Source: Actinophytocola sp.
GTDB taxonomy: Bacteria; Actinomycetota; Actinomycetes; Mycobacteriales; Pseudonocardiaceae
Assembly (NCBI GenBank): GCA_009377395.1
Contig: WHUB01000007.1
Span: 13,371-77,370 of the forward strand
Length of the DNA stretch: 64,000 nt
Direction of reading: 5' to 3'
In this document: positions 1-64,000 of the stretch, in pieces
Numbering within the stretch: position 1 is the stretch's first letter
Layout of the letters: the number at the start of each line of letters is the position of its first letter
Translations under genes and position numbers: made by a program
Notes under the pieces: generated by a model
Told to the model about the DNA's origin: nothing
Databases searched by the model: none
Seen by the model: only the letters and a program-made list of their open reading frames with translations

Positions 1-99
1 CAGCGGGCAGAACGTCGGGACCCGCGTGGTCTCGGGAGCGCGTGGCCGGGTGGCCGTCATACCGGTTATTCGAGCGTGGCGGGGGTTCGGTTACAGCCC

Positions 100-1191
100 T
101 CAGCCGTCGGCGCCGTGGTGGGCGGTCCAGCGCTGCTCGACCCGGCCGAACCGCCAGTAGCAGGCCGCGATCAGCCAGATGCCAAGGAACACCGCGACGA
201 GGGCGAACCCGACGCTGCCGAGGTCCAGCGTGCCGATCCAGGCCAGCGGGCCCGACTTGATTCGCAACCGGTCCACCAGCAGCCCGATGAGCTGGATTCC
301 GCCGATGAGCAGCGCGATCGCCACCGACAGCCCGGTGATCGTGATGTTGTAGAACACCTTCCGCACTGGGGTCACGAACGCCCAGCCGTAGGCGAAGTTC
401 ATCGCACAGCCGTTGATCGCGTCCAGCAGCGTCATGCCCGCCGTGAACAGGACCGGTAGCGTCAGGATTGCGTACCAGGGCAGGCTGCTCGCCGCCGCGC
501 CCCCGGCCAGCACCAGCAGCGACACCTCGGTCGCGGTGTCGAACCCGAGCCCGAACAGCAGCCCGAGCGGATACATGTGCGTCGGTTTGCGGATCCATCG
601 GGTGACGCCGCGCAGCAGCCGGTTGATCAGGCCACGCTCGTTGAGCCGCCGTTCCAGCTCCGCCTCGTCGAAGTCACCGGAGCGCATCCGCCGGAACAGC
701 GCCACGATGTGACGCAGCACTACCAGGTTGACCAGCCCGATGAGCAGCAGGAACACCCCGGATACCAGCGAGCCGATGAACCCGGTCGTCGTCTGTAGGG
801 CGGAGCTCTCGTCGGCGACCGGTCCGGCGACCGCGCGGATGCCGAGCGCGAGCACAGCACAGAGCCCGAACACCACGGTCGAATGGCCGAGCGCGAACCA
901 GAAGCCGACCGACAGCGGCCGGCGGCCCTCGACCATGAGCTTGCGGGTGGTGTTGTCGATGGCGGCGATGTGGTCGGCGTCGAACGCGTGCCGCAGCCCG
1001 AGCATGTACGCGGTGAGCCCGAGCCCGACACCGAAGACCTGCGTCTGGCCGGCGGTGAGCTGGCCCGGCAGCACGAGCACCAGCAGCGTGCCCCACCCCA
1101 GCACGTGCAGCGCCAGGATGAAGCCCGTCATTCCCGCGAGGCTCGCCCGGTCCTGCTTGTCGAGCGACAACGAGCGTGACGGACTACTCAC
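100..1191 (-). CDS. NiCoT-family nickel/cobalt permease
   Basis: Inner-membrane transporter for Ni2+ or Co2+ (HoxN/NixA family). The family signature RHAFDADHIAAID lies in the second membrane segment, and several further hydrophobic segments follow, giving about eight in 363 residues, the usual family size. I chose the GTG at 1191 because a GGAGG sits six bases upstream. The open frame extends further, and an internal ATG at 1131 would remove the N-terminal tail. The gene is divergent from the alcohol dehydrogenase at 1420. It may supply metal to a neighbouring enzyme, but nothing in the sequence fixes nickel versus cobalt, and no urease, hydrogenase or cobalamin genes are in view. Family assignment is firm; substrate is inference. 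Confidence 0.9.
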   Translation of the reverse strand: MSSPSRSLSLDKQDRASLAGMTGFILALHVLGWGTLLVLVLPGQLTAGQTQVFGVGLGLTAYMLGLRHAFDADHIAAIDNTTRKLMVEGRRPLSVGFWFALGHSTVVFGLCAVLALGIRAVAGPVADESSALQTTTGFIGSLVSGVFLLLIGLVNLVVLRHIVALFRRMRSGDFDEAELERRLNERGLINRLLRGVTRWIRKPTHMYPLGLLFGLGFDTATEVSLLVLAGGAAASSLPWYAILTLPVLFTAGMTLLDAINGCAMNFAYGWAFVTPVRKVFYNITITGLSVAIALLIGGIQLIGLLVDRLRIKSGPLAWIGTLDLGSVGFALVAVFLGIWLIAACYWRFGRVEQRWTAHHGADG

Positions 1192-1351
1192 CGGCGGCCT
1201 CCACTTCGACGAGGTACACGGCAAGAATCGCACCGGGCGTGACTCACGGCCACCCTCCGTTCGCACGGGCACCCGCTCTCCACCACGGTGAGCGGCGTGG
1301 CGGCACCTATCCGATCGGACAGGGTCTTCTACTCACTCCGAAGGATGTGCC

Positions 1352-1366
1352 GCCCGTCACACGGGC
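1352..1366. promoter_or_regulatory. Inverted repeat upstream of the dehydrogenase/two-component operon
   Basis: GCCCGT-CAC-ACGGGC is a perfect 6-bp inverted repeat with a 3-base spacer, about 54 bases before the GTG of the alcohol dehydrogenase. A TCCGATCGGA palindrome lies about 40 bases further upstream. Either could bind the response regulator encoded two genes downstream. There is no direct evidence beyond symmetry and position. Confidence 0.35.
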
Positions 1367-1419
1367 ATTACCCTGGTGGGGTTCTGGCCGCGACACCGAA
1401 CAGACCGAGGAGTGGTCCT

Positions 1420-2733
1420 GTGTCTCACGTGACCCCGGCCATCGACGTGGTGCCGCCAGGCTTGCTCGCCTGGTCCCAGCCGCAGCGAGGCAGCACCGAC
1501 CTGCTGAGCGAGCCCGGCAGCGGTGAGCTGCCGGACGAGCTGAGCGGTCCGCGCACCGCGACGCCGGACTCCATGGAGTCGGCGTTCCAGCTCGCGAAGT
1601 TCCACGCGCCCGAGATCGTGCTCGGCCCCGGCTCGCTCGCGGAGCTGGGTCACGCCGCGCTTCGGGTCGGCGCGCGCAAGCCGTTCGTCGTCACCGACGG
1701 CGGTATCCGGGAGGCGGGCTGGGTGTCCGAGGCGGTGGGGCACCTCGAGTTGGCGGGGCTGCGTCCGATCGTGTGGTCGGACGTCACGCCGAACCCCAAG
1801 GACCACGAGGTGCAGGCGGCCTACGGGCACTACGCCGCCACCGGCGCGGACGTGATCATCGCGGTCGGCGGCGGGTCGTGCATCGACGCGGCCAAGGGCG
1901 TCGCGATCCTGTCCAGCAACGGCGGCACGATCCTGGGCTACGCCGGGGTGGACAAGGTGACGCAGCCGATCCCGCCGCTGGTGATGGCGCCCTCGACGTC
2001 GGGCACCGGCGCCGACGTGTCGCAGTTCGCCGTCATCACCGACACCACCCAGCGCACCAAGATCACCATCATCAGCCGCACCCTCGTCCCGGATATCTCG
2101 ATCATCGACCCCCGGCTGCTGATCACGATGCCGGACGACCTCAACGCCGCCACCGGGCTGGACGCCCTGACGCACGCGATCGAGGCGTACGTGTCTCGCG
2201 CGCACAACCGGCTCACCGACCACCACGCGCTGCACGCGGCGCACCTGATCACGAAGAACCTGCAGCGCACGATGCTGCAACCGAGGAAGGCCGAGTCCCG
2301 CATCGCGATGGCGCAGGGCGCGCTGGAGGCCGGGATGGCGTTCACCAACGCGATCCTCGGCGTCACGCACGCGATGAGCCACCAGGCGGGCGGGCTGCTC
2401 GACGCCCCGCACGGCGTGCTCAACGGGGTGCTGCTGCCGCACGCGATCCGGTTCAACGCCGCGTTCAGCCCGGAACGCTACGTGCCACTCGCCGCCGCGG
2501 TCGGCATCGACGTCGACGGCAAACCCGCCATGGAGGTCGCCGAGCTGCTCGCCTGCCACGTGCGCAAGCTCGCCGACGACGTCGGCGTGCCGAAGGGGCT
2601 GGCCGATCTCGGCGTCACCGAGGACGCGATCCCCACGCTGGCGCGCACCACGCTCAACGACGCCTGCCTCGCGACGAACCCGAGGGACGCGAGCGCCGCC
2701 GACATCGAGTGGCTGTTCCGGCAGGCGTTGTAG
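1420..2733 (+). CDS. Iron-type (group III) alcohol dehydrogenase
   Basis: NAD(P)-linked alcohol dehydrogenase of the iron-containing family, 437 residues. GGGSCIDAAKG is the dinucleotide-binding loop. The metal ligands are the Asp and His of TGLDALTHAIEAYVS and the histidines in THAMSHQAGG and DAPHGVLN. I chose the GTG at 1420 because GAGGAG lies seven bases upstream, although the frame is open from 1288; an ATG at 1573 would remove a poorly conserved N-terminal extension of about 50 residues. The stop codon directly abuts the ATG of the sensor kinase, so translation is probably coupled. Linkage to the kinase/regulator pair and the mycofactocin genes suggests an alcohol or aldehyde substrate. 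Dependence on mycofactocin is inference. Confidence 0.9.
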   Translation: MSHVTPAIDVVPPGLLAWSQPQRGSTDLLSEPGSGELPDELSGPRTATPDSMESAFQLAKFHAPEIVLGPGSLAELGHAALRVGARKPFVVTDGGIREAGWVSEAVGHLELAGLRPIVWSDVTPNPKDHEVQAAYGHYAATGADVIIAVGGGSCIDAAKGVAILSSNGGTILGYAGVDKVTQPIPPLVMAPSTSGTGADVSQFAVITDTTQRTKITIISRTLVPDISIIDPRLLITMPDDLNAATGLDALTHAIEAYVSRAHNRLTDHHALHAAHLITKNLQRTMLQPRKAESRIAMAQGALEAGMAFTNAILGVTHAMSHQAGGLLDAPHGVLNGVLLPHAIRFNAAFSPERYVPLAAAVGIDVDGKPAMEVAELLACHVRKLADDVGVPKGLADLGVTEDAIPTLARTTLNDACLATNPRDASAADIEWLFRQAL

Positions 2734-4122
2734 ATGGACAATACGACGGATCGCGAGGTCAGCGACGCGTATCTGGGCGCACTCACCGGCGTCCGCTCCG
2801 GCAAGCGCTCGTTCTACCCGGAGTACGTCCGGTCGGCGGAACGGCTGGAGAACGCCGTCCGGGCGCTCGACCGGATCTCCCGCGCGCTCGTCGTCACCGG
2901 GGAGGGCCCGCGCGCGCTGGTGGAGGCGGTGGTCGCCACGGCGACCGAGCATCTGCAGGCCAACTGGCTGCTGGTCGCCGTCGCGGACGGCGCGTTGCAG
3001 GCCGCCCGGCCGAGGTTTCTCTACTCGGCAGGCGAGGATCTGATCGACGACGAGCGGAAGCTGCCGCACAGTGCGCTGGCGCAGCTGCGTGTGCTGCGGT
3101 CCCGGCCGTGGGAGGCCGAGCTCGGCGACGTCAGCGACGACTACGACCGCACCGGCATCGTCCGGGTCGGGATGACGCTCGACGGCGAGCCGGTCGGCGG
3201 GATCGCCGCGCGGCCGGGACCTGCCGTCACGGTGGCCGACACCGACCTGGCACTGCTGCGGGTGCTGGCGAACCACGCCGCGGTCGCGCTGCACAACTCC
3301 TTCCTGCTGCACGCGACGACCCGGCTGCGCGGCAAGACCGAGCAGCTGTCGGAGACCGCGGAGCAGCGCGCCCGCGATCTCGCCGCCCGCAACGCCGAGC
3401 TGGCCGAGACGCAGCAGCGACTCATTGCCGCGATGCAGCGGCAGGCGCTCGACGACGAGCGGCACCGGATCGCGCGGGAGCTGCACGACAGTGTCACCCA
3501 GGACGTCCTCTCGGCCGGGATGACCATCGAGCTGGCCCGGTCGGAGCTGGCGGACAAGGGCGACGAGCTGGCGTCGACGATCGAGCAGTTGAGCGCGGCG
3601 AAGGACCTGACCCGGCACGCGGTCGAGCGGCTGCGGGCGGCGATCTACGCGCTGCACAACACCGCGGAGGAGGCGTCGGGGTCGCTCCCGGTGCTGCTGG
3701 AGCGACTGTCCACAGTGCACCTGCCGAGCGACCTGAAGGTGCAGGTCAAGGTGATTGGCGAGCCGGTTCCGCTGCCGGGCGAGGCGGAGCATTCGCTGTT
3801 GCGGCTGACGGGGGAGGCGTTGTTCAACACCGTGATGCACACCAACGCGGCGCAGGCGCAGGTGCGGCTGCGGTACCGCAGCACGAACATCGTGCTGACG
3901 ATCTCCGACGACGGCGACGGTGACCCGGCGCAGCTGCGCAAGATGCTGCGGCTGGCGTCGGCGGCCGACCTCGCCGGTGAGCATCGGGGGCTGGCGAACA
4001 TGGCGGCCCGCACCGACGAGCTCGGTGGCACGATGTCGATCCGCCGGTCGCGGCTCGGCGGCATCATGCTGCGGTTCGAGATTCCGGCACCAGAACAGAC
4101 CGACAGGAGGGCGGCGGGATGA
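2734..4122 (+). CDS. Sensor histidine kinase (MnoS/MadS-like)
   Basis: Cytoplasmic sensor kinase of the NarL-type (HisKA_3) class, 462 residues. Residues 40-195 look like a GAF sensor domain, followed by a coiled coil at about 195-240. The phosphoacceptor is His251 in RELHDSVTQD, and the C-terminal ATPase region contains GEALFNTVMHTN and SDDGDG. No membrane segment is seen, so the signal is probably an intracellular metabolite. The ATG immediately follows the dehydrogenase stop, and the 3' end overlaps the regulator by ATGA. Kinases of this arrangement (named MnoS or MadS) control alcohol oxidation near mycofactocin loci in mycobacteria and relatives. I infer the same role here from context. 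Confidence 0.85.
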   Translation: MDNTTDREVSDAYLGALTGVRSGKRSFYPEYVRSAERLENAVRALDRISRALVVTGEGPRALVEAVVATATEHLQANWLLVAVADGALQAARPRFLYSAGEDLIDDERKLPHSALAQLRVLRSRPWEAELGDVSDDYDRTGIVRVGMTLDGEPVGGIAARPGPAVTVADTDLALLRVLANHAAVALHNSFLLHATTRLRGKTEQLSETAEQRARDLAARNAELAETQQRLIAAMQRQALDDERHRIARELHDSVTQDVLSAGMTIELARSELADKGDELASTIEQLSAAKDLTRHAVERLRAAIYALHNTAEEASGSLPVLLERLSTVHLPSDLKVQVKVIGEPVPLPGEAEHSLLRLTGEALFNTVMHTNAAQAQVRLRYRSTNIVLTISDDGDGDPAQLRKMLRLASAADLAGEHRGLANMAARTDELGGTMSIRRSRLGGIMLRFEIPAPEQTDRRAAG

Positions 4123-4793
4123 ACATGCGGGAACGGGCCGTGCTGGTACGGCCACGGGAGCGGGAGCTGACGATCGTCCTCGTCGACGACCATGCGATCG
4201 TGCGGCAGGGGCTGCGGTCCATTTTGGAGCGTGAGGACGACATGTGCGTCGTGGGGGAGGCGACGACGGCGGCGGAGGCCCGCGCGGTGATCGAGCGGGT
4301 CCGGCCGGACATCGTGCTGCTCGACCTCAAGCTGTCGACCGGATCCGACACCGAGGGGCTCGAGGTGTGCTCCGAGCTGACCGAGCGATACCCGGACATC
4401 GGGGTGCTGGTGCTGACGACGTTCCTCGACGACGCGCTCGTGCTCGAGGCGATCCACCGGGGCGCCAAGGGCTATGTGATCAAGGACGTCGACACCAGCG
4501 GCCTGGTGTCCTCGATCAGGGCGGTGGCGCGCAACGAGAGCGCGTTCGACTCCCGGTCGGCGTCGGTGATGGTGCGTTCCATCCGCACCGCGCCGGACGA
4601 GCCGACGCTGACCGAGCGGGAGCAGAACGTGCTCGAACTGCTCGCGCACGGCATGAGCAACCGGGACATCGGCCGCAGGCTGTTCATCTCCGAGACCACC
4701 GTGAAGTTCCACGTCCGCAACATCATGCGCAAGCTCTCCGCGTCGAGCCGGGCGGAGGCGGTCTACGAGGCGAGCAAGATGGGGCTGATCTAG
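4119..4793 (+). CDS. LuxR/NarL-type response regulator (MnoR/MadR-like)
   Basis: DNA-binding response regulator, 224 residues. The receiver domain spans about residues 17-135 with the acidic pair in VLVDDH, phospho-acceptor Asp69 in IVLLDLK, Thr in VLTTF and Lys in YVIKD. The C-terminal LuxR helix-turn-helix (about 158-220) contains LTEREQNVLELLAHGMSN. It overlaps the kinase stop by ATGA and has AGGAGGG upstream, so the two are certainly a pair. Targets are likely the operon it sits in and perhaps the methanol dehydrogenase or mft genes. It is followed at once by a strong bidirectional terminator. Confidence 0.88.
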   Translation: MNMRERAVLVRPRERELTIVLVDDHAIVRQGLRSILEREDDMCVVGEATTAAEARAVIERVRPDIVLLDLKLSTGSDTEGLEVCSELTERYPDIGVLVLTTFLDDALVLEAIHRGAKGYVIKDVDTSGLVSSIRAVARNESAFDSRSASVMVRSIRTAPDEPTLTEREQNVLELLAHGMSNRDIGRRLFISETTVKFHVRNIMRKLSASSRAEAVYEASKMGLI

Positions 4794-4818
4794 CTGGGCC
4801 CCGGCACGCGGGGCCCAG
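4794..4818. terminator. Bidirectional hairpin terminator
   Basis: CTGGGCCCC and GGGGCCCAG form a perfect 9-bp GC-only stem with a 7-base loop (4803-4809). It sits between the convergent stop codons of the response regulator (4793) and the transporter (4826). No T tract is present, as is common for actinobacterial terminators. Confidence 0.85.
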
Positions 4819-4825
4819 CCCGGCG

Positions 4826-5473
4826 TCATCGCACCACTGGTGCGCCGAGGCGCAGCCCGGCGCCGCCGGTGGCGAGCGAGGTGACGTGGAAGAACAGATA
4901 GGCGCCGACGCCGACGAACGAGAACACCACGACGCCCGCCGCGGTCTGCATGGTCGCCGACCCGGTCACCGTCGCGGCGAGCACCAGCGCCAGTGACAGC
5001 GTGATCAGGCCGAACAGCACCGTGAAGGCAAGTGGAAGCCGCAGCGTGGCCAGCGTGAGCAGACTGATCGTCGTCAGCCATGCGATGAGGAACAGCTCCT
5101 GGGTCGCGACGGTCGACTCGGCCGGCACGCCGAACCAGCCGTGTGTCAGCCCGAGGACCAGCGCGGCATAGCTGAGCCAGAATCCAGTGAACACCCCGAA
5201 GATGGCGGCGACCGCGCTCTGGCCGAGCGCCGCGGCCCAGACCGCCGCGATCAGCTGCCCGACGCCGGTGGCGACGAGGATGATGGCGATGGGCGCGCCC
5301 ACCGCTTCGGCGGGCACGTAGCCGACAAGCGTCAGGCCGAGTGCGATGGCGCCGACGAGAAAGGTCGGCACGCCGACCAGCGCCGGATCGCCTGCCAGCG
5401 GGCCCGTCGGGCTCGGCGCTGGTTCTCCGGCGGTGTCGGTCGGTTCCAATTCGGTCTGTGCGTGGGTTGGCAT
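4826..5473 (-). CDS. GPR1/FUN34/YaaH (SatP) family acetate-type transporter
   Basis: Six-helix membrane protein of the AceTr family, 215 residues, which moves acetate, succinate or similar small carboxylates. GDPALVGVPTF near the start of helix 1 replaces the canonical NPAPLGL-type motif, and FGVFTGFWLSYAA matches the conserved central segment. I chose the ATG at 5473, with GGAAGGAGC upstream; the frame is open to 5524. The hydrophilic N terminus of about 35 residues is rich in Pro, Glu and Thr. It is convergent with the two-component system. Next to alcohol dehydrogenases it could handle the acid end product of alcohol oxidation; that link is inference. The degenerate motif leaves the substrate open. 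Confidence 0.82.
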   Translation of the reverse strand: MPTHAQTELEPTDTAGEPAPSPTGPLAGDPALVGVPTFLVGAIALGLTLVGYVPAEAVGAPIAIILVATGVGQLIAAVWAAALGQSAVAAIFGVFTGFWLSYAALVLGLTHGWFGVPAESTVATQELFLIAWLTTISLLTLATLRLPLAFTVLFGLITLSLALVLAATVTGSATMQTAAGVVVFSFVGVGAYLFFHVTSLATGGAGLRLGAPVVR

Positions 5474-5597
5474 GAGCGCTCCTTCCGCTGCTGACGGGAT
5501 GGCTACCTGAGCAGCGTGGCGCACCTCACGTCTCCCGGTCGCCGCGCAGTAAGGCGCTGCTGGCCTCGTCTTTCGGTCAGGCGGCTGCTAGCCGTGC

Positions 5598-5619
5598 CTC
5601 GCCTCGACGGTCAGGCGAG
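5598..5619. terminator. Hairpin at the end of the HicA-like cassette
   Basis: CTCGCCT and AGGCGAG are perfectly complementary around an 8-base loop and overlap the last codons of the minus-strand gene ending at 5611. It is a short stem with no T tract, so termination is plausible but weakly supported. Confidence 0.4.
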
Positions 5620-5946
5620 TTGTTCGTGACGCATGTCTTTGACGACCATGCGCATCACGGTGTCGTGGTCCGGCCAACTCGGGGTTCCGATGCCGACCTG
5701 GTGCAGCGCGGACTGGACGGCGGCCTGGCCGACCGCGATGGCCATGGAGAGGTCGGCGCCAGCGGCGGTGGCTTCGATCTCGATGACACCTGTTCCCTCA
5801 TCGACCGCGACCGCGGCGTCCTGGAAGTCGGGGTTGCACTCTTCCTGGTCGAGCAGCGCGCCCATGAGCAGGTCGGAGCACTCGGCGATGTTCTCGCCAC
5901 CATCCGACGAGAGCAGGACCCAGTGAGAGTGGACCTTCACGCTCAT
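5611..5946 (-). CDS. Small acidic partner protein of a HicA-like pair (possible antitoxin)
   Basis: 111-residue acidic protein of unassigned function. It alternates hydrophobic strands (VHSHWVLLSSD, VIEIEATAAGAD) with a helical stretch AVGQAAVQSALHQVG, which suggests a small alpha/beta fold. The ATG at 5946 overlaps the stop of the upstream HicA-like gene by four bases, so the two are translationally coupled. In related actinobacteria small proteins of this kind accompany HicA-like proteins, hence the antitoxin suggestion, but no DNA-binding domain is visible. A regulatory or unrelated role is equally possible. Confidence 0.6.
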   Translation of the reverse strand: MSVKVHSHWVLLSSDGGENIAECSDLLMGALLDQEECNPDFQDAAVAVDEGTGVIEIEATAAGADLSMAIAVGQAAVQSALHQVGIGTPSWPDHDTVMRMVVKDMRHEQLA

Positions 5947-6176
5947 CGCTCGGTGTCTCCTTCGCTGTCGTAGCACTGCTGCCGCCGCAGCCAGCTGAGG
6001 GCGTTCCTGCCGTAGTGCGGATCGCTCGGTGTCAGGTGGATGTACCGCCGGTGCCGCCCACAGGGACACTTTACCTTGTAGTACCGTTTGCCGGCCTCGA
6101 TCCGCCATCCGGCCCGGTGGAAATGCTCAAGGACCGCCTCCAGGTCCTTCTTCTGGTGTCGTCTCCAACAGCCCAC
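5943..6176 (-). CDS. HicA-like small basic protein (putative mRNA interferase toxin)
   Basis: 77-residue basic protein resembling the short HicA double-stranded-RNA-binding fold: a first helix DLEAVLEHFHRAGWRI, a strand KRYYKVKCPCG, then RRYIHLTPSDPHYGRNALSW and a final basic helix. The CPCGRH motif marks a subgroup seen in actinobacteria. HicA toxins cleave mRNA through a conserved His; here the His of YIHLTPSDP or that of CPCGRH would be the candidate. The start is a GTG at 6176 with GGGAG only three bases away, so the true start may differ slightly. It overlaps the downstream partner by ATGA. Toxin activity is inference from fold resemblance. Confidence 0.55.
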   Translation of the reverse strand: MGCWRRHQKKDLEAVLEHFHRAGWRIEAGKRYYKVKCPCGRHRRYIHLTPSDPHYGRNALSWLRRQQCYDSEGDTER

Positions 6177-6311
6177 GTGCTCCCTGCTTCACTCGGGTAA
6201 GCCAGCAGCTGGGATCCTGCCATCGAGATACCGGGCGTAAGGTGCGAAAGCCGCATTAGGGCGGCTATCGTCGTGCGAACTGCCGATTTGACCCGACGGA
6301 TGCTCCGTTGA

Positions 6312-7211
6312 TCAAGCAGTCGTGTCTATGACCAGCCAGCCGCCGTGGTGTTCGGTGACGGAGAACGGCAGCCCTGTGGCCATGCCGATGTCGGTGAGCA
6401 CCGACCGGTCGAACGTGCGTATGTGGCCGTAGATCTCCGCCGGTTCCTCCTCGTACGGCACCGCGATGACCACCCGGTTCGACGCCAGCCGCACCGCCTC
6501 GGCGACCACCCTGTGGCCGTCGACGGGGTCGAGATGTTCCAGCAGGTGCAGCATCGTGACGGTGTCCACCGACCGGTTCGGCAGCGGCACGCTCGCCGCG
6601 TCGCAGGCCAGCGTCTCGACCGGCACGTGCCGCGCCCGGGCCATCGTCGCCAGCAGCCGCATGCTCGCGGGCACCACGTCCGACGCGATCACGGAGGTGT
6701 CGCCGCGTTCGGCCAGCAGCAGCGGGAAGAACCCGAAGCATGACCCGAGATCGAGCACGCTGCCGGGCGGGACGAGCCGGCGCGCCCGCTCGTACACCGG
6801 GACCATGCCGGCGATGACCGAGCCCGGCTCGTCGTCCTCCACTGTGGCCTGCCGGATCTTGGCGAGGGTGTTGGCGTAGAAAGTACCCCACGCCAGCGTC
6901 GGGTCGCTGATGGTGGAGCGAACGATGCCGGCGACGACCCGCTCGAAGACGACGTTGCCGGTCAGCCAGCCCGGGCCGAACAGCTCGTCGTGCAGCAGCC
7001 CGACCAGGTCGTTGTCCAGCTGGTCGGGGCGCAGCCGGTGGCTCAGCTCGATCCGCCGATTCCGCTTGCGCAGCAGGAAATGCGCCGTGACGGCGATGGT
7101 CTCGCCGCGACCGGGCGGCCGCTCGCCCCGGCCGAGCCGGAGCACGTGCACCAGATCGTCCTGGTAATGCCGGTCCGCCGTCGGCGCCAGCGGATCGAGC
7201 GCGGCGCTCAT
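6312..7211 (-). CDS. mftM: Mycofactocin oligosaccharide methyltransferase MftM
   Basis: SAM-dependent class I methyltransferase, 299 residues. Motif I is VLDLGSCFGFFPLLLAERG at about 158-176. The acidic motif II is VIASDVVPAS, and DTVTMLHLLEHLDP is the post-II region. In mycobacteria MftM adds a 2-O-methyl group to a glucose of the cofactor's oligosaccharide tail. The assignment here rests on the methyltransferase fold, the matching length and position in the mycofactocin/methanol dehydrogenase gene string. The ATG at 7211 overlaps the stop of the VWA gene by ATGA, so it is the last gene of that operon. A different small-molecule methyltransferase cannot be fully excluded. Confidence 0.75.
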   Translation of the reverse strand: MSAALDPLAPTADRHYQDDLVHVLRLGRGERPPGRGETIAVTAHFLLRKRNRRIELSHRLRPDQLDNDLVGLLHDELFGPGWLTGNVVFERVVAGIVRSTISDPTLAWGTFYANTLAKIRQATVEDDEPGSVIAGMVPVYERARRLVPPGSVLDLGSCFGFFPLLLAERGDTSVIASDVVPASMRLLATMARARHVPVETLACDAASVPLPNRSVDTVTMLHLLEHLDPVDGHRVVAEAVRLASNRVVIAVPYEEEPAEIYGHIRTFDRSVLTDIGMATGLPFSVTEHHGGWLVIDTTA

Positions 7212-8737
7212 CGGCCGACGATCTCGGTGGTCAGGTCCCGGGCGGTGCGTTCCAGACCGGACAGGTCGCGCACCACCCGCACCCGGTCGCAATACTCCGC
7301 GTACTCCGGCAGGTCGCAGCCGCCGAGGCCCCAGGAGTAGCGCGGCTCCGGGGTGAGCCAGATGGTCTCGCGCGCCCGGCGGGTCAGCTCGGCGAACCCC
7401 GCCAGGTTGGGGTCGTTGCCGTTGCCCCTGCCGTCGCCGAGCACGAGCAGCGTCGTGCGACGGGTGACCGCCGACGCGTACTCGCCGACGAACTCGCCGA
7501 TCGCGGCGCCGTAGTCAGAGTTGGCGTCGACGTCGAGCACGTCGCCGCCGAAGATCAGCCCGAGCGCGCGTTCGGCGGGATGGTCGGCGAACAGCTCGGT
7601 GATCTCGGCGACGTCCGCGACGAACGCGAACGACCGCACCTGCGCGAACAGGTCCTGCAGGCCGTGCACCAGGTGCAGCGTGAACCGGGCGGTGGCCCGC
7701 ACCGACAGGCTGACGTCCGCGAGCACCACCAGCCGTGGCTTGTCCTCGGTGCGCCGCACCGTGACCGGGGCGAACGGCACGCCGTCGTAGCGCATGTTGC
7801 GGCGCATCGTCCGGCCCGGATCGACCCGGCCCACCGGCGAGACCCGCCTGCGGTGGGTGAGCGCGCCCCGCAGGCTTCGCGCCAGCCTGCGCAACGACTC
7901 CTCGAGGTCGGCGCGCTCCCGCTCGGCCACACTGTCCACAGTGGCCACGCGACGCTCCTGCGACTCCACGGCCCGCTCCTCGAGCTCGAGCAGCGCCTCG
8001 AGGTGCCGCTTGAGCGCCTGCGGCAGGTTCGCCAGCACACCGGCCAGCCGCTGACGGAGCGCGCTGGCGTCGGACTCGTCACCGGTCTGGTCCTCGTCGG
8101 ACTGATCGTTGAGCCAGCCAAGCAGCGCCTCGGTCTCGGCGATGGTCAGCTCGGCGTCGACCGTGGTACCGGTGTCGCCCGCCAGCTTGCCGGGCTGGCC
8201 CGCGCCGTGCAGCCGCTCGGTGTCGAGCTGCACTCGATAGCCCTCGCTTCCATTGATGACCTGGTTGTCCTTGGAGAACACGATCTCGTCGGTCAGCGAG
8301 GCGATGTCGATCTTGTTGGCCTCCTGGTGCAGGTTGTAGCGCTGCGCCAGGTCCTCCTGGTCGAAGTACTCCCGGATGCTCGATGGCTTGCCGTGCTCGT
8401 GGCCCTGCTGCGGCGTCTCGCTCGGCTCGTCGGAGAGCGTGAACGACTCCAGCTCGCCGGTGTCGGACAGGTCGTCGTGCTCATGGCTGTGGCCGTGGCC
8501 GTGCTCGTCGCCACCTACCTTGACCAGCGCGAAGAAGGCGTCGAAGACCTCCTCGAACGCCGGTTCGTCGCGGCGGTCCTTGACCAGCGCGACCCGCAGC
8601 GCCGACTTCAGCAGCTGCTTGTCGGCGAGCACACCCGGCTGCGCGGCGCAGCGCAGCGCGTCGAGCACCTCGGGCACCGACACCCGCACCCCGTACAGCC
8701 GCAGCAGCCGGACGAACCGGTGGATCGTGGCCTCCAC
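7208..8737 (-). CDS. CoxE-like von Willebrand factor A protein with His-rich segment
   Basis: 509-residue cytoplasmic VWA protein that works with MoxR-type ATPases in maturing metalloenzymes. The N-terminal 75 residues are helical. A histidine-rich segment, GHGHSHEHDD, follows at about 80-90, then a long acidic central region with a coiled coil (LEALLELEERAVESQERR). The VWA domain fills the last 190 residues; its metal-ion-dependent adhesion motif is DVSLSV. It starts at a GTG nine bases after the MoxR stop and ends overlapping mftM. Family knowledge says such pairs remodel or metallate a client. The client here is most likely the adjacent methanol dehydrogenase (inference). Confidence 0.82.
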   Translation of the reverse strand: MEATIHRFVRLLRLYGVRVSVPEVLDALRCAAQPGVLADKQLLKSALRVALVKDRRDEPAFEEVFDAFFALVKVGGDEHGHGHSHEHDDLSDTGELESFTLSDEPSETPQQGHEHGKPSSIREYFDQEDLAQRYNLHQEANKIDIASLTDEIVFSKDNQVINGSEGYRVQLDTERLHGAGQPGKLAGDTGTTVDAELTIAETEALLGWLNDQSDEDQTGDESDASALRQRLAGVLANLPQALKRHLEALLELEERAVESQERRVATVDSVAERERADLEESLRRLARSLRGALTHRRRVSPVGRVDPGRTMRRNMRYDGVPFAPVTVRRTEDKPRLVVLADVSLSVRATARFTLHLVHGLQDLFAQVRSFAFVADVAEITELFADHPAERALGLIFGGDVLDVDANSDYGAAIGEFVGEYASAVTRRTTLLVLGDGRGNGNDPNLAGFAELTRRARETIWLTPEPRYSWGLGGCDLPEYAEYCDRVRVVRDLSGLERTARDLTTEIVGR

Positions 8738-8746
8738 CGTCAGCCC

Positions 8747-9892
8747 CTACAGCGCCCGGCGCCGCGCGAACGACCGGCTGCCCTGGCCCGCGTTCACCGC
8801 CGACCGCTGTGGCTTTCCGGACGGCGTGCCGTAGTAGCCCTCGTCGAATCGGCCGGGGGAGTCCTTGGCCGCCCGCGCCGCCGCACCATCCACATCGGAG
8901 TCGCCGTGATCGTGGTGGTGATGGTGGTGGTGCCCGTGGTGATGGCCGTTCGGATCCGGCACTTCTGCGTTCGGATCCACCAGCCGGGGCAGCACTTCGA
9001 CCGCCCGGTCGACGTCCTTGTCGTACTTGACTACCACCGACACCGTGTCCGACAACAGCTGCGCCGACAGCTCGTCCGCGCCGAGCACCGCCAGCGTGCG
9101 CGCCCAGTCGATGGTCTCCGAGATGCTGGGCGCCTTGCGCAGCTCCAGGTCACGCAGCCCGCGCACGATGTGCACCAGCTGTTCGGCGAGCGCGTCCGGC
9201 AGCCCGGTCTGTTTGCTGCGGACGATCTCCAGCTCCCGCTCGGCCGAGGGGTAGTCGAGAAAGAGATGCAGGCAGCGGCGTTTCAGCGCGGCCGCGAGGT
9301 CACGGGTGTTGTTCGAGGTCAGCACGACGTAGGGCGGCGCGGCCGCCGCAAACGTGCCGACCTCGGGGATGGAGATCTGGTACTCGCCGAGCATCTCCAG
9401 CAGCACGGCCTCCAGCGCCTCGTCGGCGCGGTCCACCTCGTCGATGAGCAGCACCGCCGGTTCCGGCGAGCGCACCGCCTCCAGCAACGGGCGCGGGGCG
9501 AGGAACCGCTCGGAGAAGAACACGCTCTCCTGCGCCCCGATGCGCTCGACGGCGTCGTGCAGCGTGGTCGCGTCCGCGACCACCTCGCCGATCTTGTCCC
9601 GCAGCATCTGGGTGTAGAGCAGCTGCTTGCCGTAGTCCCAGTCGTACAGCGCCTTGGTCTCGTCCTGGCCCTCGTAGCACTGCAACCGGATCAGCCTGCG
9701 CCCGGTCGCGGCGGCGAGCACCTTGGCCAGCTCGGTCTTGCCGACCCCGGCCGGCCCCTCGATCAGCACCGGCTTGTCGAGCCGGGTCTGCAGGAAGACC
9801 GTCGTCGCCAGCCGCGTGTCGGTGATGTAACCCTGCTCGGCCAGCGCGGTGCCGACGGCGTCGACGGAGTCGAACGGGCTGGGTGCGCTCAT
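8747..9892 (-). CDS. MoxR-family AAA+ ATPase with His-rich C-terminal tail
   Basis: 381-residue AAA+ ATPase of the MoxR family. Walker A is EGPAGVGKTE at about 38-47, Walker B is AVLLIDEVDRADE, sensor 1 is VLTSNNTRDL, and the arginine finger region is AAALKRRCLH. The tail carries NGHHHGHHHHHHHDHGDSD, a clear metal-binding stretch not usual in MoxR proteins. I chose the ATG at 9892, with GAAGGGAC upstream, because residues encoded further upstream do not resemble protein. It lies 59 bases after the methanol dehydrogenase gene and just before the VWA gene. It probably forms a two-component chaperone with the VWA protein. Confidence 0.88.
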   Translation of the reverse strand: MSAPSPFDSVDAVGTALAEQGYITDTRLATTVFLQTRLDKPVLIEGPAGVGKTELAKVLAAATGRRLIRLQCYEGQDETKALYDWDYGKQLLYTQMLRDKIGEVVADATTLHDAVERIGAQESVFFSERFLAPRPLLEAVRSPEPAVLLIDEVDRADEALEAVLLEMLGEYQISIPEVGTFAAAAPPYVVLTSNNTRDLAAALKRRCLHLFLDYPSAERELEIVRSKQTGLPDALAEQLVHIVRGLRDLELRKAPSISETIDWARTLAVLGADELSAQLLSDTVSVVVKYDKDVDRAVEVLPRLVDPNAEVPDPNGHHHGHHHHHHHDHGDSDVDGAAARAAKDSPGRFDEGYYGTPSGKPQRSAVNAGQGSRSFARRRAL

Positions 9893-9951
9893 GGATGTCC
9901 CTTCGGGCGTGGGCCGAGGGTGGCCACCGCGGCCACCCTCGGCGGTCCTAG

Positions 9952-11244
9952 TCAGCTGAGCAGGTCGTCCAGGTCGCCGTTGATGCTGTGATCCACGACC
10001 GGCCGGACGGTCTCGAAGGTGCACTCCTTGGCGTTGCCCGGGGTGCAGGCGTCACCGAGCACGTGGTTCGTGATGCGGTCGACGTCGGCGTCGTCGCCCT
10101 TGATCACCTTGGCGTTCTCGTAGAACTTCGTCGGCCCCTGGCCGAGCCGGTTCTTCGAGTAGGTGTCCTGCTTGACGTCGATGAACCGCTCCGGGATGCC
10201 GACATCACGCAGCAGCCTGATCGCGGCGGCGAGCGCGGCGTCGGCCGCCTGGACGTCGGTCATGCCGTGGGTGTCGACCCCCATCACGGCGGCCATCTCG
10301 GCGAACCGCTTGTACGCCACCGGCATGTTGAACGCCCAGACGCGGGGCAGCGCGATCGCGTTGTTGAGGCCGTGGTGGGTGTCGTAGAACGCGCTCACCG
10401 CGTGCGAGATCGAGTGGATGATGCCCAGCCCGCCGGAGTTGAACGCCTGCGCGGCGATGTACTGTGCGTACATCATGCCCTCGCGGCCGGGCAGGTCGGC
10501 CGGGTTCCAGGTGGCCTGCCGCAGGTTCTCGGCGGTCAGCTTGACCGCGCGCAGCGCGTTGCCCAGCGAGGGCTCGAAGTTCAGCCGGGACACGTACGGC
10601 TCGGAGGCGTGCGCCAGCACGTCGAAGCCGCACTGGGCGGTGTAGTCGATCGGGCAGTCGAAGTACAGCACCGGGTCGTCGACCGCCAACGAGGTGACCG
10701 AGGCGTCGTCGAACGCCACGTACTTGTGCGGGTTGTCCGGGTCGGTGGTGGTGTCGGTGATGACGTACGCCCAGGACGTCTCCGAGCCGGTGCCCGCCGT
10801 GGTCGACACCGCGATGTGCGGCGGGTTGTTCGGGTTCTCCGACTTGTTGAAGCCCTCGAAGTCGTTGACGTTGCGGCCGTCGTGCGCGACCGAGATCCGG
10901 GCGCCCTTGCAGGCGTCGTGGGACGAGCCACCGCCGATGGAGACGAAGCTGTCGCACTTGTTCTCCTGGTAGAGCGACACCGCGTCCATCACGTTGTAGT
11001 CCTTGGGATTGGACTCGACCTTGTCGTAGACCACCACGTCCAGCCCGTGGTACTTCATCGACTCGACGATCTTGTGCACGGTGTCGGAACCGCGCAGCCC
11101 GGTGGTCATCACGAGGGTCTTCGTGAACCCGAGGTTCTTCGCCTCGGGGCCGATCATCTCGTGCGCGCCAGGGCCCATCAGGGCGCGTGGGAACGGGTGG
11201 AACTCCTTGATCGGAAACGGTTTCAGTAGCTCGTCAACCTGCAT
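9952..11244 (-). CDS. mdo: NDMA-dependent methanol dehydrogenase (nicotinoprotein, iron-type ADH)
   Basis: 430-residue group III alcohol dehydrogenase of the Mdo/Mno type, which oxidises methanol and other primary alcohols with tightly bound NAD(P)H. Electrons leave through mycofactocin rather than free NAD+; in vitro, nitrosodimethylaniline (NDMA) replaces the natural acceptor. Visible features are SIGGGSSHDACKGAR (nucleotide loop), STTAGTGSETSW, the metal ligands in CGFDVLAHASEPYVS and IHSISHAVSAFYDTHHGLNN, and the conserved N terminus LLKPFPIKEFHPFPRALMGPGAHE. The start ATG at 11244 has GAAAGGG upstream. It precedes moxR and vwa and follows mftE across a 144-base gap that probably holds its own promoter. 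Confidence 0.93.
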   Translation of the reverse strand: MQVDELLKPFPIKEFHPFPRALMGPGAHEMIGPEAKNLGFTKTLVMTTGLRGSDTVHKIVESMKYHGLDVVVYDKVESNPKDYNVMDAVSLYQENKCDSFVSIGGGSSHDACKGARISVAHDGRNVNDFEGFNKSENPNNPPHIAVSTTAGTGSETSWAYVITDTTTDPDNPHKYVAFDDASVTSLAVDDPVLYFDCPIDYTAQCGFDVLAHASEPYVSRLNFEPSLGNALRAVKLTAENLRQATWNPADLPGREGMMYAQYIAAQAFNSGGLGIIHSISHAVSAFYDTHHGLNNAIALPRVWAFNMPVAYKRFAEMAAVMGVDTHGMTDVQAADAALAAAIRLLRDVGIPERFIDVKQDTYSKNRLGQGPTKFYENAKVIKGDDADVDRITNHVLGDACTPGNAKECTFETVRPVVDHSINGDLDDLLS

Positions 11245-11388
11245 GATCGACCCTTTCGCCGTTGAATGTCTTGGGCTGCGACGGTATGGCGGGTGCCACG
11301 GGCGCGAAATGGCTACGAACGGAAACCGTCGGGGTGGCGTCGCAAGACGGCCAGGAGGTAGCGGGACCGTCCTGTCCGAACGAACGGG

Positions 11389-12057
11389 TCAGCCGAGCCA
11401 GCCGCGCACCCGGGCGGTCAGGTCGGCGGTCCAGCGGTCGAGGATCCGCTCGCCCTCAGCGGCCGTGGCGCCGGTCGGGTCGCCGAGGACGCCGTTCGGG
11501 CTGACGGCGGCGACGCCGTGCCGGGTGAGGGTGTCGATGAGGTCTCCGATGGGCTCGGCGGCACCGGGTTCGGCCCGGTCCATGGCGACATCCGCCGGGC
11601 GCAGGTGGAGCATGACGGAGGTTTCGGTGCGCCCAGCGTGGCTGTCGTCGGCGGGCCCGGATGGCGACCAGGCGAGCACCCGGCGGCCCTCCCCGCGGAG
11701 TTGTCGGACTGCTTCGGTGAGCGGACGCAGGTTGCCGCCGTGGCCGTTGACGAGCACCGTCCCGGCGAACCGGTCGGCGGAGCGCACCAGCTCGACGAGC
11801 GCCGTCCGCAGCGCCTGCTGCCCGATGGACAGCGTGCCGTCGAAGCCGGCGTGCTCGCCGCTGGAGCCGTAGGGAATGGCCGGTGCGACCAGCACGCCGG
11901 GCACGCGGCGCGCGAGCCGGTGGCAGAGCTCGGTGGCGATGGTGGTGTCGGTGTCGAGCGGCAGGTGCGGGCCGTGCTGCTCGGTCGCGCCGAGTGGGAC
12001 GGCGAGCACGGTGGCCCGGCCCGCGAGGTCCGGGGAGCGCAGGCCGCCGAGGGTCAT
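11389..12057 (-). CDS. mftE: Mycofactocin precursor peptide peptidase MftE
   Basis: Creatininase-family metallopeptidase, 222 residues, which releases the modified C-terminal Val-Tyr dipeptide from MftA. Metal ligands are Glu26, His28 and Asp37 in ATEQHGPHLPLDTD, with NGHGGN further on and TETSVMLHLRP near the C terminus. The ATG at 12057 overlaps the mftF stop by ATGA, so it is translated from the same message. It is the last biosynthetic gene before the dehydrogenase. Its position after mftF rather than directly after mftD is unusual. Confidence 0.92.
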   Translation of the reverse strand: MTLGGLRSPDLAGRATVLAVPLGATEQHGPHLPLDTDTTIATELCHRLARRVPGVLVAPAIPYGSSGEHAGFDGTLSIGQQALRTALVELVRSADRFAGTVLVNGHGGNLRPLTEAVRQLRGEGRRVLAWSPSGPADDSHAGRTETSVMLHLRPADVAMDRAEPGAAEPIGDLIDTLTRHGVAAVSPNGVLGDPTGATAAEGERILDRWTADLTARVRGWLG

Positions 12058-13418
12058 GACTGCCGGTCGGTGGCCTGCGGCAGCAGCGGTGCGGCGGTCC
12101 GATGCCTGACGCAGCCGGTGATGACGCCGGTGGAGTAGGCGAGGTCGTCGGCGAGGCGCAGTGCCAGCCAGCGGAGTCCTTTGTGGCCGGTGGCGGCCTC
12201 GATGAGGCAGGGCAGCAGGCTGGCGGCCAGCAGTCGCCTGCCGCGCTTGCTGGGCAGCAGCAGTGGCCACCAGCCGCGCCGGACGGCGGCGGCCAGCATC
12301 CCGGCGGCGGCGAGCTGGCCCTCGCCGGTGAGCGTCAGCGCGGCGCGGGCGGGAAGGCCCTTGCGTCGCAGGGTGCGCAGTAGCGGAGCGGTGCTGGCGG
12401 CGGCCACGGCGAGGCCGAGCCCGGAACGTCCGGTGGCGGCGAGCGCAGCGGCGGCGAGCGTCCAGCGGTTGGCGCGAGCACAGGGGAGCAGCCGGGGGTG
12501 GCGTGTGGCCAGTGGGGCGGCCGACGTGCCGTAGTCGTGGCGCTGCCGCAGCCAGCCCCGCAGAGTGGGACGTGGTTGGTGCCAGACGGTGGCCTCGGGC
12601 TGGTAGCGCACGGTGTGTCCGGCCGCGATGAGCCGCCAGACCAGGTCGACGTCTTCACCGAACCGCAGTGTCTCGTCGAACCCGCCGAGTGCGGCCAGTG
12701 CGTCACGGCGGGCGACCAGCGCGGCGGTCGGGACGTAGCCGACCCGGGTCATGGGCCGCACGGCGGCCGGGCCGGATCCCATGTCGAGGGCGGAACGGTC
12801 GGTCTCGTAGCCCGCGAGCGCGCCGTCGCCGGGGAGGCCGCGCACGCGGGGTGCGACGGCGGCGACGTCCGGGTCGTCGAACAGGCCGAGGATCGGGTCG
12901 AGCCAGCCGGACTCGGGAATCGTGTCGGAGTCGAGGAACGCGACCAACGCGGTGTCCGCGTGGCGCCAGCCGGTGTTGCGGGTCGCCGCCGGTCCGGCTG
13001 GGGCGCGATGCCGGTGGGTCGCGCCCAGCAGCGGGGCGGCGGAGCCGTCGTCGACCACGATCGTGGCCAGGTCGCCGGTGGCGGCCCGTAGCCGGGCCAG
13101 GCCGGTCGGGTTGTCCTTGACCGGGACCACGACGGTGACGTCGGCCGGTGTGAGGCGGCCGGTGCCGGGCAGCGGGTGGACGAGTCCGATGTGGAGCAAA
13201 CGTCGGGCGAGCGCGGTGTCCTGCGGTGCGGCACCGATCGGCTCGCCCGCGCACCACCGATCCAGCAAAGCCGCCCCCGACGCGCTGAGCCAGATGAGCC
13301 GGGTTGGAGAGCCGCCCAGCACGACGCGTCCCTCGGCGTAGTGCCGCAGCGAGGCGTCCGGCACGACCCGCCACCCCGCGAGGGCGGTGTCGTGCGGCAC
13401 CTCGGGGGAGGCGGTCAT
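12054..13418 (-). CDS. mftF: Mycofactocin glycosyltransferase MftF
   Basis: GT2-family glycosyltransferase, 454 residues, which adds the glucose tail to premycofactocin. The N-terminal 80 residues resemble a peptide-recognition domain. The GT-A core starts at VTVVVPVKDN and continues through ATIVVDDGSA, AFLDSDTIPESGW (the DXD metal site) and GGFDETLRFGEDVDLVWRL (the catalytic ED). Hydrophobic helices follow in the last 150 residues. The ATG at 13418 overlaps the SDR stop by four bases, and the stop overlaps mftE. Confidence 0.92.
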   Translation of the reverse strand: MTASPEVPHDTALAGWRVVPDASLRHYAEGRVVLGGSPTRLIWLSASGAALLDRWCAGEPIGAAPQDTALARRLLHIGLVHPLPGTGRLTPADVTVVVPVKDNPTGLARLRAATGDLATIVVDDGSAAPLLGATHRHRAPAGPAATRNTGWRHADTALVAFLDSDTIPESGWLDPILGLFDDPDVAAVAPRVRGLPGDGALAGYETDRSALDMGSGPAAVRPMTRVGYVPTAALVARRDALAALGGFDETLRFGEDVDLVWRLIAAGHTVRYQPEATVWHQPRPTLRGWLRQRHDYGTSAAPLATRHPRLLPCARANRWTLAAAALAATGRSGLGLAVAAASTAPLLRTLRRKGLPARAALTLTGEGQLAAAGMLAAAVRRGWWPLLLPSKRGRRLLAASLLPCLIEAATGHKGLRWLALRLADDLAYSTGVITGCVRHRTAAPLLPQATDRQS

Positions 13419-14200
13419 GGTGCGAAGCCGCCGTCGGCGTGGATGACGGTGCCGGTGATGGCGCTCGCGTCGGGCTGGCACAGCCAGGCCACCGTGGCGG
13501 CGACCTCGTCGGGGTCGAGCAGCCTGCCGAGCAGCTGATGCTGGGCGAAGGTGTCGGGGGAGTCGAGGTCGTAGAGGCGGGCGGTCTCGGTGAGCATGTC
13601 GGTGCGGGTGGAGCCGGGGGACACGGCGGTGGCGGTGATGCCGGTGCCGCGCAGGTCGTGGGCGAGGCCACGGACCAGCCCGACGACGGCGTGCTTGGCG
13701 GCGGTGTAGCCCGCGAGCTGGTACAGGCCGCGATGCGCGGCGGCCGAGGCGAGCGCGACGAAGCGACCGCTGCGGGGCTCGGGACGGCGCAGCAGCGCGG
13801 GGATGGCGGCGCGGGCGAGGTTGGCGATGCCGTGCACGTTGACGTCGAACAGCGCGTCCCATTCGTCGTCGCCGGTCTCCCATAACGGCGCCCCGCCCGC
13901 CATGACCGCGGCGGCGGCGACGGCGGCGTCCAGCCCGTCGAACCGGTCCTCGGCAAGCGCGACCGCGTTGCGCAGCGCGGGAAGATCCTGCACGTCGGCC
14001 ACGACCTCGGCCACCGTGCCGGGATGCTCGGCGGCGAGCGCGGCGAGCTGTTGCTTGGTGCCGAGCGGGTAGGGCACCCGGGGGTCGTCGGCGCAGCGGT
14101 CGACGGCCACCACCCGCCAGCCCGCCGTGGCGAGCCTGCGGACGGTGGCCGCGCCGATGCCGCGGGCGGCACCGGTCACGATCGCGACCGGGTGGGTCAC
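13415..14200 (-). CDS. Mycofactocin-coupled SDR oxidoreductase
   Basis: Short-chain dehydrogenase, 261 residues. VTGAARGIGA is the glycine-rich nucleotide loop, the catalytic Ser is in ALASAAAHRG and the catalytic Tyr/Lys are in YTAAKHAV. SDRs next to mft genes form a nicotinoprotein subgroup that keeps NAD(H) bound and passes electrons to mycofactocin. Membership is inferred from its insertion inside the biosynthetic operon. The start is a GTG at 14200 overlapping the mftD stop (GTGA). No separate promoter exists, so it is co-expressed with the cofactor. The natural substrate is unknown, probably a secondary alcohol or ketone. Confidence 0.87.
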   Translation of the reverse strand: MTHPVAIVTGAARGIGAATVRRLATAGWRVVAVDRCADDPRVPYPLGTKQQLAALAAEHPGTVAEVVADVQDLPALRNAVALAEDRFDGLDAAVAAAAVMAGGAPLWETGDDEWDALFDVNVHGIANLARAAIPALLRRPEPRSGRFVALASAAAHRGLYQLAGYTAAKHAVVGLVRGLAHDLRGTGITATAVSPGSTRTDMLTETARLYDLDSPDTFAQHQLLGRLLDPDEVAATVAWLCQPDASAITGTVIHADGGFAP

Positions 14201-15372
14201 GTGAGTCCTCTGTGGAATCCGTCCGGGACGACGATGTCGTCGGGGCTGAGCTCGGCCAGCGAGGAGCGGGCGAGTGCGTAGAGGGCGGAGTCGATGCCTT
14301 GCCGCAGGATTTCTAGCACGTTGTGTACGCCGCGCTCGCCGTTGGCTGCCATGCCCCACAGATAGGGCCGTCCGATCATGACGGCGTTGGCGCCGAGCGC
14401 GACGGCCTTGACGACGTCGCTGCCCCGGCGGATGCCGCCGTCGAGCAGGATCTCCAGCTGGTCACCGGCGGCGGCGGCGATCGAGGGCAGCAGCCGGATG
14501 GTGGCCGGGGTGGAGTCGAGGTTGTTGCCGCCGTGGTTGGACACCGAGATCGCGGTGGCGCCGATGTCGGCGGCGCGTTTGGCGTCGTCGGGATGGGTGA
14601 TGCCCTTGAGCAGGAAGGGCCCGTCCCACTGGCGGCGCAGCCAGGCGAGGTCGTCCCAGCTCGGTGGCGGGGTGAACATCCACTCGCCGTAGGCGCCGAA
14701 GAACGTCGGCCCACTCTCGCCCTGGGCGACCAGGTTGGGCGTGGTCAGGTCGGGCAGCTTGCCGCTGCGCAGGAACCGCGCCAGCCAGCCCGGCCGGGTG
14801 AGCACCTGCGGCGCGAACTTCGCCATGGTCTTGAGGTCGACCTTCTCCGGCAGCGGCGGGCTGCCCCAGTCGCGGGCGGTGACGAACGACCAGTCCAAAG
14901 TGACCATCAGTCCGGCCGCCCCCGCCCGCTTGGCCCGGTCGAGCCTGGCGACCATGCTGTCCTTGTCGCCGAGCCAGTAGGCCTGGAAGAACGTCTTCGG
15001 ATTCGCGGCGACGACATCCTCGATCGGCTTCGAGGCGAACGAGGACAGCCCCAGCGCGGTGCCGGAGGCGGCGGTGGCGCGGGCCACGGCGACCTCGCCG
15101 TCCGGGTCGACCGCCTGCACCCCGGTGGGAGAGCAGATCACCGGCAGCGCCAGGTCCTGGCCCATCACAGTGACGCTCTGGTCGCGCTGGGCCGGCAGGT
15201 CGGCGATGTGCGGGCGGAACCCGAGCTCGCCGAACGCGGCGACGTTGTCGTCGAGGGTGCGGCCCGACTCGGAGCCCGCCAGCAGCGCCAAGTACACCGA
15301 CTTCGGCACCCGCTTACGGGCCATCCGCTGCGCCTCGGCGACGGTTTCGAACCAGTCTTTCGTGCTCGCCAT
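14197..15372 (-). CDS. mftD: Pre-mycofactocin synthase MftD
   Basis: FMN-dependent alpha-hydroxy-acid-oxidase-like enzyme, 391 residues. It oxidatively deaminates the cyclised Val-Tyr product to give the redox-active premycofactocin. TIM-barrel flavin-binding segments are visible: CSPTGVQAVDPDGE, the catalytic SVSNHGGNNLDSTPA, and LLDGGIRRGSDVVKA followed by MIGRPYLWG. The ATG at 15372 lies 19 bases after the mftC stop. Length and all family landmarks are intact. Confidence 0.94.
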   Translation of the reverse strand: MASTKDWFETVAEAQRMARKRVPKSVYLALLAGSESGRTLDDNVAAFGELGFRPHIADLPAQRDQSVTVMGQDLALPVICSPTGVQAVDPDGEVAVARATAASGTALGLSSFASKPIEDVVAANPKTFFQAYWLGDKDSMVARLDRAKRAGAAGLMVTLDWSFVTARDWGSPPLPEKVDLKTMAKFAPQVLTRPGWLARFLRSGKLPDLTTPNLVAQGESGPTFFGAYGEWMFTPPPSWDDLAWLRRQWDGPFLLKGITHPDDAKRAADIGATAISVSNHGGNNLDSTPATIRLLPSIAAAAGDQLEILLDGGIRRGSDVVKAVALGANAVMIGRPYLWGMAANGERGVHNVLEILRQGIDSALYALARSSLAELSPDDIVVPDGFHRGLT

Positions 15373-15391
15373 GAGTGTGTTCCTTCGTGTG

Positions 15392-16561
15392 CTAGTGCAG
15401 GCCCGCGAGCGGGCTGGTGTCGCAGGCCCGGTCCGGGGTGCGCGGCGTCGGCATGCCGAGGGTGACGCGGGCGGGCCGGGCGGTGCGGGAGTGGTCCTTG
15501 TCCGGTTTCGGCGTCGCGCCGACTCCTGCCAGCGCGGGTTCGGCGTTGCCCTTGACGCACTCCGGGTCGGGCCCGTCGAGCGGCAGGCCGGTGAAGAACT
15601 TCGCCGCCATGCAGCCGCCCCGGCAGGAGTCGTACGCGACGCAGGAGGTGCAGGCGCCGCCGGTCTGCGGGCTGCGCAGCTCGGTGAACAGCTCCGAGTG
15701 CCGCCACACGTGCTCGAACCCGCCCGGGGTGCGCACGTTGCCCGCCAGGAAGGCGTCGTGGATGGCGAACGGGCAGGCGTAGACGTCGCCGACCGGGTCG
15801 ATCAGGCACACCACCCGGCCCGCGCCGCACAGGTTCAGCCCGGGCAGCGGGGTGGAGCCGAGCGCGTTGAGGTGGAAGAACGAGTCGCCGGTGAGCACGG
15901 TGTCGCCGTTGGCGAGCAGCCAGTCGTAGATCTGGCGCTGCTGCGCCTGGGTGGGGTGCAGCTCGTCCCACACGTCCGCGCCCCGCCCAGACGGCCGCAG
16001 CCGGGTGATGCGCAGCTGCGCGTCGTAGGCGTCGGCGATGGCCTTGAAGTCGTCGAGCTGGTCGACGTTCTGCCGCGTCATGACCACCGAGATCTTGAAG
16101 CCGGTGAACCCGGCGGCGGCGAGGTTGTCCATCGCGCGGATCGCCATGTCGTACGAGCCCGGCCCGCGCACGTGGTCGTTGACCTCCGGGGTGGCGCCAT
16201 CCAGCGAGATCTGGATGTCGACGTAGTCGGTGGCGGCGAGCTGTTTCGCGCGGTCGGGGGTGATGCGCACACCGTTGGTGGAGAACTTCACCCCGACCTG
16301 GTGCGCGATGGCGTAGTCGAGCAGCTCCCAGAAGTCCGGGCGCACCGTGGGCTCGCCGCCGCCGATGTTGACGTAGAAGACCTGCATCCGTTGCAGCTCG
16401 TCGATCACGGCCTTGCACTCGTCGGTCGACAGCTCGCGCGGGTCGCGGCGTCCCGAGGACGACAGGCAGTGTTCGCAGGTCAGGTTGCAGGCATAGGTCA
16501 GCTCCCAGGTGAGACAGATCGGGGCGTCGAGGCCCTCCTGGAAGTGCTCAACCAGCTTCAT
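15392..16561 (-). CDS. mftC: Mycofactocin radical SAM maturase MftC
   Basis: Radical SAM/SPASM enzyme, 389 residues. It decarboxylates the C-terminal tyrosine of MftA and then forms the Val-Tyr carbon-carbon bond. The SAM-cluster cysteines are Cys25, Cys29 and Cys32 (ACNLTCEHC), with NIGGGEPTVRPD as the SAM-binding GGE motif. The auxiliary-cluster cysteines are in NLCGAGRVVC, YACPF and CTSCVAYDSCRGGC. The ATG overlaps the end of mftB by 14 bases. The final 40 residues are Pro/Thr-rich and look disordered. Confidence 0.95.
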   Translation of the reverse strand: MKLVEHFQEGLDAPICLTWELTYACNLTCEHCLSSSGRRDPRELSTDECKAVIDELQRMQVFYVNIGGGEPTVRPDFWELLDYAIAHQVGVKFSTNGVRITPDRAKQLAATDYVDIQISLDGATPEVNDHVRGPGSYDMAIRAMDNLAAAGFTGFKISVVMTRQNVDQLDDFKAIADAYDAQLRITRLRPSGRGADVWDELHPTQAQQRQIYDWLLANGDTVLTGDSFFHLNALGSTPLPGLNLCGAGRVVCLIDPVGDVYACPFAIHDAFLAGNVRTPGGFEHVWRHSELFTELRSPQTGGACTSCVAYDSCRGGCMAAKFFTGLPLDGPDPECVKGNAEPALAGVGATPKPDKDHSRTARPARVTLGMPTPRTPDRACDTSPLAGLH

Positions 16562-16871
16562 CGGTGCCTCCTCGCGGCTGGATCATGCCCGTCGAGGCCA
16601 GACCGGCCAGGGCGTCGAGATAGTGGGGGCGCTGCGCGTCGGGCACTTCGGCGGCCGCCAGCGCGGCGGTCACGTCCGGCTGCTCGGCCAGCTCGCGCAC
16701 CACCCGCACCAGCGTCGGCGTTTTCAAAAACGACAGTCGGCGGGTGTGGAAGTCGTAGACCAGCGCGCCGAACGGCTCCGGCCGCAGCGACACCGAGGGC
16801 GCCAGCCGGTACGGCGAGGCCGGATCCAGCCCCGCCGCCTCGGCCGTCTCAGTAGACACCGCACATGCCAT
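16548..16871 (-). CDS. mftB: Mycofactocin peptide chaperone MftB
   Basis: 107-residue PqqD-like RiPP recognition protein that presents MftA to MftC. It has the RRE-type beta strands (SVSLRPEPFGALVYDFHTRRLSFLK) followed by a winged-helix segment. The start is uncertain: the ATG at 16871 has a weak GAGGA 11 bases upstream, and a GTG at 16859 would shorten it by four residues. Either start overlaps the end of mftA, so the two genes are coupled. The 3' end overlaps mftC. Confidence 0.92.
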   Translation of the reverse strand: MACAVSTETAEAAGLDPASPYRLAPSVSLRPEPFGALVYDFHTRRLSFLKTPTLVRVVRELAEQPDVTAALAAAEVPDAQRPHYLDALAGLASTGMIQPRGGTDEAG

Positions 16872-16953
16872 CGATCGACACGTCCTCGACCAGCAGGTCC
16901 TCGCCGACCTCGTCGGCGGCCTCGGTCGCTACCGTGATGTCCTCGTCGCTCAT
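16849..16953 (-). CDS. mftA: Mycofactocin precursor peptide MftA
   Basis: 34-residue ribosomal peptide that is the raw material of mycofactocin. It ends in IDGMCGVY, the invariant C terminus whose last two residues, Val33 and Tyr34, become the cofactor. The acidic leader (SDEDITVATEAADEVGEDLL) is typical of the family. The ATG at 16953 has GAGGAG eight bases upstream. It overlaps mftB at its 3' end and is read from the promoter region shared with mftR. Confidence 0.96.
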   Translation of the reverse strand: MSDEDITVATEAADEVGEDLLVEDVSIDGMCGVY

Positions 16954-17000
16954 CGCTCACTCCTCGTTGAGTTGGTGCGTGACAGTGACTGCGAGCATAA

Positions 17001-17015
17001 TGGCATCGAGTGCCA
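17001..17015. promoter_or_regulatory. Candidate MftR operator between mftA and mftR
   Basis: TGGCA-TCGAG-TGCCA is a perfect 5-bp inverted repeat with a 5-base spacer, placed centrally in the 75-base divergent gap between mftA (start 16953) and mftR (start 17029). TetR proteins commonly bind such symmetric sites and control both genes. No other symmetric element stands out in the gap. Confidence 0.5.
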
Positions 17016-17028
17016 AAATGGAAGGCCT

Positions 17029-17646
17029 ATGACCGCGAACCCGTCCGATCGCCAGCCGGGCGCCACCACAAGGAGGGGACGACGCCCCTCCACCAGCCCT
17101 CTCCAGTTGGAGGAGGTGGCGTTCGGCCTGTTCGCCAGCAAGGGCTTCGAGGCGACCACCGTCGACGACATCGCGACGGCGGCGGGCATCGGGCGCCGGA
17201 CGTTCTTCCGGTACTTCGAGTCCAAGAACGACGTCGTGTGGGGGAGTTTCGCCGAGCACCTCGACTACATGCGGCAGCGGTTCGCGGAGTGTCCGCCCGA
17301 CCAGCCGTTGATGGACGCCGTGCGCACCGTGGTCGTCGACTTCAATCGGTTCGACCCCGACGAGGTGCCGTGGCATCGCAGGCGAATGGAGCTGATCCTG
17401 CGGGTGCCCGCGCTCCAGGCGCACTCCACGCTGCGCTACGCCGCGTGGCGTGAGGTAGTCGCGGAGTTCGCGGCGCGGCGGCTGGGTATGTCGGTCGGCG
17501 ATCTCGTGCCGCAGGCGCTGGCCTACGCCGCGCTCGGCGCCGCGCTGGCCGCGTACGAGCACTGGCTCGCCCACCCCGGCGAACAGCTCAGCGACATCAT
17601 CGACAGCACCATGCGCGACCTCGCGGGCGGTTTCGGGGCGCGGTGA
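17029..17646 (+). CDS. mftR: TetR-family regulator MftR
   Basis: 205-residue TetR-type repressor. The N-terminal helix-turn-helix contains FASKGFEATTVDDIATAAGIGRRTFFRYFESKND at about residues 36-70, and the C-terminal half is the ligand-binding helical domain (YAALGAALAAYEHWL). I chose the ATG at 17029, with GGAAGG upstream, rather than the open frame from 16972, which would run into the operator. It is divergent from mftA. MftR in mycobacteria represses the mft genes and responds to long-chain acyl-CoA; the same role is inferred here. Confidence 0.9.
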   Translation: MTANPSDRQPGATTRRGRRPSTSPLQLEEVAFGLFASKGFEATTVDDIATAAGIGRRTFFRYFESKNDVVWGSFAEHLDYMRQRFAECPPDQPLMDAVRTVVVDFNRFDPDEVPWHRRRMELILRVPALQAHSTLRYAAWREVVAEFAARRLGMSVGDLVPQALAYAALGAALAAYEHWLAHPGEQLSDIIDSTMRDLAGGFGAR

Positions 17647-17650
17647 GCCG

Positions 17651-18193
17651 TCATGGTGCCAACGGCGTTTGCCCGGCGTCGTAGACGAGGACCCGCTCGC
17701 GGCGCGCCAGCCGCGCCTCCGGGCTCGGCCGGTGGGGACGAACGCTGCCGTCGTGCATCAGGTGCGCCACGTCGACGTCGCGCGCCAGCACCAGGAAGTC
17801 CGCGACCAGCTTGCGATGGCAGCGCCACCACAGCGACTCGGCGCACATCACCGTGGTCGGCTCCCGCTGCGCCTCGCCGTGCAGGTCGTCGATCGCGGCC
17901 AGGAACTCCGGCGAGCGCATGTGCCCGGCGTAGCCGCTGAACGCCGCGTTCCGCAGCGCGGTGTCCGGCGTCTCCGGCTGACGCTTTCGCCAGCCGCCGA
18001 GCCGCTTCTCCCAGCGGTACTCGATTCCCGCCTCCGGCAGCCACCGCGACATCGCGTCCCGGTTGACGTCCGGGTTGTGCTTGCTGCCCGGCGCGGTGCG
18101 CACGTCGACCAGGCGCCGCACCCCGGCGCCGCGCAGCAGCCGGGTCAGCTCGGCGGCGTCGGCGGTGCCGTGGCCGAACGTCAGCACCCGCAT
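17651..18193 (-). CDS. DUF488 family protein
   Basis: 180-residue protein of the DUF488 family, function not established. It shows the family start VLTFGHGT, then LVDVRTAPGSKHNPD and a Cys/His-rich core VMCAESLWWRCHRKLVADFL. I prefer the ATG at 18193 because it gives the usual family N terminus. A GTG at 18211 overlaps the ligase stop (GTGA) and would add six residues. It lies just downstream of an ATP-dependent DNA ligase, which hints at a nucleic-acid role but does not show one. Confidence 0.85.
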   Translation of the reverse strand: MRVLTFGHGTADAAELTRLLRGAGVRRLVDVRTAPGSKHNPDVNRDAMSRWLPEAGIEYRWEKRLGGWRKRQPETPDTALRNAAFSGYAGHMRSPEFLAAIDDLHGEAQREPTTVMCAESLWWRCHRKLVADFLVLARDVDVAHLMHDGSVRPHRPSPEARLARRERVLVYDAGQTPLAP

Positions 18194-18207
18194 CCGCCAC
18201 CAGCCTG

Positions 18208-19161
18208 TCACGCGCCCGGCGTCTCACGGCGGACGTCGCGGGCGGGCTGGTCCCGCCGCAGCCCCTTGAACCGAGGGTGGCGCAGCCTGCCGTCGCGGGT
18301 CCACTCGGTGAAGCCGAACTGGCCGACCAGCTCGGGCCGCACCCAGTGCACCCCGGGCTGCCTGATCTCGCCGGTGAACGGCGACTCGGGCTGCTCGAGG
18401 TCGTCCATGCGGCGGCGGAGGTCGGCAAGGGTGCGCTCGTTGTACCCGGTGCCGACCTTGCCCGCGTACACCAGGGCATCGTTGTCGTAGTAGCCGACGA
18501 GCAGCGCGCCGAACCCGCGCCGCGACCCCGATGGGTCGGTGAAGCCGCCGATCACCAGTTCCTGGTCGGACACGCACGTGAACTTGAGCCAGTCGGTCGA
18601 GCGCGACTGCACGTAGGGCGAGTCGGCGCGCTTGGCGATGACGCCTTCCCAGCCCCGTTCACACGCTTCGCGGTGGTAGGCCTCGCCATCCGCCTCGCGG
18701 TGCTCCGAGTAGCGGAGCGGGTCGGTGAACGAGATCGCGTCGGCGAGCAGCCGCTTGCGCTCCCGCAGCGGCAGCCGGGTGGTGTCGCGCCCGTCCAGAC
18801 GCAGCAGGTCGAACAGGTACGCGTAGATTTCCACCCACCGGCTGGCATATCGCGGCTCCCGTGCCTGCATGCGCGGCTGGAGCGCGGCGAAGCTCGTCCG
18901 GCCGTCCTCGAACGCGACGACCTCGCCGTCCACGACGAAGTCGTCGGCGTCCTGCTCGGCGAAGGCGGCCACCAGCTCGGGGTAGCCGCGGCTGATGTCC
19001 TTGCGGTTGCGCGACATCAGCCGTACGTCGTCACCGTCGCGGAACGCCAGGAACCGCTGGCCGTCGAGTTTGGTCTCGAACAGCCAGTCCGGGTGGGAGA
19101 ACGTCTCGTGGGTCAGCGTCGCCAGCATGGGGGAGAGCCGACGCGACTGGGTAATCGCCAT
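18208..19161 (-). CDS. ATP-dependent DNA ligase (LigC/LigD-ligase type)
   Basis: 317-residue stand-alone ATP-dependent DNA ligase, as used in actinobacterial end-joining or base-excision repair. The adenylation motif KLDG has catalytic Lys31. Motif III is YLFDLLRLDG, motif IV is GWEGVIAKRADSPY and motif V is WLKFTC. A C-terminal OB-fold region follows. No Ku or LigD polymerase/nuclease domains are nearby, so it is a LigC-like solo enzyme. The gene overlaps or closely abuts the DUF488 gene. Confidence 0.9.
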   Translation of the reverse strand: MAITQSRRLSPMLATLTHETFSHPDWLFETKLDGQRFLAFRDGDDVRLMSRNRKDISRGYPELVAAFAEQDADDFVVDGEVVAFEDGRTSFAALQPRMQAREPRYASRWVEIYAYLFDLLRLDGRDTTRLPLRERKRLLADAISFTDPLRYSEHREADGEAYHREACERGWEGVIAKRADSPYVQSRSTDWLKFTCVSDQELVIGGFTDPSGSRRGFGALLVGYYDNDALVYAGKVGTGYNERTLADLRRRMDDLEQPESPFTGEIRQPGVHWVRPELVGQFGFTEWTRDGRLRHPRFKGLRRDQPARDVRRETPGA

Positions 19162-19195
19162 GCGCTGCGGTTACCCCGCATCGGACCGGCGCCAA

Positions 19196-20200
19196 TCACC
19201 GCGTGTCGTGAGCCCGCTCGCGGTGCGCCCGGATCGAGCCGGCGTGGGCCTTGACAGAGGGGTCGCGCCGCGTCTTGATCAGGCTCGCCACCGTGACCAC
19301 GGCCAGCACCGCCACGATCACCAGCAGGCTCACCGGCGTCGGGATCTCGGGCACGTGCTCAGAGAGATCCTCATGCGCCCAGTGCAAGATCAGCTTGACG
19401 CCGATGAACGCCAGGATCAGCGACAGCCCGGTCGAGAGGTACACGAGCCGGTCGAGCAGCCCCTTCACCAGGAAGTACAGCGCCCGCAGCCCGAGCAGCG
19501 CGAAGGCGTTGACGACGAAGACGATGTACGGCTCCTTGGTGATGCCGAAGACGGCCGGGATGGAGTCGACGGCGAACAGCAGGTCGATGCTGCCGATGGC
19601 CAGCAGCACGATGAACAGCGGCGTCACCATCCGGCGACCGTCCACCCGGGTGAGCAGCGAGCCGTCGGCGTAGTCTTTCGTGATCGGCAGCGCCTTGCGC
19701 GCCGTCTTGATCGCGAAGCTGCCCTCGACGTCGGGGTCCTCGTTGCGGTGCCGGAACAGCTGCACGGCGGTGTAGATCAGCAGCAGCCCGAACAGCAGGA
19801 ACACGAACGAGAACAGCGAGATCAGCCCCGCGCCAAGCGCGATGAACACCGCCCGCATGGCCAGCGCGAGCGCGATGCCGAAGGTCAGCACCTTGTGCTG
19901 ATGCCGCTCCGGCACGGCGAACGTCGTCATGATCAGCACGAACACGAACAGGTTGTCGACCGACAGGCTCTTCTCGACCAGGTAGCCGGTGAAGTACTCG
20001 ACGCCGAACGTGCCGCCGTACTGCATCGTGAACCAGACACCGAAGCCGACCGCGACCAGCACGTAGAAGCTCGACCACGCGGTCGCCTCACCGAAGCCGA
20101 CCCGATGCGGCCGCGCCGTCCCGAGCGCGAGATCGACCGCGAGCAGGCCGATGATCAGCCCAACGGTCACGGCCCAGGTCAGCCACCCGATGTCCAGCAT
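19196..20200 (-). CDS. TerC family membrane protein
   Basis: 334-residue polytopic protein of the TerC/Alx family, linked to manganese or metal efflux and to protection of exported proteins. The core shows EKSLSVDNLFVFVLIM and LFAVDSIPAVFGITKEPYIVF, the two acidic family repeats, with nine or so hydrophobic segments and a basic C terminus. The ATG is at 20200. Only 44 bases separate it from garA, too short for the yybP-ykoY riboswitch that often precedes this family. No tellurite genes are nearby. Confidence 0.9.
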   Translation of the reverse strand: MLDIGWLTWAVTVGLIIGLLAVDLALGTARPHRVGFGEATAWSSFYVLVAVGFGVWFTMQYGGTFGVEYFTGYLVEKSLSVDNLFVFVLIMTTFAVPERHQHKVLTFGIALALAMRAVFIALGAGLISLFSFVFLLFGLLLIYTAVQLFRHRNEDPDVEGSFAIKTARKALPITKDYADGSLLTRVDGRRMVTPLFIVLLAIGSIDLLFAVDSIPAVFGITKEPYIVFVVNAFALLGLRALYFLVKGLLDRLVYLSTGLSLILAFIGVKLILHWAHEDLSEHVPEIPTPVSLLVIVAVLAVVTVASLIKTRRDPSVKAHAGSIRAHRERAHDTR

Positions 20201-20244
20201 GGCCGAATGAATACCACGGCTCGTGCCGCGCTACACGTCGGCGC

Positions 20245-20676
20245 TCACCGTCCGGTGAGGAAGACGAGCCGGAACTTCCCGATCTGGATCTCGTCGCCGT
20301 TGCTGAGCTCGGCCTGGTCCGTCGGGTGGCGGTTGAGGTAGGTGCCGTTGAGGCTGCCCACGTCGCACACGAGGAACTGCTCGTCCCGGCGGCGGAACTC
20401 CACGTGGTGGCGGGAGACGGTGGTGTCGTCGAGGAAGATGTCGCTGTCGGGGTGACGGCCGGCGGTCGTGGTGTCCTTGTCGAGCAGGAACTGGGAGCCG
20501 ACGTTCGGGCCGCGCTTGACCACCAGCAGCGCCGACCCCGCCGGGATGCGCGCCTCGACGACGTCCGACTCGGGCGCGGGCGGTGACTTGCCCCGCGTCG
20601 CGTCGGCGAAGTCCGGCTGGAAGTACGACGTACCTTCCGGCTGGTCGCCAGAATGATCCTGCGGTTCGGAGTTCAT
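20245..20676 (-). CDS. garA: GarA-type FHA regulator of 2-oxoglutarate metabolism
   Basis: 143-residue FHA protein close to GarA/OdhI. These bind and inhibit 2-oxoglutarate dehydrogenase and NAD-glutamate dehydrogenase until a Ser/Thr kinase phosphorylates the N terminus. The FHA core (about 45-135) shows ALLVVKRGPNVGSQFLLD, the phosphothreonine-binding AGRHPDSDIFLDDTTVSRHH and GSLNGTYLNR. The N-terminal phospho-site region reads EGTSYFQPDF, whereas GarA has ETTS; one threonine is replaced by glycine. I chose the ATG at 20676, with GAGGTG upstream; an ATG at 20709 is possible. Confidence 0.9.
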   Translation of the reverse strand: MNSEPQDHSGDQPEGTSYFQPDFADATRGKSPPAPESDVVEARIPAGSALLVVKRGPNVGSQFLLDKDTTTAGRHPDSDIFLDDTTVSRHHVEFRRRDEQFLVCDVGSLNGTYLNRHPTDQAELSNGDEIQIGKFRLVFLTGR

Positions 20677-20834
20677 GGTCACCTCGGCCTGCGCTCGTGT
20701 GCTGCTCATCCCCAGATCATGCTCGTGCGTTCCGTGCCACCCTAGTAGCACGCGACCCGTCAGGCGACGCCTTGTGTAGTTCCGATCATCACGTGCCATA
20801 GGTGACTTCGGTGCGCCGGGGGTACGCCAGCTGA

Positions 20835-21309
<475 letters not shown>

Positions 21310-22089
21310 CTAGGAACGTTCGGGTGGCGTGCCGCCGAGCCGCCGCGTCAGGGCATCGGCCGTGGCCATCACCTGCTGGGCGAGTCGCGGCCAGCTCCCC
21401 GGCGGCCGGGCGGTGCGCCGGAACGGCACCGCGACCGACGCGACTGGATGGCCGTTGTGGTCGAACGCGGGGGCGGCGACGCAGGCCAGCTCCGGCGTGA
21501 CGTGGCCGTCCTCGACGGCCCAGCCCTGGCGGCGTTCGGCGCCCAGCATCGACCGCAGCTCCGGCAGGTTCTTCGGCCCGGCCCCGGTACGGGTGAGGAA
21601 GGAGTCCTTATCCGGGAACAGTGCCCTGACCTGCTCGTTCGGAAGGTGCGCGAGCAGCGCGCGGCCGGAGGCCGTCAGGTGCGCGGGCAGCCGGACGCCG
21701 ACGTCGGTGACCAGCGTGGTCGGGTGCTCGGGCTGCACCTTGAGCAGGTAGAGCAGCTCCGCGCCGTGCAGCACGGCGAGGTGCGCGGTATCGCCGATCT
21801 CGGCGACCAGCCGGACGAGCAGCGGCCTGGCGAGGTGTTCGAGCGGGTCGTGACGCAGGTACGCCGAGCCGAGCTCGAACACGCCGAGGCCGAGCCCGTA
21901 CCGATGCTTTTCCGGCAGATGCACCACCAGTCCCTCGTCGACCAGCACCGACAGCAGGTGATACATCGAGCTGCGCGGCACGTCGAGGGCGCGAGCCAGC
22001 GCGGCGGCGGGCAGCGGATCCGGGCTGGCCGCGAGGCGGCGCAGCACGGCCACCGCATGCCGCACCGCAGGCACGTTGCTCGCTGTCAT
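21310..22089 (-). CDS. IclR-family transcriptional regulator
   Basis: 259-residue IclR regulator. The N-terminal winged helix contains LARALDVPRSSMYHLLSVLVDEGLV (about 30-55). The ligand domain contains GRALLAHLPNEQVRALF, and ELACVAAPAFDHNGHPVASVAV is the family signature near the C terminus. I chose the ATG at 22089 (GGGAG upstream). It is divergent from the serpin gene, with two inverted repeats between them, so it may regulate the serpin and itself. The effector is unknown. Confidence 0.9.
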   Translation of the reverse strand: MTASNVPAVRHAVAVLRRLAASPDPLPAAALARALDVPRSSMYHLLSVLVDEGLVVHLPEKHRYGLGLGVFELGSAYLRHDPLEHLARPLLVRLVAEIGDTAHLAVLHGAELLYLLKVQPEHPTTLVTDVGVRLPAHLTASGRALLAHLPNEQVRALFPDKDSFLTRTGAGPKNLPELRSMLGAERRQGWAVEDGHVTPELACVAAPAFDHNGHPVASVAVPFRRTARPPGSWPRLAQQVMATADALTRRLGGTPPERS

Positions 22090-22102
22090 TCGCACTCCCG
22101 AG

Positions 22103-22139
22103 GTCTGAGATCTCAGACGGTAGCGGGTTGCGTGCAACC
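22103..22139. promoter_or_regulatory. Palindromes between iclR-type gene and serpin
   Basis: Two symmetric elements lie in the 90-base divergent gap: a perfect 16-bp palindrome GTCTGAGATCTCAGAC at 22103-22118, and GGTTGC-GT-GCAACC at 22126-22139. They are good candidates for the IclR operator and would let it control both flanking genes. Confidence 0.55.
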
Positions 22140-22179
22140 GGTCGACCGCCCGCACCGTCTGGGCAGCGAGGAGGTTGGC

Positions 22180-23382
22180 ATGCGGGGACGACGGAAACTG
22201 GCGTGTGCGGGGTTGGCGCTCGCCCTGGTCGCGGTGGCGGGGTGCGGTGAGGCGTCGAGTCAGCTGCCGCGCGGCGCCGGGCCGTCCGAGCGGGATGCCC
22301 CGGTGGCAGGGGTGATCGCGGGGATGCGCGGCTTCACCGGCGCTTTCGGAGCGCTGACGGCCACCGAGGGAGAGAACTCTGTGTTCTCACCGGCCGGGAT
22401 CGCGTATGCGTTCGCGATGCTGCGCGCGGGCGCGGCCGGCGAGACCGCGCGTCAGCTCGACGAGGTGTTCGGGTTCCCCGGCAGCGGTGTCCACGTGGCC
22501 ATGCGGCAGTTTCGCCAGGACGTCGTGCCGACCGATGCGCCGAAGGCGCCGACCGTTGCGATCGCCAACGGGCTCTTCGTACAGCAAAGACTCTCGCTCG
22601 GGAAGGATTTCGTGGCGACGCTGTCCCGGCAGTACGGCGCCGGTCCGCAGCAGGTCGACTTCGCAGGCGGAACGGCCAAGGAGACGATCGACTCCTGGGT
22701 GGCCGAACACACCGCGGGCAAGATCAAGGAACTGTTCGGCGAGCTGGACCCGGCCACGATCGCCGTACTCGCCAACGCGGTCTACTTCAAGGGCGCGTGG
22801 GCGCACCCGTTCAGCGAGGACACGACGGTCGACGCGCCGTTCCGGCTCGCCGATGGCCGCAGCGTCACGGTGCCGACGATGTCGCTCGACCCGGCCGAGC
22901 TGAATCACGTGGCCGGTGACGGCTGGCAGGCGGTCGAGCTGCCCTACACGGGTGGTGAGCTGGCGATGTGGGTGCTCGTGCCCGACGAGGCCGACGCGCC
23001 GCCGCCGGCACTGACGGCGAAGACGCTCGCCGCGCTCGCCGACGCCCGACCCAAGGCGGTACAGCTCGCCATGCCGCGCTGGGACTTCGGCAGCACGGTT
23101 CCGCTGCTGCCGGTGTTGCGGCGGCTCGGGCTCACGAGCCTGGCCGACCTGCCCGGCATAGCGCCGGGCGCCTACGTCGACGACGCCATCCATCGCGCCA
23201 CCATCACCGCGGACGAACACGGCACCGAAGCCGCCGCGGCGACCGGAATCGCCGTCGCGACGTCGATGGTGACGCCAGAGGTCAGCATCCGGGCCGATCA
23301 CCCGTTCTCGTTCGCCGTCGTCCACACCCCGACCGGCGCCCCGTTGTTCGCGGGTTCGGTGGCCGATCCGACCCAGGGCTGA
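22180..23382 (+). CDS. Lipoprotein serpin (serine protease inhibitor)
   Basis: 400-residue serpin anchored outside the membrane. The signal peptide ends in a lipobox, VAVAGC. The serpin core is intact: NSVFSPAGIAYAFAML, ANAVYFKGAWAHPF, WQAVELPYTG, then the reactive-loop hinge GTEAAAATGIA, with the small residues typical of inhibitory serpins, and the C-terminal HPFSFAVVHTPTGAPLFAGSV. Counting from the hinge puts the scissile bond near the Ser-Met of ATSMV. The ATG at 22180 has GAGGAGG upstream. Its target protease is unknown. Confidence 0.93.
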   Translation: MRGRRKLACAGLALALVAVAGCGEASSQLPRGAGPSERDAPVAGVIAGMRGFTGAFGALTATEGENSVFSPAGIAYAFAMLRAGAAGETARQLDEVFGFPGSGVHVAMRQFRQDVVPTDAPKAPTVAIANGLFVQQRLSLGKDFVATLSRQYGAGPQQVDFAGGTAKETIDSWVAEHTAGKIKELFGELDPATIAVLANAVYFKGAWAHPFSEDTTVDAPFRLADGRSVTVPTMSLDPAELNHVAGDGWQAVELPYTGGELAMWVLVPDEADAPPPALTAKTLAALADARPKAVQLAMPRWDFGSTVPLLPVLRRLGLTSLADLPGIAPGAYVDDAIHRATITADEHGTEAAAATGIAVATSMVTPEVSIRADHPFSFAVVHTPTGAPLFAGSVADPTQG

Positions 23383-23953
23383 CCGTTATCGAGGCGCGGC
23401 CGGCCGGTGCCGAAAGTAGGCAGAACGTACTCCCACGCGCACGTACTGTCAGGTACCGTGTGACTCGTCGCTCGTAAGAGTGTCAAACCAAACGGTGAAC
23501 TGGCAGGGAACGCGTGGGGTTACCAGGGAGCAGGGGCGCGCTGTGGCACCGCAGGCCTCAGCGGTTGTCAGCTGTCGCGGTTACGCATGGGATGTGCCCT
23601 TCTATGCGTCGGTTTGACCTGGTCAGCGGTTCGTCGTCAGGAGTCGCGGTTGCGCATGGGATACGCCCTTCCTCGGGTCGGTCCGGCTTGGTCGGCGGTT
23701 CGTTCTCGTCAGCTGTCACGGTTACGCATCGGATCTGCCCCTCTCAGCGTCGTCATGGCCGGCATGGAATCGCGTCGTCATCAGGAGTCACGGTTCGACA
23801 CAACAGACACCTCCCTTGGTTGCGTCGCGAAAGCACGGGACCGAGGTCACTGAATAGTGTGAATCGCGACGCTGCCGGGTCTCCCAGTGGGGGTAATGTC
23901 GGATTGCAGGTACAGGCTGTACAGCAGTGGTCACTGCGGGTGGTGGTGACCTG
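23383..23953 (+). other. 571-base repeat-bearing leader before the diguanylate cyclase
   Basis: This stretch has no convincing gene. Its GC content and third-position bias drop compared with the flanking genes. It holds the tandem repeats at 23551-23800 and then about 150 bases leading to the cyclase start. One open frame from a GTG at 23514 spans the repeats and ends by TGATG overlap with the cyclase; it is listed separately at low confidence. A long 5' leader with a regulatory RNA is the alternative. Confidence 0.5.
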
Positions 23954-23954
23954 A
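23514..23954 (+). CDS. Questionable repeat-encoded protein
   Basis: 146-codon frame with a plausible AGGGAA ribosome site. Its stop overlaps the cyclase ATG by one base (TGATG). It would carry 23-24-residue repeats around HG(M/I)(C/R)PS. Against coding: it uses a TTA codon and many A/T-ending codons, and differences between repeat units are mostly amino-acid-changing, as in ACG versus GCG. I cannot decide whether it is translated; a TTA codon would make it dependent on the rare leucyl tRNA. Confidence 0.25.
   Translation: MGLPGSRGALWHRRPQRLSAVAVTHGMCPSMRRFDLVSGSSSGVAVAHGIRPSSGRSGLVGGSFSSAVTVTHRICPSQRRHGRHGIASSSGVTVRHNRHLPWLRRESTGPRSLNSVNRDAAGSPSGGNVGLQVQAVQQWSLRVVVT
23551..23800 (+). repeat. 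Degenerate 69-72 bp tandem repeats
   Basis: Three full units start at 23568 (69 bp), 23637 (72 bp) and 23709 (72 bp), with partial units before the first and at 23781. Each opens with TCAG(CT/GA)GTC(G/A)CGGTT. The first two match at roughly three quarters of positions. Units 1 and 3 can fold: ACGCAT (23583-23588) pairs with ATGCGT (23604-23609), around an inner GGG/CCC stem kept in units 1 and 2. Confidence 0.75.
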
Positions 23955-25279
23955 TGCAGTGGACACGTCGCATTGTCCTCGGATCCCACGGTCGTGGGAA
24001 CTCTTCCGAGGGAACGAGCGGTCACAGCGGCAGATACGGTCTTCTGGGGAGATTTCCTAGCCGACGCGCGGCTTATGCGCTACTCGTAGATGTCGCCGCC
24101 CTGGCGTTGTGCCTGGTCGCCATCCAAACGTCACCCATACCCACCAGTGACGACTTCCTGCGTTTCGGCGTTCTCGGCGTCGCGCTCGCTACGCACATGA
24201 TCGTGGTGTGGCGCTGGGAGGAGCGCCGGCGCGACAAGGCCGACGGGCCGGTCTTCGACCTCACCAGCGTGTGGACGTTCGGTGCGGTCGTGGTGCTTCC
24301 CCCGATGCTCGCGCTCGCCCTGATCGTCGGCATGCGGATCGCGACGTACCAGATCCGGCGCAGGCCGTGGTGGCGCTTCCTGTTCGGCTCGGCCGTCATC
24401 CTCGGGTCCGCCGCCGCGGCGGACATCGTGCTGCGCCTCATCGGCGCCTCGGTGAGCGCGACGAGTATCGGCGAGCAGGCGCTGATGGTCGGCGCCCTCG
24501 CCGCGGCCGCCGCGATGTATTGGCTGGCGCAGGCGGCATCGCACGCCGGCATGATCACGCTCAGCCTGACCGGCGAGCGGTTCCGCGACCAATGGGGATC
24601 GCGCGGCGACAACCTCATCGAGGCGGCAACGCTGGCGGTCGGCGCGCTGCTCGGCGTCGTGATGACGCACGGCGCGCTGTACCCGCTGCTGGTCCTCGTC
24701 GTGCTGGCGCCGCTGAACCTGCTGCTCGCCGAGGGCCAGGCCAGCATGGCCGAGCTGCGTGAGCACGCCCGCACCGACACCCGGACCGGGCTGCTCAACG
24801 CGCGCGGGCTCGCCGAGCAGGGCCCCCGCGTGCTGCAGCGCAGCCACGCGGCAGGCGAACCGGCCTCGGTGCTGATCATCGACCTCGACCACTTCAAGAC
24901 GATCAACGACTCCTGGGGTCACCCCGCCGGGGACGCCGTGCTCAGCGCGGTCGGGCGGATGCTGCGCGAGACCGTGCGCCCCGGTGACATCGCCGCCCGC
25001 GATGGCGGCGAGGAGTTCGTCATCGTGCTGCCCGACACCGTGATCGATGACGCCGCCGTCGTCGCCGACCGGATCCGCGCCGGGCTCGCCGCGCTGGAGG
25101 TCGTCGCGAGGGACAAGAACGGCGACCCGGTCGTCATCACGAAGCGCACCGCGTCGATCGGTGTCGCGGTGCTGCCGGACCACGGCACGACGTTCGACGA
25201 CCTTCGCCACGCCGCCGATGCCGCGCTCTACGAGGCGAAGAACGCCGGCCGCGACCGCACGGTGCTGGTGACCGCGTAA
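23954..25279 (+). CDS. Membrane-bound diguanylate cyclase (GGDEF)
   Basis: 441-residue enzyme making cyclic di-GMP. About six hydrophobic segments fill residues 30-235 as an uncharacterised membrane sensor. The GGDEF domain follows, with DTRTGLLNARGL at its start, IDLDHFKTINDSWGHPAGD, and the active-site loop as GGEEF. An RxxD inhibitory site (RPGD) sits five residues before that loop, so product feedback is likely. The ATG at 23954 overlaps the preceding questionable frame. No EAL domain is present. Confidence 0.92.
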   Translation: MQWTRRIVLGSHGRGNSSEGTSGHSGRYGLLGRFPSRRAAYALLVDVAALALCLVAIQTSPIPTSDDFLRFGVLGVALATHMIVVWRWEERRRDKADGPVFDLTSVWTFGAVVVLPPMLALALIVGMRIATYQIRRRPWWRFLFGSAVILGSAAAADIVLRLIGASVSATSIGEQALMVGALAAAAAMYWLAQAASHAGMITLSLTGERFRDQWGSRGDNLIEAATLAVGALLGVVMTHGALYPLLVLVVLAPLNLLLAEGQASMAELREHARTDTRTGLLNARGLAEQGPRVLQRSHAAGEPASVLIIDLDHFKTINDSWGHPAGDAVLSAVGRMLRETVRPGDIAARDGGEEFVIVLPDTVIDDAAVVADRIRAGLAALEVVARDKNGDPVVITKRTASIGVAVLPDHGTTFDDLRHAADAALYEAKNAGRDRTVLVTA

Positions 25280-25313
25280 GCCACGAGGCGTCCCCGACCG
25301 AGGAGACAACCGC

Positions 25314-26153
25314 ATGGGACTTCGCGTCCACCACCTCAACTGCGGCACGATGTGCCCGCGCGGCCGCCGCTTCGTCAACGGTGACGGCGGCCTGCTCGCG
25401 GCGGGACGGATGGTGTGCCACTGCCTGCTCATCGAGACCGACCAGGGTCTCGTCCTGATCGACTCCGGTCTCGGGCTCGCCGACGTCAACCGCCCGGCGG
25501 CCACGCTCAGCCTCGGCTTCCGCCTGCTGGTCCGGCCCCGGCTGCACGCCGAGGAGACCGCGATTCGCCAGGTCGAGCGGCTCGGCTACCGGCCGGAGGA
25601 CGTCCGGCACATCGTGCTGACCCACCTCGACGTCGACCACGCGGGCGGGATCAGGGACTTTCCCTGGGCGACGGTGCACGTCCACGCCCGGGAGTACGAG
25701 CGGGCGATGCTGGGCGCGACCGCGAACGAACGCCAGCGGTACCGCTCGCAGCAGTGGGTGCACGGCCCGGACTGGGCGACCTACACCGAGGTCGGCGAGT
25801 CGTGGTTCGGCTTCAACGCGGTGCGGGAGCTGTCCGGGCTGCCGCCGCAGATCCTGCTCGTGCCGCTGGCCGGCCACACCCTCGGCCACGCGGGCGTCGC
25901 GGTGGACACCGGCTCGACCTGGCTGTTGCACGCGGGCGACGCCTACATGTTCCACGGTGAGATCGAGCCGGAGTCGCGGGCGACGCCGGGGCTGTCGCTG
26001 TTCCAGAACCTGCTCCAGGTCGATCCGGACGCGCGGCGGCGCAACCTGGTGCGGCTGCGCGACCTCCGCGCGGCGCACGGCGACGAGGTCGAGATCTTCT
26101 CGGCGCACGACCACCTCGAGCTGGCCCGGTACGCGCAGGCACCCACCAACTGA
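25314..26153 (+). CDS. Metallo-beta-lactamase-fold hydrolase (lactonase-like)
   Basis: 279-residue hydrolase resembling quorum-quenching lactonases. The metal motif reads THLDVDHAGG (His104, Asp106, Asp108, His109), so the usual second histidine of HxHxDH is aspartate. Later ligands are in AGHTLGHAG, LLHAGDAYM and FSAHDHLELA. The ATG at 25314 has GAGGAG upstream. It follows the cyclase by 34 bases and may be co-transcribed. The substrate is unknown; lactonase activity is inference from fold. Confidence 0.85.
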   Translation: MGLRVHHLNCGTMCPRGRRFVNGDGGLLAAGRMVCHCLLIETDQGLVLIDSGLGLADVNRPAATLSLGFRLLVRPRLHAEETAIRQVERLGYRPEDVRHIVLTHLDVDHAGGIRDFPWATVHVHAREYERAMLGATANERQRYRSQQWVHGPDWATYTEVGESWFGFNAVRELSGLPPQILLVPLAGHTLGHAGVAVDTGSTWLLHAGDAYMFHGEIEPESRATPGLSLFQNLLQVDPDARRRNLVRLRDLRAAHGDEVEIFSAHDHLELARYAQAPTN

Positions 26154-26157
26154 CCGG

Positions 26158-27558
26158 TCAGCAGCCGAAGACCGCCCCGCGCGCGTCGGCGTAGTGACCC
26201 CGGATGCGCTCGCCCGCGGCGTCGTCGATGTCGTCCAGCACGGTCGCCTCCCGTAGCGGCCACTCCGGCGGCTCCTCGGCGCCGGTCAGTGCCCAGGCCG
26301 CCTGCCGCGCCGCGCCGATCGCGACGTACTCGCCCGGACTCGGCACCGTCACCGGGGCGCCGAGCACCGTGGGCGCCGCCTCCCGCACCGCCGCCGACCG
26401 GGCGCCGCCGCCGACGAGCAGCACCCGCCGCACGTCGACGCCGAGCGCGCGCAGCGCGTCGAGCCCGTCGGCGAGCCCGCACAGCATTCCCTCGACGGCC
26501 GCCCGCGCCAGGTTCTCCGGTGTCATGGTGTCGCGGCGCAGTCCGTGCAGCGATCCCGCCGCGCCGGGCAGGTTCGGGGTGCGTTCGCCGTCGAGGTAGG
26601 GCAGAAGGACGAGGCCGTCCGCGCCAGGTGCCGCCGCGAGGGCTAGCCGATCGACCCCGTCGAGGTCGACGCCGAGCAGCTGCGCGGTCGCGCCGAGCAC
26701 CCGGGCGGCGTTGAGGGTGCACACCAGCGGCAGGTAGCGCCCGGTCGCGTCGCAGAACCCGGCGACGGTGCCGCTCGGGTCCGCGACCGAGCAGGGATGG
26801 ACGGCGAACACAGTGCCGCTGGTGCCGACCGACACGACGACGTCGCCGGGCCGGGCGCCGAGCCCGAGGGCCGCGCCCATGTTGTCGCCGGTTCCGGGCG
26901 CCACGAGCGCGCCGGAGTTCAGCTCGCCGACCACCTCGGCCGGTGCGGCGACCCGGGGCAGCGCGACCTCGGCGCCGAACGCGAGCCGCACGACGTCGTT
27001 GCGGTACTCGCGTTCGGCGGGGGACCAGTAGCCGGTGCCGGAGGCGTCACCGCCGTCGGTCACCGGCTCGGCGTCCGCGCCGAGCAGTCGCCAGGTCAGC
27101 CAGTCATGGGGGAGCAGCACCCGCGCGATGCGGGCGGCGATGTCCGGCTCGTGCTCGGCGACCCAGCGCAGCTTGGTCACCGTGAAGCTGGCGACCGGCA
27201 CGCTGCCGACCGCTTCGGCCCACGCGGCGGGCCCGCCGAACTCGGTGATGAGGTCCGATGCCGCGTCTGCCGAGCGGGTGTCATGCCACAGCAGGGCGGG
27301 CCGGACCACCGCGCCGTCCGCGTCGAGCGCGACCAGGCCGTGCTGCTGCCCGGCGACGGCGAGCGCGCGGACGTCGTCGAGTAGCCCGCTGCCGGCGTCG
27401 GTCAGCGCGTCCCACCAGTGCCGCGGGTCGACCTCGGTGGTGTCGGGATGGGGCGCCTTCGCTTCTCGGACGATCGCGCCGGTATCGGCGTCGACCACGG
27501 TCACCTTGCAGGACTGGGTCGAGCTGTCGATGCCTGCCACCAGGTTTCCTGCGGTCAC
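26158..27558 (-). CDS. xylB: Xylulokinase (FGGY family)
   Basis: 466-residue sugar kinase that phosphorylates D-xylulose. It shows [11 protein letters not shown] (phosphate loop), [11 protein letters not shown], the catalytic LWHDTRS region, [13 protein letters not shown] and [14 protein letters not shown]. The GTG at 27558 has AGGAGA upstream. It lies 11 bases downstream of the SorC regulator and opposite a polyol importer with a zinc dehydrogenase. That fits a pathway in which a pentitol such as arabitol or xylitol is oxidised to xylulose and then phosphorylated. Confidence 0.9.
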
Positions 27559-27569
27559 GATGTGTCTCC

Positions 27570-28514
27570 TCAGCTGGTCAGTGCGCGGGCGACGTCGGTG
27601 TCGGTCACCAGCGCGGTGACGAACCCCGCCGAGAGCACAGCATGGATGGCGCGCGCCTTGCGCGGGCCACAGGCGACCGCGATGACCTCGGGCACCTTCC
27701 GGAGTTGCTCGGTGCTGATCGCGATGACGCGGTCGTCGATGTCGGTCACCGGGCCGCCGTCGTCGTCGAGCAGCCGCGCGCAGGTCTCGCCGCGGACGCC
27801 GCGTTTGCGCAGCGCGCTGGCCTCGGTCTTGGTGAGCGAGTCCCGGACGAGCGACTCGGCTGGGTCCCAGGAGCCGATCGCCACGATCGCCTTGCTCAGG
27901 TCGCGGTAGCGCCGCATCGCGTCGGCCACCTGCGGCTGGGTGCGCAGCCCGCGGGCGGAGGCGCTGTCGGGGAGCACCAGCGGGGCGTAGATCGGGAACG
28001 CCGGGCCGCGGGCGATGCTGGCGACCCGGCGGACGAGCTCGACCGAGTTCTCCTTGACGCCGCCCGGATGCACCCCGGTGAGCTGCACGACGGTGAGCCT
28101 CGGCAGACTCGTCAGCGCGAACACCGTTTCCTGCAGCGTGCGCGAGCAGGCCAGCCCGATCACGTCGTCCTCGGTGACGATCTCGGTCAGATAGTCCGCC
28201 GCGACCCGGCCGACGCTGCGGCGCACCGACTCGGCCGGTTCGTCCGGCGTGGCGACGACGATCGCGTCGGTGAGCCCGTAGCGGACGCGCAGCGCGTCCG
28301 ACAGCCCGGCGTCGATCTGCGCGGGCACGTCGATGTCGATGCGGACCAGCCCGGCGGCCCTGGCGTCTTCGAGCACCCGTGCCACCTTGAACCGGCTGAT
28401 GCCGAACTCCGTCGCGATGTCTACTTTGGACGCGCCATCGAGGTAGTAGCGGCGCGCGACGCCCGCCGCGCGAATCAGCTCGGCGGGACGCAGCACTTGC
28501 TCATATGAGCGCAT
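27570..28514 (-). CDS. SorC/DeoR-type sugar-binding transcriptional regulator
   Basis: 314-residue regulator. The N-terminal helix-turn-helix is [30 protein letters not shown] (about 23-52). The remainder is the SorC effector domain that binds phosphorylated sugars, with [13 protein letters not shown] and [14 protein letters not shown]. It is divergent from the importer operon, and its first codons contain a palindrome that may be its own operator. It probably controls both xylB and the importer. Confidence 0.9.
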
Positions 28515-28535
28515 AGCGGCTCATTATTGCATGAA
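28499..28535. promoter_or_regulatory. Candidate SorC operator elements
   Basis: GCTCATATGAGC is a perfect 12-bp palindrome at 28499-28510, inside codons 2-6 of the regulator. A second GCTCAT at 28519-28524 is followed by GCATGAAC, a partial inverted copy. Repeated half-sites straddling the regulator's own start suggest autoregulation. Confidence 0.45.
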
Positions 28536-28629
28536 CTGTTGACGGTGTCAGCCGTCACAGCTTTCACTAGGTACGCGCTCAGGTGTGAATGAAGACACAC
28601 AGATGAGCACCCTGCTTGAGGAGGCCCTG

Positions 28630-29985
28630 ATGAGAAGCAAGTCCCGGCCGGGCATCGCGCTCGCCGCCGCGCTGGCGGTCGCGATGTTCGCCTCGGCGTG
28701 TGCGGGCGCCGGTGCGGGTGGTGACGAGGAGGGCACGGTCACCATCGCGACCGTCGCGAACCCGCAGATGCAGGACATCGAGAAGCTGAGCACCGTGTTC
28801 GAGAAGCAGAATCCGGGGATCGACGTCGAGTTCGTGACGTTGCCGGAGAACGAGCTGCGGGACAAGGTCACGCAGGACATCGCCACCCAGTCCGGTCAGT
28901 TCGACGTGGTCACCATCGGCACGTACGAGACGCCGATCTGGGCGGAGAACGGCTGGCTCACCTCGCTGGACGACTACGCCAGCGATCCGGCCTACGACGT
29001 CAACGACCTGCTGCCACCGGTGCGGGAAGCGCTGTCGTATGAGGACAGTCTGTACGCGGTGCCGTTCTACGGCGAGTCGTCGTTCCTGATGTATCGCAAG
29101 GACCTGTTCGCCAAGGCCGGGCTGGAGATGCCGGCGCATCCGACGTGGCAGCAGGTGGCCGGGTTCGCCGAAAAGCTGGACGACCCGAAGCACGACGTGG
29201 CGGGCATCTGCCTGCGCGGGTTGCCGGGTTGGGGAGAGCTGCTCGCCCCGCTGAACTCGATCATTCTGACCTTCGGCGGTCAGTGGTACGACCAGAACTG
29301 GCACGCCAAGTTGACCTCGCCGGCCACCGAGCGCGCCGTGAAGTTCTATGTGGACCTGGTGCGCAAGTACGGCGAGCCGGGCGCGCCGAGCTCCGGCTTC
29401 TCGGAGTGCCTGACCGCGACCGGGCAGGGCAACGCCGCGATGTGGTACGACGCGACGGTCGGCGCCAGCTCACTGGAGGACGCTTCGTCCAGCAGGGTGG
29501 CGGGCAAGATGGGCTACGTCGCCGCCCCGACGGTCAAGACCGAGCACGCGGGCTGGCTGTGGGCGTGGTCGCTGGCCATCCCACAGACCTCGCAAAACAA
29601 GGACGCGGCGTGGAAGTTCGTGTCCTGGGCGACGTCGAAGGAGTACCACAAGCTGGTCGGTGAGAAGCTGGGCTGGGCCCGGGTGCCACCGGGCGCGCGG
29701 GCATCGACGTACCGGATACCGGAGTACCAGCAGGCCGCGAAGGCGTTCGCGCAGCCGACGCTGGACGCCATCCAGCACGTCGACGTCCACCAGCCGGGCC
29801 TGCACGAGCAGCCGTGGACCGGGGTGCAGTACATCGGGATTCCCGAGTTCCAGGACCTCGGCACCAAGGTGTCGCAGGAGATCTCGGCCGCCATCGCGGG
29901 CCGCCAGTCGGTCCACGAGGCGCTGGTGAAGGCGCAGCGGTTGGCGGAAGAGACCGCCAAACAAGGCGGATGCCAGGGCAAGTGA
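28630..29985 (+). CDS. ABC importer substrate-binding lipoprotein (polyol/sugar)
   Basis: 451-residue extracytoplasmic binding protein of the maltose/polyol (SBP_bac_1) family. A signal peptide with lipobox FASAC begins it. The body shows GQFDVVTIGTYETPIWAE, the hinge region YAVPFYGESSFLMYRKDLF and a ligand-side SECLTATGQGNAAMWYD. I chose the ATG at 28630, with GAGGAGG upstream, over an in-frame ATG at 28585. It is the first gene of a six-gene operon with two permeases, a dehydrogenase, an ATPase and a phosphatase-like enzyme. Confidence 0.92.
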   Translation: MRSKSRPGIALAAALAVAMFASACAGAGAGGDEEGTVTIATVANPQMQDIEKLSTVFEKQNPGIDVEFVTLPENELRDKVTQDIATQSGQFDVVTIGTYETPIWAENGWLTSLDDYASDPAYDVNDLLPPVREALSYEDSLYAVPFYGESSFLMYRKDLFAKAGLEMPAHPTWQQVAGFAEKLDDPKHDVAGICLRGLPGWGELLAPLNSIILTFGGQWYDQNWHAKLTSPATERAVKFYVDLVRKYGEPGAPSSGFSECLTATGQGNAAMWYDATVGASSLEDASSSRVAGKMGYVAAPTVKTEHAGWLWAWSLAIPQTSQNKDAAWKFVSWATSKEYHKLVGEKLGWARVPPGARASTYRIPEYQQAAKAFAQPTLDAIQHVDVHQPGLHEQPWTGVQYIGIPEFQDLGTKVSQEISAAIAGRQSVHEALVKAQRLAEETAKQGGCQGK

Positions 29986-29986
29986 G

Positions 29987-30928
29987 ATGTCGACGAGTCT
30001 GGCTGCCGCTCCGGCCGCGACGTCCCGGCGTCGCGCGCCGGAGCCGCCCAAGCGCACCGCGGCCGAGCGGTGGAAGCGGCGCGGGCCGCTGCTGCCCGCG
30101 CTGCTGATCACGATCCTGCTGACGCAGCTGCCGCTGCTCGGCACGCTCTACTACAGCCTGCGGTCGCAGAACCTGCTGCGCCCGGAGACGAACGGGTTCG
30201 CGGGACTGTCGAACTACGCGACCGTGCTCGGCGACGAGTACTTCCGCGCCGCGGTCGTCAACACGCTGGTGCTGACCGCGAGCACGGTGGTGCTGTCGAT
30301 GGCACTCGGCATAGCGTTCGCGGTGCTGCTCGACAAGAAGTTCCTCGGCCGCGGCGTGGTGCGCACGCTGCTGATCACGCCGTTCCTCGTGATGCCCGCC
30401 GCGGCCGCGTTGCTGTGGAAGCACGCGATGTTCAACCCGCTGTTCGGCATGCTCAACTGGCTGCTGTCGGTGTTCGGCGTCGACAAGATCGACTGGGTCA
30501 GTCAGTTCCCGATGCCGTCGATCGTGCTGATGCTGACCTGGCAGTGGACGCCGTTCATGATGCTGATCGTGCTGGCAGGCTTGCAGAGTCAGTCGACCGA
30601 GATCCTCGAAGCGGCCAGAGTGGACGGTGCCGGGGCGTGGGCGACCTTCCGCCGCATCACGCTGCCGCATCTGCGTCGGTTCATCGAGCTGGCCATCCTG
30701 CTCGGGTCGATCTTCGTCGTGCAGACCTTCGACCCGATCTTCCTGATCACCCAGGGCGGCCCGGGGCAGGCGACGACCAACCTGCCGTTTTTGATCTACC
30801 AGACCACGTTCCGCGCGTTCGAGGTCGGCGAGGCGGCGGCGGCCGGGGTCATCGTGGTCGTCGGCACCATCGTGATCGCCACCTTCGCGCTGCGAGTGAT
30901 CTCCAGCCTGTTCCAGGAGGAGACCTGA
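29987..30928 (+). CDS. ABC sugar/polyol permease (MalF-type)
   Basis: 313-residue inner-membrane permease with about six hydrophobic segments. The EAA loop that contacts the ATPase is EAARVDGAGAWATFRRITLPHL near residues 208-228. The ATG begins one base after the binding-protein stop, and the 3' end overlaps the next permease by TGATG. It pairs with the permease at 30928 to form the transport channel. Confidence 0.93.
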   Translation: MSTSLAAAPAATSRRRAPEPPKRTAAERWKRRGPLLPALLITILLTQLPLLGTLYYSLRSQNLLRPETNGFAGLSNYATVLGDEYFRAAVVNTLVLTASTVVLSMALGIAFAVLLDKKFLGRGVVRTLLITPFLVMPAAAALLWKHAMFNPLFGMLNWLLSVFGVDKIDWVSQFPMPSIVLMLTWQWTPFMMLIVLAGLQSQSTEILEAARVDGAGAWATFRRITLPHLRRFIELAILLGSIFVVQTFDPIFLITQGGPGQATTNLPFLIYQTTFRAFEVGEAAAAGVIVVVGTIVIATFALRVISSLFQEET

Positions 30929-31767
30929 TGTCGACGGCAACGCGCAGGACGCGGCGGGTACGGCCCGGCTCGGTGGTGACCGGGCTGCTGGCGTGGGTCG
31001 TCGCGCTGGTGATGTTCTTCCCGGTGCTGTGGATGTTCGTGACCGGGTTCAAACAGGAGTCTCAGGCGGCGACCGACCCGCCGACCTGGCTGTTCACGCC
31101 GACGCTGGAGCAGTTCCGGGCCATCCTCGGCCGCGACTTCGTGCCGTACCTGCTGAACTCGCTGATGGCCTCGGTCGGCTCGACCGCGCTGGTGATCGTG
31201 CTGGCGACCCCGGCCGCGTACGCGCTGTCGCTGGCGCCGGTCGGGCGCTGGAAGGACTCGCTGTTCTTCTTCATCTCGACCAGGATGATGCCGCCGGTCG
31301 CCATCATCCTGCCGCTGTACCTCATGGCCAACAATCTCGGACTCCTGGACAACATCACCATGCTGTCGCTGATCTACACGGTGATGAACCTGCCGATCGC
31401 GGTGTGGATGATCCGCTCGTTCCTGCTCGAGCTGCCGAAGGAGGTGCTCGAGGCCGCCCGGGTGGACGGCGCCGCGTTCGGCGCCGAGATCCGGCGGATC
31501 ATCCTGCCGATGATCGCGCCCGGGCTGGCGGCGACCGGGCTGATCTGTTTCATCTTCGCCTGGAACGAGTTCTTCTTCGCCGTCAGCCTGACCTCGACCA
31601 ACGCGCCGACGGTGCCCGTGTTCCTGACCGGCTTCGTCACCAGCGAGGGACTGTTCCTCGCGCGGCTGTCCGCCGCAGCAACCATGGCCGCGCTCCCGGT
31701 GATCCTGGCCGGCTGGGTTGCGCAGAAATGGCTCGTTCGCGGCCTGTCTCTCGGGGCGGTGAAATGA
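30928..31767 (+). CDS. ABC sugar/polyol permease (MalG-type)
   Basis: 279-residue inner-membrane permease, second half of the channel. It has six hydrophobic segments with the EAA loop EAARVDGAAFGAEIRRIILP, and FAWNEFFFAVSLTS towards the C terminus as in polyol and sugar importers. The ATG overlaps the previous stop by one base, and its own stop overlaps the dehydrogenase start. Confidence 0.93.
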   Translation: MSTATRRTRRVRPGSVVTGLLAWVVALVMFFPVLWMFVTGFKQESQAATDPPTWLFTPTLEQFRAILGRDFVPYLLNSLMASVGSTALVIVLATPAAYALSLAPVGRWKDSLFFFISTRMMPPVAIILPLYLMANNLGLLDNITMLSLIYTVMNLPIAVWMIRSFLLELPKEVLEAARVDGAAFGAEIRRIILPMIAPGLAATGLICFIFAWNEFFFAVSLTSTNAPTVPVFLTGFVTSEGLFLARLSAAATMAALPVILAGWVAQKWLVRGLSLGAVK

Positions 31768-32765
31768 TGCGCGCTGCTGTCATCGACACTCCCGGCACGG
31801 TGTCGGTCACCACGGTGGCCGACCCCGCGCCCGGGCCGCGGGACGTGGTGGTCGAGGTCGCCGCGGTCGGGATCTGCGGCACCGACATCCATATCCTCGA
31901 CGGCGACTTCGAGCCGACGCCGTATCCGATCGTGCCCGGCCATGAGTTCGCGGGCACCATCGCCGCTGTCGGCGCGGAGGTCATCGAGGTCGCCGAGGGG
32001 GAGCGGGTGGCGGTCGACCCGTCGCTGTTCTGCGGCGAGTGCCACTTCTGTGCGATCGGGCGGGGCAACCTCTGCGAGCGGTGGAACGCCATCGGCGTGA
32101 CCAAGCCGGGGGCGTGCGCCGAGTACGTCACGGTGCCGGTGGCGAACTGCTACCGGCTCCCCGACGGTGTCTCGCTGGCGCACGCGGCGCTGATCGAGCC
32201 GTTGTCGTGTGCGGTGCACGGCTTCGACCTGCTGCCCGGCCGGGTCGGCGAGCATTATCTGGTCTACGGCGCGGGCACGATGGGGCTGCTGATGGCGCAG
32301 CTGGCCCGCCGCGCGGGTGCGGCCAGTGTGTCCGTGGTGGACCTCAACACCGACCGGCTCGCCGTGGCCAGCAAGCTCGGCGCTGATCGGGTGGCCACTG
32401 CCGCCGACGAGTTCGACCGGCCGCAGGGCTGGGAGGTCGTGATCGACTGCACCGGCGCGGTCCCAGCGATCGAGGACGGGCTGCGCCGGGTGCGCCGGGG
32501 CGGCAGCTTCCAGGTGTTCGGCGTCGCCGCGGCGGAGGCGGCCGCGTCATTCTCGCCGTTCCGGGTCTACAACGACGAGATCACCATCGTCGGCAGCATG
32601 GCCGTGCTGCACAGCTTCGGCCGCGCCGTCGAACTACTCGCCACCGGCGCCATCGACCCGGCGACCATGATCAGCCACAGCTTCGGCCTCGACGACTACA
32701 CGAGGGCGCTGGACGCCTTCCGCGCCGGCACCGGACGCAAACTCCAGATCATCCCAGGCAGCTAA
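31764..32765 (+). CDS. Zinc-dependent polyol dehydrogenase (MDR family)
   Basis: 333-residue medium-chain dehydrogenase of the sorbitol/xylitol dehydrogenase type. The catalytic zinc ligands are Cys in VGICGTDIH and the His/Glu of PGHEFAG. The structural zinc cysteines are in FCGECHFCAIGRGNLC, and the NAD loop is GAGTMGLL. The ATG at 31764 overlaps the permease stop by ATGA. In this operon it should oxidise the imported polyol to a ketose, which xylulokinase then traps. Confidence 0.92.
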   Translation: MMRAAVIDTPGTVSVTTVADPAPGPRDVVVEVAAVGICGTDIHILDGDFEPTPYPIVPGHEFAGTIAAVGAEVIEVAEGERVAVDPSLFCGECHFCAIGRGNLCERWNAIGVTKPGACAEYVTVPVANCYRLPDGVSLAHAALIEPLSCAVHGFDLLPGRVGEHYLVYGAGTMGLLMAQLARRAGAASVSVVDLNTDRLAVASKLGADRVATAADEFDRPQGWEVVIDCTGAVPAIEDGLRRVRRGGSFQVFGVAAAEAAASFSPFRVYNDEITIVGSMAVLHSFGRAVELLATGAIDPATMISHSFGLDDYTRALDAFRAGTGRKLQIIPGS

Positions 32766-32778
32766 CGGAGGATTCGCG

Positions 32779-33873
32779 ATGGCCACGGTCAGCTACCAGC
32801 AGGCAACCCGGTTCTATCCCGGCGCCGACGCCCCCGCCGTCGACGGCCTCGACATCGACATCGCTGACGGCGAGTTTCTGGTGCTGGTCGGGCCGTCCGG
32901 CTGCGGCAAGTCCACCTCGCTGCGGATGCTGGCCGGGTTGGAGGACGTCGACGAGGGCACCATCCGCATCGGCGACCGCGACGTCACCGGGCTCGCGCCG
33001 GGCAAGCGGGATGTGGCGATGGTGTTCCAATCGTACGCGCTGTATCCGCACATGAGCGTGGCGGAGAACATGGGCTTCGCCCTCGAGATGGCCAAAGTGC
33101 CCAAGGACGAGCGCATCCGGCGGGTGCGCGAGGCGGCCCGCATTCTCGACCTGGAGTCCTACTTGGACCGCAAGCCGAAGGCGCTCTCGGGTGGGCAGCG
33201 GCAGCGGGTAGCGATGGGGCGAGCGATCGTGCGCGAGCCGCAGGCGTTCCTGATGGACGAGCCACTGTCCAACCTGGACGCCAAGCTGCGGGTGTCCACC
33301 CGCTCGCAGATCGCCGAGCTGCAACGCAGGCTGGGTGTCACGACCGTGTACGTCACCCACGACCAGGTCGAGGCGATGACGATGGGCGACCGGGTGGCGG
33401 TGCTCAAGGACGGCGTGCTGCAACAGTGCGACACCCCGCTCGGGCTCTATCGTCGCCCGGCCAACGCGTTCGTGGCCGGGTTCATCGGCTCACCCGCCAT
33501 GAACATCCGTGAGTTCACCGTCACCGACGGCCACGCCCGCATCGGTGAGCTGGACGTCCCACTGTCCCGCGCCACGCACACCCAGCTCGCCCGCGAGGAC
33601 AGCGACCGCGTGCTGCTCGGCTTCCGGCCCGAGTCCGTCGAGCTGGTCGGGCCGACCGAGGGGTACCCGGTCGCCGTGCGGCTGGTCGAGGAGCTCGGCG
33701 CGGACACCTACCTTTACGGAAGCGTCATCGGTGCCGCCGAGCTGAACGGGCCGGACATCGTGGCCCGCATCGCCGTCGATCACACTCCCAGCATCGGTGA
33801 CACCGTGCACCTGCGGGTCCGCCCCGGCCAGGAGCACGCCTTCTCGCCGGTCACCGGCGTCCGGCTGGAGTGA
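32779..33873 (+). CDS. ABC importer ATPase (UgpC/MsmK family)
   Basis: 364-residue ATPase that drives sugar importers. Walker A is GPSGCGKST, the signature is LSGGQRQRVAMGRA, Walker B is FLMDEPLSNLD and the switch is VTHDQVEA. The C-terminal TOBE regulatory domain (about 240-364) follows. The ATG at 32779 has CGGAGG upstream. The stop overlaps the next gene by GTGA. Co-location gives this importer its own ATPase rather than a shared one. Confidence 0.95.
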   Translation: MATVSYQQATRFYPGADAPAVDGLDIDIADGEFLVLVGPSGCGKSTSLRMLAGLEDVDEGTIRIGDRDVTGLAPGKRDVAMVFQSYALYPHMSVAENMGFALEMAKVPKDERIRRVREAARILDLESYLDRKPKALSGGQRQRVAMGRAIVREPQAFLMDEPLSNLDAKLRVSTRSQIAELQRRLGVTTVYVTHDQVEAMTMGDRVAVLKDGVLQQCDTPLGLYRRPANAFVAGFIGSPAMNIREFTVTDGHARIGELDVPLSRATHTQLAREDSDRVLLGFRPESVELVGPTEGYPVAVRLVEELGADTYLYGSVIGAAELNGPDIVARIAVDHTPSIGDTVHLRVRPGQEHAFSPVTGVRLE

Positions 33874-34667
33874 CGGTGGCCTCCGTTCCCGCGCCGGACG
33901 GCCTCGCCGACTCCCTCGTCGACATCGCCGTCACGACGGCGCAGGCGGCCGGTCGGCTGCTGCTCGACAGACAGCCGGGGATCAGTCAGGCCGCGACGAA
34001 GTCCAGCCCGACCGATCCCGTCACCGAGGCGGACCGCGCCGCCGAACGACTCGTCGTCGGCGCGATCAGCGCGATCCGGCCCGGCGACGAGATCTTCGCC
34101 GAGGAAGGCACCCGGGTCGCGGGCTCGACCGGGCTGCGCTGGGTCATCGACCCACTCGACGGCACCGTCAACTATCTCTACCGCCGCACCGGCTGGGCGG
34201 TCAGCATCGCGGTCGAGGACGACGACGGAGCGCTCGCCGGGGTGGTCGTCGATCCGCTGCACAACGAGACGTTCTCGGCCGTGCGTGGGAACGGGGCGTA
34301 TCTCAACGGGGAGCGGCTGCGGGTCAACCAGCCCGTCAGCGCGGCGATGGCGCTGCTCGGTACCGGGTTCTCCTACCAGCGCGAGTCGCGGCACCGGCAA
34401 GGCGACCTGCTGGCGCGGCTGCTACCGCTGGTGCGCGACGTGCGTCGCTCCGGCACCTGCGCCGGCGACCTCTGCGCCGTCGCGGCCGGACGGCTCGACG
34501 CGTTCCTCGAAGACGAGCTCTCACCCTGGGACTGGGCGGCGGGCGCGCTGATCGCCCGAGAGGCGGGCGCGATCGTCACGCCGCTCCGGGAGGGTGCGGA
34601 CAATCACGGGCTGCTCGTCGCCGCCCCGGCGTTGCACCGGGAGTTGGCGAGGCTGATCGATGGATAG
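33870..34667 (+). CDS. Inositol-monophosphatase-family sugar phosphatase
   Basis: 265-residue lithium-sensitive-type phosphatase. Metal-binding motifs are intact: TEADRAAERL, VIDPLDGTVNY and SPWDWAAGALIAREAGA. It starts at a GTG overlapping the ATPase stop (GTGA), so it is the last gene of the polyol operon. It could dephosphorylate a polyol or sugar phosphate, or act as a regulator of pathway flux. The exact substrate is unknown. Confidence 0.88.
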   Translation: MTVASVPAPDGLADSLVDIAVTTAQAAGRLLLDRQPGISQAATKSSPTDPVTEADRAAERLVVGAISAIRPGDEIFAEEGTRVAGSTGLRWVIDPLDGTVNYLYRRTGWAVSIAVEDDDGALAGVVVDPLHNETFSAVRGNGAYLNGERLRVNQPVSAAMALLGTGFSYQRESRHRQGDLLARLLPLVRDVRRSGTCAGDLCAVAAGRLDAFLEDELSPWDWAAGALIAREAGAIVTPLREGADNHGLLVAAPALHRELARLIDG

Positions 34668-34824
34668 GTCCGGCAGTCGGCTAAGGTGACCTCGGAAGCT
34701 CGTAGAGCCGACTGTGTCCGTCCGAGCTTCGCAGGAGATCGCGTCCGCGCTGTGGCTGGCGCGCGCGAGTGCCTTTGACACCAAACCTGCTGCCGCTACT
34801 GCGGCCCGACGGATAGGATCGCTC

Positions 34825-35208
34825 ATGTCAAACGGTCCCAGCGACCTCGAATCGCGAGTCAGAACACTCGAACGCCAGATGCGCGTCGTGACAAGAGAAG
34901 TTGCCGAAGGACGGCTACTCGCTTGCGCTGCGGATGAGGATGTGTCGAAGGTGGATGAAGCTGTAAAGGGCAACCACCGCGTGATCAATGCGCTGCGTGA
35001 GACGCAGCTCGAGCAGGGCGAGAAGCTGCAAGCGCTCGACACCAAGGTCGACAACCTGACCGGCGTTGTCGCCGAACAGGGGCTTACGCTCGCGGAGCAT
35101 GGCCGCAAGCTCGACACGCTAAACGGCAGGGTCGACTCGCTCGACGCCAAGATCGACAGTCGTTTTGACGAGGTGCTGGCGCTGTTGCGGCAGCGGCCCG
35201 AGTCGTAA
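34825..35208 (+). CDS. Coiled-coil hypothetical protein
   Basis: 127-residue protein dominated by a heptad-repeat coiled coil, LESRVRTLERQMRVV through KLDTLNGRVDSLDAKIDSRF, with no membrane segment or recognised domain. The ATG at 34825 has a GGAT-rich upstream region; the frame is open from 34714. Its base composition is somewhat lower in GC than its neighbours, suggesting recent acquisition or relaxed constraint. Function unknown. Confidence 0.7.
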   Translation: MSNGPSDLESRVRTLERQMRVVTREVAEGRLLACAADEDVSKVDEAVKGNHRVINALRETQLEQGEKLQALDTKVDNLTGVVAEQGLTLAEHGRKLDTLNGRVDSLDAKIDSRFDEVLALLRQRPES

Positions 35209-35229
35209 CCGACCACCGAGGTAGGTGGT

Positions 35230-36282
35230 TCACGGTAGCCGCGCCAGGATCGCCGTGGTCACCTCCTCGGTGGTGGCGGTGCCGCCGAGGTCGGGCGTCC
35301 GTGGGCCGCCCTCGGCGAATACCCGCGCCACGGCACCCATCACGGCGTCGGCCGCGTCCCGCTGGCCGAGGTGTTCCAGCATCAACGCGCCGGACCAGAT
35401 CTGGCCGATCGGGTTGGCGATGCCCTCGCCCGCGATGTCCGGTGCGGAACCGTGCACCGGCTCGAACATCGACGGATTCCGCCGTGACGGATCGAGGTTC
35501 GCCGACGGCGCGATCCCGATGCTGCCCGCGACCGCCGCCCCGAGATCGGAGAGGATGTCGCCGAACAGGTTCGACGCGACCACGACGTCCAGCGTCTCCG
35601 GCCGCTGCACGAAGTACGCGGCCAGCGCGTCGATGTGATACTGCGACGTCGTGACCTCACCGTGCGCCTCGGCCAGCTCGGCGAAGATCTCGTCCCAGAA
35701 CGGCATGGTGTGCACGATCCCGTTCGACTTGGTCGCCGAGACGAGCTGCCCCTTCCGGCTCGCCGCGAGGCCGAACGCGTACTCCATCACGGCCCGGACC
35801 CCGCGCCGGGTGAACACCGACTCCTGGATGGCGATCTCCTCGTCGAGCCCGTGATAGATCCGGCCGCCGATCTCGGAGTACTCGCCCTCGTTGTTCTCCC
35901 GCACCACGACGAAGTCGATATCGGCTGTCGCATCGCGCAGCGGCCCCTCGATGCCGGGAAAGAGCCGGATCGGGCGGTAGTTGACGTGCTGCCGGAACCG
36001 CCGCCGGATCGGGATCAGCAACCCCCACAGCGACACGTGGTCCGCCACCCCCGGGTTGCCCACCGCGCCGAGGAAGATCGCATCGTGCTCGGCGAGCTGG
36101 TCCAGCCCGTCGTGCGGCATCATCGCCCCGGTGCGCAGGAACCGGTCACACCCCCAGTCGAACTCGCGCCACTCGAACCCAAAGCCACCGCGCTCCGCCA
36201 CGGCGTCCAGCACACACCTCGCGGCCGCGACGACCTCCTGACCGATGCCGTCGCCCGCGAGGACGGCCACCCGATAGCTCAT
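35230..36282 (-). CDS. Tartrate/D-malate-type dehydrogenase
   Basis: 350-residue member of the isocitrate/isopropylmalate dehydrogenase family, closest in landmarks to tartrate and D-malate dehydrogenases (TTUC/DmlA). It shows VLAGDGIGQEVV, NYRPIRLFPG, FVVVRENNEGEYSEIGG, the catalytic Lys in SATKSNG, SNLFGDILSDLGA with metal-binding Asp, and EPVHGSAPDIAG. It is divergent from a CitA/DcuS-like kinase 38 bases away, which suggests induction by the dicarboxylate. Confidence 0.88.
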   Translation of the reverse strand: MSYRVAVLAGDGIGQEVVAAARCVLDAVAERGGFGFEWREFDWGCDRFLRTGAMMPHDGLDQLAEHDAIFLGAVGNPGVADHVSLWGLLIPIRRRFRQHVNYRPIRLFPGIEGPLRDATADIDFVVVRENNEGEYSEIGGRIYHGLDEEIAIQESVFTRRGVRAVMEYAFGLAASRKGQLVSATKSNGIVHTMPFWDEIFAELAEAHGEVTTSQYHIDALAAYFVQRPETLDVVVASNLFGDILSDLGAAVAGSIGIAPSANLDPSRRNPSMFEPVHGSAPDIAGEGIANPIGQIWSGALMLEHLGQRDAADAVMGAVARVFAEGGPRTPDLGGTATTEEVTTAILARLP

Positions 36283-36320
36283 ACGCCGAGTCTGCCAGCG
36301 GTGAGGCAGAATGCGGCATC

Positions 36321-37910
36321 ATGGCGTGGCGAAGGCGGCGTAACAGCAGCGTCGCCCAGAAGGTCTTCGTGCTCCAGACGCTGATGGTCGGAGCCGTCGT
36401 CGTGATGGCGTTCGCGCTCGCTTACGCCGGGGCACGGTACGGGCAGGTGAACACCGCGCGGGAACGCTCGATCGCGGTCGCGCAGGCGGTGGCCAACTCA
36501 CCTTCGGTGCTGCGGGCGCTGCGGACGAACGATCCGGCGCGGGCGATCCAGCCCTATGCCGAGCAGGTGCGGATGGACACCCGGGCGGACTTCGTGGTGG
36601 TCATGGCCCTCGACCGGACGCGGTACTCCCACCCGACTCCCGCCATGATCGGCAGGGACTTCATCGGCGACCTCGGCGGCGCGCCGCGCGGCAAGGTGTT
36701 CACCCAGGAGTACACCGGCACGCTCGGGCCGTCGATGCGCGCGGTCGTGCCCGTCTACGACGGCGGCCGCGTGATCGCGCTGGTGTCGTCCGGCATTACG
36801 CTCGATCGCATCGACGCCAGGCTGCGCGCGCAGCTCCCCGCGATCGGCGCCGCCGCGGCCGGGATTCTCATCGCCGGGTTCGCCGGTGCCTGGCTGATCA
36901 TGCGGCGGCTGCGGCGGCAGACCCACGGGCTCGGTGAACGCGAGATCACCAGGATGTACGAGTACTACGACGCCGTGCTGCACGCGGTCCGGGAGGGCCT
37001 GCTGCTCGTCGACCGGGACCGGAACGTGCAGCTGGTCAACGACGAGGGCGCCCGGCTGCTGGGGCTCGATCGTGACGTGGCGGGCACGCCCATCGCGGAG
37101 TTGGACCTGCCCGCCACCCTCACCGAGGCGGTGATGTCGGACAGCTCGACGGTGGACGAACTGCACGTGGCGGACGACTACGTGCTGCTGGTCAACCAGG
37201 CGCCCGCCTACTGGGAGGGTCAGCACGTCGGCTGGGTCGTCACCGTGCGCGACCACACCGAGCTGCAGGCGGTCGCGGGCGAGCTGGACGCGGTCCGGGG
37301 CATGGCGGAGTCGATGCGGTCGCAGAACCACGAAGCCGCCAATCGGCTGCACACGGTGGTGTCGCTGATCGAGCTGGGCCGCGCCGACGAGGCGATCAGC
37401 TTCGCAACCGAGGAGCTGGAACTCGCTCAGGCGCTGACCGACCGGGTGGTGTCCGCCGTCGACGACCCGGTGCTGGCCGCGCTGCTGCTCGGCAAGTCCG
37501 CCCAAGCCGCCGAACGCGGTATCGACTTCGACATCCGCGACGACAGCGCGGTCGGCACGCTGTGCGTCGAGTCGCGTGATCTGGTGACGGTGCTCGGCAA
37601 TCTCGTCGACAACGCCATCGACGCGGCGGCGGGCAGCGAGTCGCGGCGGGTCGCGGTGCGGGTGGTCGGCGACAGCGAGCACCTGGTGCTCACGGTCGAG
37701 GACAGCGGTCCCGGTCTGGCGAGCGAGGACGCGCGGCGGATCTTCGAGCGGGGCTGGTCGACCAAGCGGGCGAGCGGTCCCGGTGGTCGTGGCCTCGGCC
37801 TCGCGCTGGTCGGGCAGGTGGCACGCAAGTATGGCGGCACGGTCGAGGTGGGCACGGCGGCGCTCGGCGGGGCGTCGTTCACGGTGCGGATCCCGGCGGA
37901 GGCAGGCTAG
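36321..37910 (+). CDS. CitA/DcuS-type dicarboxylate sensor kinase without adjacent regulator
   Basis: 529-residue membrane sensor kinase. Two membrane segments (about 14-38 and 172-194) flank a periplasmic PAS-like sensor, with YSHPTPAMIGRDF matching the citrate/dicarboxylate pocket family. A cytoplasmic PAS domain follows (about 215-315). The phosphoacceptor is His337 in SQNHEAANRLHTVVSLIELG. The ATPase region has NLVDNAID and GRGLGLALVGQV. No response regulator follows; the next gene is on the other strand, and their stop codons overlap in CTAG. Confidence 0.9.
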   Translation: MAWRRRRNSSVAQKVFVLQTLMVGAVVVMAFALAYAGARYGQVNTARERSIAVAQAVANSPSVLRALRTNDPARAIQPYAEQVRMDTRADFVVVMALDRTRYSHPTPAMIGRDFIGDLGGAPRGKVFTQEYTGTLGPSMRAVVPVYDGGRVIALVSSGITLDRIDARLRAQLPAIGAAAAGILIAGFAGAWLIMRRLRRQTHGLGEREITRMYEYYDAVLHAVREGLLLVDRDRNVQLVNDEGARLLGLDRDVAGTPIAELDLPATLTEAVMSDSSTVDELHVADDYVLLVNQAPAYWEGQHVGWVVTVRDHTELQAVAGELDAVRGMAESMRSQNHEAANRLHTVVSLIELGRADEAISFATEELELAQALTDRVVSAVDDPVLAALLLGKSAQAAERGIDFDIRDDSAVGTLCVESRDLVTVLGNLVDNAIDAAAGSESRRVAVRVVGDSEHLVLTVEDSGPGLASEDARRIFERGWSTKRASGPGGRGLGLALVGQVARKYGGTVEVGTAALGGASFTVRIPAEAG

Positions 37911-39022
37911 TCGAAGGCGAGCGTGGCGGTGCGGACGAGCAGGTCGAGCTTGCGGCGCTCGTCGTCGACGGTCAGCTCGTTGCCGAGCACGGAGGTGGCG
38001 AACCCGCACTGCGTGCCGAGCGCGATCCGGTCGCGGTCGATCACCCGGCTCGCGTCCTCAATCCGCCGCAGCAGCGTGTCGGCCCGCTCGAGCCTGGCGT
38101 GCTTCGTTGTGATCAGCCCGAGGACGACGATCTTGTCCTCGGGCACGAGCCGCAGCGGCTCGAAACCGCCGGAGCGCTCGTCGTCGTACTCGAGCAGCAG
38201 CCGGTCGGCGTCGATGGTGCCGAAGAGCCGTTCGGCGATGGCGTCGTACCCGCCGGACACCAGCCAGCGGCTCCGCTGGTTGCCCCGGCACAGGTGGAAG
38301 CCGAACGTGGCGGGCCGACCGGCGGCGATGACGGCGTTGTCGAGCTCGGCGCCGTAGGACAGCCACCGGTTAGCGGGCCAGCCGCGCCGCTCGTAGAAGT
38401 CCCGCCAGGTGGCGTCGACCAGCAGCGGGTAGTGCGGGGCGTCGAGCTGGATGTAGCGGCAGCCGAGCCGGACCAGCTCGCGGACCTCGTCGCACAGGAT
38501 CTGGGTGACGTCGGCCAGGAAGTCGTCGAGGGTGCGGTAGGGCTCGGCGGCGAGTTCGGGCGACCACAGGTTGGCGAACAGCGTCGCGCTCGGCAGCGTC
38601 ACCTTGACGGCCGACTCGTCGCCGACGCAGGCGCGCAGGAAGGTGAACTCCTCGGCCGCCAGGTTGCGTCGCTTGCGCAGCCGCCCAGTGACGGCGAGGT
38701 CTGCCGGGCGCTCGACCTGCGTGTCGCCCAGCTCGTCGGAATGCCACTCACCCCACAGCCACGCGTCGACCCCGGCGCCGCGCACCCCGTCGACGGCCGC
38801 GACCAGCTCGCTCTGGAACGACTCCCGGCGCAGCTCACCATCGGTCAGCACCGGCAGGCCGACGCCCTGCTGCAGCGCGACGACCTCCCGGACGGCTCGG
38901 TCCTCGGCCGCCTTGAAGTCGGCGGCAGGCAGCGTGCCCGCCGCGTGCGCCGACCGGGCGGCGAGCAGGTACTCCGGCCGCAGCAGACTGCCCACGTGCT
39001 CGGCCCGCGCGGTGACGCTCAT
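37907..39022 (-). CDS. MetE-like cobalamin-independent methyltransferase-family protein
   Basis: 371-residue TIM barrel of the UROD/MetE C-terminal family. Landmarks are EHVGSLLRPEYL at the N terminus, FHLCRGNQ, which supplies His and Cys zinc ligands, LEYDDERSG for the acidic ligand, and GTQCGFAT for the last Cys. It lacks the N-terminal half of true MetE. Such short proteins transfer methyl groups from unusual donors or are of unknown function. It is not obviously linked to its neighbours. Confidence 0.85.
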   Translation of the reverse strand: MSVTARAEHVGSLLRPEYLLAARSAHAAGTLPAADFKAAEDRAVREVVALQQGVGLPVLTDGELRRESFQSELVAAVDGVRGAGVDAWLWGEWHSDELGDTQVERPADLAVTGRLRKRRNLAAEEFTFLRACVGDESAVKVTLPSATLFANLWSPELAAEPYRTLDDFLADVTQILCDEVRELVRLGCRYIQLDAPHYPLLVDATWRDFYERRGWPANRWLSYGAELDNAVIAAGRPATFGFHLCRGNQRSRWLVSGGYDAIAERLFGTIDADRLLLEYDDERSGGFEPLRLVPEDKIVVLGLITTKHARLERADTLLRRIEDASRVIDRDRIALGTQCGFATSVLGNELTVDDERRKLDLLVRTATLAFD

Positions 39023-39031
39023 ACTCCGAGG

Positions 39032-40237
39032 CTACGACCGCAGGAACCCGGACAGCCCGGCGAGCAGCCGATCGACGTCGTCCTCGTCGTTGTAGGGCGC
39101 CAGACCGACCCGGAGACCACCGCCGTCTGACAGGCCGAGCCTGCGGGACGCCTCCACCGCGTAGAACGACCCGGCGGGCGCGTGTACGCCGTGCTCGGCG
39201 AGGTAACGGTATCCCGCGACGGTGCAGTGCTCGGCGAACGTCATCAGGAAGGTCGGCGTGCGCCGAGCCGCGTTCGAGTGGATCACCACACCGTCGAGTG
39301 TGGACAGTCCGGTTTCGATCCGCGCCCGCAGCGTCTCCTCGTGCGCCTCGATCGCCGCGTACGCCGCGGCGAGCCGCTCCCGGCGACAGCCCGTCGCACC
39401 CTCGGCCATCCCGGCGAGGAAGTCGACCGCCGCCCGGGTGCCCGCGAGGAACTCGTACGGCAGGGTGCCGAGCTCGAAGCGCTCCGGAACCACGTTCGTC
39501 GACGGCAGCAGCTTGTCGGGCCGCAGCGTTTCGAGCACCGACGGCCGTCCGGCGAGCACACCGAGGTGCGGGCCGAGGAACTTGTAGGGCGAACACACGA
39601 AGAAGTCCGCGTCGAGCTGCTCGACGTCGACCAGGGTGTGCGCCGTGTAGTGCACGCCGTCGACGTGGAGCAGCGCGCCCGCCCGGTGGGCGTCGGCGGC
39701 GATCTCCGCGACGGCAGGCTTGCTGCCGATCAGGTTGGACGCGGCGGTGACCGCGACCAGCCGGGTGCGCTCGGAGATGACCGCCCGGACGTCGTCGGGG
39801 GTGAGCTCGCCCGTGCCGGGGTCGAACTCGGCCCAGCGCACGGTGGCACCGGCCCGCTCCGCCGCCTGCACCCACGGCCGGATGTTGGCGTCGTGGTCGA
39901 GCCGGGTGACGACCACCTCGTCACCGGGCTGCCAGGTCTTGGCCAGTGCCCGGGAGACGTCGTAGGTCAGCTGGGTCGCGCTGCGCCCGAACACGATGCC
40001 GGACTCGTCGGCGCCGAGCAGGTCGGCCATCGCCCGCCGCGCCTCGATGACGATGCTGTCGGCGTTGCGCTCGCCGAGCACCGCGCTGCCCCGGTTCGAC
40101 AGCGGGCGGGCCAGCGCGTCCTGGATCGCGTCGATGACGGGCTGCGGCGTCTGCGTTCCGCCGGGACCGTCGAAGTGGGCGATGCCCGCCGACAGGGCCG
40201 GGACCTGGGCGCGGATGGCGCCGATGTCGTACGTCAC
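39032..40237 (-). CDS. Class V aminotransferase / cysteine-desulfurase-like protein
   Basis: 401-residue PLP enzyme of the cysteine-desulfurase-like group. GRSATQLTYDVSRALA holds the phosphate site, LLHVDGVHYTAH the cofactor-binding Asp, and SPYKFLGPHLGVL the PLP lysine. The start is a GTG at 40237 with AGGAGG eight bases upstream. No Fe-S scaffold or sulfur-carrier genes adjoin it, so a role in sulfur transfer or another amino-acid elimination is open. Confidence 0.87.
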   Translation of the reverse strand: MTYDIGAIRAQVPALSAGIAHFDGPGGTQTPQPVIDAIQDALARPLSNRGSAVLGERNADSIVIEARRAMADLLGADESGIVFGRSATQLTYDVSRALAKTWQPGDEVVVTRLDHDANIRPWVQAAERAGATVRWAEFDPGTGELTPDDVRAVISERTRLVAVTAASNLIGSKPAVAEIAADAHRAGALLHVDGVHYTAHTLVDVEQLDADFFVCSPYKFLGPHLGVLAGRPSVLETLRPDKLLPSTNVVPERFELGTLPYEFLAGTRAAVDFLAGMAEGATGCRRERLAAAYAAIEAHEETLRARIETGLSTLDGVVIHSNAARRTPTFLMTFAEHCTVAGYRYLAEHGVHAPAGSFYAVEASRRLGLSDGGGLRVGLAPYNDEDDVDRLLAGLSGFLRS

Positions 40238-40334
40238 GGGATCTCCTCCTGGCGCGGTGCGGTCACCCGGACGGTATCGATGCGACGCGTTTCGCGGTCG
40301 ATTAGGGCCGCGAGCCGGTGGGAATGCCATTGAC

Positions 40335-40526
40335 ATGGGTAAGGAAATGGAAGGCGACAACCGGCAGCGCAGGCAGAAGGCGCGGCAGGCGCGGAACGAC
40401 GGCGTCGCGTCGGGGTCGACCGAGGACCGCAGCGGCGCGGCTGACATCGCACGCCTGCCCTGTGTTAAAGGAACTTCAACCTGGCAAGGAGGTTTCCCAC
40501 AATGGCTCAACGCGTACGTGACCTGA
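40335..40526 (+). CDS. Doubtful small basic protein
   Basis: 63-codon frame starting MGKEMEGDNRQRRQKARQAR, whose Gln/Arg-rich start resembles a class of small conserved actinobacterial proteins. The second half loses that character and the frame runs 25 bases into the CBS gene. It may be a decayed remnant or chance. No convincing ribosome site. Confidence 0.2.
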   Translation: MGKEMEGDNRQRRQKARQARNDGVASGSTEDRSGAADIARLPCVKGTSTWQGGFPQWLNAYVT

Positions 40527-40921
40527 TGGCGGCCAATCCGATCGAGATGGATGCGAGGACGACGGTCCACGAGGCAGCCAGGAGGATGCGCGATGCCGAC
40601 ATCGGCGATGTGCTGGTCATGGAGAACGGCACACTCTGCGGCATCGTGACCGACCGCGACATCGTGATCCGGGGCCTGGCCGACCGCGAGGACCTGACCG
40701 GGTGCACGCTCGGCGACGTGTGCAGCAAGCAGCTCGTCAGCGTGGGTCCGGACGAGGACGCCGACGCCGCCATCATGCGCATGCGGGAGAAGGCGATCCG
40801 GCGCATCGCCGTCGTCGAGGACGGCAGGCCGGCCGGGATGCTCTCCATCGGTGACGCCGCCGTGGAGAAGGACCCGCGTTCGGCGCTGGCCGACATCAGC
40901 GCGGCACCCGCGAACGCCTGA
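40502..40921 (+). CDS. CBS-domain protein (Hrp1-like)
   Basis: 139-residue protein made of a CBS pair: VRDLMAANPIEMDARTTVHEAARRM, then GIVTDRDIVIRGL, a second copy with DADAAIMRMREKAIRRIAVVED and GMLSIGDAAV. Stand-alone pairs bind adenine nucleotides and act as energy or stress sensors; mycobacterial Hrp1 is induced by hypoxia. The ATG at 40502 has AGGAGG upstream. A strong terminator follows directly. Confidence 0.9.
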   Translation: MAQRVRDLMAANPIEMDARTTVHEAARRMRDADIGDVLVMENGTLCGIVTDRDIVIRGLADREDLTGCTLGDVCSKQLVSVGPDEDADAAIMRMREKAIRRIAVVEDGRPAGMLSIGDAAVEKDPRSALADISAAPANA

Positions 40922-40936
40922 TACGGCGCCGGAAAC

Positions 40937-40971
40937 GGACGGCCGGTTCCCCGCGAATCGGCCGTCCTTTT
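40937..40971 (+). terminator. Rho-independent terminator after the CBS gene
   Basis: GGACGGCCG and CGGCCGTCC form a perfect 9-bp stem around a 13-base loop, followed by TTTT at 40968-40971. It begins 16 bases after the stop codon. Confidence 0.9.
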
Positions 40972-40977
40972 CGGGTG

Positions 40978-41047
40978 CGAGGCGGCTCGGCATCCCCCGA
41001 CTGGAACGTCGAGCCGCCTCGGGAAAGGCCCCGCCGTGCCAGGGGCC
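40978..41047. repeat. Two further hairpins in the convergent gap
   Basis: CGAGGCGGCTCG (40978-40989) and CGAGCCGCCTCG (41010-41021) make a perfect 12-bp stem with a 20-base loop. GGCCCC (41027-41032) pairs with GGGGCC (41042-41047). They lie between the CBS terminator and the convergent zinc-ribbon gene. Back-up terminators for both strands are the simplest reading; a small structured RNA is the alternative. Confidence 0.7.
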
Positions 41048-41175
41048 GTGGTCAACACGGAATGTCCCGCTTGTGCGGTTTCCGCGTCGTCACCCACGAT
41101 ATGAATGACACGGCAGACGCGTTGGCGGTCGTGATGCTTTCGTGGTCAAAGCTCAACCCGGCCGCTGCCTTCGGC

Positions 41176-41385
41176 TCAGCTGTCGTGGCCGTATCGGGTG
41201 CGGCCGTTGGCCGACTGCGCGGCGGTGGTCGCGGAGCAGTGAGCGCAGTAGATCTCGGGGTCGCATGAGTCCCCGCGCACGTCGATCTTGTGGTCGGCCA
41301 GGTCGCGCATCGCCTCGGCAACGGTCGGATAGCCCTCGGCGTCGGTCACCTTGCCGCCGCACGTGGAACATCGGACGATGATCAC
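41176..41385 (-). CDS. Small zinc-ribbon protein
   Basis: 69-residue protein with two Cys pairs, IVRCSTCGGKVTD and PEIYCAHCSAT, that would bind one zinc, around an amphipathic helix TVAEAMRDLADHKID. I chose the GTG at 41385 because GGAGG lies eight bases upstream; a GTG at 41394 sits too close to it. Function unknown; possibly a nucleic-acid- or protein-binding accessory. Confidence 0.75.
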   Translation of the reverse strand: MIIVRCSTCGGKVTDAEGYPTVAEAMRDLADHKIDVRGDSCDPEIYCAHCSATTAAQSANGRTRYGHDS

Positions 41386-41738
41386 CGTTCCCACCTCCGT
41401 TCGCGAACGTTGTCACCTCGCTGGATCAACGACCGAGCGGTATGAACGATACGTTCCGTTACGCCAGGCATTTCACATAAACCGAGCGAATCACACAATA
41501 CGCACAGTTCGGGCGATTCTGCCTGCTGGGGACGGCGGTCGGCCGGCGGGCGCTCCCGCAGCGCTGGGTCATGGCGTCGTGACCTCTGGCAGTCCCAGTG
41601 CCGCGGGAGCGTTCCATCCTTACTGGAGGAAAGTGCCGGTGTGGGAGGGCGGGGGAGGCCCACCGGCACGGTGAGGATGCTGTCACGGCAAGCGGGGCAC
41701 GAGTAGGGTCAACACCCCATCGAGTCAGAAAAGGGACA
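41386..41738. other. 353-base gap between zinc-ribbon gene and STAS gene
   Basis: No long gene is supported here. A perfect 9-bp inverted repeat, GTGCCGGTG (41633-41641) and CACCGGCAC (41661-41669), encloses a purine-rich loop. On the plus strand a strong GGAGGAAA precedes the GTG at 41633, which could start a 13-residue peptide ending at 41674. The rest shows nothing recognisable apart from a drop in GC around 41440-41520, which suits a promoter region. Confidence 0.4.
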
Positions 41739-42098
41739 CTAGGCGAGGGCCTCGGCGCGGCTGCCGTGGACGCGCAGATCCCCGTGCAGGCCCATGAGCT
41801 CGATGGGGCGCTGCGTCGCCGAGGTCGCCGCGACGATGCGCATGTCGATGGCGTCCCCGCAGTCCTTGTGGGCGCGGACGAGCAGGGCCAGACCTGCCGA
41901 CGAGAGAAACGTGACGTCGGAGAGGTCGAGCACCAGCCGGGGTGGCGACTGCGCGATGGCCTGCTGTATCTCCTGGTCGAGGCGGGGAGCGGTGAGCATG
42001 TCGACCTCCCCGGCGGCTTCGACGACCACCGCGCCGGAGGCCGGCTCGGTGCTGACCTGAAGCAGCGTGCTGGGATCGGGCTCGTCTGCGTGTTCCAC
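41739..42098 (-). CDS. STAS-domain anti-sigma factor antagonist
   Basis: 119-residue protein of the SpoIIAA/RsbV family. It shows GEVDMLTAPRLDQEIQQAI, the strand RLVLDLSDVTFLSSAGLALLV with the phospho-acceptor serine region, and a C-terminal helix. It would bind an anti-sigma kinase when unphosphorylated. The start is a GTG at 42098 without a good ribosome site, and 42101 is an equal alternative. It is divergent from a SpoIIE-type phosphatase, its natural partner, but no anti-sigma kinase is in view. Confidence 0.82.
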   Translation of the reverse strand: MEHADEPDPSTLLQVSTEPASGAVVVEAAGEVDMLTAPRLDQEIQQAIAQSPPRLVLDLSDVTFLSSAGLALLVRAHKDCGDAIDMRIVAATSATQRPIELMGLHGDLRVHGSRAEALA

Positions 42099-42146
42099 CA
42101 CTGCCGCAGTGTGCCGCTCGATCGTGGCCGTCGCAATCCGGCGGTT

Positions 42147-43368
42147 ATGCTCGGCGGCGTGCCCGCAGCGCGTGATATCGAACACCGACTGCGCCGCATC
42201 GAGTCGGTGACCGATACGGCGCTGTCCCATGTCGAACTCGAAGGCATGTTGCAGGAGCTCCTCGAGCGCATCCGCGACCTGCTCGACGTCGACACCGCCG
42301 TGGTGTTGATGCACGATGCCGACGCGGGGGTGCTGGTCACCACGGCGGCGGCCGGCTTCGACTCGGAGTTGGGCATGCCGGTGCGGGTGCCGATGGGCCA
42401 GGGTTTCGCCGGGACGATCGCCGCGCAGAAGCGTGCCGTCGTGCTGGACACGGTGGACGAGACCACGGTGGTGAACCCGCGGCTGTGGCGGCAAGGCCTG
42501 CGGTCGCTGCTCGGCGTGCCGATGCTGACGAAGGGCGACGTCGTCGGCGTGCTGCACGTCGGGTCGATGACCGGACGGCGGTTCACCGACGACGAACGTC
42601 GAGCTGCTCCAGGTCGCCGCCGACCGCATCGCGCTGGCCACCCAGGTCACGGTCAGCCGCACCGAACACGCGGCGGCGACGACGTTGCAGCACAGCCTGA
42701 TGCCGTCGGCGCTGCCGTCGGTTCCCGGCTTGGATCTCGCGGCCCGCTACATTCCCGGCAGTGACACCGGCGTCGGTGGTGACTGGTACGACCTGTTCAC
42801 GCTGCCGTCGGGCGCGATCGGGATCGTGATCGGCGACGTCGTCGGCAGCGGCCTCCGCGCCGCGGTGATCATGGGACGGCTGCGGAGCGCGCTGCGCGCG
42901 TACGCGCTGGAGACGGCCGATCCGGCGGCGGTGCTGGCGAAGCTCGACCGTAAGGTCAGCCACTTCGAGCCGAACGCCATGGCCACGGTCAGCTACGCGT
43001 TGTTCGACCCCGAGACGAACCAGCTCGACATCTCCCTCGCCGGTCATCCGCCGCCGGTGTACGCCCATCCGCAAAGCCCCGCCGTGCTGCTCGACGCCGC
43101 CGCGGACCTGCCGGTCGGCACCCACCTGTCGGACCGGAAACGCCGGACGTCGCGGCTGGTCGTGCCGGAGGGCACCGTGGTGTGCTTCTACACCGACGGG
43201 CTCGTGGAACGGAAGAACGTCTCCGTCGACAAGGGCCTGCAGCGTCTCTGCGGCGCGGTGCACATCGCGGGCTGGGCGGAGTCCGCCTGCACGCGCATCC
43301 TGGAGACGCTGCTCAGCGGCAACGAGCCGATCGATGACATCGCCGTGGCGGTCCTACACCGCACGTAG
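42147..43368 (+). pseudogene. GAF-SpoIIE (PP2C) phosphatase, frameshifted
   Basis: The locus encodes a GAF domain (HVELEGMLQELLERIRDLLDVDT to GVLHVGSMTGRRFTDD) and, in another frame, a complete SpoIIE-type phosphatase: ELLQVAADRIALATQ, GGDWYDLFTLPSG, IGDVVGSGLRAA, FYTDGLVER and DDIAVAVL. One extra A at 42595-42596 separates them; removing it restores GACGACGACGTCGAGCTG and one continuous protein of about 406 residues. The enzyme would dephosphorylate a STAS antagonist such as the one encoded divergently. Either a real loss of function or a base-call error; the phosphatase half could also start internally. Confidence 0.8.
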
Positions 43369-43407
43369 CCGCTGGTCATTGGCCGTGGCCCACCGCAGAC
43401 TGGTGCC

Positions 43408-44247
43408 ATGGCACGACGCTGGCGCACGGTGGTGGCGCTGCTTGCCGCCCTGTGTGCGGCGTGTTCCGGCGCGGAGAGCGCCGGTGTGGTGGCGCCGGAA
43501 CGGCCTGCCGTCACGACGCCCGCGCCGGATCGCGGCCCCACGTTCTCGGACTGGGACGTCGGCGCGCGCCCGCTGCCGCTACGCGCGGACGGCTTCGGCC
43601 GGGTGGTGCCCACCCCGCCGGAACTCCGGGTGCGACGGATGCCGACGACCGACGTCCTGCCGCCACCGCCCGTCGGGTCGTTCGTCTCGTCGGTGAGTCG
43701 CATCGGTCCGCGAATCCGGGCGCGGATGGGAATGACGTGGCAACCGGACTGCCCGGTCGGTCTCGGCGAGTTGCGCTATTTGCGGGTGAGTTTCTGGGGA
43801 TTCGATCGGCGGCCGCATACCGGCGAGCTGATCGTGCATCGCCGGGTCGCCCATGACGTCGTCGGCGTCTTCGCGACACTGTTCCGCGACCGATTTCCGA
43901 TCGAGGCGATGCGCATCGCGACGACGGCCGACGTCGACCCGCGCCCCACGGGTGACGGCAACGGCAGCGGCGCGTTCTTCTGCCGTCCGATGCGGAACGG
44001 GTCCGCGTGGTCGGCACACGCCTACGGGCTGGCGATCGACCTCAACCCGTTCCAGAACCCGTACCAGAGCGGGGATCTGGTGTTGCCGGAACTGGCGAGC
44101 GCGTACCTGAACCGAGGCCGGGCGCGGCCCGGGATGATCCGTCGTGGCGGCGTGGTAACCGACGCGTTCGCCGCCATCGGCTGGACCTGGGGCGGCTCCT
44201 GGCGGACGCCGCGCGACTACATGCATTTCTCGGCGACCGGACATTGA
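43408..44247 (+). CDS. M15-family peptidoglycan peptidase lipoprotein
   Basis: 279-residue secreted peptidase of the VanY/endolysin-like M15C type. The signal peptide ends in a lipobox, LCAAC. After a Pro-rich linker the catalytic domain shows the zinc motif WSAHAYGLAIDLNPFQNPY and the final DYMHFSATGH that supplies the last histidine. It should trim cell-wall peptides outside the membrane. The start at 43408 is an ATG with a modest upstream site. Confidence 0.87.
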   Translation: MARRWRTVVALLAALCAACSGAESAGVVAPERPAVTTPAPDRGPTFSDWDVGARPLPLRADGFGRVVPTPPELRVRRMPTTDVLPPPPVGSFVSSVSRIGPRIRARMGMTWQPDCPVGLGELRYLRVSFWGFDRRPHTGELIVHRRVAHDVVGVFATLFRDRFPIEAMRIATTADVDPRPTGDGNGSGAFFCRPMRNGSAWSAHAYGLAIDLNPFQNPYQSGDLVLPELASAYLNRGRARPGMIRRGGVVTDAFAAIGWTWGGSWRTPRDYMHFSATGH

Positions 44248-44341
44248 TTCTCGAGGAATTGCGCGCGAATTCTTTTCTTTTCGTAAGGTGTTCCGGCTGA
44301 AAGAATTCCCTGACATCCCACAACGCAGGATTGAACCACCC

Positions 44342-45766
44342 ATGAGCAAGCATGCCCGTCAGCGGAATGTCGGCCGGAATCTGCTGCTTGCCGCCCTGGC
44401 CGTCGTCGCCCGGCTGCGCGATGTGCGGCGACCGGCCCGTCATCAGCGGGCGGAGACCGTGTCGTGCCGGCCGGGACTGGCCGCGCAGGCGGTGGTGGCC
44501 GCGCGGTGGGCAGCACGATCCGATCTGGCGATGCGACGGCTGCGCGAGCTGATCGACCGCGTGACGGCAGGGGCCACCCACCTGGGGTGGCCCGTCCTCC
44601 AACTGGCGGCCGCGACCGCGATCGCACTGCCTGTAGTGCTCGTCCCCGACGCCGTCACCGTCGGCGATCCGGCCGCGGCGCGGACGGTCGACGTCGCCGC
44701 GCTCCGCAACGACTATGCCAGCTTCGTCCGCGGCCTGGTCGGCGAGCCCAGCGGCGATCAGGCCGCGATCGCGCCCGGTGAGCGTCCGCAGGTGGTCGAG
44801 GACGACGGCGGCGAGGCGAACGCGCAACCGGCAGCGGATCCCGGCGGCGATCCGGCGTCGGGCGGCGAAGACCCCGGACAACCGAGCCAGCCGGAGCTGC
44901 GGCTGCGGATCTCGCCCTACCTCTTCCTCGGCGGCAGCAAGATCCCGGAGGCGGGCATGGTCATGACCCGCACCGGGATCACCAGCTTCACCCTGGCGTT
45001 CGTCCTCTCCGACGGCGGCTGCGCCCCGGCGTGGGGCGGGTATCGGCCGCTGTCCGGTGACGCGGCCGGCGTGGTGCGCCAGATCCAAGCCGCGGGGGGA
45101 GAGGTCGTCGTCTCGTTCGGCGGGTGGTCCGGGCACAAGCTCGGCGAGCACTGCGCCACCCCGGGCGCGCTGGCTGCCGCCTATCAGCGGGTGATCGACG
45201 CCTACGGGCTGCGTGCCATCGACGTCGACATCGAGGCGAGCGAACTCACCGATCCGGCGGCGCAGGACCGGGTACTGCGGGCACTCGGGATGGTCGAAGC
45301 CGCCAACCCCGGCCTCACCACGATCGTCACCATGCCGGTCACCGCGGACGGTCTGAACTCGTGGGGGCTGCGCATGGTGCGGCGAGCGGTCGAGCTGCGG
45401 GTGCCGGTCGACGTCTGGACGATCATGCCGTTCGTGCTCGGCTTGCCCGGCGCCGACATGGGGCGGCTGACGATCAGGGCCGCCGAGCACACCCATGACC
45501 AGCTCGCGCGTTACCACCCCGATGCGTACCGGATGCTGGGCATCAGCTCGATGAACGGCGACACCGGCGCGGGCGAGACGGTGACGCAGGCCGACTTCCG
45601 CGAGATCCGCGACTACGTGCACCGGCACGGCCTGGCGCGGTTCACGTTCTGGGCGGTCAACCGGGACCGGCCCTGCCTCGACCGTGGCTTCCAGCCGTGC
45701 AGCGGCGTTCCGCAAACACCGTGGCAGTTCACCGACATTCTCAACGGCATTCCGCCGAATCCCTGA
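44342..45766 (+). CDS. Membrane-anchored GH18-like (chitinase-type) protein
   Basis: 474-residue protein with a cytoplasmic N terminus, one hydrophobic segment (about 80-105), an acidic Gly/Pro linker and a GH18-like barrel from about 175. The barrel has FGGWSGHKLG, the catalytic-type AIDVDIEASEL, fitting the DxDxE pattern, and the C-terminal RFTFWAVNRDRPC. Its natural substrate could be chitin or peptidoglycan-type sugars. A paralogue with the same landmarks, now broken, lies at 62621. Confidence 0.85.
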   Translation: MSKHARQRNVGRNLLLAALAVVARLRDVRRPARHQRAETVSCRPGLAAQAVVAARWAARSDLAMRRLRELIDRVTAGATHLGWPVLQLAAATAIALPVVLVPDAVTVGDPAAARTVDVAALRNDYASFVRGLVGEPSGDQAAIAPGERPQVVEDDGGEANAQPAADPGGDPASGGEDPGQPSQPELRLRISPYLFLGGSKIPEAGMVMTRTGITSFTLAFVLSDGGCAPAWGGYRPLSGDAAGVVRQIQAAGGEVVVSFGGWSGHKLGEHCATPGALAAAYQRVIDAYGLRAIDVDIEASELTDPAAQDRVLRALGMVEAANPGLTTIVTMPVTADGLNSWGLRMVRRAVELRVPVDVWTIMPFVLGLPGADMGRLTIRAAEHTHDQLARYHPDAYRMLGISSMNGDTGAGETVTQADFREIRDYVHRHGLARFTFWAVNRDRPCLDRGFQPCSGVPQTPWQFTDILNGIPPNP

Positions 45767-45785
45767 GCGTAGCTACTGTGGGGGC

Positions 45786-46676
45786 ATGCGGATCGTGTCG
45801 CTGCTGCCGTCAGCCACCGAGATCGTGTTCGCGCTCGGCGCCGGTGACGATCTCGTCGGGGTGACCGTCGAGTGTGACTACCCGGCTGAGGCGCGCGGCA
45901 GACGGATCGTGTCGACGAGCACGATGCCCGAAGGACTCGACGCGGCGGGCATCGACGCGCTGGTCGCCGAACGCAAGGCGGCGGGGGAGGACGTCTACCG
46001 GCTCGACGAGGGCGCGCTCGCCGAGCTCGACGCCGACCTGGTGCTCACCCAGAACCTGTGCTCGGTGTGCTCGGTCGACGTCACCCAGGTGCGGCAGGCG
46101 CTCGACTTCCTCGGCAGCTCGGCGGAGGTGCTGAACGTCGACCCGCGCACGCTGCCCGAGGTGTTGGACTCCGTCCGCACCATCGGCGCCGCCATCGGGC
46201 GGTCGCCGGAGGCCGAGCGGCTGGTCTCGGAGCTGTCGGAGCGGCTCGACGTGACCGGCGACAAGGTCGCGGACCGCCGCCGGGTGCCGGCCCTGGTGCT
46301 GGAATGGACCGATCCGCCCTACGCGCCCGGCCACTGGATACCGGACATGATCACCGCCGCCGGTGGCGAGTGCGTGCTGGGCCGCTCCGGCGAGCACTCA
46401 CTGCGCAGCGACTGGGCGACCGTTGCCGCGTCCGGCGCCGAGGTCGCGATCAGCGCGCCGTGCGGTTTCGACCTGCCGGGCTCGGCCGCGCTCGCCGCCG
46501 ACGTCCTCGACCGGGCGCTGCTGCCCGCCGGGCTGCCGATGTGGGCGGTGGACGCCAACGCGCTGTTCGTGCGGCCGGGACCCCGGCTGGTCGATGGCGT
46601 CGAGACGCTCGCCGCGATCCTGCACCCGGAGGTGTTCGGCGAGCCGGATGCCGGCCGGGCGCGGGCCGTCCACTGA
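45786..46676 (+). CDS. BtuF-like cobalamin-binding-type protein, cytoplasmic
   Basis: 296-residue member of the periplasmic-binding class III fold used for cobalamin and siderophores. It shows RIVSLLPSATEIVFALGAGDDLVGVT and LTQNLCSVC. No signal peptide is present, so it is probably cytoplasmic, and no importer genes adjoin it. The ATG at 45786 lies 19 bases after the GH18-like gene. Binding to cobalamin is family inference. Confidence 0.85.
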   Translation: MRIVSLLPSATEIVFALGAGDDLVGVTVECDYPAEARGRRIVSTSTMPEGLDAAGIDALVAERKAAGEDVYRLDEGALAELDADLVLTQNLCSVCSVDVTQVRQALDFLGSSAEVLNVDPRTLPEVLDSVRTIGAAIGRSPEAERLVSELSERLDVTGDKVADRRRVPALVLEWTDPPYAPGHWIPDMITAAGGECVLGRSGEHSLRSDWATVAASGAEVAISAPCGFDLPGSAALAADVLDRALLPAGLPMWAVDANALFVRPGPRLVDGVETLAAILHPEVFGEPDAGRARAVH

Positions 46677-46690
46677 GCGAGGGCGTGCGC

Positions 46691-47866
46691 ATGCGGACCC
46701 AAGTGGGAATCGTCGGGGCCGGGCCCGCCGGTCTGGTGCTGTCGCTGCTGCTCGCCGAGTGCGGCATCGACTCGGTGATCGTCGAGACGCGCAGCCGCGC
46801 CGCGATCGAGGAGACGATCCGCGCCGGTGTCCTCGAACAGGGCACGGTGGACCTCCTCGTCGATCATGGCGTCGGCGGGCGCGCGCTGGCGGAGGGCGCG
46901 AAACACGACGGCGTCGAGCTGCGTTACGGCGGCACCGGGCATCGCATCGACTTCGCCGGGCTCGTCGGGCGGTCGGTGTGGCTGTACCCGCAGCACGAGG
47001 TGCTCAAGGACCTGATCGCGGCCCGGGTGGCGGCCGGGGCGGACATCCGGTTCGAGGCCGCCGACGTGTCGCTGCGGGACGTGACCACCGACTCTCCGGT
47101 CATCGCGTTCACCGGCTCCGACGGCACGCCGGTCGAGCTGGGCTGCGACGTCATCGCCGGATGTGACGGCTCGGCCGGGATCAGCAGGCACACCATTCCC
47201 GAGTCCGAGCGCACCGATCTGTTCCGCGCGTATCCCTTCGGCTGGTTCGGGATTCTGGCCGAGGCGCCGAGGTCCGCGCCGGAGCTGATCTACGCCCACT
47301 CCCAGCGTGGCTTCGCGCTGATCAGCACGCGGACGCCGGACGTGCAGCGCATGTACTTCCAGTGCGATCCGGAGGAGGACGCCGACGCGTGGTCCGACGA
47401 CCGGATCTGGCAGGAGTTGCAGGCGCGGGTCGCCGGAGACGGGTTCCGGCTCGCCGAGGGTCGCATCTTCCAGCGCGGCGTGGTGCCGATGCGCAGCCAC
47501 GTGTGCACGCCGATGCGCTACGGCCGGTTGTTCCTGGCCGGGGACGCGGCGCACACCGTGCCGCCGACCGGCGCGAAGGGGCTGAACCTCGCGGTGTCGG
47601 ATGTGCTGGTGCTGGCCAACGCGCTGGACGCGTTCTACGCCGACGGGTCGACCGAGCGGCTGGCCCGCTACGAGGAGGTCGCGCTGCGCCGGGTGTGGCG
47701 GACACAGCACTTCTCATGGTGGATGACGTCGATGCTGCACACCGCGCCGGACGCCTCACCGTTCGACGTGCGCCGCCAGCTCGGCGAGCTGGAGTCGGTC
47801 ACCAGCAGTGTCGCGGGGTCCACGTATCTGGCCGAGGCCTACACCGGCTGGCCGTTCGAGAGCTGA
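46691..47866 (+). CDS. pobA: 4-hydroxybenzoate 3-monooxygenase
   Basis: 391-residue flavin monooxygenase that converts 4-hydroxybenzoate to protocatechuate. GAGPAGLVLSLLLAECG binds FAD. EETIRAGVLEQGTVDLL is the family N-terminal signature, VIAGCDGSAGISR is the DG motif, and LFLAGDAAHTVPPTGAKGLNLA binds the ribityl chain. Length fits PobA. The ATG at 46691 has a GAGGG upstream, and a GTG at 46685 is an alternative. No protocatechuate pathway genes are nearby. Confidence 0.9.
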   Translation: MRTQVGIVGAGPAGLVLSLLLAECGIDSVIVETRSRAAIEETIRAGVLEQGTVDLLVDHGVGGRALAEGAKHDGVELRYGGTGHRIDFAGLVGRSVWLYPQHEVLKDLIAARVAAGADIRFEAADVSLRDVTTDSPVIAFTGSDGTPVELGCDVIAGCDGSAGISRHTIPESERTDLFRAYPFGWFGILAEAPRSAPELIYAHSQRGFALISTRTPDVQRMYFQCDPEEDADAWSDDRIWQELQARVAGDGFRLAEGRIFQRGVVPMRSHVCTPMRYGRLFLAGDAAHTVPPTGAKGLNLAVSDVLVLANALDAFYADGSTERLARYEEVALRRVWRTQHFSWWMTSMLHTAPDASPFDVRRQLGELESVTSSVAGSTYLAEAYTGWPFES

Positions 47867-47874
47867 CGCGGCGG

Positions 47875-48771
47875 CTATGCCGCGCGTTCGCTGGGTGCCG
47901 GTCGCTCGATGTCGCGCGCAGGACTCGAGCGGTTACCGATGGCGCCCTGCTGGCGCATCAGATAGCGGCTGGCGAGGTCCTTCGTGATCGGTGGCCGCAC
48001 GGTGTCGTAGAGCACCAGCAGTTCCAGCAGGATGCCGCCGATGATCCAGCCGGCGATGATGTCGGTGATCCAGTGCGTGTCGAGGAAGAACGTGATCGCA
48101 CCCATCAGCAGCGACAGCCCGACGGTGGTCCAGACGGCCGCCCGTTTGCGCCTGGCGCCGCCGTACGCGATCAGCAGGTAGAAGAGCAGTCCCCAGGTGA
48201 GCACGACGTTGGCGGTGTGCCCCGACGGAAAGATCATCCCACCTTCGAACAGCGCCGTCTTGTCGAAGAACGGCTTGACCCGCCCGGTGGTCAGCTTCAA
48301 GGTGCCGACGATCAGGTTGACCGAGAGGATCGCGACGACGCAGAGCGTGATCGGGCGCCAGGTATGGCGATACCAGGCCAGCGTGGCCGCGCAACCGAGC
48401 ATGAGCCCGCCGATCGGCTCCCGCTGGCCGATGTGATCGAGAGCGAGCGCGATCGGCTCGAGCCACGGCACCCGGTCCACCAGGCCGAGTTCGTGGCCGA
48501 CGTGGTCGGCAGTGATCAGCAGACCGCTGTTGGTCCACACCTGAACCATCACGACGACGAACAGGGCGGCGCAGAATGCGAGCCGCCATGCCGCGTGCCG
48601 GTGAGTGACCAGCGTCGTGCCGAGCCTCGACACCACCACGGGCAAGCGCCAGCCCCCAGCGGTCACGGCACTGTCCTCGGTTCGTCGGCCATAGGTGTCC
48701 GGCCTTCCGCCCGACGCGCCCAACGTCGTGAAGCGGTCGGTGTCGTCGCTTTGCCTATGGACTACGGTCAC
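47875..48771 (-). CDS. PAP2-family membrane phosphatase
   Basis: 298-residue membrane phosphatase with about six hydrophobic segments. The three PAP2 motifs are present: KLTTGRVKPFF, FPSGHTANVV and HWITDIIAGWIIGG. Such enzymes remove phosphate from lipid phosphates or undecaprenyl pyrophosphate. The GTG at 48771 has GGGGGTG upstream; an internal GTG at 48666 with GAGGA is a possible shorter start. The gene stands alone. Confidence 0.88.
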   Translation of the reverse strand: MTVVHRQSDDTDRFTTLGASGGRPDTYGRRTEDSAVTAGGWRLPVVVSRLGTTLVTHRHAAWRLAFCAALFVVVMVQVWTNSGLLITADHVGHELGLVDRVPWLEPIALALDHIGQREPIGGLMLGCAATLAWYRHTWRPITLCVVAILSVNLIVGTLKLTTGRVKPFFDKTALFEGGMIFPSGHTANVVLTWGLLFYLLIAYGGARRKRAAVWTTVGLSLLMGAITFFLDTHWITDIIAGWIIGGILLELLVLYDTVRPPITKDLASRYLMRQQGAIGNRSSPARDIERPAPSERAA

Positions 48772-49193
48772 GGTCGCACCCCCTTGTCGAGAGCGAACGA
48801 ACGACCCGCCGCCGCGACCCTAACGGCCGGACACGGGTGGTCGCCCCTATTCAAGGGGAGCATGTGGCTTCTGGCGGGCAGCAAAGGGGGTCGCTTTGTG
48901 GTGGGCATATGCCCCGAACGTCCCTGCAAAATGCTCATCTCGGTACAAAACTAGTCCTGGCTCGGCGCGGTCGTGTTCACGGGCCGGTCAACGGTACGCA
49001 AGGCACGGGGTCTTGCATCGATCCGACACGCTCTGATATGTGCCCGGAACACTGTGACGTAAACCTGAGGGTAACAAGGGTCACCCGCGCGCCGCTGTCG
49101 TGTTTGCACAGTTGTGCACGACGCTGAGATTATCGTGCGACAACGTACAGATTGCGTCTCTGGTGCTCGATCATGAGCCGAGAGGGAATTCCC
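48772..49193. other. 422-base intergenic region upstream of the GlcNAc operon
   Basis: No gene is supported. The left part is upstream of the PAP2 gene. The right 110 bases carry a candidate promoter and an inverted repeat for the downstream operon, listed separately. Nothing recognisable lies between about 48850 and 49080. Confidence 0.5.
49104..49133 (+). promoter_or_regulatory. Candidate promoter and operator for the GlcNAc operon
   Basis: TTGCAC (49104-49109) and GATTAT (49128-49133) are separated by 18 bases, a fair sigma-70-type spacing. TGCACA-GT-TGTGCA (49105-49118) is a perfect inverted repeat covering the -35 element, a typical repressor position. It does not match the DasR dre consensus. 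Confidence 0.5.
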
Positions 49194-50075
49194 GTGACTC
49201 ACATGGACGTCGAGATCGCGAGCCAGCCGCCGCTATGGCGCAAGGCGGCGGACCTGGCCGCGGACGGCGGAGATGCCCTGCCCCGGCCCGGGCAGCGCGT
49301 CGCGGTCATCGGCTGCGGCACCTCGCTGTACATGGCACAGACCTACGCGGCGCTGCGGGAAGCGGCGGGGCAGGGCGAGACGGACGCGTTCCCGGCGTCG
49401 GAGCTCCCGGCGCGGCGGTACGACGCGGTGGTGGCGCTGACCCGCTCGGGCGCCACGACCGAGGTCGTCGATCTGCTGACGCGGCTGCGCGGCACGGTGC
49501 CGACCACGGTGCTCACCACCGACCCGGACACCCCGGTCATGGGCGTCGCCGACAAGGCGCTGGTGCTCGACTTCGCCGACGAGCGTTCCGTGGTGCAAAC
49601 CCGCTCGGCCAGCTGCGCGCTCGTCCTGCTCCGCGCCCACCTCGATCACGACGTCGACGCCGTCGTGGCGGACGGCGAACGAGCGCTCGCGGACGCGCTG
49701 CCTGCCGGTGCGGCCGAGCGGACGCAGTTCACCTTCCTGGGCTCGGGGTGGACGATCGGGCTGGCCAACGAGGCCGCGCTCAAGCTCAGGGAGGCGGCGC
49801 TAGCGTGGGCCGAGTCCTATCCGGGCATGGAGTACCGGCACGGCCCGATGAGCATCAGCGACGAGCGCAGCGTGGTGTGGGCGCTCGGCACGCCGCCGCG
49901 CGGACTCCCCGGCGAGGTGCGCCGCACCGGTGCGCTGTGGGTGGAGTCGGCGCGCGACCCGCTCGCCGAGCTGATCCGGGTGCAGCGGCTCGCGGTGGCG
50001 CTGGCCGCGCGGGACGGTCTCGACCCCGACCGGCCGCGCAACCTCACCCGGTCGATCATCCTCGATCGTTCCTGA
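49194..50075 (+). CDS. SIS-domain sugar isomerase/deaminase (NagB-II-like)
   Basis: 293-residue protein with two SIS domains, related to the isomerase half of glucosamine-6-phosphate synthase. It shows VAVIGCGTSLYMAQTYA, ALTRSGATTEVVDLL, FLGSGWTIGLANEAALKLREAALAWAESYPGMEYRHGPMS, which is the substrate-site core, and a C-terminal lysine-free helix. In an operon with a GlcNAc kinase and nagA it should turn glucosamine-6-phosphate into fructose-6-phosphate. GTG at 49194 with AGGGA upstream; an ATG at 49203 is possible. Confidence 0.85.
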   Translation: MTHMDVEIASQPPLWRKAADLAADGGDALPRPGQRVAVIGCGTSLYMAQTYAALREAAGQGETDAFPASELPARRYDAVVALTRSGATTEVVDLLTRLRGTVPTTVLTTDPDTPVMGVADKALVLDFADERSVVQTRSASCALVLLRAHLDHDVDAVVADGERALADALPAGAAERTQFTFLGSGWTIGLANEAALKLREAALAWAESYPGMEYRHGPMSISDERSVVWALGTPPRGLPGEVRRTGALWVESARDPLAELIRVQRLAVALAARDGLDPDRPRNLTRSIILDRS

Positions 50076-50084
50076 GCGCCCGGC

Positions 50085-51017
50085 ATGGCCTCGGATCGCT
50101 CCGGCTGCGTGATCGCGGTCGACGTCGGCGGCACCGCCGTGAAGGCGGCCGTCGTGGACCGGCACGGCACGGCCATCGCCCGGCTGAGCGTGCCGACCAG
50201 TCGCGACGGCGCGGACGGCGTCGTCGAGCAGCTCGGCCTGATCGCGGACGAACTGACGCACGCGGCGCACGCGCGGCTAATGACGCCGGTCGGGCTCGGC
50301 GTCGTCGTGCCAGGGCGGATCGACGAGGCGGCAGGGGTGGTCGCGCTCGCCGGGAACCTCGGCTGGCGGGACGTGCCGCTGCGTGCCCTGGCGGAGAAGC
50401 GCACCGGCCTGCCGGTGACGCTCGGCCACGACGTGCGCGCCGGTGGGCTGGCCGAGTTCACGCTGGGCTCGAGCAGGGGCGCGGGCGACCATCTGTTTCT
50501 TGCCATCGGCACCGGTGTGGCCGGGGCGATCATGCTCGGTGGCGAGCCGTATGACCGTGGCGGATACGCGGGCGAGATCGGGCACGTCGTCATCGAGCCG
50601 GACGGCGTGGAGTGCGGCTGCGGCGGCCGTGGGTGTCTGGAGACGATGGCCTCGGCGGGCGCCATCGCGCGCCGGTACGCCGAGCGGAGCGGTGCCCCGG
50701 TGACCGCGGCGGAGGTCGCGGCGCGGGCGGCGGCAGGTGAGGCCACGGCCGCTGCCGTGTGGCACGAGGCGGTCGACGTACTGGTCATCGCACTGGCTGG
50801 CTATGCGTTCGCGCTCGCGCCGGAGCTGATCGTCATCGGCGGCGGGCTGGCCGGGGCGGGCGAGCAGTTGCTGGCTCCGCTGCGCGACCGCCTCGCAGAC
50901 CGGCTGGGCTTCCAGCGCATGCCGACGGTGGTGGGCGCCGAGTTGGGGGAGCTGGCCGGATGCCTGGGTGCTGGCTTACTGGCCTGGCGCGCGGCCGGTC
51001 GGGAGGTGCGGCCATGA
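50085..51017 (+). CDS. ROK-family N-acetylglucosamine kinase
   Basis: 310-residue ROK kinase. It shows IAVDVGGTAVKAAVVD (ATP phosphate loop), the catalytic Asp in LGHDVRAGGLAEF, IGTGVAGAIML and the zinc motif GHVVIEPDGVECGCGGRGCLE. It should phosphorylate N-acetylglucosamine at O6 before NagA acts. ATG at 50085, ten bases after the SIS stop; its stop overlaps nagA by ATGA. No repressor-type N-terminal HTH is present, so it is an enzyme. Confidence 0.9.
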   Translation: MASDRSGCVIAVDVGGTAVKAAVVDRHGTAIARLSVPTSRDGADGVVEQLGLIADELTHAAHARLMTPVGLGVVVPGRIDEAAGVVALAGNLGWRDVPLRALAEKRTGLPVTLGHDVRAGGLAEFTLGSSRGAGDHLFLAIGTGVAGAIMLGGEPYDRGGYAGEIGHVVIEPDGVECGCGGRGCLETMASAGAIARRYAERSGAPVTAAEVAARAAAGEATAAAVWHEAVDVLVIALAGYAFALAPELIVIGGGLAGAGEQLLAPLRDRLADRLGFQRMPTVVGAELGELAGCLGAGLLAWRAAGREVRP

Positions 51018-52153
51018 CCGTGTTGTCCGGTGCCAGGGTGGTCAGCGGTGACGAGGTGTTCGACCACGGTTGGGTCCGGGTCGAGGGTGACCGGATCGCC
51101 GAGGTCGGTAGTGGTCCCGCGCCCACGAGCGACGTCACCGATCTCGGCGGGGCGTGGTTGGTGCCGGGCTTCGTCGACATTCATGTGCACGGCGGCGGGG
51201 GCGCGTCGTTCTGCGACGGCGATCCGGGCCAGGCTCGGCGGGCGGCGGAGTTCCATCTCGCGCACGGCAGCACCACGGTGATCGCCAGCCTGGTGACGGC
51301 GCCGGCGGGCAGCTTGCTCGACTCGGTGCGGATGCTGGCACGGCTGGCCGAAACGGGCGTGATCGCGGGGACTCATTTGGAGGGGCCGTATCTCGCGGCT
51401 GCCCGGTGCGGGGCGCACGATCCGGCGCTGTTGCGGGTGCCGGACCTCGATGAGCTGGCGGGGTTGCTCGACGCGGGTCGCGGCACGGTCAGGCAGGTCA
51501 CCGTGGCGCCGGAGCTGCCCGGCGCGCTGGACGTGATCAAGCTGATCGCCGATGCCGGGGTGGTGGCGGCCGTCGGCCACACCGATGCGACGTATGCGCA
51601 GGCGCGTGCCGGGTTCGACGCGGGAGCCACGCTGGCGACGCATCTCTACAACGGCATGCGCCCCGTCCACCACCGCGAGCCCGGCGTGGTGACCGCGGCG
51701 CTGGCGGACGAGCGGGTCGCGGTCGAGCTGATCAACGACGGGGTGCACCTGCATCCGGCGATCGTGCGGGACGCGTTCGCGCGTGCCGGTGCGGGCCGGG
51801 TGGCGTTGGTGACCGATGCGATGACGGCGGCGGGCGCGGGGGACGGCGAGTACGAGCTGGGCGGACGGCACGTCGTCGTCACCGCCGGGGTCGCCCGGCT
51901 GGCCGACGGGGGTGCGATCGCGGGCAGCACGCTCACCATGGATGTCGCAGTGCGGCGCGCGGTGCGGGAGGCCGGAGTGTCCATGGTGGACGCGGTCCGC
52001 GCTGCGGCGACAACCCCGGCGTGGGTGCTCAGGCTGGACCGGGTGGGTGCGATCGCCGCCGGGCAGCAGGCGGACCTTGTGGTGCTCGACGACGACCTCG
52101 CGGTGCGGCGGGTCATGCGCCGGGGTCGATGGGTAAGTACGTCACGTACTTGA
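51014..52153 (+). CDS. nagA: N-acetylglucosamine-6-phosphate deacetylase NagA
   Basis: 379-residue amidohydrolase that removes acetate from GlcNAc-6-phosphate. Metal and catalytic landmarks are VDIHVHGGGG, TTVIASLVTAP, GTHLEGPYLA, VAAVGHTDATYAQ, LATHLYNGMRPVHHREPG and ALVTDAMTAAG. The ATG at 51014 overlaps the kinase stop by ATGA, with GGGAGG upstream. The last few codons and the stop lie inside a large palindrome that probably serves the next gene pair. Confidence 0.93.
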   Translation: MTVLSGARVVSGDEVFDHGWVRVEGDRIAEVGSGPAPTSDVTDLGGAWLVPGFVDIHVHGGGGASFCDGDPGQARRAAEFHLAHGSTTVIASLVTAPAGSLLDSVRMLARLAETGVIAGTHLEGPYLAAARCGAHDPALLRVPDLDELAGLLDAGRGTVRQVTVAPELPGALDVIKLIADAGVVAAVGHTDATYAQARAGFDAGATLATHLYNGMRPVHHREPGVVTAALADERVAVELINDGVHLHPAIVRDAFARAGAGRVALVTDAMTAAGAGDGEYELGGRHVVVTAGVARLADGGAIAGSTLTMDVAVRRAVREAGVSMVDAVRAAATTPAWVLRLDRVGAIAAGQQADLVVLDDDLAVRRVMRRGRWVSTSRT

Positions 52154-52163
52154 CGTACTTACC
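52132..52163. promoter_or_regulatory. Perfect 13-bp inverted repeat, likely toxin-antitoxin operator
   Basis: GGTAAGTACGTCA (52132-52144) and TGACGTACTTACC (52151-52163) are perfectly symmetric around CGTACT. The nagA stop codon lies inside the right arm. It ends 32 bases before the antitoxin ATG, in the expected place for an operator that the antitoxin binds. It could also form a terminator hairpin after nagA. Confidence 0.75.
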
Positions 52164-52195
52164 TGGACCCGCCACACTCATATCGGAGGTGTGAG

Positions 52196-52612
52196 ATGTC
52201 GGCAGTCCATTACGAGTCGTACACAGACGCCCGGGCGCACTTGAAGGACCTGCTCGACGCCGCCGAGCGGGGGAAGGTCGCCACGGTCCGCCGGGACTCG
52301 GCGCGCGCGGCCGTCGTCGATGTCGGGCGGTTGCTGCCCTTTCTCATCTCGGTCGTGCCGTCACGGGCTTCGGTCGTCGCCGAGGACGACGGCTGGTCGG
52401 TGTTCATGCCGGGTGTACCGGTCGCGGCGGACGGTGCCACGTTCGACGAGGCGATCACCGAGATGATCGACGCGCTGCGGGAGTACGCGGACGATTGGCA
52501 GAATCGGCTGCTCGACACGCCGAACCATCGCGAGCACTGGGGTCTGGTGCAGCTGATCGCGCTCAGCGACGAGGATCAGTTGCGTGAATGGCTGGTCGGG
52601 CAGGTGCAGTGA
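52196..52612 (+). CDS. Antitoxin with Phd/YefM-like and HicB-like parts
   Basis: 138-residue protein. Residues 1-45 (YESYTDARAHLKDLLDAAERGKVATVRRDSARAAVVDVG) resemble the Phd/YefM DNA-binding antitoxin fold. Residues 60-110 (GWSVFMPGVPVAADGATFDEAITEMIDALREYADDW) resemble the HicB partial RNase-H-like domain that neutralises HicA. The ATG at 52196 has GGAGGT upstream, and the stop overlaps the toxin by GTGA. It follows nagA but has its own likely operator. Confidence 0.8.
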   Translation: MSAVHYESYTDARAHLKDLLDAAERGKVATVRRDSARAAVVDVGRLLPFLISVVPSRASVVAEDDGWSVFMPGVPVAADGATFDEAITEMIDALREYADDWQNRLLDTPNHREHWGLVQLIALSDEDQLREWLVGQVQ

Positions 52613-53034
52613 GCTGGCCCGAACCGACGCGGAAGGACCATGAGGCCTTCTGTCGCAACGAGGGCTGGCGCAAGGTTCGCGATGCATGCGGGCGAACCGG
52701 AACTCATCACCTCACCTATGAGCTCCACCTGCCGGACGGCCGAGTGCTGCGGACCCGCGTCTCGCACCCGCCCGATCGCAGCACCTACGGCCCCAGCATG
52801 TGGCACCACATCTTGCGTGACCAGTTGCACGTCGACCAAGCGGAGTTCTGGGCGTGCGCCCGGGACGGTGAGAAGCCGGGCCGGGGCGTGCCGGAGCCAC
52901 CGGCAGCGGCGCTGCCGGCCGAACTCGTCCTTCTGCTGATCTCCCGGGTGGGCCTCTCCGATGACGAGGTGCGTGCGATGACGAAGAACGAAGCGGTAGC
53001 GCGAGTGCAGCGATACTGGACCGAGGGCCGCTGA
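52609..53034 (+). CDS. Toxin of the antitoxin-linked pair (HicA-like region)
   Basis: 141-residue basic protein. Its N-terminal half resembles an RNA-binding toxin of the HicA/cytotoxic-repressor kind: DHEAFCRNEGWRKVRDACG, then HHLTYELHLPDGRVLRTRVSHPPDRSTYG, ending MWHHILRDQLHVDQAEFWACA. The C-terminal 45 residues are an added helical part. GTG start at 52609, overlapping the antitoxin stop (GTGA). Toxin activity is inferred from operon form and fold resemblance. Confidence 0.72.
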   Translation: MSWPEPTRKDHEAFCRNEGWRKVRDACGRTGTHHLTYELHLPDGRVLRTRVSHPPDRSTYGPSMWHHILRDQLHVDQAEFWACARDGEKPGRGVPEPPAAALPAELVLLLISRVGLSDDEVRAMTKNEAVARVQRYWTEGR

Positions 53035-53061
53035 TCCGGCGGACGCGCTGCACGCCCTCAC

Positions 53062-53091
53062 CCGTTCGGTGCTGGGGGGTAGGCCGAACGG
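53062..53091 (+). terminator. Hairpin after the toxin-antitoxin pair
   Basis: CCGTTCGG (53062-53069) and CCGAACGG (53084-53091) form an 8-bp stem with a 14-base G-rich loop, 28 bases after the toxin stop. No T tract. Confidence 0.6.
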
Positions 53092-53226
53092 CCCACTCCG
53101 TATCTGACGGTGATCGATGTGAACCGCTGGGTCAGCGGCTTGTCACGAGCGCCCCCTTTGTATCACTATTAACGGTCGGGGTCCGCGAGTGGTTTGTCCA
53201 AGTCTGATGGAGTGGAGGGTGGACGC

Positions 53227-54375
53227 GTGCGCCGACCGCTGCGAGTAGCGCTGGTGGCCCCGCCGTATTTCGACGTTCCGCCCACGGCTTATGGGGGAGT
53301 GGAGGCGGTCGTCGCCGACCTCGCCAACTCGCTGACCGCCGCTGGGCACGACGTCACCGTGATCGGGGCGGGGCGGCCGGGCACGACCGCTCGGTTCGTC
53401 CCGGTGTGGGACGACACGATTTCCCACCGCCTCGGTGAGCCGTACCCCGAGGTGATGCACGCGGTACTGACCCGGCGAGCCGTGACGGAGCTGGCCGCGA
53501 CATCCGGCGTCGACGTGGTGCACGACAACACCCTCGCCGGTCCGCTCAACGCGCCCAGCTACCACCGCGACGGGCTCGCCACCGTCGTGACCGTGCACGG
53601 CCCCGTCGACGCCGACCTGCGCCGCTACTACCGCGCGCTCGGCACCGACGTCCAGCTCGTCGCGATCAGCGACCGGCAACGCACGCTGGCACCCGAGCTG
53701 AACTGGATCGGCACGGTGCACAACGCGCTGCGGCTGCGGGACTGGCCGTTCCGGGCCGACAAGGACGACTACGCCCTGTTCCTCGGCCGGTTCCACCCGG
53801 ACAAGGCACCGCATCTCGCCTTGGACGCCGCGCACCAGGCAGGCGTCCCACTGATCCTCGCCGGCAAGTGCGCCGAGCCGATCGAACGGGAGTACTTCGA
53901 CCGGGAGGTGCGGCCACGGCTGACCGAGCGGGACCACGTCTACGGCGTCGCCGACGCGACGGCGAAGCGGCGGCTGCTCGCCTCGGCGCGATGCCTGCTG
54001 TTCCCGATCCGGTGGGAGGAGCCGTTCGGCATGGTCATGATCGAGGCCATGGCCTGCGGCACACCGGTCGTCGCCCTGCGAGCCGGGGCCGTGCCCGAGG
54101 TGGTCGTCGACGGTAAGACGGGGCTGATCCTCGACCACCCCGACAACCTCGCCGACGCGCTGCACGCGGTGAAGGCCATCGACCCCGCCGACTGCCGCGC
54201 GCACGTCGCCACGCATTTCGACGTCGCGAACCTCGTCACCGGGTACGAGGACGCCTACCGGCGAGCGCTGCGGCAGGTCACCGCGGCGCGCCTGCTGGAC
54301 TCGCGCGTCTACAGTCCGCTGGACGCCGTGCTGCCCGGTGAGCGCAACGACCCGCAGGCCGCGCCGCGGGCGTAG
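53227..54375 (+). CDS. GT4-family glycosyltransferase
   Basis: 382-residue retaining glycosyltransferase. The N-terminal Rossmann domain begins VALVAPPYFDVPPTAYGGVE. The donor-binding domain has YALFLGRFHPDKAPHLALDAA, the catalytic region LFPIRWEEPFGMVMIEAMACGTPVVALRAGAVPEVV (EX7E) and a C-terminal crossover helix. The start is a GTG at 53227 with GGAGGG upstream. Isolated gene, so the acceptor is unknown. Confidence 0.9.
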   Translation: MRRPLRVALVAPPYFDVPPTAYGGVEAVVADLANSLTAAGHDVTVIGAGRPGTTARFVPVWDDTISHRLGEPYPEVMHAVLTRRAVTELAATSGVDVVHDNTLAGPLNAPSYHRDGLATVVTVHGPVDADLRRYYRALGTDVQLVAISDRQRTLAPELNWIGTVHNALRLRDWPFRADKDDYALFLGRFHPDKAPHLALDAAHQAGVPLILAGKCAEPIEREYFDREVRPRLTERDHVYGVADATAKRRLLASARCLLFPIRWEEPFGMVMIEAMACGTPVVALRAGAVPEVVVDGKTGLILDHPDNLADALHAVKAIDPADCRAHVATHFDVANLVTGYEDAYRRALRQVTAARLLDSRVYSPLDAVLPGERNDPQAAPRA

Positions 54376-54384
54376 CCTGGTCGG

Positions 54385-57300
54385 GTGGCCGAGACGTTTC
54401 ACCCGGCGGTACGCACCTGGTTCGAGCGGCGGTTCCCGCACGGCCCGACCGCGCCGCAGGCCGACGGCTGGCGGGCCATCGCCGACGGACACGACACCCT
54501 GATCGCCGCGCCGACCGGCTCCGGCAAGACCCTCGCCGCGTTCCTCGTCTACATCGACCGGCTGTATCGGGCGCACGAGCGGGGCGAGCCGGAGCGGGAC
54601 GGCCCGCAGGTGGTGTACGTGTCGCCGCTGAAGGCGCTGGCGGTCGACATCCAGCAGAACCTGGAACAGCCACTGCGCGAGATCGCCGACACCGCCGACG
54701 AGCTGGGCCTGTCCGCACCCGACATCCGGATCGCGGTGCGCACCGGAGACACCGCCGCCTCCCAGCGCGCGGCGATGCTGCGGCGACCGCCGCACTTCCT
54801 CGTCACCACCCCGGAGTCGCTGTATCTGCTGGTGACGTCCGAGCGCGGCCGGGAAATGCTGCGCGGCGTCGACTCGGTGATCGTGGACGAGATCCACGCG
54901 GTCGCGGGCAACAAGCGCGGATCGCATCTGGCGCTGACGCTGGAACGGCTCGGTCACGTCGCCGGGCGGGCGTCGCAGCGGGTGGGGCTGTCGGCCACCC
55001 AGCGGCCCATCGACGTGGTAGCGCGGCTGCTGGTCGGCGCAGGGCGCTGCCACCAGGACGGCTCACCGCGGTGCGCGATCGTCGACACCGGCCACCAGCG
55101 CGAACTCGACCTCACCCTCGAACTGCCCGACGACGAGCTGGCCATGGTCGCCTCGACCGAGCAGATGGGGCAGATCCTGGACCGGATCGCCGCCCACGTC
55201 GCCGCGCACCGGACCACGCTGGTGTTCGTCAACACCCGGCGGCTGGCCGAGCGCGTGGCCCACCAGCTCGGCGAACGGCTCGGTGAGGAACAGGCCCCTG
55301 GCGGCCCGGCCCGGCCCAACGAGGCTGGGCCTGCGGCCCGGCCGAGTGGTCGATTTGGTGACGCAGGCGATCACCGTGAGGCGGAAGCGCCGGGACGGCA
55401 GGGTAGCGAAATAGTCGCGGCGCACCACGGCAGCCTGTCGAAGGACCGCAGACTGCGGGTGGAGCGACGGCTGCGCGCCGGTGACCTGCGTGCCCTGGTG
55501 GCCACTGCGTCGCTGGAGCTGGGCATCGACATCGGCCCGGTCGAGCTGGTCTGCCAGATCGGCTCGCCGCGCAGCATGGCGACATTCCTGCAGCGGGTCG
55601 GCCGCTCCAACCACACCCGCACCGGCACCCCGAAGGGCGTGCTGTACCCCACCAGCCGGGACGAGCTGGTCGAGTGCGCCGGACTGCTGCGCGGGGTGCG
55701 GTCCGGCAGGCTCGACGCCCTGCTCGTGCCGCAGGCGCCGCTGGACATCCTGGCCCAGCAGGTCATCGCCGAGTGCGCGGCCGAGGACTGGCACGAGGAC
55801 GAGCTGTTCGCTCTCGTCCGGCGGGCGGCGCCGTTCGCGGAACTGTCCAGAGAGGACTTCGACCACGTCCTCGACCTGATCTCCGACGGCATCCGCACCG
55901 GGCGCGGCCGACGCGCGGCGTATCTGCACCGCGACCAGGTCAACGGCATGCTGCGCGCTCGCCGTGGCGCCCGGATGACCGCGCTGACCTCCGGCGGGGC
56001 GATCCCGGAGCTGGGCGACTACCGGGTGATCGCCGAGCCGGACGAGACGCCGGTCGGCACCGTCAACGAGGACTGGGCGATCGAGAGCATGGTGGGCGAC
56101 GTCTTCCTGCTCGGCACCACCTCGTGGCGGATCCGCCGGGTCGAGCCCGGCACCGTCCGCGTGGTCGACGCCCACGGCGCGCCACCGTCGGTGCCGTTCT
56201 GGCTCGGCGAGGCGCCCGGCCGCACCGTCGAGCTGTGCGGCGAGGTCTCGGACATCCGCGCCGAGGTCGAACGACGGCTGCGCGCCGACGACCACGACGG
56301 CGCCCTCGGCTGGCTCACCACCGAATGCGGCATCGACCACGCCGCGGCCGAGGAGATCGTGCGCTACCTCGGCGCCGCCTACGCCGCACTCGGCGCACTG
56401 CCCACAATGGACACGATCGTGCTGGAGCGGTTCTTCGACGAGAGCGGCGGGATGCAGCTCGTCGGGCACGCGCCGTTCGGAGCCCGGCTGAACCGCGCGT
56501 TCGGCCTCGCGCTGCGTAAGCGGTTCTGCGTCAGCTTCGACTTCGAGCTGCAGGCCGCCGCCAGCGACGACGCGATCCTGCTCTCACTCGGGCTCGAACA
56601 CAGCTTCCCACTCGCAGAGGTCCCGACGTTCCTCGCCTCGCCGACGGTGGAGGACGTCGTCCGGCAGGCGGTGCTCACCTCACCGATGTTCGCCGCGCGG
56701 TGGCGATGGAACCTCAACCGGTCGCTGGTCGTGCCGCGCATGCGCGGTGGCCGCAAGAACCCGCCGCCGATCCAGCGGATGGAGGCCGACGACCTGATGG
56801 CGGCGGTGTTCCCGGCGCTGGCGGCGTGCCAGGAGAACGTGGCGCCCGGCCCGATGGAGATCCCCGACCAGCCGCTGATGCAGCAGACCGTGGCCGACTG
56901 CCTGCACGAGGCGATGGACATCGACGGCCTGCGGGAGATGGTGCGCGGCATCGAAATCGGCCGCATCAGGGTCGTGGTGCGCGACACCACCGAGCCGTCC
57001 GTGCTGGCGCACGAGATCCTCAACGGCGCGCCGTTCACCTTCCTCGACGATGCTCCGCTCGAGGAACGCCGCAGTCGGGCGGTGCCGCTGCGCCGTGGCC
57101 TGCCGGTGGAGCCGGCGGACCTCGGCAGGCTGGATCCCGAGGCCGTCGAGCGGGTGCGCGCCGAGGTCAGACCCGACCCGCGTGACCCCGACGAGCTGCA
57201 CGACGTGCTGATGACCGTCATCGGGCTGCGTCCCGACCCGGAATGGCAGGGCTGGTTCGAGGAGCTGGTGGCCGAGCGCCGCGCCGTCACCGTGTATACG

Positions 57301-58833
57301 CCGTCGGGCGAGCTGTGGGCGGCGGTGGAACGCAGGCCGACCGTCGAGCTGCTGTTCCCCGACGGCGGCGTGGTGCCGGATCACCGCTCGCCGGGCGCCG
57401 CCGCGTCGCTGGACCGGGAGGCGGCTGCCGCCGAGATGCTGCGCGGGCACCTCGAATGCCGGGGTCCGGCCACGATGGCCGAGCTGAGCGAGGCGACGCT
57501 GCTGTCCACATCGGACGTCACCATCGCGGTGGCACGGCTGGAGACCGAGGGCTTCGCGTTCCGAGGCCACTTCACGGAGCCCGTCGGCGCCGAGGAGATC
57601 TGCGCCCGCCGGATCCTGTCCCGGATCCACGGCTACACGCGGCAGCGGCAGCGCCGCGAGATCGAGCCGGTCACCGCGCGGGACTTCATGCGGTTCCTGC
57701 TGCGCTGGCAGCACGTCGCCCCAGGCACCCGGCGAGAGGGCAAGCTCGGCGTGATCGCCGTCGTCGAACAGCTGCAAGGCTTCCAGCTCGCCGCAGGCGC
57801 GTGGGAGGACGTGCTCGCGGCGCGGGTGGAGGGCTACCGGCGCGAGTGGCTCGACGAGGTGTGCCTGTCCGGCGACGTCACCTGGGGACGGCTGTCGCTG
57901 CGGGCCCGGGCCGCCGAACAGGCGCCGCGACACAGCGGCATGACGCCGTCCCGCGCGACCCCGATCACGCTCGCCATCCGCGACGACCTGCCGTGGCTGC
58001 TGGAGGCCGCGCGGGGCGAGCGCACCCCGTCGCCGCCGGGGCCGGGGCGCACCGCCGACGTGGTCGAGGCGCTGGCGAACCACGGTGCGCTGTTCGCCAC
58101 CCAGCTCGCCACCACGACCGGCAGGCTGCCGAGCGAAATCGACGAGGCGCTGTGGGACGCCGTCGCGCGGGGCCTGGTCACCGCCGACGGGTTCGGCGCG
58201 CTGCGGGCGCTGCTTTCGCCGTGGCGCACGCAGCGCACGGTCGGGACGCGGCGACTGCGGAAGGCGGGCCGGACCGCGGTCGCCCGGTCCTCGGGACGCT
58301 GGTCGCTGCTGCCAGGCGAGATGGCGACGGATATCGATGGCCGGACGTCTCGGCACACCGAAGTCACCCTGGCCGTACCGCTCAACTCTTCGGCCACTCG
58401 GGCGGACCTCCGGCCCACCCTCGCTGAGCCGAGCCGAGCCGCCGGTGGCGACCCGGACGAGCTGGCCGAGGCCGTTGCCGAGCAGCTTATCGCGCGGTGG
58501 GGCGTGGTGTTCCGGGACCTGCTGGTGCGCGAGACGTCGGCGGTGCCGTGGCGGGAGGTGCTGTGGGCGCTGCGGCGGATGGAGGCGCGCGGCACGGTCC
58601 GGGGCGGCCGGTTCGTCAACGGCTTCGCCGGTGAGCAGTTCGCCGCGCCCGAGGCCGTCGACCAGCTGCGGGCGGCCCGGAAGGCGTCGCACGACGGCGA
58701 GACCATCCGGCTGCCCGCCGCCGACCCGCTGAGCCTGACCGGCATCCTGCTGCCCGGCCAGCGGATACCGGCGCTGCCCCGGGAAACCGTCAGCTACCTC
58801 GACGGCATGGCCGAGTCGAGGCGCGAAGCCTAG
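54385..58833 (+). CDS. lhr: Lhr-family ATP-dependent DNA helicase
   Basis: 1482-residue large helicase involved in DNA repair and stress response. Motif I is APTGSGKTLAAF, motif II is VDEIH in SVIVDEIHAVAGNKRG, then GLSATQRPIDVVARLL, LVFVNTRRLAERVAHQL, ATASLELGIDIG and QRVGRSNH. The Lhr core and the long C-terminal region follow. Between LGEEQ and EIVAAHHGS about 40 residues of Pro/Ala/Gly-rich sequence interrupt the second RecA domain; family members vary here. GTG start at 54385, ten bases after the glycosyltransferase. Confidence 0.93.
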   Translation: MAETFHPAVRTWFERRFPHGPTAPQADGWRAIADGHDTLIAAPTGSGKTLAAFLVYIDRLYRAHERGEPERDGPQVVYVSPLKALAVDIQQNLEQPLREIADTADELGLSAPDIRIAVRTGDTAASQRAAMLRRPPHFLVTTPESLYLLVTSERGREMLRGVDSVIVDEIHAVAGNKRGSHLALTLERLGHVAGRASQRVGLSATQRPIDVVARLLVGAGRCHQDGSPRCAIVDTGHQRELDLTLELPDDELAMVASTEQMGQILDRIAAHVAAHRTTLVFVNTRRLAERVAHQLGERLGEEQAPGGPARPNEAGPAARPSGRFGDAGDHREAEAPGRQGSEIVAAHHGSLSKDRRLRVERRLRAGDLRALVATASLELGIDIGPVELVCQIGSPRSMATFLQRVGRSNHTRTGTPKGVLYPTSRDELVECAGLLRGVRSGRLDALLVPQAPLDILAQQVIAECAAEDWHEDELFALVRRAAPFAELSREDFDHVLDLISDGIRTGRGRRAAYLHRDQVNGMLRARRGARMTALTSGGAIPELGDYRVIAEPDETPVGTVNEDWAIESMVGDVFLLGTTSWRIRRVEPGTVRVVDAHGAPPSVPFWLGEAPGRTVELCGEVSDIRAEVERRLRADDHDGALGWLTTECGIDHAAAEEIVRYLGAAYAALGALPTMDTIVLERFFDESGGMQLVGHAPFGARLNRAFGLALRKRFCVSFDFELQAAASDDAILLSLGLEHSFPLAEVPTFLASPTVEDVVRQAVLTSPMFAARWRWNLNRSLVVPRMRGGRKNPPPIQRMEADDLMAAVFPALAACQENVAPGPMEIPDQPLMQQTVADCLHEAMDIDGLREMVRGIEIGRIRVVVRDTTEPSVLAHEILNGAPFTFLDDAPLEERRSRAVPLRRGLPVEPADLGRLDPEAVERVRAEVRPDPRDPDELHDVLMTVIGLRPDPEWQGWFEELVAERRAVTVYTPSGELWAAVERRPTVELLFPDGGVVPDHRSPGAAASLDREAAAAEMLRGHLECRGPATMAELSEATLLSTSDVTIAVARLETEGFAFRGHFTEPVGAEEICARRILSRIHGYTRQRQRREIEPVTARDFMRFLLRWQHVAPGTRREGKLGVIAVVEQLQGFQLAAGAWEDVLAARVEGYRREWLDEVCLSGDVTWGRLSLRARAAEQAPRHSGMTPSRATPITLAIRDDLPWLLEAARGERTPSPPGPGRTADVVEALANHGALFATQLATTTGRLPSEIDEALWDAVARGLVTADGFGALRALLSPWRTQRTVGTRRLRKAGRTAVARSSGRWSLLPGEMATDIDGRTSRHTEVTLAVPLNSSATRADLRPTLAEPSRAAGGDPDELAEAVAEQLIARWGVVFRDLLVRETSAVPWREVLWALRRMEARGTVRGGRFVNGFAGEQFAAPEAVDQLRAARKASHDGETIRLPAADPLSLTGILLPGQRIPALPRETVSYLDGMAESRREA

Positions 58834-58961
58834 GGACCTTCGACTCCGGCGAATTGTCGGTGCCCGGTGCGAGGATGTCCGCGCCACAGCGATGAGTTTC
58901 CTGCCCGGCCGTGGTCAGTACTGGTGGCAGACGCGACCGGGAAGAACAGAATGGAGCGGGC

Positions 58962-60077
58962 ATGAGTGGGGTACGGGTTCTCGTCGGCACGCGCAAAGGC
59001 GCGTTCGTGCTGACCTCGGACGGCAAGCGCGAGGACTGGACGGCCAGCGGGCCGCACTTCGGCGGCTGGGAGATCTACCACGTCGCGGGATCCCCGGCGG
59101 ATCCCGATCGGCTCTACGCCTCGCAGTCGACGGCGTGGTTCGGGCAACTGATCCAGCGCTCGGACGACGGCGGCGCGACGTGGCAGCCGGTGGGCAAGGA
59201 CTTCGACTACGACGGCGATCCCGGCACCCACCAATACTACGACGGCAAGCCGGTGCCGTGGGAGTTCAAGCGGGTCTGGCACCTCGAGCCGTCGCTGACC
59301 GACCCGGACACGGTGTACGCGGGCATCGAGGACGCCGGGCTGTTCCGCACCGTTGACGGTGGTCAGTCGTGGCGGGAGCTGCCCGGGTTGCGAGCCCACG
59401 GGTCGGGGCCGCACTGGCAGCCGGGCGCGGGCGGGCTGTGCCTGCACACGATCATCCAGCACTCGGCCGACGAGAATCGGCTGTTCATCGCGATCTCCGC
59501 GGCCGGAACCTTCCGCACCGACGACGGCGCGAAGACCTGGCAGGCGATCAACCGCGGCCTGAAGTCCGACGGCATCCCCGACCCCGACGCCGAGGTCGGG
59601 CACTGCGTCCACCGCATCGCCATGCACCCGTCCCGGCCGGACGTGCTGTTCATGCAGAAGCACTGGGACGTCATGCGCAGCGACGACGCGGGCGACAACT
59701 GGTACGAGATCAGCGGTGACCTGCCGACCGACTTCGGCTTCCCCATCGCGGTCAACGCCAACGAGCCGGACACCGTCTACGTCGTCCCGATCACCAGCGA
59801 CTCGCTGCACTACCCGCCGGACGGCAAGCTGCGGGTGTACCGCAGCCGGGCCGGGGGCAACGAATGGGAGCCGCTGACGAGCGGGCTGCCGCAGCAGAAC
59901 TGTTACGTCAACGTGCTGCGGGACGCGATGGCGGTCGACTCGCTCGACGAGTGCGGCGTCTACTTCGGTACCACCGGCGGCCAGGTCTACGGTTCGCCCG
60001 ACGGTGGCGACAACTGGGCGCCGATCGTGTCGAACCTGCCGTCGGTGCTGTCCGTCGAGGTGCAGACGCTGTCATGA
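58962..60077 (+). CDS. BNR/sialidase-like beta-propeller protein
   Basis: 371-residue cytoplasmic beta-propeller with several Asp-box (SxDxGxTW) repeats: [36 protein letters not shown] and GSPDGGDNW. It starts [16 protein letters not shown]. No signal peptide or catalytic sialidase residues are seen. The ATG at 58962 has GGAGCGG upstream. Its stop overlaps the MoaD-like gene by ATGA, so the two act together; what they do is unknown. Confidence 0.88.
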
Positions 60078-60370
60078 TCCGCGTCAAGCTGCCGACCCAT
60101 CTGCGGAATCTGGCCCATGTGGACGGTGAGGTGGCGCTCGACGTCGACGGCGCCGCCTCGGTGTCGTCGGTGCTGGACGCGCTGGAGGCAGAGTATCCGG
60201 TGCTGCGCGGCACCATCCGCGACACCAGTACCGGCAAGCGCCGGGCGTTCGTGCGGTACTTTGCCTGCGAGCAGGACCTCTCGCACGATCCGCCCGGCAC
60301 GCCGTTGCCGGACCGGGTTGTCGGCGGCGATGAGCCGTTGCTTATCGTCGGCGCGATGGCGGGCGGTTAG
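60074..60370 (+). CDS. MoaD/ThiS-like sulfur-carrier protein
   Basis: 98-residue ubiquitin-like protein ending in GAMAGG, the free Gly-Gly tail used for thiocarboxylation or conjugation. The fold landmarks are [30 protein letters not shown] and [16 protein letters not shown] overlaps the propeller stop by ATGA. No MoaE, ThiG or E1-like enzyme lies nearby, so the activating enzyme must be elsewhere. Confidence 0.88.
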
Positions 60371-60372
60371 CG

Positions 60373-61455
60373 TCAGCCGGCGGGTTCCAGCGTGGTGATC
60401 TTGTGGCCCGGCCTGCCGAGGTAGGTGGTCAGGCCGGGCGGGGCGTACCGGTTTTCCTTGCGGTGGCGGTCGACCGCGCTCGACGCCACTGACTCGTGGT
60501 CGTCGGTCATGCCGAGGCGGCGGTCGTAGCGGGGCAGCAGCCGGAAGAAGCCCGCGCGGGAGTCGTGCAGCTGTCCGTGGGGGTCGGGCGCGACGTACCT
60601 GCCCGCGTTGCGTGTCTTGAGGTCGCTGGCGCCGGTGCGGGCGAACGCGTCGGCGTTGAACGCCAGCCCGGCCGAGCGGGCCCGGTCGGCCAGCCAGAGC
60701 AGCGCGATGTCCGACAGGGCGCTGTCGGTGTAGCCGCCGCCGACGTCGGAGTGGTCGCCCGCGAACCACACCTGCTCGCAGCGTTGCTCCCGCGCTGACT
60801 CCGATCGTTGCCAGATGGCGGGTTCGAACGGGCCGCGCTTCTCGTCGATCGACAGCGCCTGGCAGGCGCTGTCGACGTACGAGGTCAGCGTCGTGTCGTG
60901 GAAGCTCCAGCGCCGGTTGATCAGCCTGGTCAGCCAGGACCCGGTGAACGGGATGCCGAGCGCGCCGACGGTGTCCCAGACGCCGACGAAGCGAATGCGG
61001 GTCTCGTGCGAGTAGTCGCGCCGGAACCGCTCGGCCTCGTCGCTCGCCGGTCCGGTGTCGCGCGCGCGGTTGCGGTAGAGGGTGTACGCCTCGTCGATGC
61101 GATGCGCCTGGTCGCGGCGGAGCACCCCGGCGTTGCGGATGAGTCCCACCGTGCTGCGCGCGGTGTAGGCGCCCCGGCTGAACCCGAGGAAGAACAGCTC
61201 GTCGCCGGGGTCGAAGTTCTCCACCACGAACCGGTAGTTCTCCCGAACCTCGCGGGAGAGGCCGAACCCGAACGCCCCGCCCCGGACGCGCTCATCGGGG
61301 CTGGCGCCGACCCCTTTCCGGTAGGAGGGCAGTTGCTCCAAACCGGTGTCATCCACGGGCGCGATCGACCGGTACAGCTTGACGACGTTGGTCACCGCTG
61401 GCTGCTCCGCGGTGCTCCAGGTGCCGTCACTGCACATCACCAGACGCTTGGACAT
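60373..61455 (-). CDS. DUF2235 alpha/beta hydrolase
   Basis: 360-residue hydrolase of the DUF2235 (Tle1-like phospholipase) family. The nucleophile elbow is FLGFSRGAYTAR, the N terminus is RLVMCSDGTWS, and FAGDHSDVGGGY supplies the acid region. No secretion signal, and no type VI genes nearby. Convergent with the MoaD-like gene, two bases apart. Confidence 0.85.
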   Translation of the reverse strand: MSKRLVMCSDGTWSTAEQPAVTNVVKLYRSIAPVDDTGLEQLPSYRKGVGASPDERVRGGAFGFGLSREVRENYRFVVENFDPGDELFFLGFSRGAYTARSTVGLIRNAGVLRRDQAHRIDEAYTLYRNRARDTGPASDEAERFRRDYSHETRIRFVGVWDTVGALGIPFTGSWLTRLINRRWSFHDTTLTSYVDSACQALSIDEKRGPFEPAIWQRSESAREQRCEQVWFAGDHSDVGGGYTDSALSDIALLWLADRARSAGLAFNADAFARTGASDLKTRNAGRYVAPDPHGQLHDSRAGFFRLLPRYDRRLGMTDDHESVASSAVDRHRKENRYAPPGLTTYLGRPGHKITTLEPAG

Positions 61456-61563
61456 GCTGCCTCCAGCGGTGTCCGGGTGTGGCGACGGTGCCGCACCCTT
61501 GCCGACGACCCGTTGTCGCGTCCCGGGCGCGGACGGTTACGCACCACCGCCGAGATTCACCGG

Positions 61564-61890
61564 TCAGGCGGCATCGGCGGGGACGGTGGCGAGGACCGCG
61601 TGGCCCGCGGCGGTGAGCCCGGCGGGCACTCGTTGGCCGATCGCGCCAGGGCGCAGCGGATGGATGAGCCGGTAGCGGGCGAGCGCGTGCGCGGTGGTCT
61701 GGTCGCAGCAGGTGATGCCGTCGATGTAGAGGTCGGGCTCGCAGCTGCACGTCATCTCGGCTCGATGCTGCGCGACCGCACGCAGCATCGCGAACACGCG
61801 TTTAGAGCCGACGCCGGGGAATGACACCGCTGCCGAGCTGGTTTCTGCCACCGAGATATCCGGCACTGGCGCGACCTGGGAGCTGATCAT
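61564..61890 (-). CDS. Small winged-helix-like hypothetical protein
   Basis: 108-residue protein. The C-terminal half (TTAHALARYRLIHPLRPGAIGQRVPAGLTAAGHAVLAT) looks like a winged-helix or a repressor-type recognition segment. A CSCEPDLYIDGITCCDQ stretch with four cysteines could bind metal. ATG at 61890, AGGTGG upstream. Upstream are two 13-bp direct repeats that may be its control sites. Confidence 0.6.
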   Translation of the reverse strand: MISSQVAPVPDISVAETSSAAVSFPGVGSKRVFAMLRAVAQHRAEMTCSCEPDLYIDGITCCDQTTAHALARYRLIHPLRPGAIGQRVPAGLTAAGHAVLATVPADAA

Positions 61891-61894
61891 CTGA

Positions 61895-61935
61895 TACCAC
61901 CTAGTGAACTGGTAGTTATCCTTAGTGAAATGGTA
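61895..61935. promoter_or_regulatory. Direct repeats upstream of the small winged-helix gene
   Basis: TAGTGAACTGGTA (61902-61914) and TAGTGAAATGGTA (61923-61935) are 12 of 13 identical and 21 bases apart, two turns of helix. TACCA at 61895-61899 is an inverted copy of the end. The arrangement suits two regulator dimers on one face of DNA; the regulator is unknown. Confidence 0.55.
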
Positions 61936-61980
61936 AGCCCATGTCGGGTTCGCGTCAATTGCCCGAGGTCGGTGGTCGGT

Positions 61981-62409
61981 CTACCGGATCGCGTCGACCG
62001 GTATCGGCTGCGCGTAGCGGGCCAGCCGCCGTAGTAGCTCGTCGTGGCCGGTGCCGCGAAACTCCGGTAGCGAGCCGTTCCGTGGCAGCCGGTCGGCGAC
62101 GAAGGCGAAGCCGAATCGGGCGACCGTGCGCGGGCTGGGCAGGACGTCGCCACCGAGATAGGTGAGCACGGTCAGCTCGCTGCGCGCGTCGGCTTCGAGC
62201 GTTCCCGCCCAGCCGCAGCGCTCGTCCCACAGCAATGCGGTGTCACAGTGGGGAAAGCGCGGCAGCCGGGTGTCGAGCGCGAGGTAGGCGTTCATCGGAC
62301 GCGCCAGGTCGAGACAGTAGGTGTTGCCGGTCAACGCGAGCGCGTCGGCGACCTGCCCGACGTAGCGGTGCAGTCCGTCCGCCGTGGTCTGGTCGATGCC
62401 CAGATCCAT
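61981..62409 (-). CDS. DUF6292-like hypothetical protein
   Basis: 142-residue acidic protein resembling a family seen in Pseudonocardiaceae: LHRYVGQVADALAL, DTALLWDERCGWAGTLEADARSELTVLTYLGGDVLPSPRTVARFGFAF. No catalytic motif stands out. I chose the ATG at 62409 with GAGG upstream, six bases inside the open frame. Function unknown. Confidence 0.7.
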   Translation of the reverse strand: MDLGIDQTTADGLHRYVGQVADALALTGNTYCLDLARPMNAYLALDTRLPRFPHCDTALLWDERCGWAGTLEADARSELTVLTYLGGDVLPSPRTVARFGFAFVADRLPRNGSLPEFRGTGHDELLRRLARYAQPIPVDAIR

Positions 62410-62620
62410 ACCCACCTCGCTGGTGCCACCCGGTCCAGGCGCCAGTCTTCATCGGGTGAATTCGTCGAAGAAGGGCCAAACTCCGGTGAGAACGATGACT
62501 TTCGGCTCTTACGGGGGCGATCCGGCGAGCTTCGGCTGACGTCTTCCGGTGTGAGGCGCGTTCTGTAAGAATGCGGTGTCATCTGTAGGGACGTCGGGGC
62601 CCGACCTTGGATGTACCAGC

Positions 62621-63719
62621 GTGCCCACACATCGCCGTCAGCCGACTACCCGGTGGCGCAGGCTCATCCTCATCCTTCGTGTCCTTTTTGGACGGCCGAC
62701 GCACACCGCCCGGCGGCCGTGGCTGGCGGCGTATCTGGGCGCCGCCGTCGTGATCGTGCTGCCCATGCTGGCGATATCCGGCACCGGCGGCAGTCCCGCC
62801 GCCCCGCTCGCGGCGCGCTCGGCCGCCGACGCCGCGAGCATCGGCGACCCCGCACGCGCGGCCACACCGACCGTCACCCGCCGCGAGTCGCTGCCGTCCG
62901 GGCCCTACCTGTACCTGCAGAGCGATCACCTGCCGGACGTGTGCGACGTCATGCGGCGCACCGGGGTCACCGGGTTCACGCTGGCGTTCATGCTCTCCGA
63001 CGGCGGCTGCCGGGCGGTGTGGAGCGGCGGTGAGCCGGTGGCCGAGCGAGCCGCGAGGCTGATCCCCGAGATCCGATCTGCTGGGGGAGACGTGGCGGTC
63101 TCGTTCGGCGGCTGGGCCGGGCTGAAGCTGGGACAACGCTGCCCGGACGCGCGGGCGCTGGCGGCGGCGTACCAGCGGGTGATCGACCGGTACCGGCTCC
63201 GCGCGATCGACGTCGACATCGAATGGCACGAGTTCGAGAGCGCCGCCGCCCAGGACCGGGTGCTGACCGCGTTGAAGATCGTCGAGTCGGCCAATCCCGG
63301 CATCGCGACCAGCGTCACGGTCCCGGTCACCGGGGACGGCCTCAACTCCTGGGGTGACCGCTTGGTGGGGCGTGCCGCCGAGCTCCGGGTGCCGGTCGAC
63401 GTCTGGACGATCATGCGTGCGGCATCAGCTCGGCCACCACCATCCCGGCACACCGGCCGCCAGGCTCTACCGGAGGCTGGGCATCAGCTCGATGAACGGC
63501 GACACCGGCGCCGGGGAGACCGTCACCCAGAACGACTTCCGCGACATCCGCCGCTACGTGGACCGGCGCGGCCTGGGGCGGTTCACGTTCTGGGCGGTCA
63601 ACCGGGACCGGCCCTGCCCGCGTCACGGTGAGCTGCCGTGCAGCGGCGTCGCGCAACGCCCGTGGGAGTTCACCGGGATCGTCGGTGGCGGGTCGAGGCG
63701 GCCCGGGCTCAGTCCGTGA
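62621..63719 (+). pseudogene. Broken paralogue of the GH18-like protein
   Basis: The N-terminal part carries a membrane segment, then YLYLQSDHLPDVCD, DVAVSFGGWAGLKLGQ and AIDVDIEWHEFE, matching the protein at 44342. After VDVWTIM the frame is lost. The C-terminal part, LGISSMNGDTGAGETVTQNDF to PWEFTGIVGG, continues in another frame. Compared with its paralogue about 25 residues are missing at the junction near 63415-63445, so a deletion of non-triplet length is the likely cause. Confidence 0.75.
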
Positions 63720-63948
63720 AGCCGTCCAGGGCGAGCTGCATGACCTCGGCGCGCTTGCCGGTGAGATCGGCATCCGACGCGATGACCGCTCGACGAAGTT
63801 CTTGCAGGCCGGTCTCGAGATGGCAGCGCGGTTCGTCCGCCAGGTCGGGGTCGCGGAGCCGATCCTCGACGCGTCGCACCAGCAGTAGCGCCATCCGTGC
63901 CAGCTCATCGGGCAGCGTGCACGGCTGTTCGGTCGGGGCTGGGTACAT
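63709..63948 (-). CDS. Small hypothetical protein at the window edge
   Basis: 79-residue helical protein, LPDELARMALLLVRRVEDRL through HLETGLQELRRAVIASDADL, convergent with and overlapping the end of the broken GH18-like gene by 11 bases. Start ATG at 63948 without a clear ribosome site. No recognised family. Confidence 0.45.
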   Translation of the reverse strand: MYPAPTEQPCTLPDELARMALLLVRRVEDRLRDPDLADEPRCHLETGLQELRRAVIASDADLTGKRAEVMQLALDGFTD

Positions 63949-64000
63949 CGCACCATGCGCGGCCGCGCCTCGCCGCCGCCCCGCCGGTTCCGTCCAGGTG

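Follow-up and report, generated by a model that had tools for sequence, protein, structure and literature searches.

A MoxR ATPase and a VWA protein encoded beside the methanol dehydrogenase Mdo most likely form a maturation machine related to NorQD and CbbQO

The window, the whole stretch of 64,000 nucleotides of Actinophytocola sp. DNA that we analysed, carries the genes for the dehydrogenase Mdo, a MoxR-type ATPase, a VWA protein and MftM in that order, all on the minus strand. Mdo, MoxR and VWA are consecutive, with no intervening gene; the first-pass annotation had placed the MoxR and VWA genes directly behind Mdo, and the coordinates bear this out. The start of MftM overlaps the stop codon of the VWA gene. 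Immediately upstream of Mdo, the minus strand carries a mycofactocin cluster, including two open reading frames which we take to be MftA (C-terminal end IDGMCGVY) and MftB. The features are as follows.

1288-2733: second iron-type alcohol dehydrogenase (ADH)
6312..7211, minus strand: MftM, mycofactocin oligosaccharide methyltransferase (NF041255, 349 bits against a cut-off of 200)
7208..8737, minus strand: VWA protein with a C-terminal CoxE-type VWA domain (Pfam VWA_CoxE)
8393..8404, minus strand: VWA His motif 2, GHEH of GHEHGKP, residues 112-115; similar motifs occur in His-rich relatives
8471..8500, minus strand: VWA His motif 1, GHGHSHEHDD, residues 80-89
8747..9892, minus strand: MoxR-type AAA+ ATPase whose C-terminal extension bears a His tract (translation; Pfam AAA_5)
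9952..11244, minus strand: Mdo, NDMA-dependent (nicotinoprotein) methanol/alcohol dehydrogenase of the iron-type ADH fold (TIGR04266; Pfam Fe-ADH and ADH_Fe_C)
11389..16953, minus strand: mycofactocin cluster, with MftE, MftF, a mycofactocin-coupled SDR, MftD, MftC, MftB and MftA (NCBIfam for MftE, MftF, SDR, MftD and MftC)
16972..17646, plus strand: MftR, TetR-type regulator of the mycofactocin system (TIGR03968, 279 bits against a cut-off of 224.9)

A NiCoT-type nickel/cobalt transporter is also encoded near the locus in the window, as it is at 7 of the 80 loci (the best 80 of 252 relatives) that we refer to below as the named loci.

Mdo passes the model for NDMA-dependent methanol dehydrogenases, TIGR04266, with 685 bits against a cut-off of 625. 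Iron-type (group III) alcohol dehydrogenases are defined by a D-H-H-H metal-ligand motif, and by this test Mdo belongs to them: the putative ligands D208, H212, H277 and H291 are identical in all 136 aligned sequences. Mycobacterium smegmatis is described as needing Mdo to grow on ethanol (PMC6529628), and its methanol metabolism is reportedly catalysed by this enzyme (PMC11778925).

The MoxR motifs GPAGVGKTE, LLxDExDRAD, TSN and KRxC, which presumably hold the Walker A, Walker B, sensor 1 and arginine residues, are invariant in 30 aligned sequences. The ten closest solved structures to the MoxR model (pLDDT 70.3) are all NorQ or CbbQ (Z 13.1-14.9; the following rows 11.5), so that by its predicted fold the protein falls in the NorQ/CbbQ branch of AAA+ ATPases. 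It had been described as ending in a run of about ten histidines. The tract is real (HHHGHHHHHHHDH, residues 317-329, window 8906-8944, minus strand), with 11 His within 15 residues and a longest run of 7, but it is not terminal: 52 in-frame residues follow, and most of 30 aligned relatives share the last part of this tail (RSF, then RRR-like). The tract is predicted to be disordered (residues 316-336 at pLDDT under 50), and no cluster equal to it arose in 3,000 shuffles of the protein.

The VWA protein comprises an N-terminal helical region (about residues 1-70), a disordered His-bearing linker within about 76-202, further helices and a VWA domain at 333-509 that scores 108.8 bits against Pfam VWA_CoxE (PF05762; gathering score 26.4). 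Its MIDAS motif DxSxS (D341/S343/S345) is invariant in 19 of 19 sequences. The motif GHGHSHEHDD, which the first-pass annotation had read in this protein, is indeed there, and the His cluster was matched in 0.1% of 3,000 shuffles. The weak model of this protein (mean pLDDT 57.9) has a general VWA fold (Z up to 12.1, residues 333-507); NorD, a partner protein whose VWA domain sends a finger into the AAA+ pore, is absent among the 50 matches listed for it, and a PDB sequence search with the protein returned nothing meaningful.

That same annotation had named a lack of genomic association as what would refute a role of the pair in Mdo maturation; in each survey we ran, the association proved nearly one-to-one. 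Gene order was surveyed in 150 genomes (up to 9 candidates scored per genome): all 18 Mdo genes were accompanied by the pair and all 18 full-length VWA relatives stood behind Mdo. Mdo lies directly upstream at 79 of the 80 named loci (best 80 of 252), the remaining one being a 3 kb contig that ends too early. The order Mdo-MoxR-VWA also holds at 40 of 40 further loci, picked for the most part among the lower scores. Reciprocal censuses of two families, with up to 5 and 6 candidates scored per genome, gave, for the two genes, 133 and 133 genomes (132 shared) among 301, and 65 and 64 (64 shared) among 249. Pooled, this makes 196 genomes with both, 1 with Mdo only and 2 with VWA only, these three being incomplete, and the same nine genomes carry two Mdo and two VWA genes. 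The reciprocity and the matched copy numbers rule out a chance association of neighbours: the link between pair and Mdo is close to one-to-one, and its natural reading is a dedicated role in maturation or activation of Mdo. The second iron-type ADH is unlikely to be the client, since its gene is seen within the stretch read at only 37 of the 80 named loci (best 80 of 252).

The position of the pair, between the mft cluster and an MftM gene that overlaps the VWA stop codon, could also suggest a role in the service of mycofactocin itself, or of the contact that Mdo makes with it, and some of mftA-F lie within the stretch read at 53 of the 80 named loci (best 80 of 252). We consider this very improbable. 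In 14 genomes without MftC above cut-off the pair is kept beside distant Mdo-like genes: MoxR adjoins Mdo in 13, and in the 14th the contig ends before the MoxR position. The pair thus tracks the dehydrogenase rather than mycofactocin, and the proposal of a maturation step for mycofactocin dehydrogenases is partly supported: the step would belong to this dehydrogenase family and not to mycofactocin dehydrogenases as such.

Both proteins bear His-rich segments at 145 of 189 distinct loci, many of them close relatives, neither does at 41 and only one does at 3; the both-or-neither state thus applies to 186 of 189. The count omits 15 of 243 loci in which a part is missing, cut or further off. Lowering the threshold to two clustered His gives 147 both, 37 neither and 5 one only; raising it to four gives 133, 42 and 14, a distant group having short tails. 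Actinobacterial MoxR/VWA pairs do not carry such tracts as a rule: among 20 paralogous pairs with no Mdo gene in the 10 kb that were read, neither a His-rich MoxR tail nor a His-rich VWA linker was found (0/20 each). On a tree the two His traits change 8 and 6 times, never in opposite directions. Of 6 contrasts, an average of 3.5 agree in direction (p 0.125; 2 of 4 with a laxer threshold, p 0.5), but independent contrasts are scarce and some show no difference in the second trait, so the independent changes are too few for joint gain and loss to reach significance. As His-less pairs serve Mdo at 41 of 189 loci, the histidines are not the mechanistic core and look accessory. Comparison of His-rich and His-less groups within the 136 Mdo sequences found no change at the metal ligands correlated with His loss; the alignment columns that differ most between the groups are 237, 338 and 307.

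The pair is, we think, most likely a maturation machine for Mdo related to NorQD and CbbQO. We infer complex formation, Mdo as client, the identity of the metal, and metal loading as the leading action of the pair. On the model of NorQD, the VWA protein would be held by a hexamer of MoxR and would contact freshly synthesised Mdo with its metal-binding MIDAS face. Movement powered by ATP would then open or remodel the enzyme, so that its active-site metal, at D208/H212/H277/H291, becomes correctly seated, as may its tightly bound NAD(P). In many lineages the flexible His-rich segments of both partners may keep metal beside the client, combining a store and a remodelling motor in one complex. 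To this reading, of one ATP-driven machine dedicated to Mdo that seats metal and perhaps NAD(P), with His segments holding metal in many lineages, we give about an even chance. The both-or-neither His state, the absence of His from pairs without Mdo nearby, the NorQ/CbbQ-like MoxR model and the zinc response of the M. smegmatis genes given below favour the involvement of metal; the His-less pairs, the identity of the Mdo ligands across His groups, the scarcity of tree contrasts and the structural tie with CbbQ, which belongs to a Rubisco activase and not to a metal inserter, count against it. Recombinant iron-type ADHs, B. methanolicus MDH and FucO among them, have been studied with no pair of this kind. 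A stronger version we entertain tentatively: the pair would be a metal store and ATP-driven insertase in one, with His arms on both proteins that bind a metal in short supply, be it nickel, cobalt or zinc, and deliver it into Mdo. It would imply that every Mdo-type dehydrogenase needs a private insertase, and that the metal of Mdo in His-rich lineages might differ from the one currently assumed.

Metal need not be handled at all. A CbbQO-like activase would remodel Mdo so that its nicotinamide cofactor, or a nucleotide that inhibits it, is seated, exchanged or cleared, and the histidines would do no more than buffer metal. CbbQ is tied with NorQ as the nearest structure to the MoxR model, one entry being titled CbbQO-type Rubisco activase, a function that PMC13036017 also mentions; Mdo is counted among nicotinoproteins, whose cofactor is non-exchangeable (PMC3023750); and a related NAD-type methanol dehydrogenase (MDH) is described as inhibited by ADP-ribose at sub-micromolar Ki, with relief by ACT (PMC12926040). 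The existence of His-less pairs fits as well. Such an activase nevertheless leaves unexplained why the His segments are coupled at 186 of 189 loci and why all 20 of the other pairs lack them, and we judge it unlikely, if still a serious contender. A still less probable role is that of an assembly chaperone, acting in Mdo folding or oligomer building with no specific cofactor step, the His segments sensing metal to tune the ATPase: MoxR proteins are ascribed chaperone-like roles in the maturation of protein complexes (PMC3893208), and a related NAD-type MDH is a decamer (PMC8741260). Against this, the second iron-type ADH shows no pair of its own at the 37 of 80 named loci (best 80 of 252) where it occurs. 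Related decameric MDHs have, moreover, been studied without such a pair.

The corresponding operon is known, and co-regulated, in M. smegmatis (PMC6529628, PMC11303327, PMC7174638). Expression of its Mdo, AAA and 6240 genes is given in PMC7174638 as down 24-28-fold in a zur mutant and down 3-4.6-fold in excess zinc, two of the latter three values being parenthesised in the table. This zinc regulation covers Mdo itself and may be an indirect effect. Our literature search found no paper giving the pair a function. The maturation machine we favour would bear on synthetic methylotrophy, for which NDMA-type enzymes are one of three methanol dehydrogenase classes considered: the reasons against them set out in a review are their multimeric structure and their need for mycofactocin (PMC9214030), and an obligatory pair, if such it is, would add one more requirement. 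As the same enzyme is served by a MoxR/VWA machine with histidines in some lineages and without them in others, the case is also a clean system for telling the role of metal storage apart from that of the motor.

Among known systems the best family matches of both window proteins are MadB and MadC, a sister pair named by NCBI: MoxR scores 386 bits against MadB_ATPase (NF047784; cut-off 475), and the VWA protein 286 bits, in a nearly end-to-end alignment, against MadC (NF047783; cut-off 600), both below the curated cut-offs. Four MadC members over cut-off in the order survey also stand behind a MoxR and an Mdo gene, and have no His segments; one locus (L024) passes MadB, MadC and TIGR04266 together. 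We did not find a published source for the names, the literature matches to them being unrelated proteins. NorQ/NorD likewise combine a MoxR AAA+ protein with a VWA partner that has a disordered linker, their genes lying beside that of a metalloenzyme, and NorQ is the top structural match of the MoxR model (Z 14.9, rmsd 4.0, 235 aligned, 23% identity). Iron insertion depends on NorQD (PMC13036017). The authors of PMC9976466 think it unlikely that the NorQD complex takes part in delivering the iron. The NorQ/NorD client is a membrane heme-copper reductase, whereas here it would be a soluble iron-type alcohol dehydrogenase, and His-rich segments on both partners distinguish the present pair. CoxD/CoxE, in assembly of the CO dehydrogenase metal cluster, is also an AAA+ protein and a CoxE-type VWA protein acting for a metalloenzyme; CoxE is described as membrane-bound and as participating in copper supply, the copper coming through a separate protein, CoxF (PMC4240915). 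Unlike that system, with its extra copper protein, Mdo, MoxR and VWA have no further gene among them. CbbQ/CbbO belong by structure to the same MoxR branch (5c3c, Z 14.5; 6l1q, Z 13.9) and work as one pair per enzyme, but as a Rubisco activase with a different client, and they are not known to handle metals. MxaR/MoxR of PQQ methanol dehydrogenase operons is a MoxR ATPase tied to methanol oxidation, its client being an unrelated calcium/PQQ enzyme. Among nickel chaperones of the HypB/UreE type, some but not all orthologues of one maturation factor have a His-rich, metal-storing extension; these are a GTPase or a small chaperone, not a MoxR/VWA motor.

On the minus strand of the window the mycofactocin cluster is followed in turn by Mdo (NDMA-dependent methanol dehydrogenase), MoxR, VWA and MftM. 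The genes of the MoxR AAA+ ATPase and the CoxE-type VWA protein (the pair) stand directly behind Mdo, as the first-pass annotation had said, and the start of MftM overlaps the VWA stop, leaving no gap:

100-1272, divergent from the second iron-type ADH: NiCoT-type nickel/cobalt transporter (NicO)
1288-4793, plus: second iron-type ADH, histidine kinase and response regulator
4826-5524, same strand as MftM and downstream of it: GPR1/FUN34/YaaH-type transporter (Pfam PF01184)
6312-7211, minus: MftM (NF041255, 349 bits; cut-off 200)
7208-8737, minus: VWA (matches MadC, NF047783, at 286 bits, under the cut-off of 600)
8747-9892, minus: MoxR (matches MadB, NF047784, at 386 bits, under the cut-off of 475)
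9952-11244, minus: Mdo (TIGR04266, 685 bits; cut-off 625)
16953 down to 11389, minus: mycofactocin cluster (MftA to MftE and a mycofactocin-coupled SDR)

The genes at 1288-4793 resemble those of the M. smegmatis 1,3-propanediol dehydrogenase and MnoSR. At the named loci, the best-scoring 80 of 252 VWA relatives from a one-genome-per-species scan, MftM is present in the stretch read at 74, at times on the opposite strand, and the second iron-type ADH at 37; the GPR1/FUN34/YaaH-type transporter is seen again at some Amycolatopsis and Streptomyces loci of this set.

Linkage of the pair to Mdo was examined at several depths. The 150 genomes of the window's order hold 18 full-length VWA relatives (NF047783, at least 244 bits) in 17 genomes, and 18 Mdo genes over the TIGR04266 cut-off in the same 17; Mdo, MoxR and VWA lie on one strand at all 18 order-survey loci (17 fetched loci and the window). 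Mdo-like genes (E ≤ 1e-130) occur in 23 of 396 genomes of the phylum, 19 of them outside the order set. The whole triad is present at 15 of these 19 loci, one of the VWA genes being cut by a contig end; three contigs end before the full pair could be seen; and in the last (G275) MoxR adjoins Mdo while the VWA gene is on a different contig. No uncut Mdo neighbourhood lacking MoxR was found among these 19 genomes. At 79 of the named loci (best 80 of 252), Mdo, 85-95% identical to that of the window, is directly upstream; the 80th lies on a contig of 3 kb, which ends too early. The window order also holds at 40 of 40 further loci, most of them picked from among the lower scorers in two families, with one irregular reading frame each in L266, L316 and L317.

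The co-occurrence survey proposed in the first-pass annotation gave a near one-to-one relation, counted per genome from lists matched by eye, adjacency being read at the named and fetched loci. In family one, a VWA relative (E ≤ 1e-75) and Mdo are each present in 133 of 301 genomes, 132 of them common; the exceptions are G789 (VWA only, 74% complete) and G742 (Mdo only, 75% complete). For the family to which the window belongs the figures are 65 and 64 of 249 (63 Mdo over the cut-off), 64 being common and the exception, G1028 (VWA only), being 84% complete. Mdo is doubled in five genomes of the 301 and four of the 249, and in each of these so is VWA; G853 additionally shows one VWA gene as two pieces. 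Such linkage gives good support to the view that the pair is very probably a dedicated machine for maturation or activation of Mdo.

The doubled genomes are G081, G713, G731, G739, G811, G881, G933, G948 and G1005; both sets were read in G081 (L022, L037), one being of the His-less Mad type and one His-rich. L077 (G222) has two VWA genes in tandem, and L127, among the best 80 of 252, two tandem Mdo-MoxR-VWA sets. The triad also occurs on plasmids of M. chubuense and M. dioxanotrophicus, whose records annotate only mdo, a MoxR family ATPase and a VWA domain-containing protein. On these plasmids (L194, M. dioxanotrophicus; L195, M. chubuense NBB4) an RDD family protein gene follows the triad, and the NBB4 triad is near methane/ammonia monooxygenase-like genes.

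The pair had been proposed as a maturation step for mycofactocin dehydrogenases. In a set of 30 genomes carrying Mdo or an Mdo-like gene, MftC is over its cut-off in 15 and not in the other 15, weaker matches, which control genomes give as well, being left out of the count. Fourteen of the latter carry distant Mdo-like enzymes (48-53% identity to Mdo, under the TIGR04266 cut-off), and MoxR adjoins the gene in 13, the contig of the 14th ending first; good assemblies among the genomes without MftC over cut-off include G339 (2 contigs, 97%), G390 and G359 (both 100%). The idea of a mycofactocin device is accordingly not supported: the pair tracks the Mdo family and persists in genomes without MftC over cut-off. 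The genomes of L079-L092 (f32) have the pair and Mdo-like enzymes whose identity to Mdo is about 50%, with no MftC over cut-off.

MoxR had been described as ending in about ten histidines. The tract is there (11 His within 15 residues) but is followed by 52 more residues; in the VWA linker the reported GHGHSHEHDD is joined by GHEH 32 residues further on. Clusters of this kind arose in none of 3,000 shuffles for MoxR and in 0.1% of 3,000 for VWA; chance, given the composition of each protein, does not explain them. Of the 243 loci collected, 228 could be used, and 189 of them are distinct: with at least three clustered His, 145 have segments in both proteins, 41 in neither and three (L083, L090, L093) in the linker only, the one-protein class being 5 at a threshold of two clustered His and 14 at four. 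Twenty MoxR-VWA pairs from places without Mdo showed no His-rich tail, no His-rich linker and no long MoxR extension. A 97-row tree of MoxR core and VWA end shows 8 changes of the MoxR trait and 6 of the VWA trait. Six independent contrasts give, on average, 3.5 in which the traits differ in the same direction, none with opposite directions and 2.5 without a difference (median p 0.125); with a laxer tail threshold 2 of 4 agree in direction (p 0.5). Co-change is not significant; agreement of the two proteins in the trait is much the commoner state, but a large part of it is common ancestry, and not every Mdo needs the histidines. The putative metal ligands of Mdo are identical in 136 of 136 aligned sequences, whether the pair is His-rich or His-less. 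After the tract come a KDxPGRxxxxYYG-like motif and, at the end, RSFxxRRR (A6 columns 401-464; window ~8750-8905); since both recur, in some His-less MoxR as well, the extension may do more than carry histidines.

As to the metal, PMC12926040 names zinc, cobalt and manganese as metals that an iron-type ADH can bind, and a table in PMC8741260 lists the C. necator enzyme with nickel. The window has a NiCoT transporter close to the locus, as do 7 of the named loci (best 80 of 252), all Amycolatopsis, in two arrangements; this is not a strong pointer to the Mdo metal. PMC11303327 and PMC7174638 already describe the M. smegmatis mno operon, MSMEG_6242-6238 (Mdo/Mno, an AAA ATPase, 6241, a hypothetical protein, 6240, 1,3-propanediol dehydrogenase, 6239, and MnoS); by position and annotation 6240 and 6241 fit as the putative VWA and MoxR counterparts. 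Ethanol is reported to raise the cluster 6236-6242 in the wild type (PMC6529628), and mutants in mftC and mftD to contain more of the 6242 and 6241 proteins (PMC8406134). Genes 6240-6242 are down 24-28-fold when zur is mutated and 3-4.6-fold in excess zinc, the 6240 and 6241 values in the latter case being parenthesised (PMC7174638); this zinc regulation points, not strongly, away from NiCoT-type metals.

The main text of Haft 2011 mentions neither ATPase nor MoxR nor von Willebrand, and MoxR is absent from the MftG paper too; a literature search, with subscription papers mostly outside its reach, found no paper giving the pair a function. The NCBI names MadB and MadC suggest that a sister system has been described by someone.

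The predicted MoxR model (mean pLDDT 70.3) is nearest among solved structures to NorQ and CbbQ jointly (Z 13.1-14.9; next AAA+ 11.5). That of VWA (mean pLDDT 57.9) has the VWA fold over residues ~333-509, its His-bearing linker being a low-confidence region. Nitric oxide reductase needs NorQD to receive its iron, and twisting and stretching of a NorD linker is the proposed mode of action (PMC13036017). CbbQ is part of a Rubisco activase and equally near, so that remodelling of a cofactor or inhibitor of Mdo stays the main rival. The first-pass proposal that the pair loads or activates Mdo is well supported, on genomic grounds, as to a dedicated maturation or activation role; metal loading is the leading reading of its action, at roughly even chances. 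An earlier NorQD paper considers the complex itself unlikely to take part in iron delivery (PMC9976466); in the present pair the His arms hint that metal delivery and remodelling may be combined. MoxR/VWA maturation machines are known already; what is new here is the client, Mdo, and the often His-rich arms.
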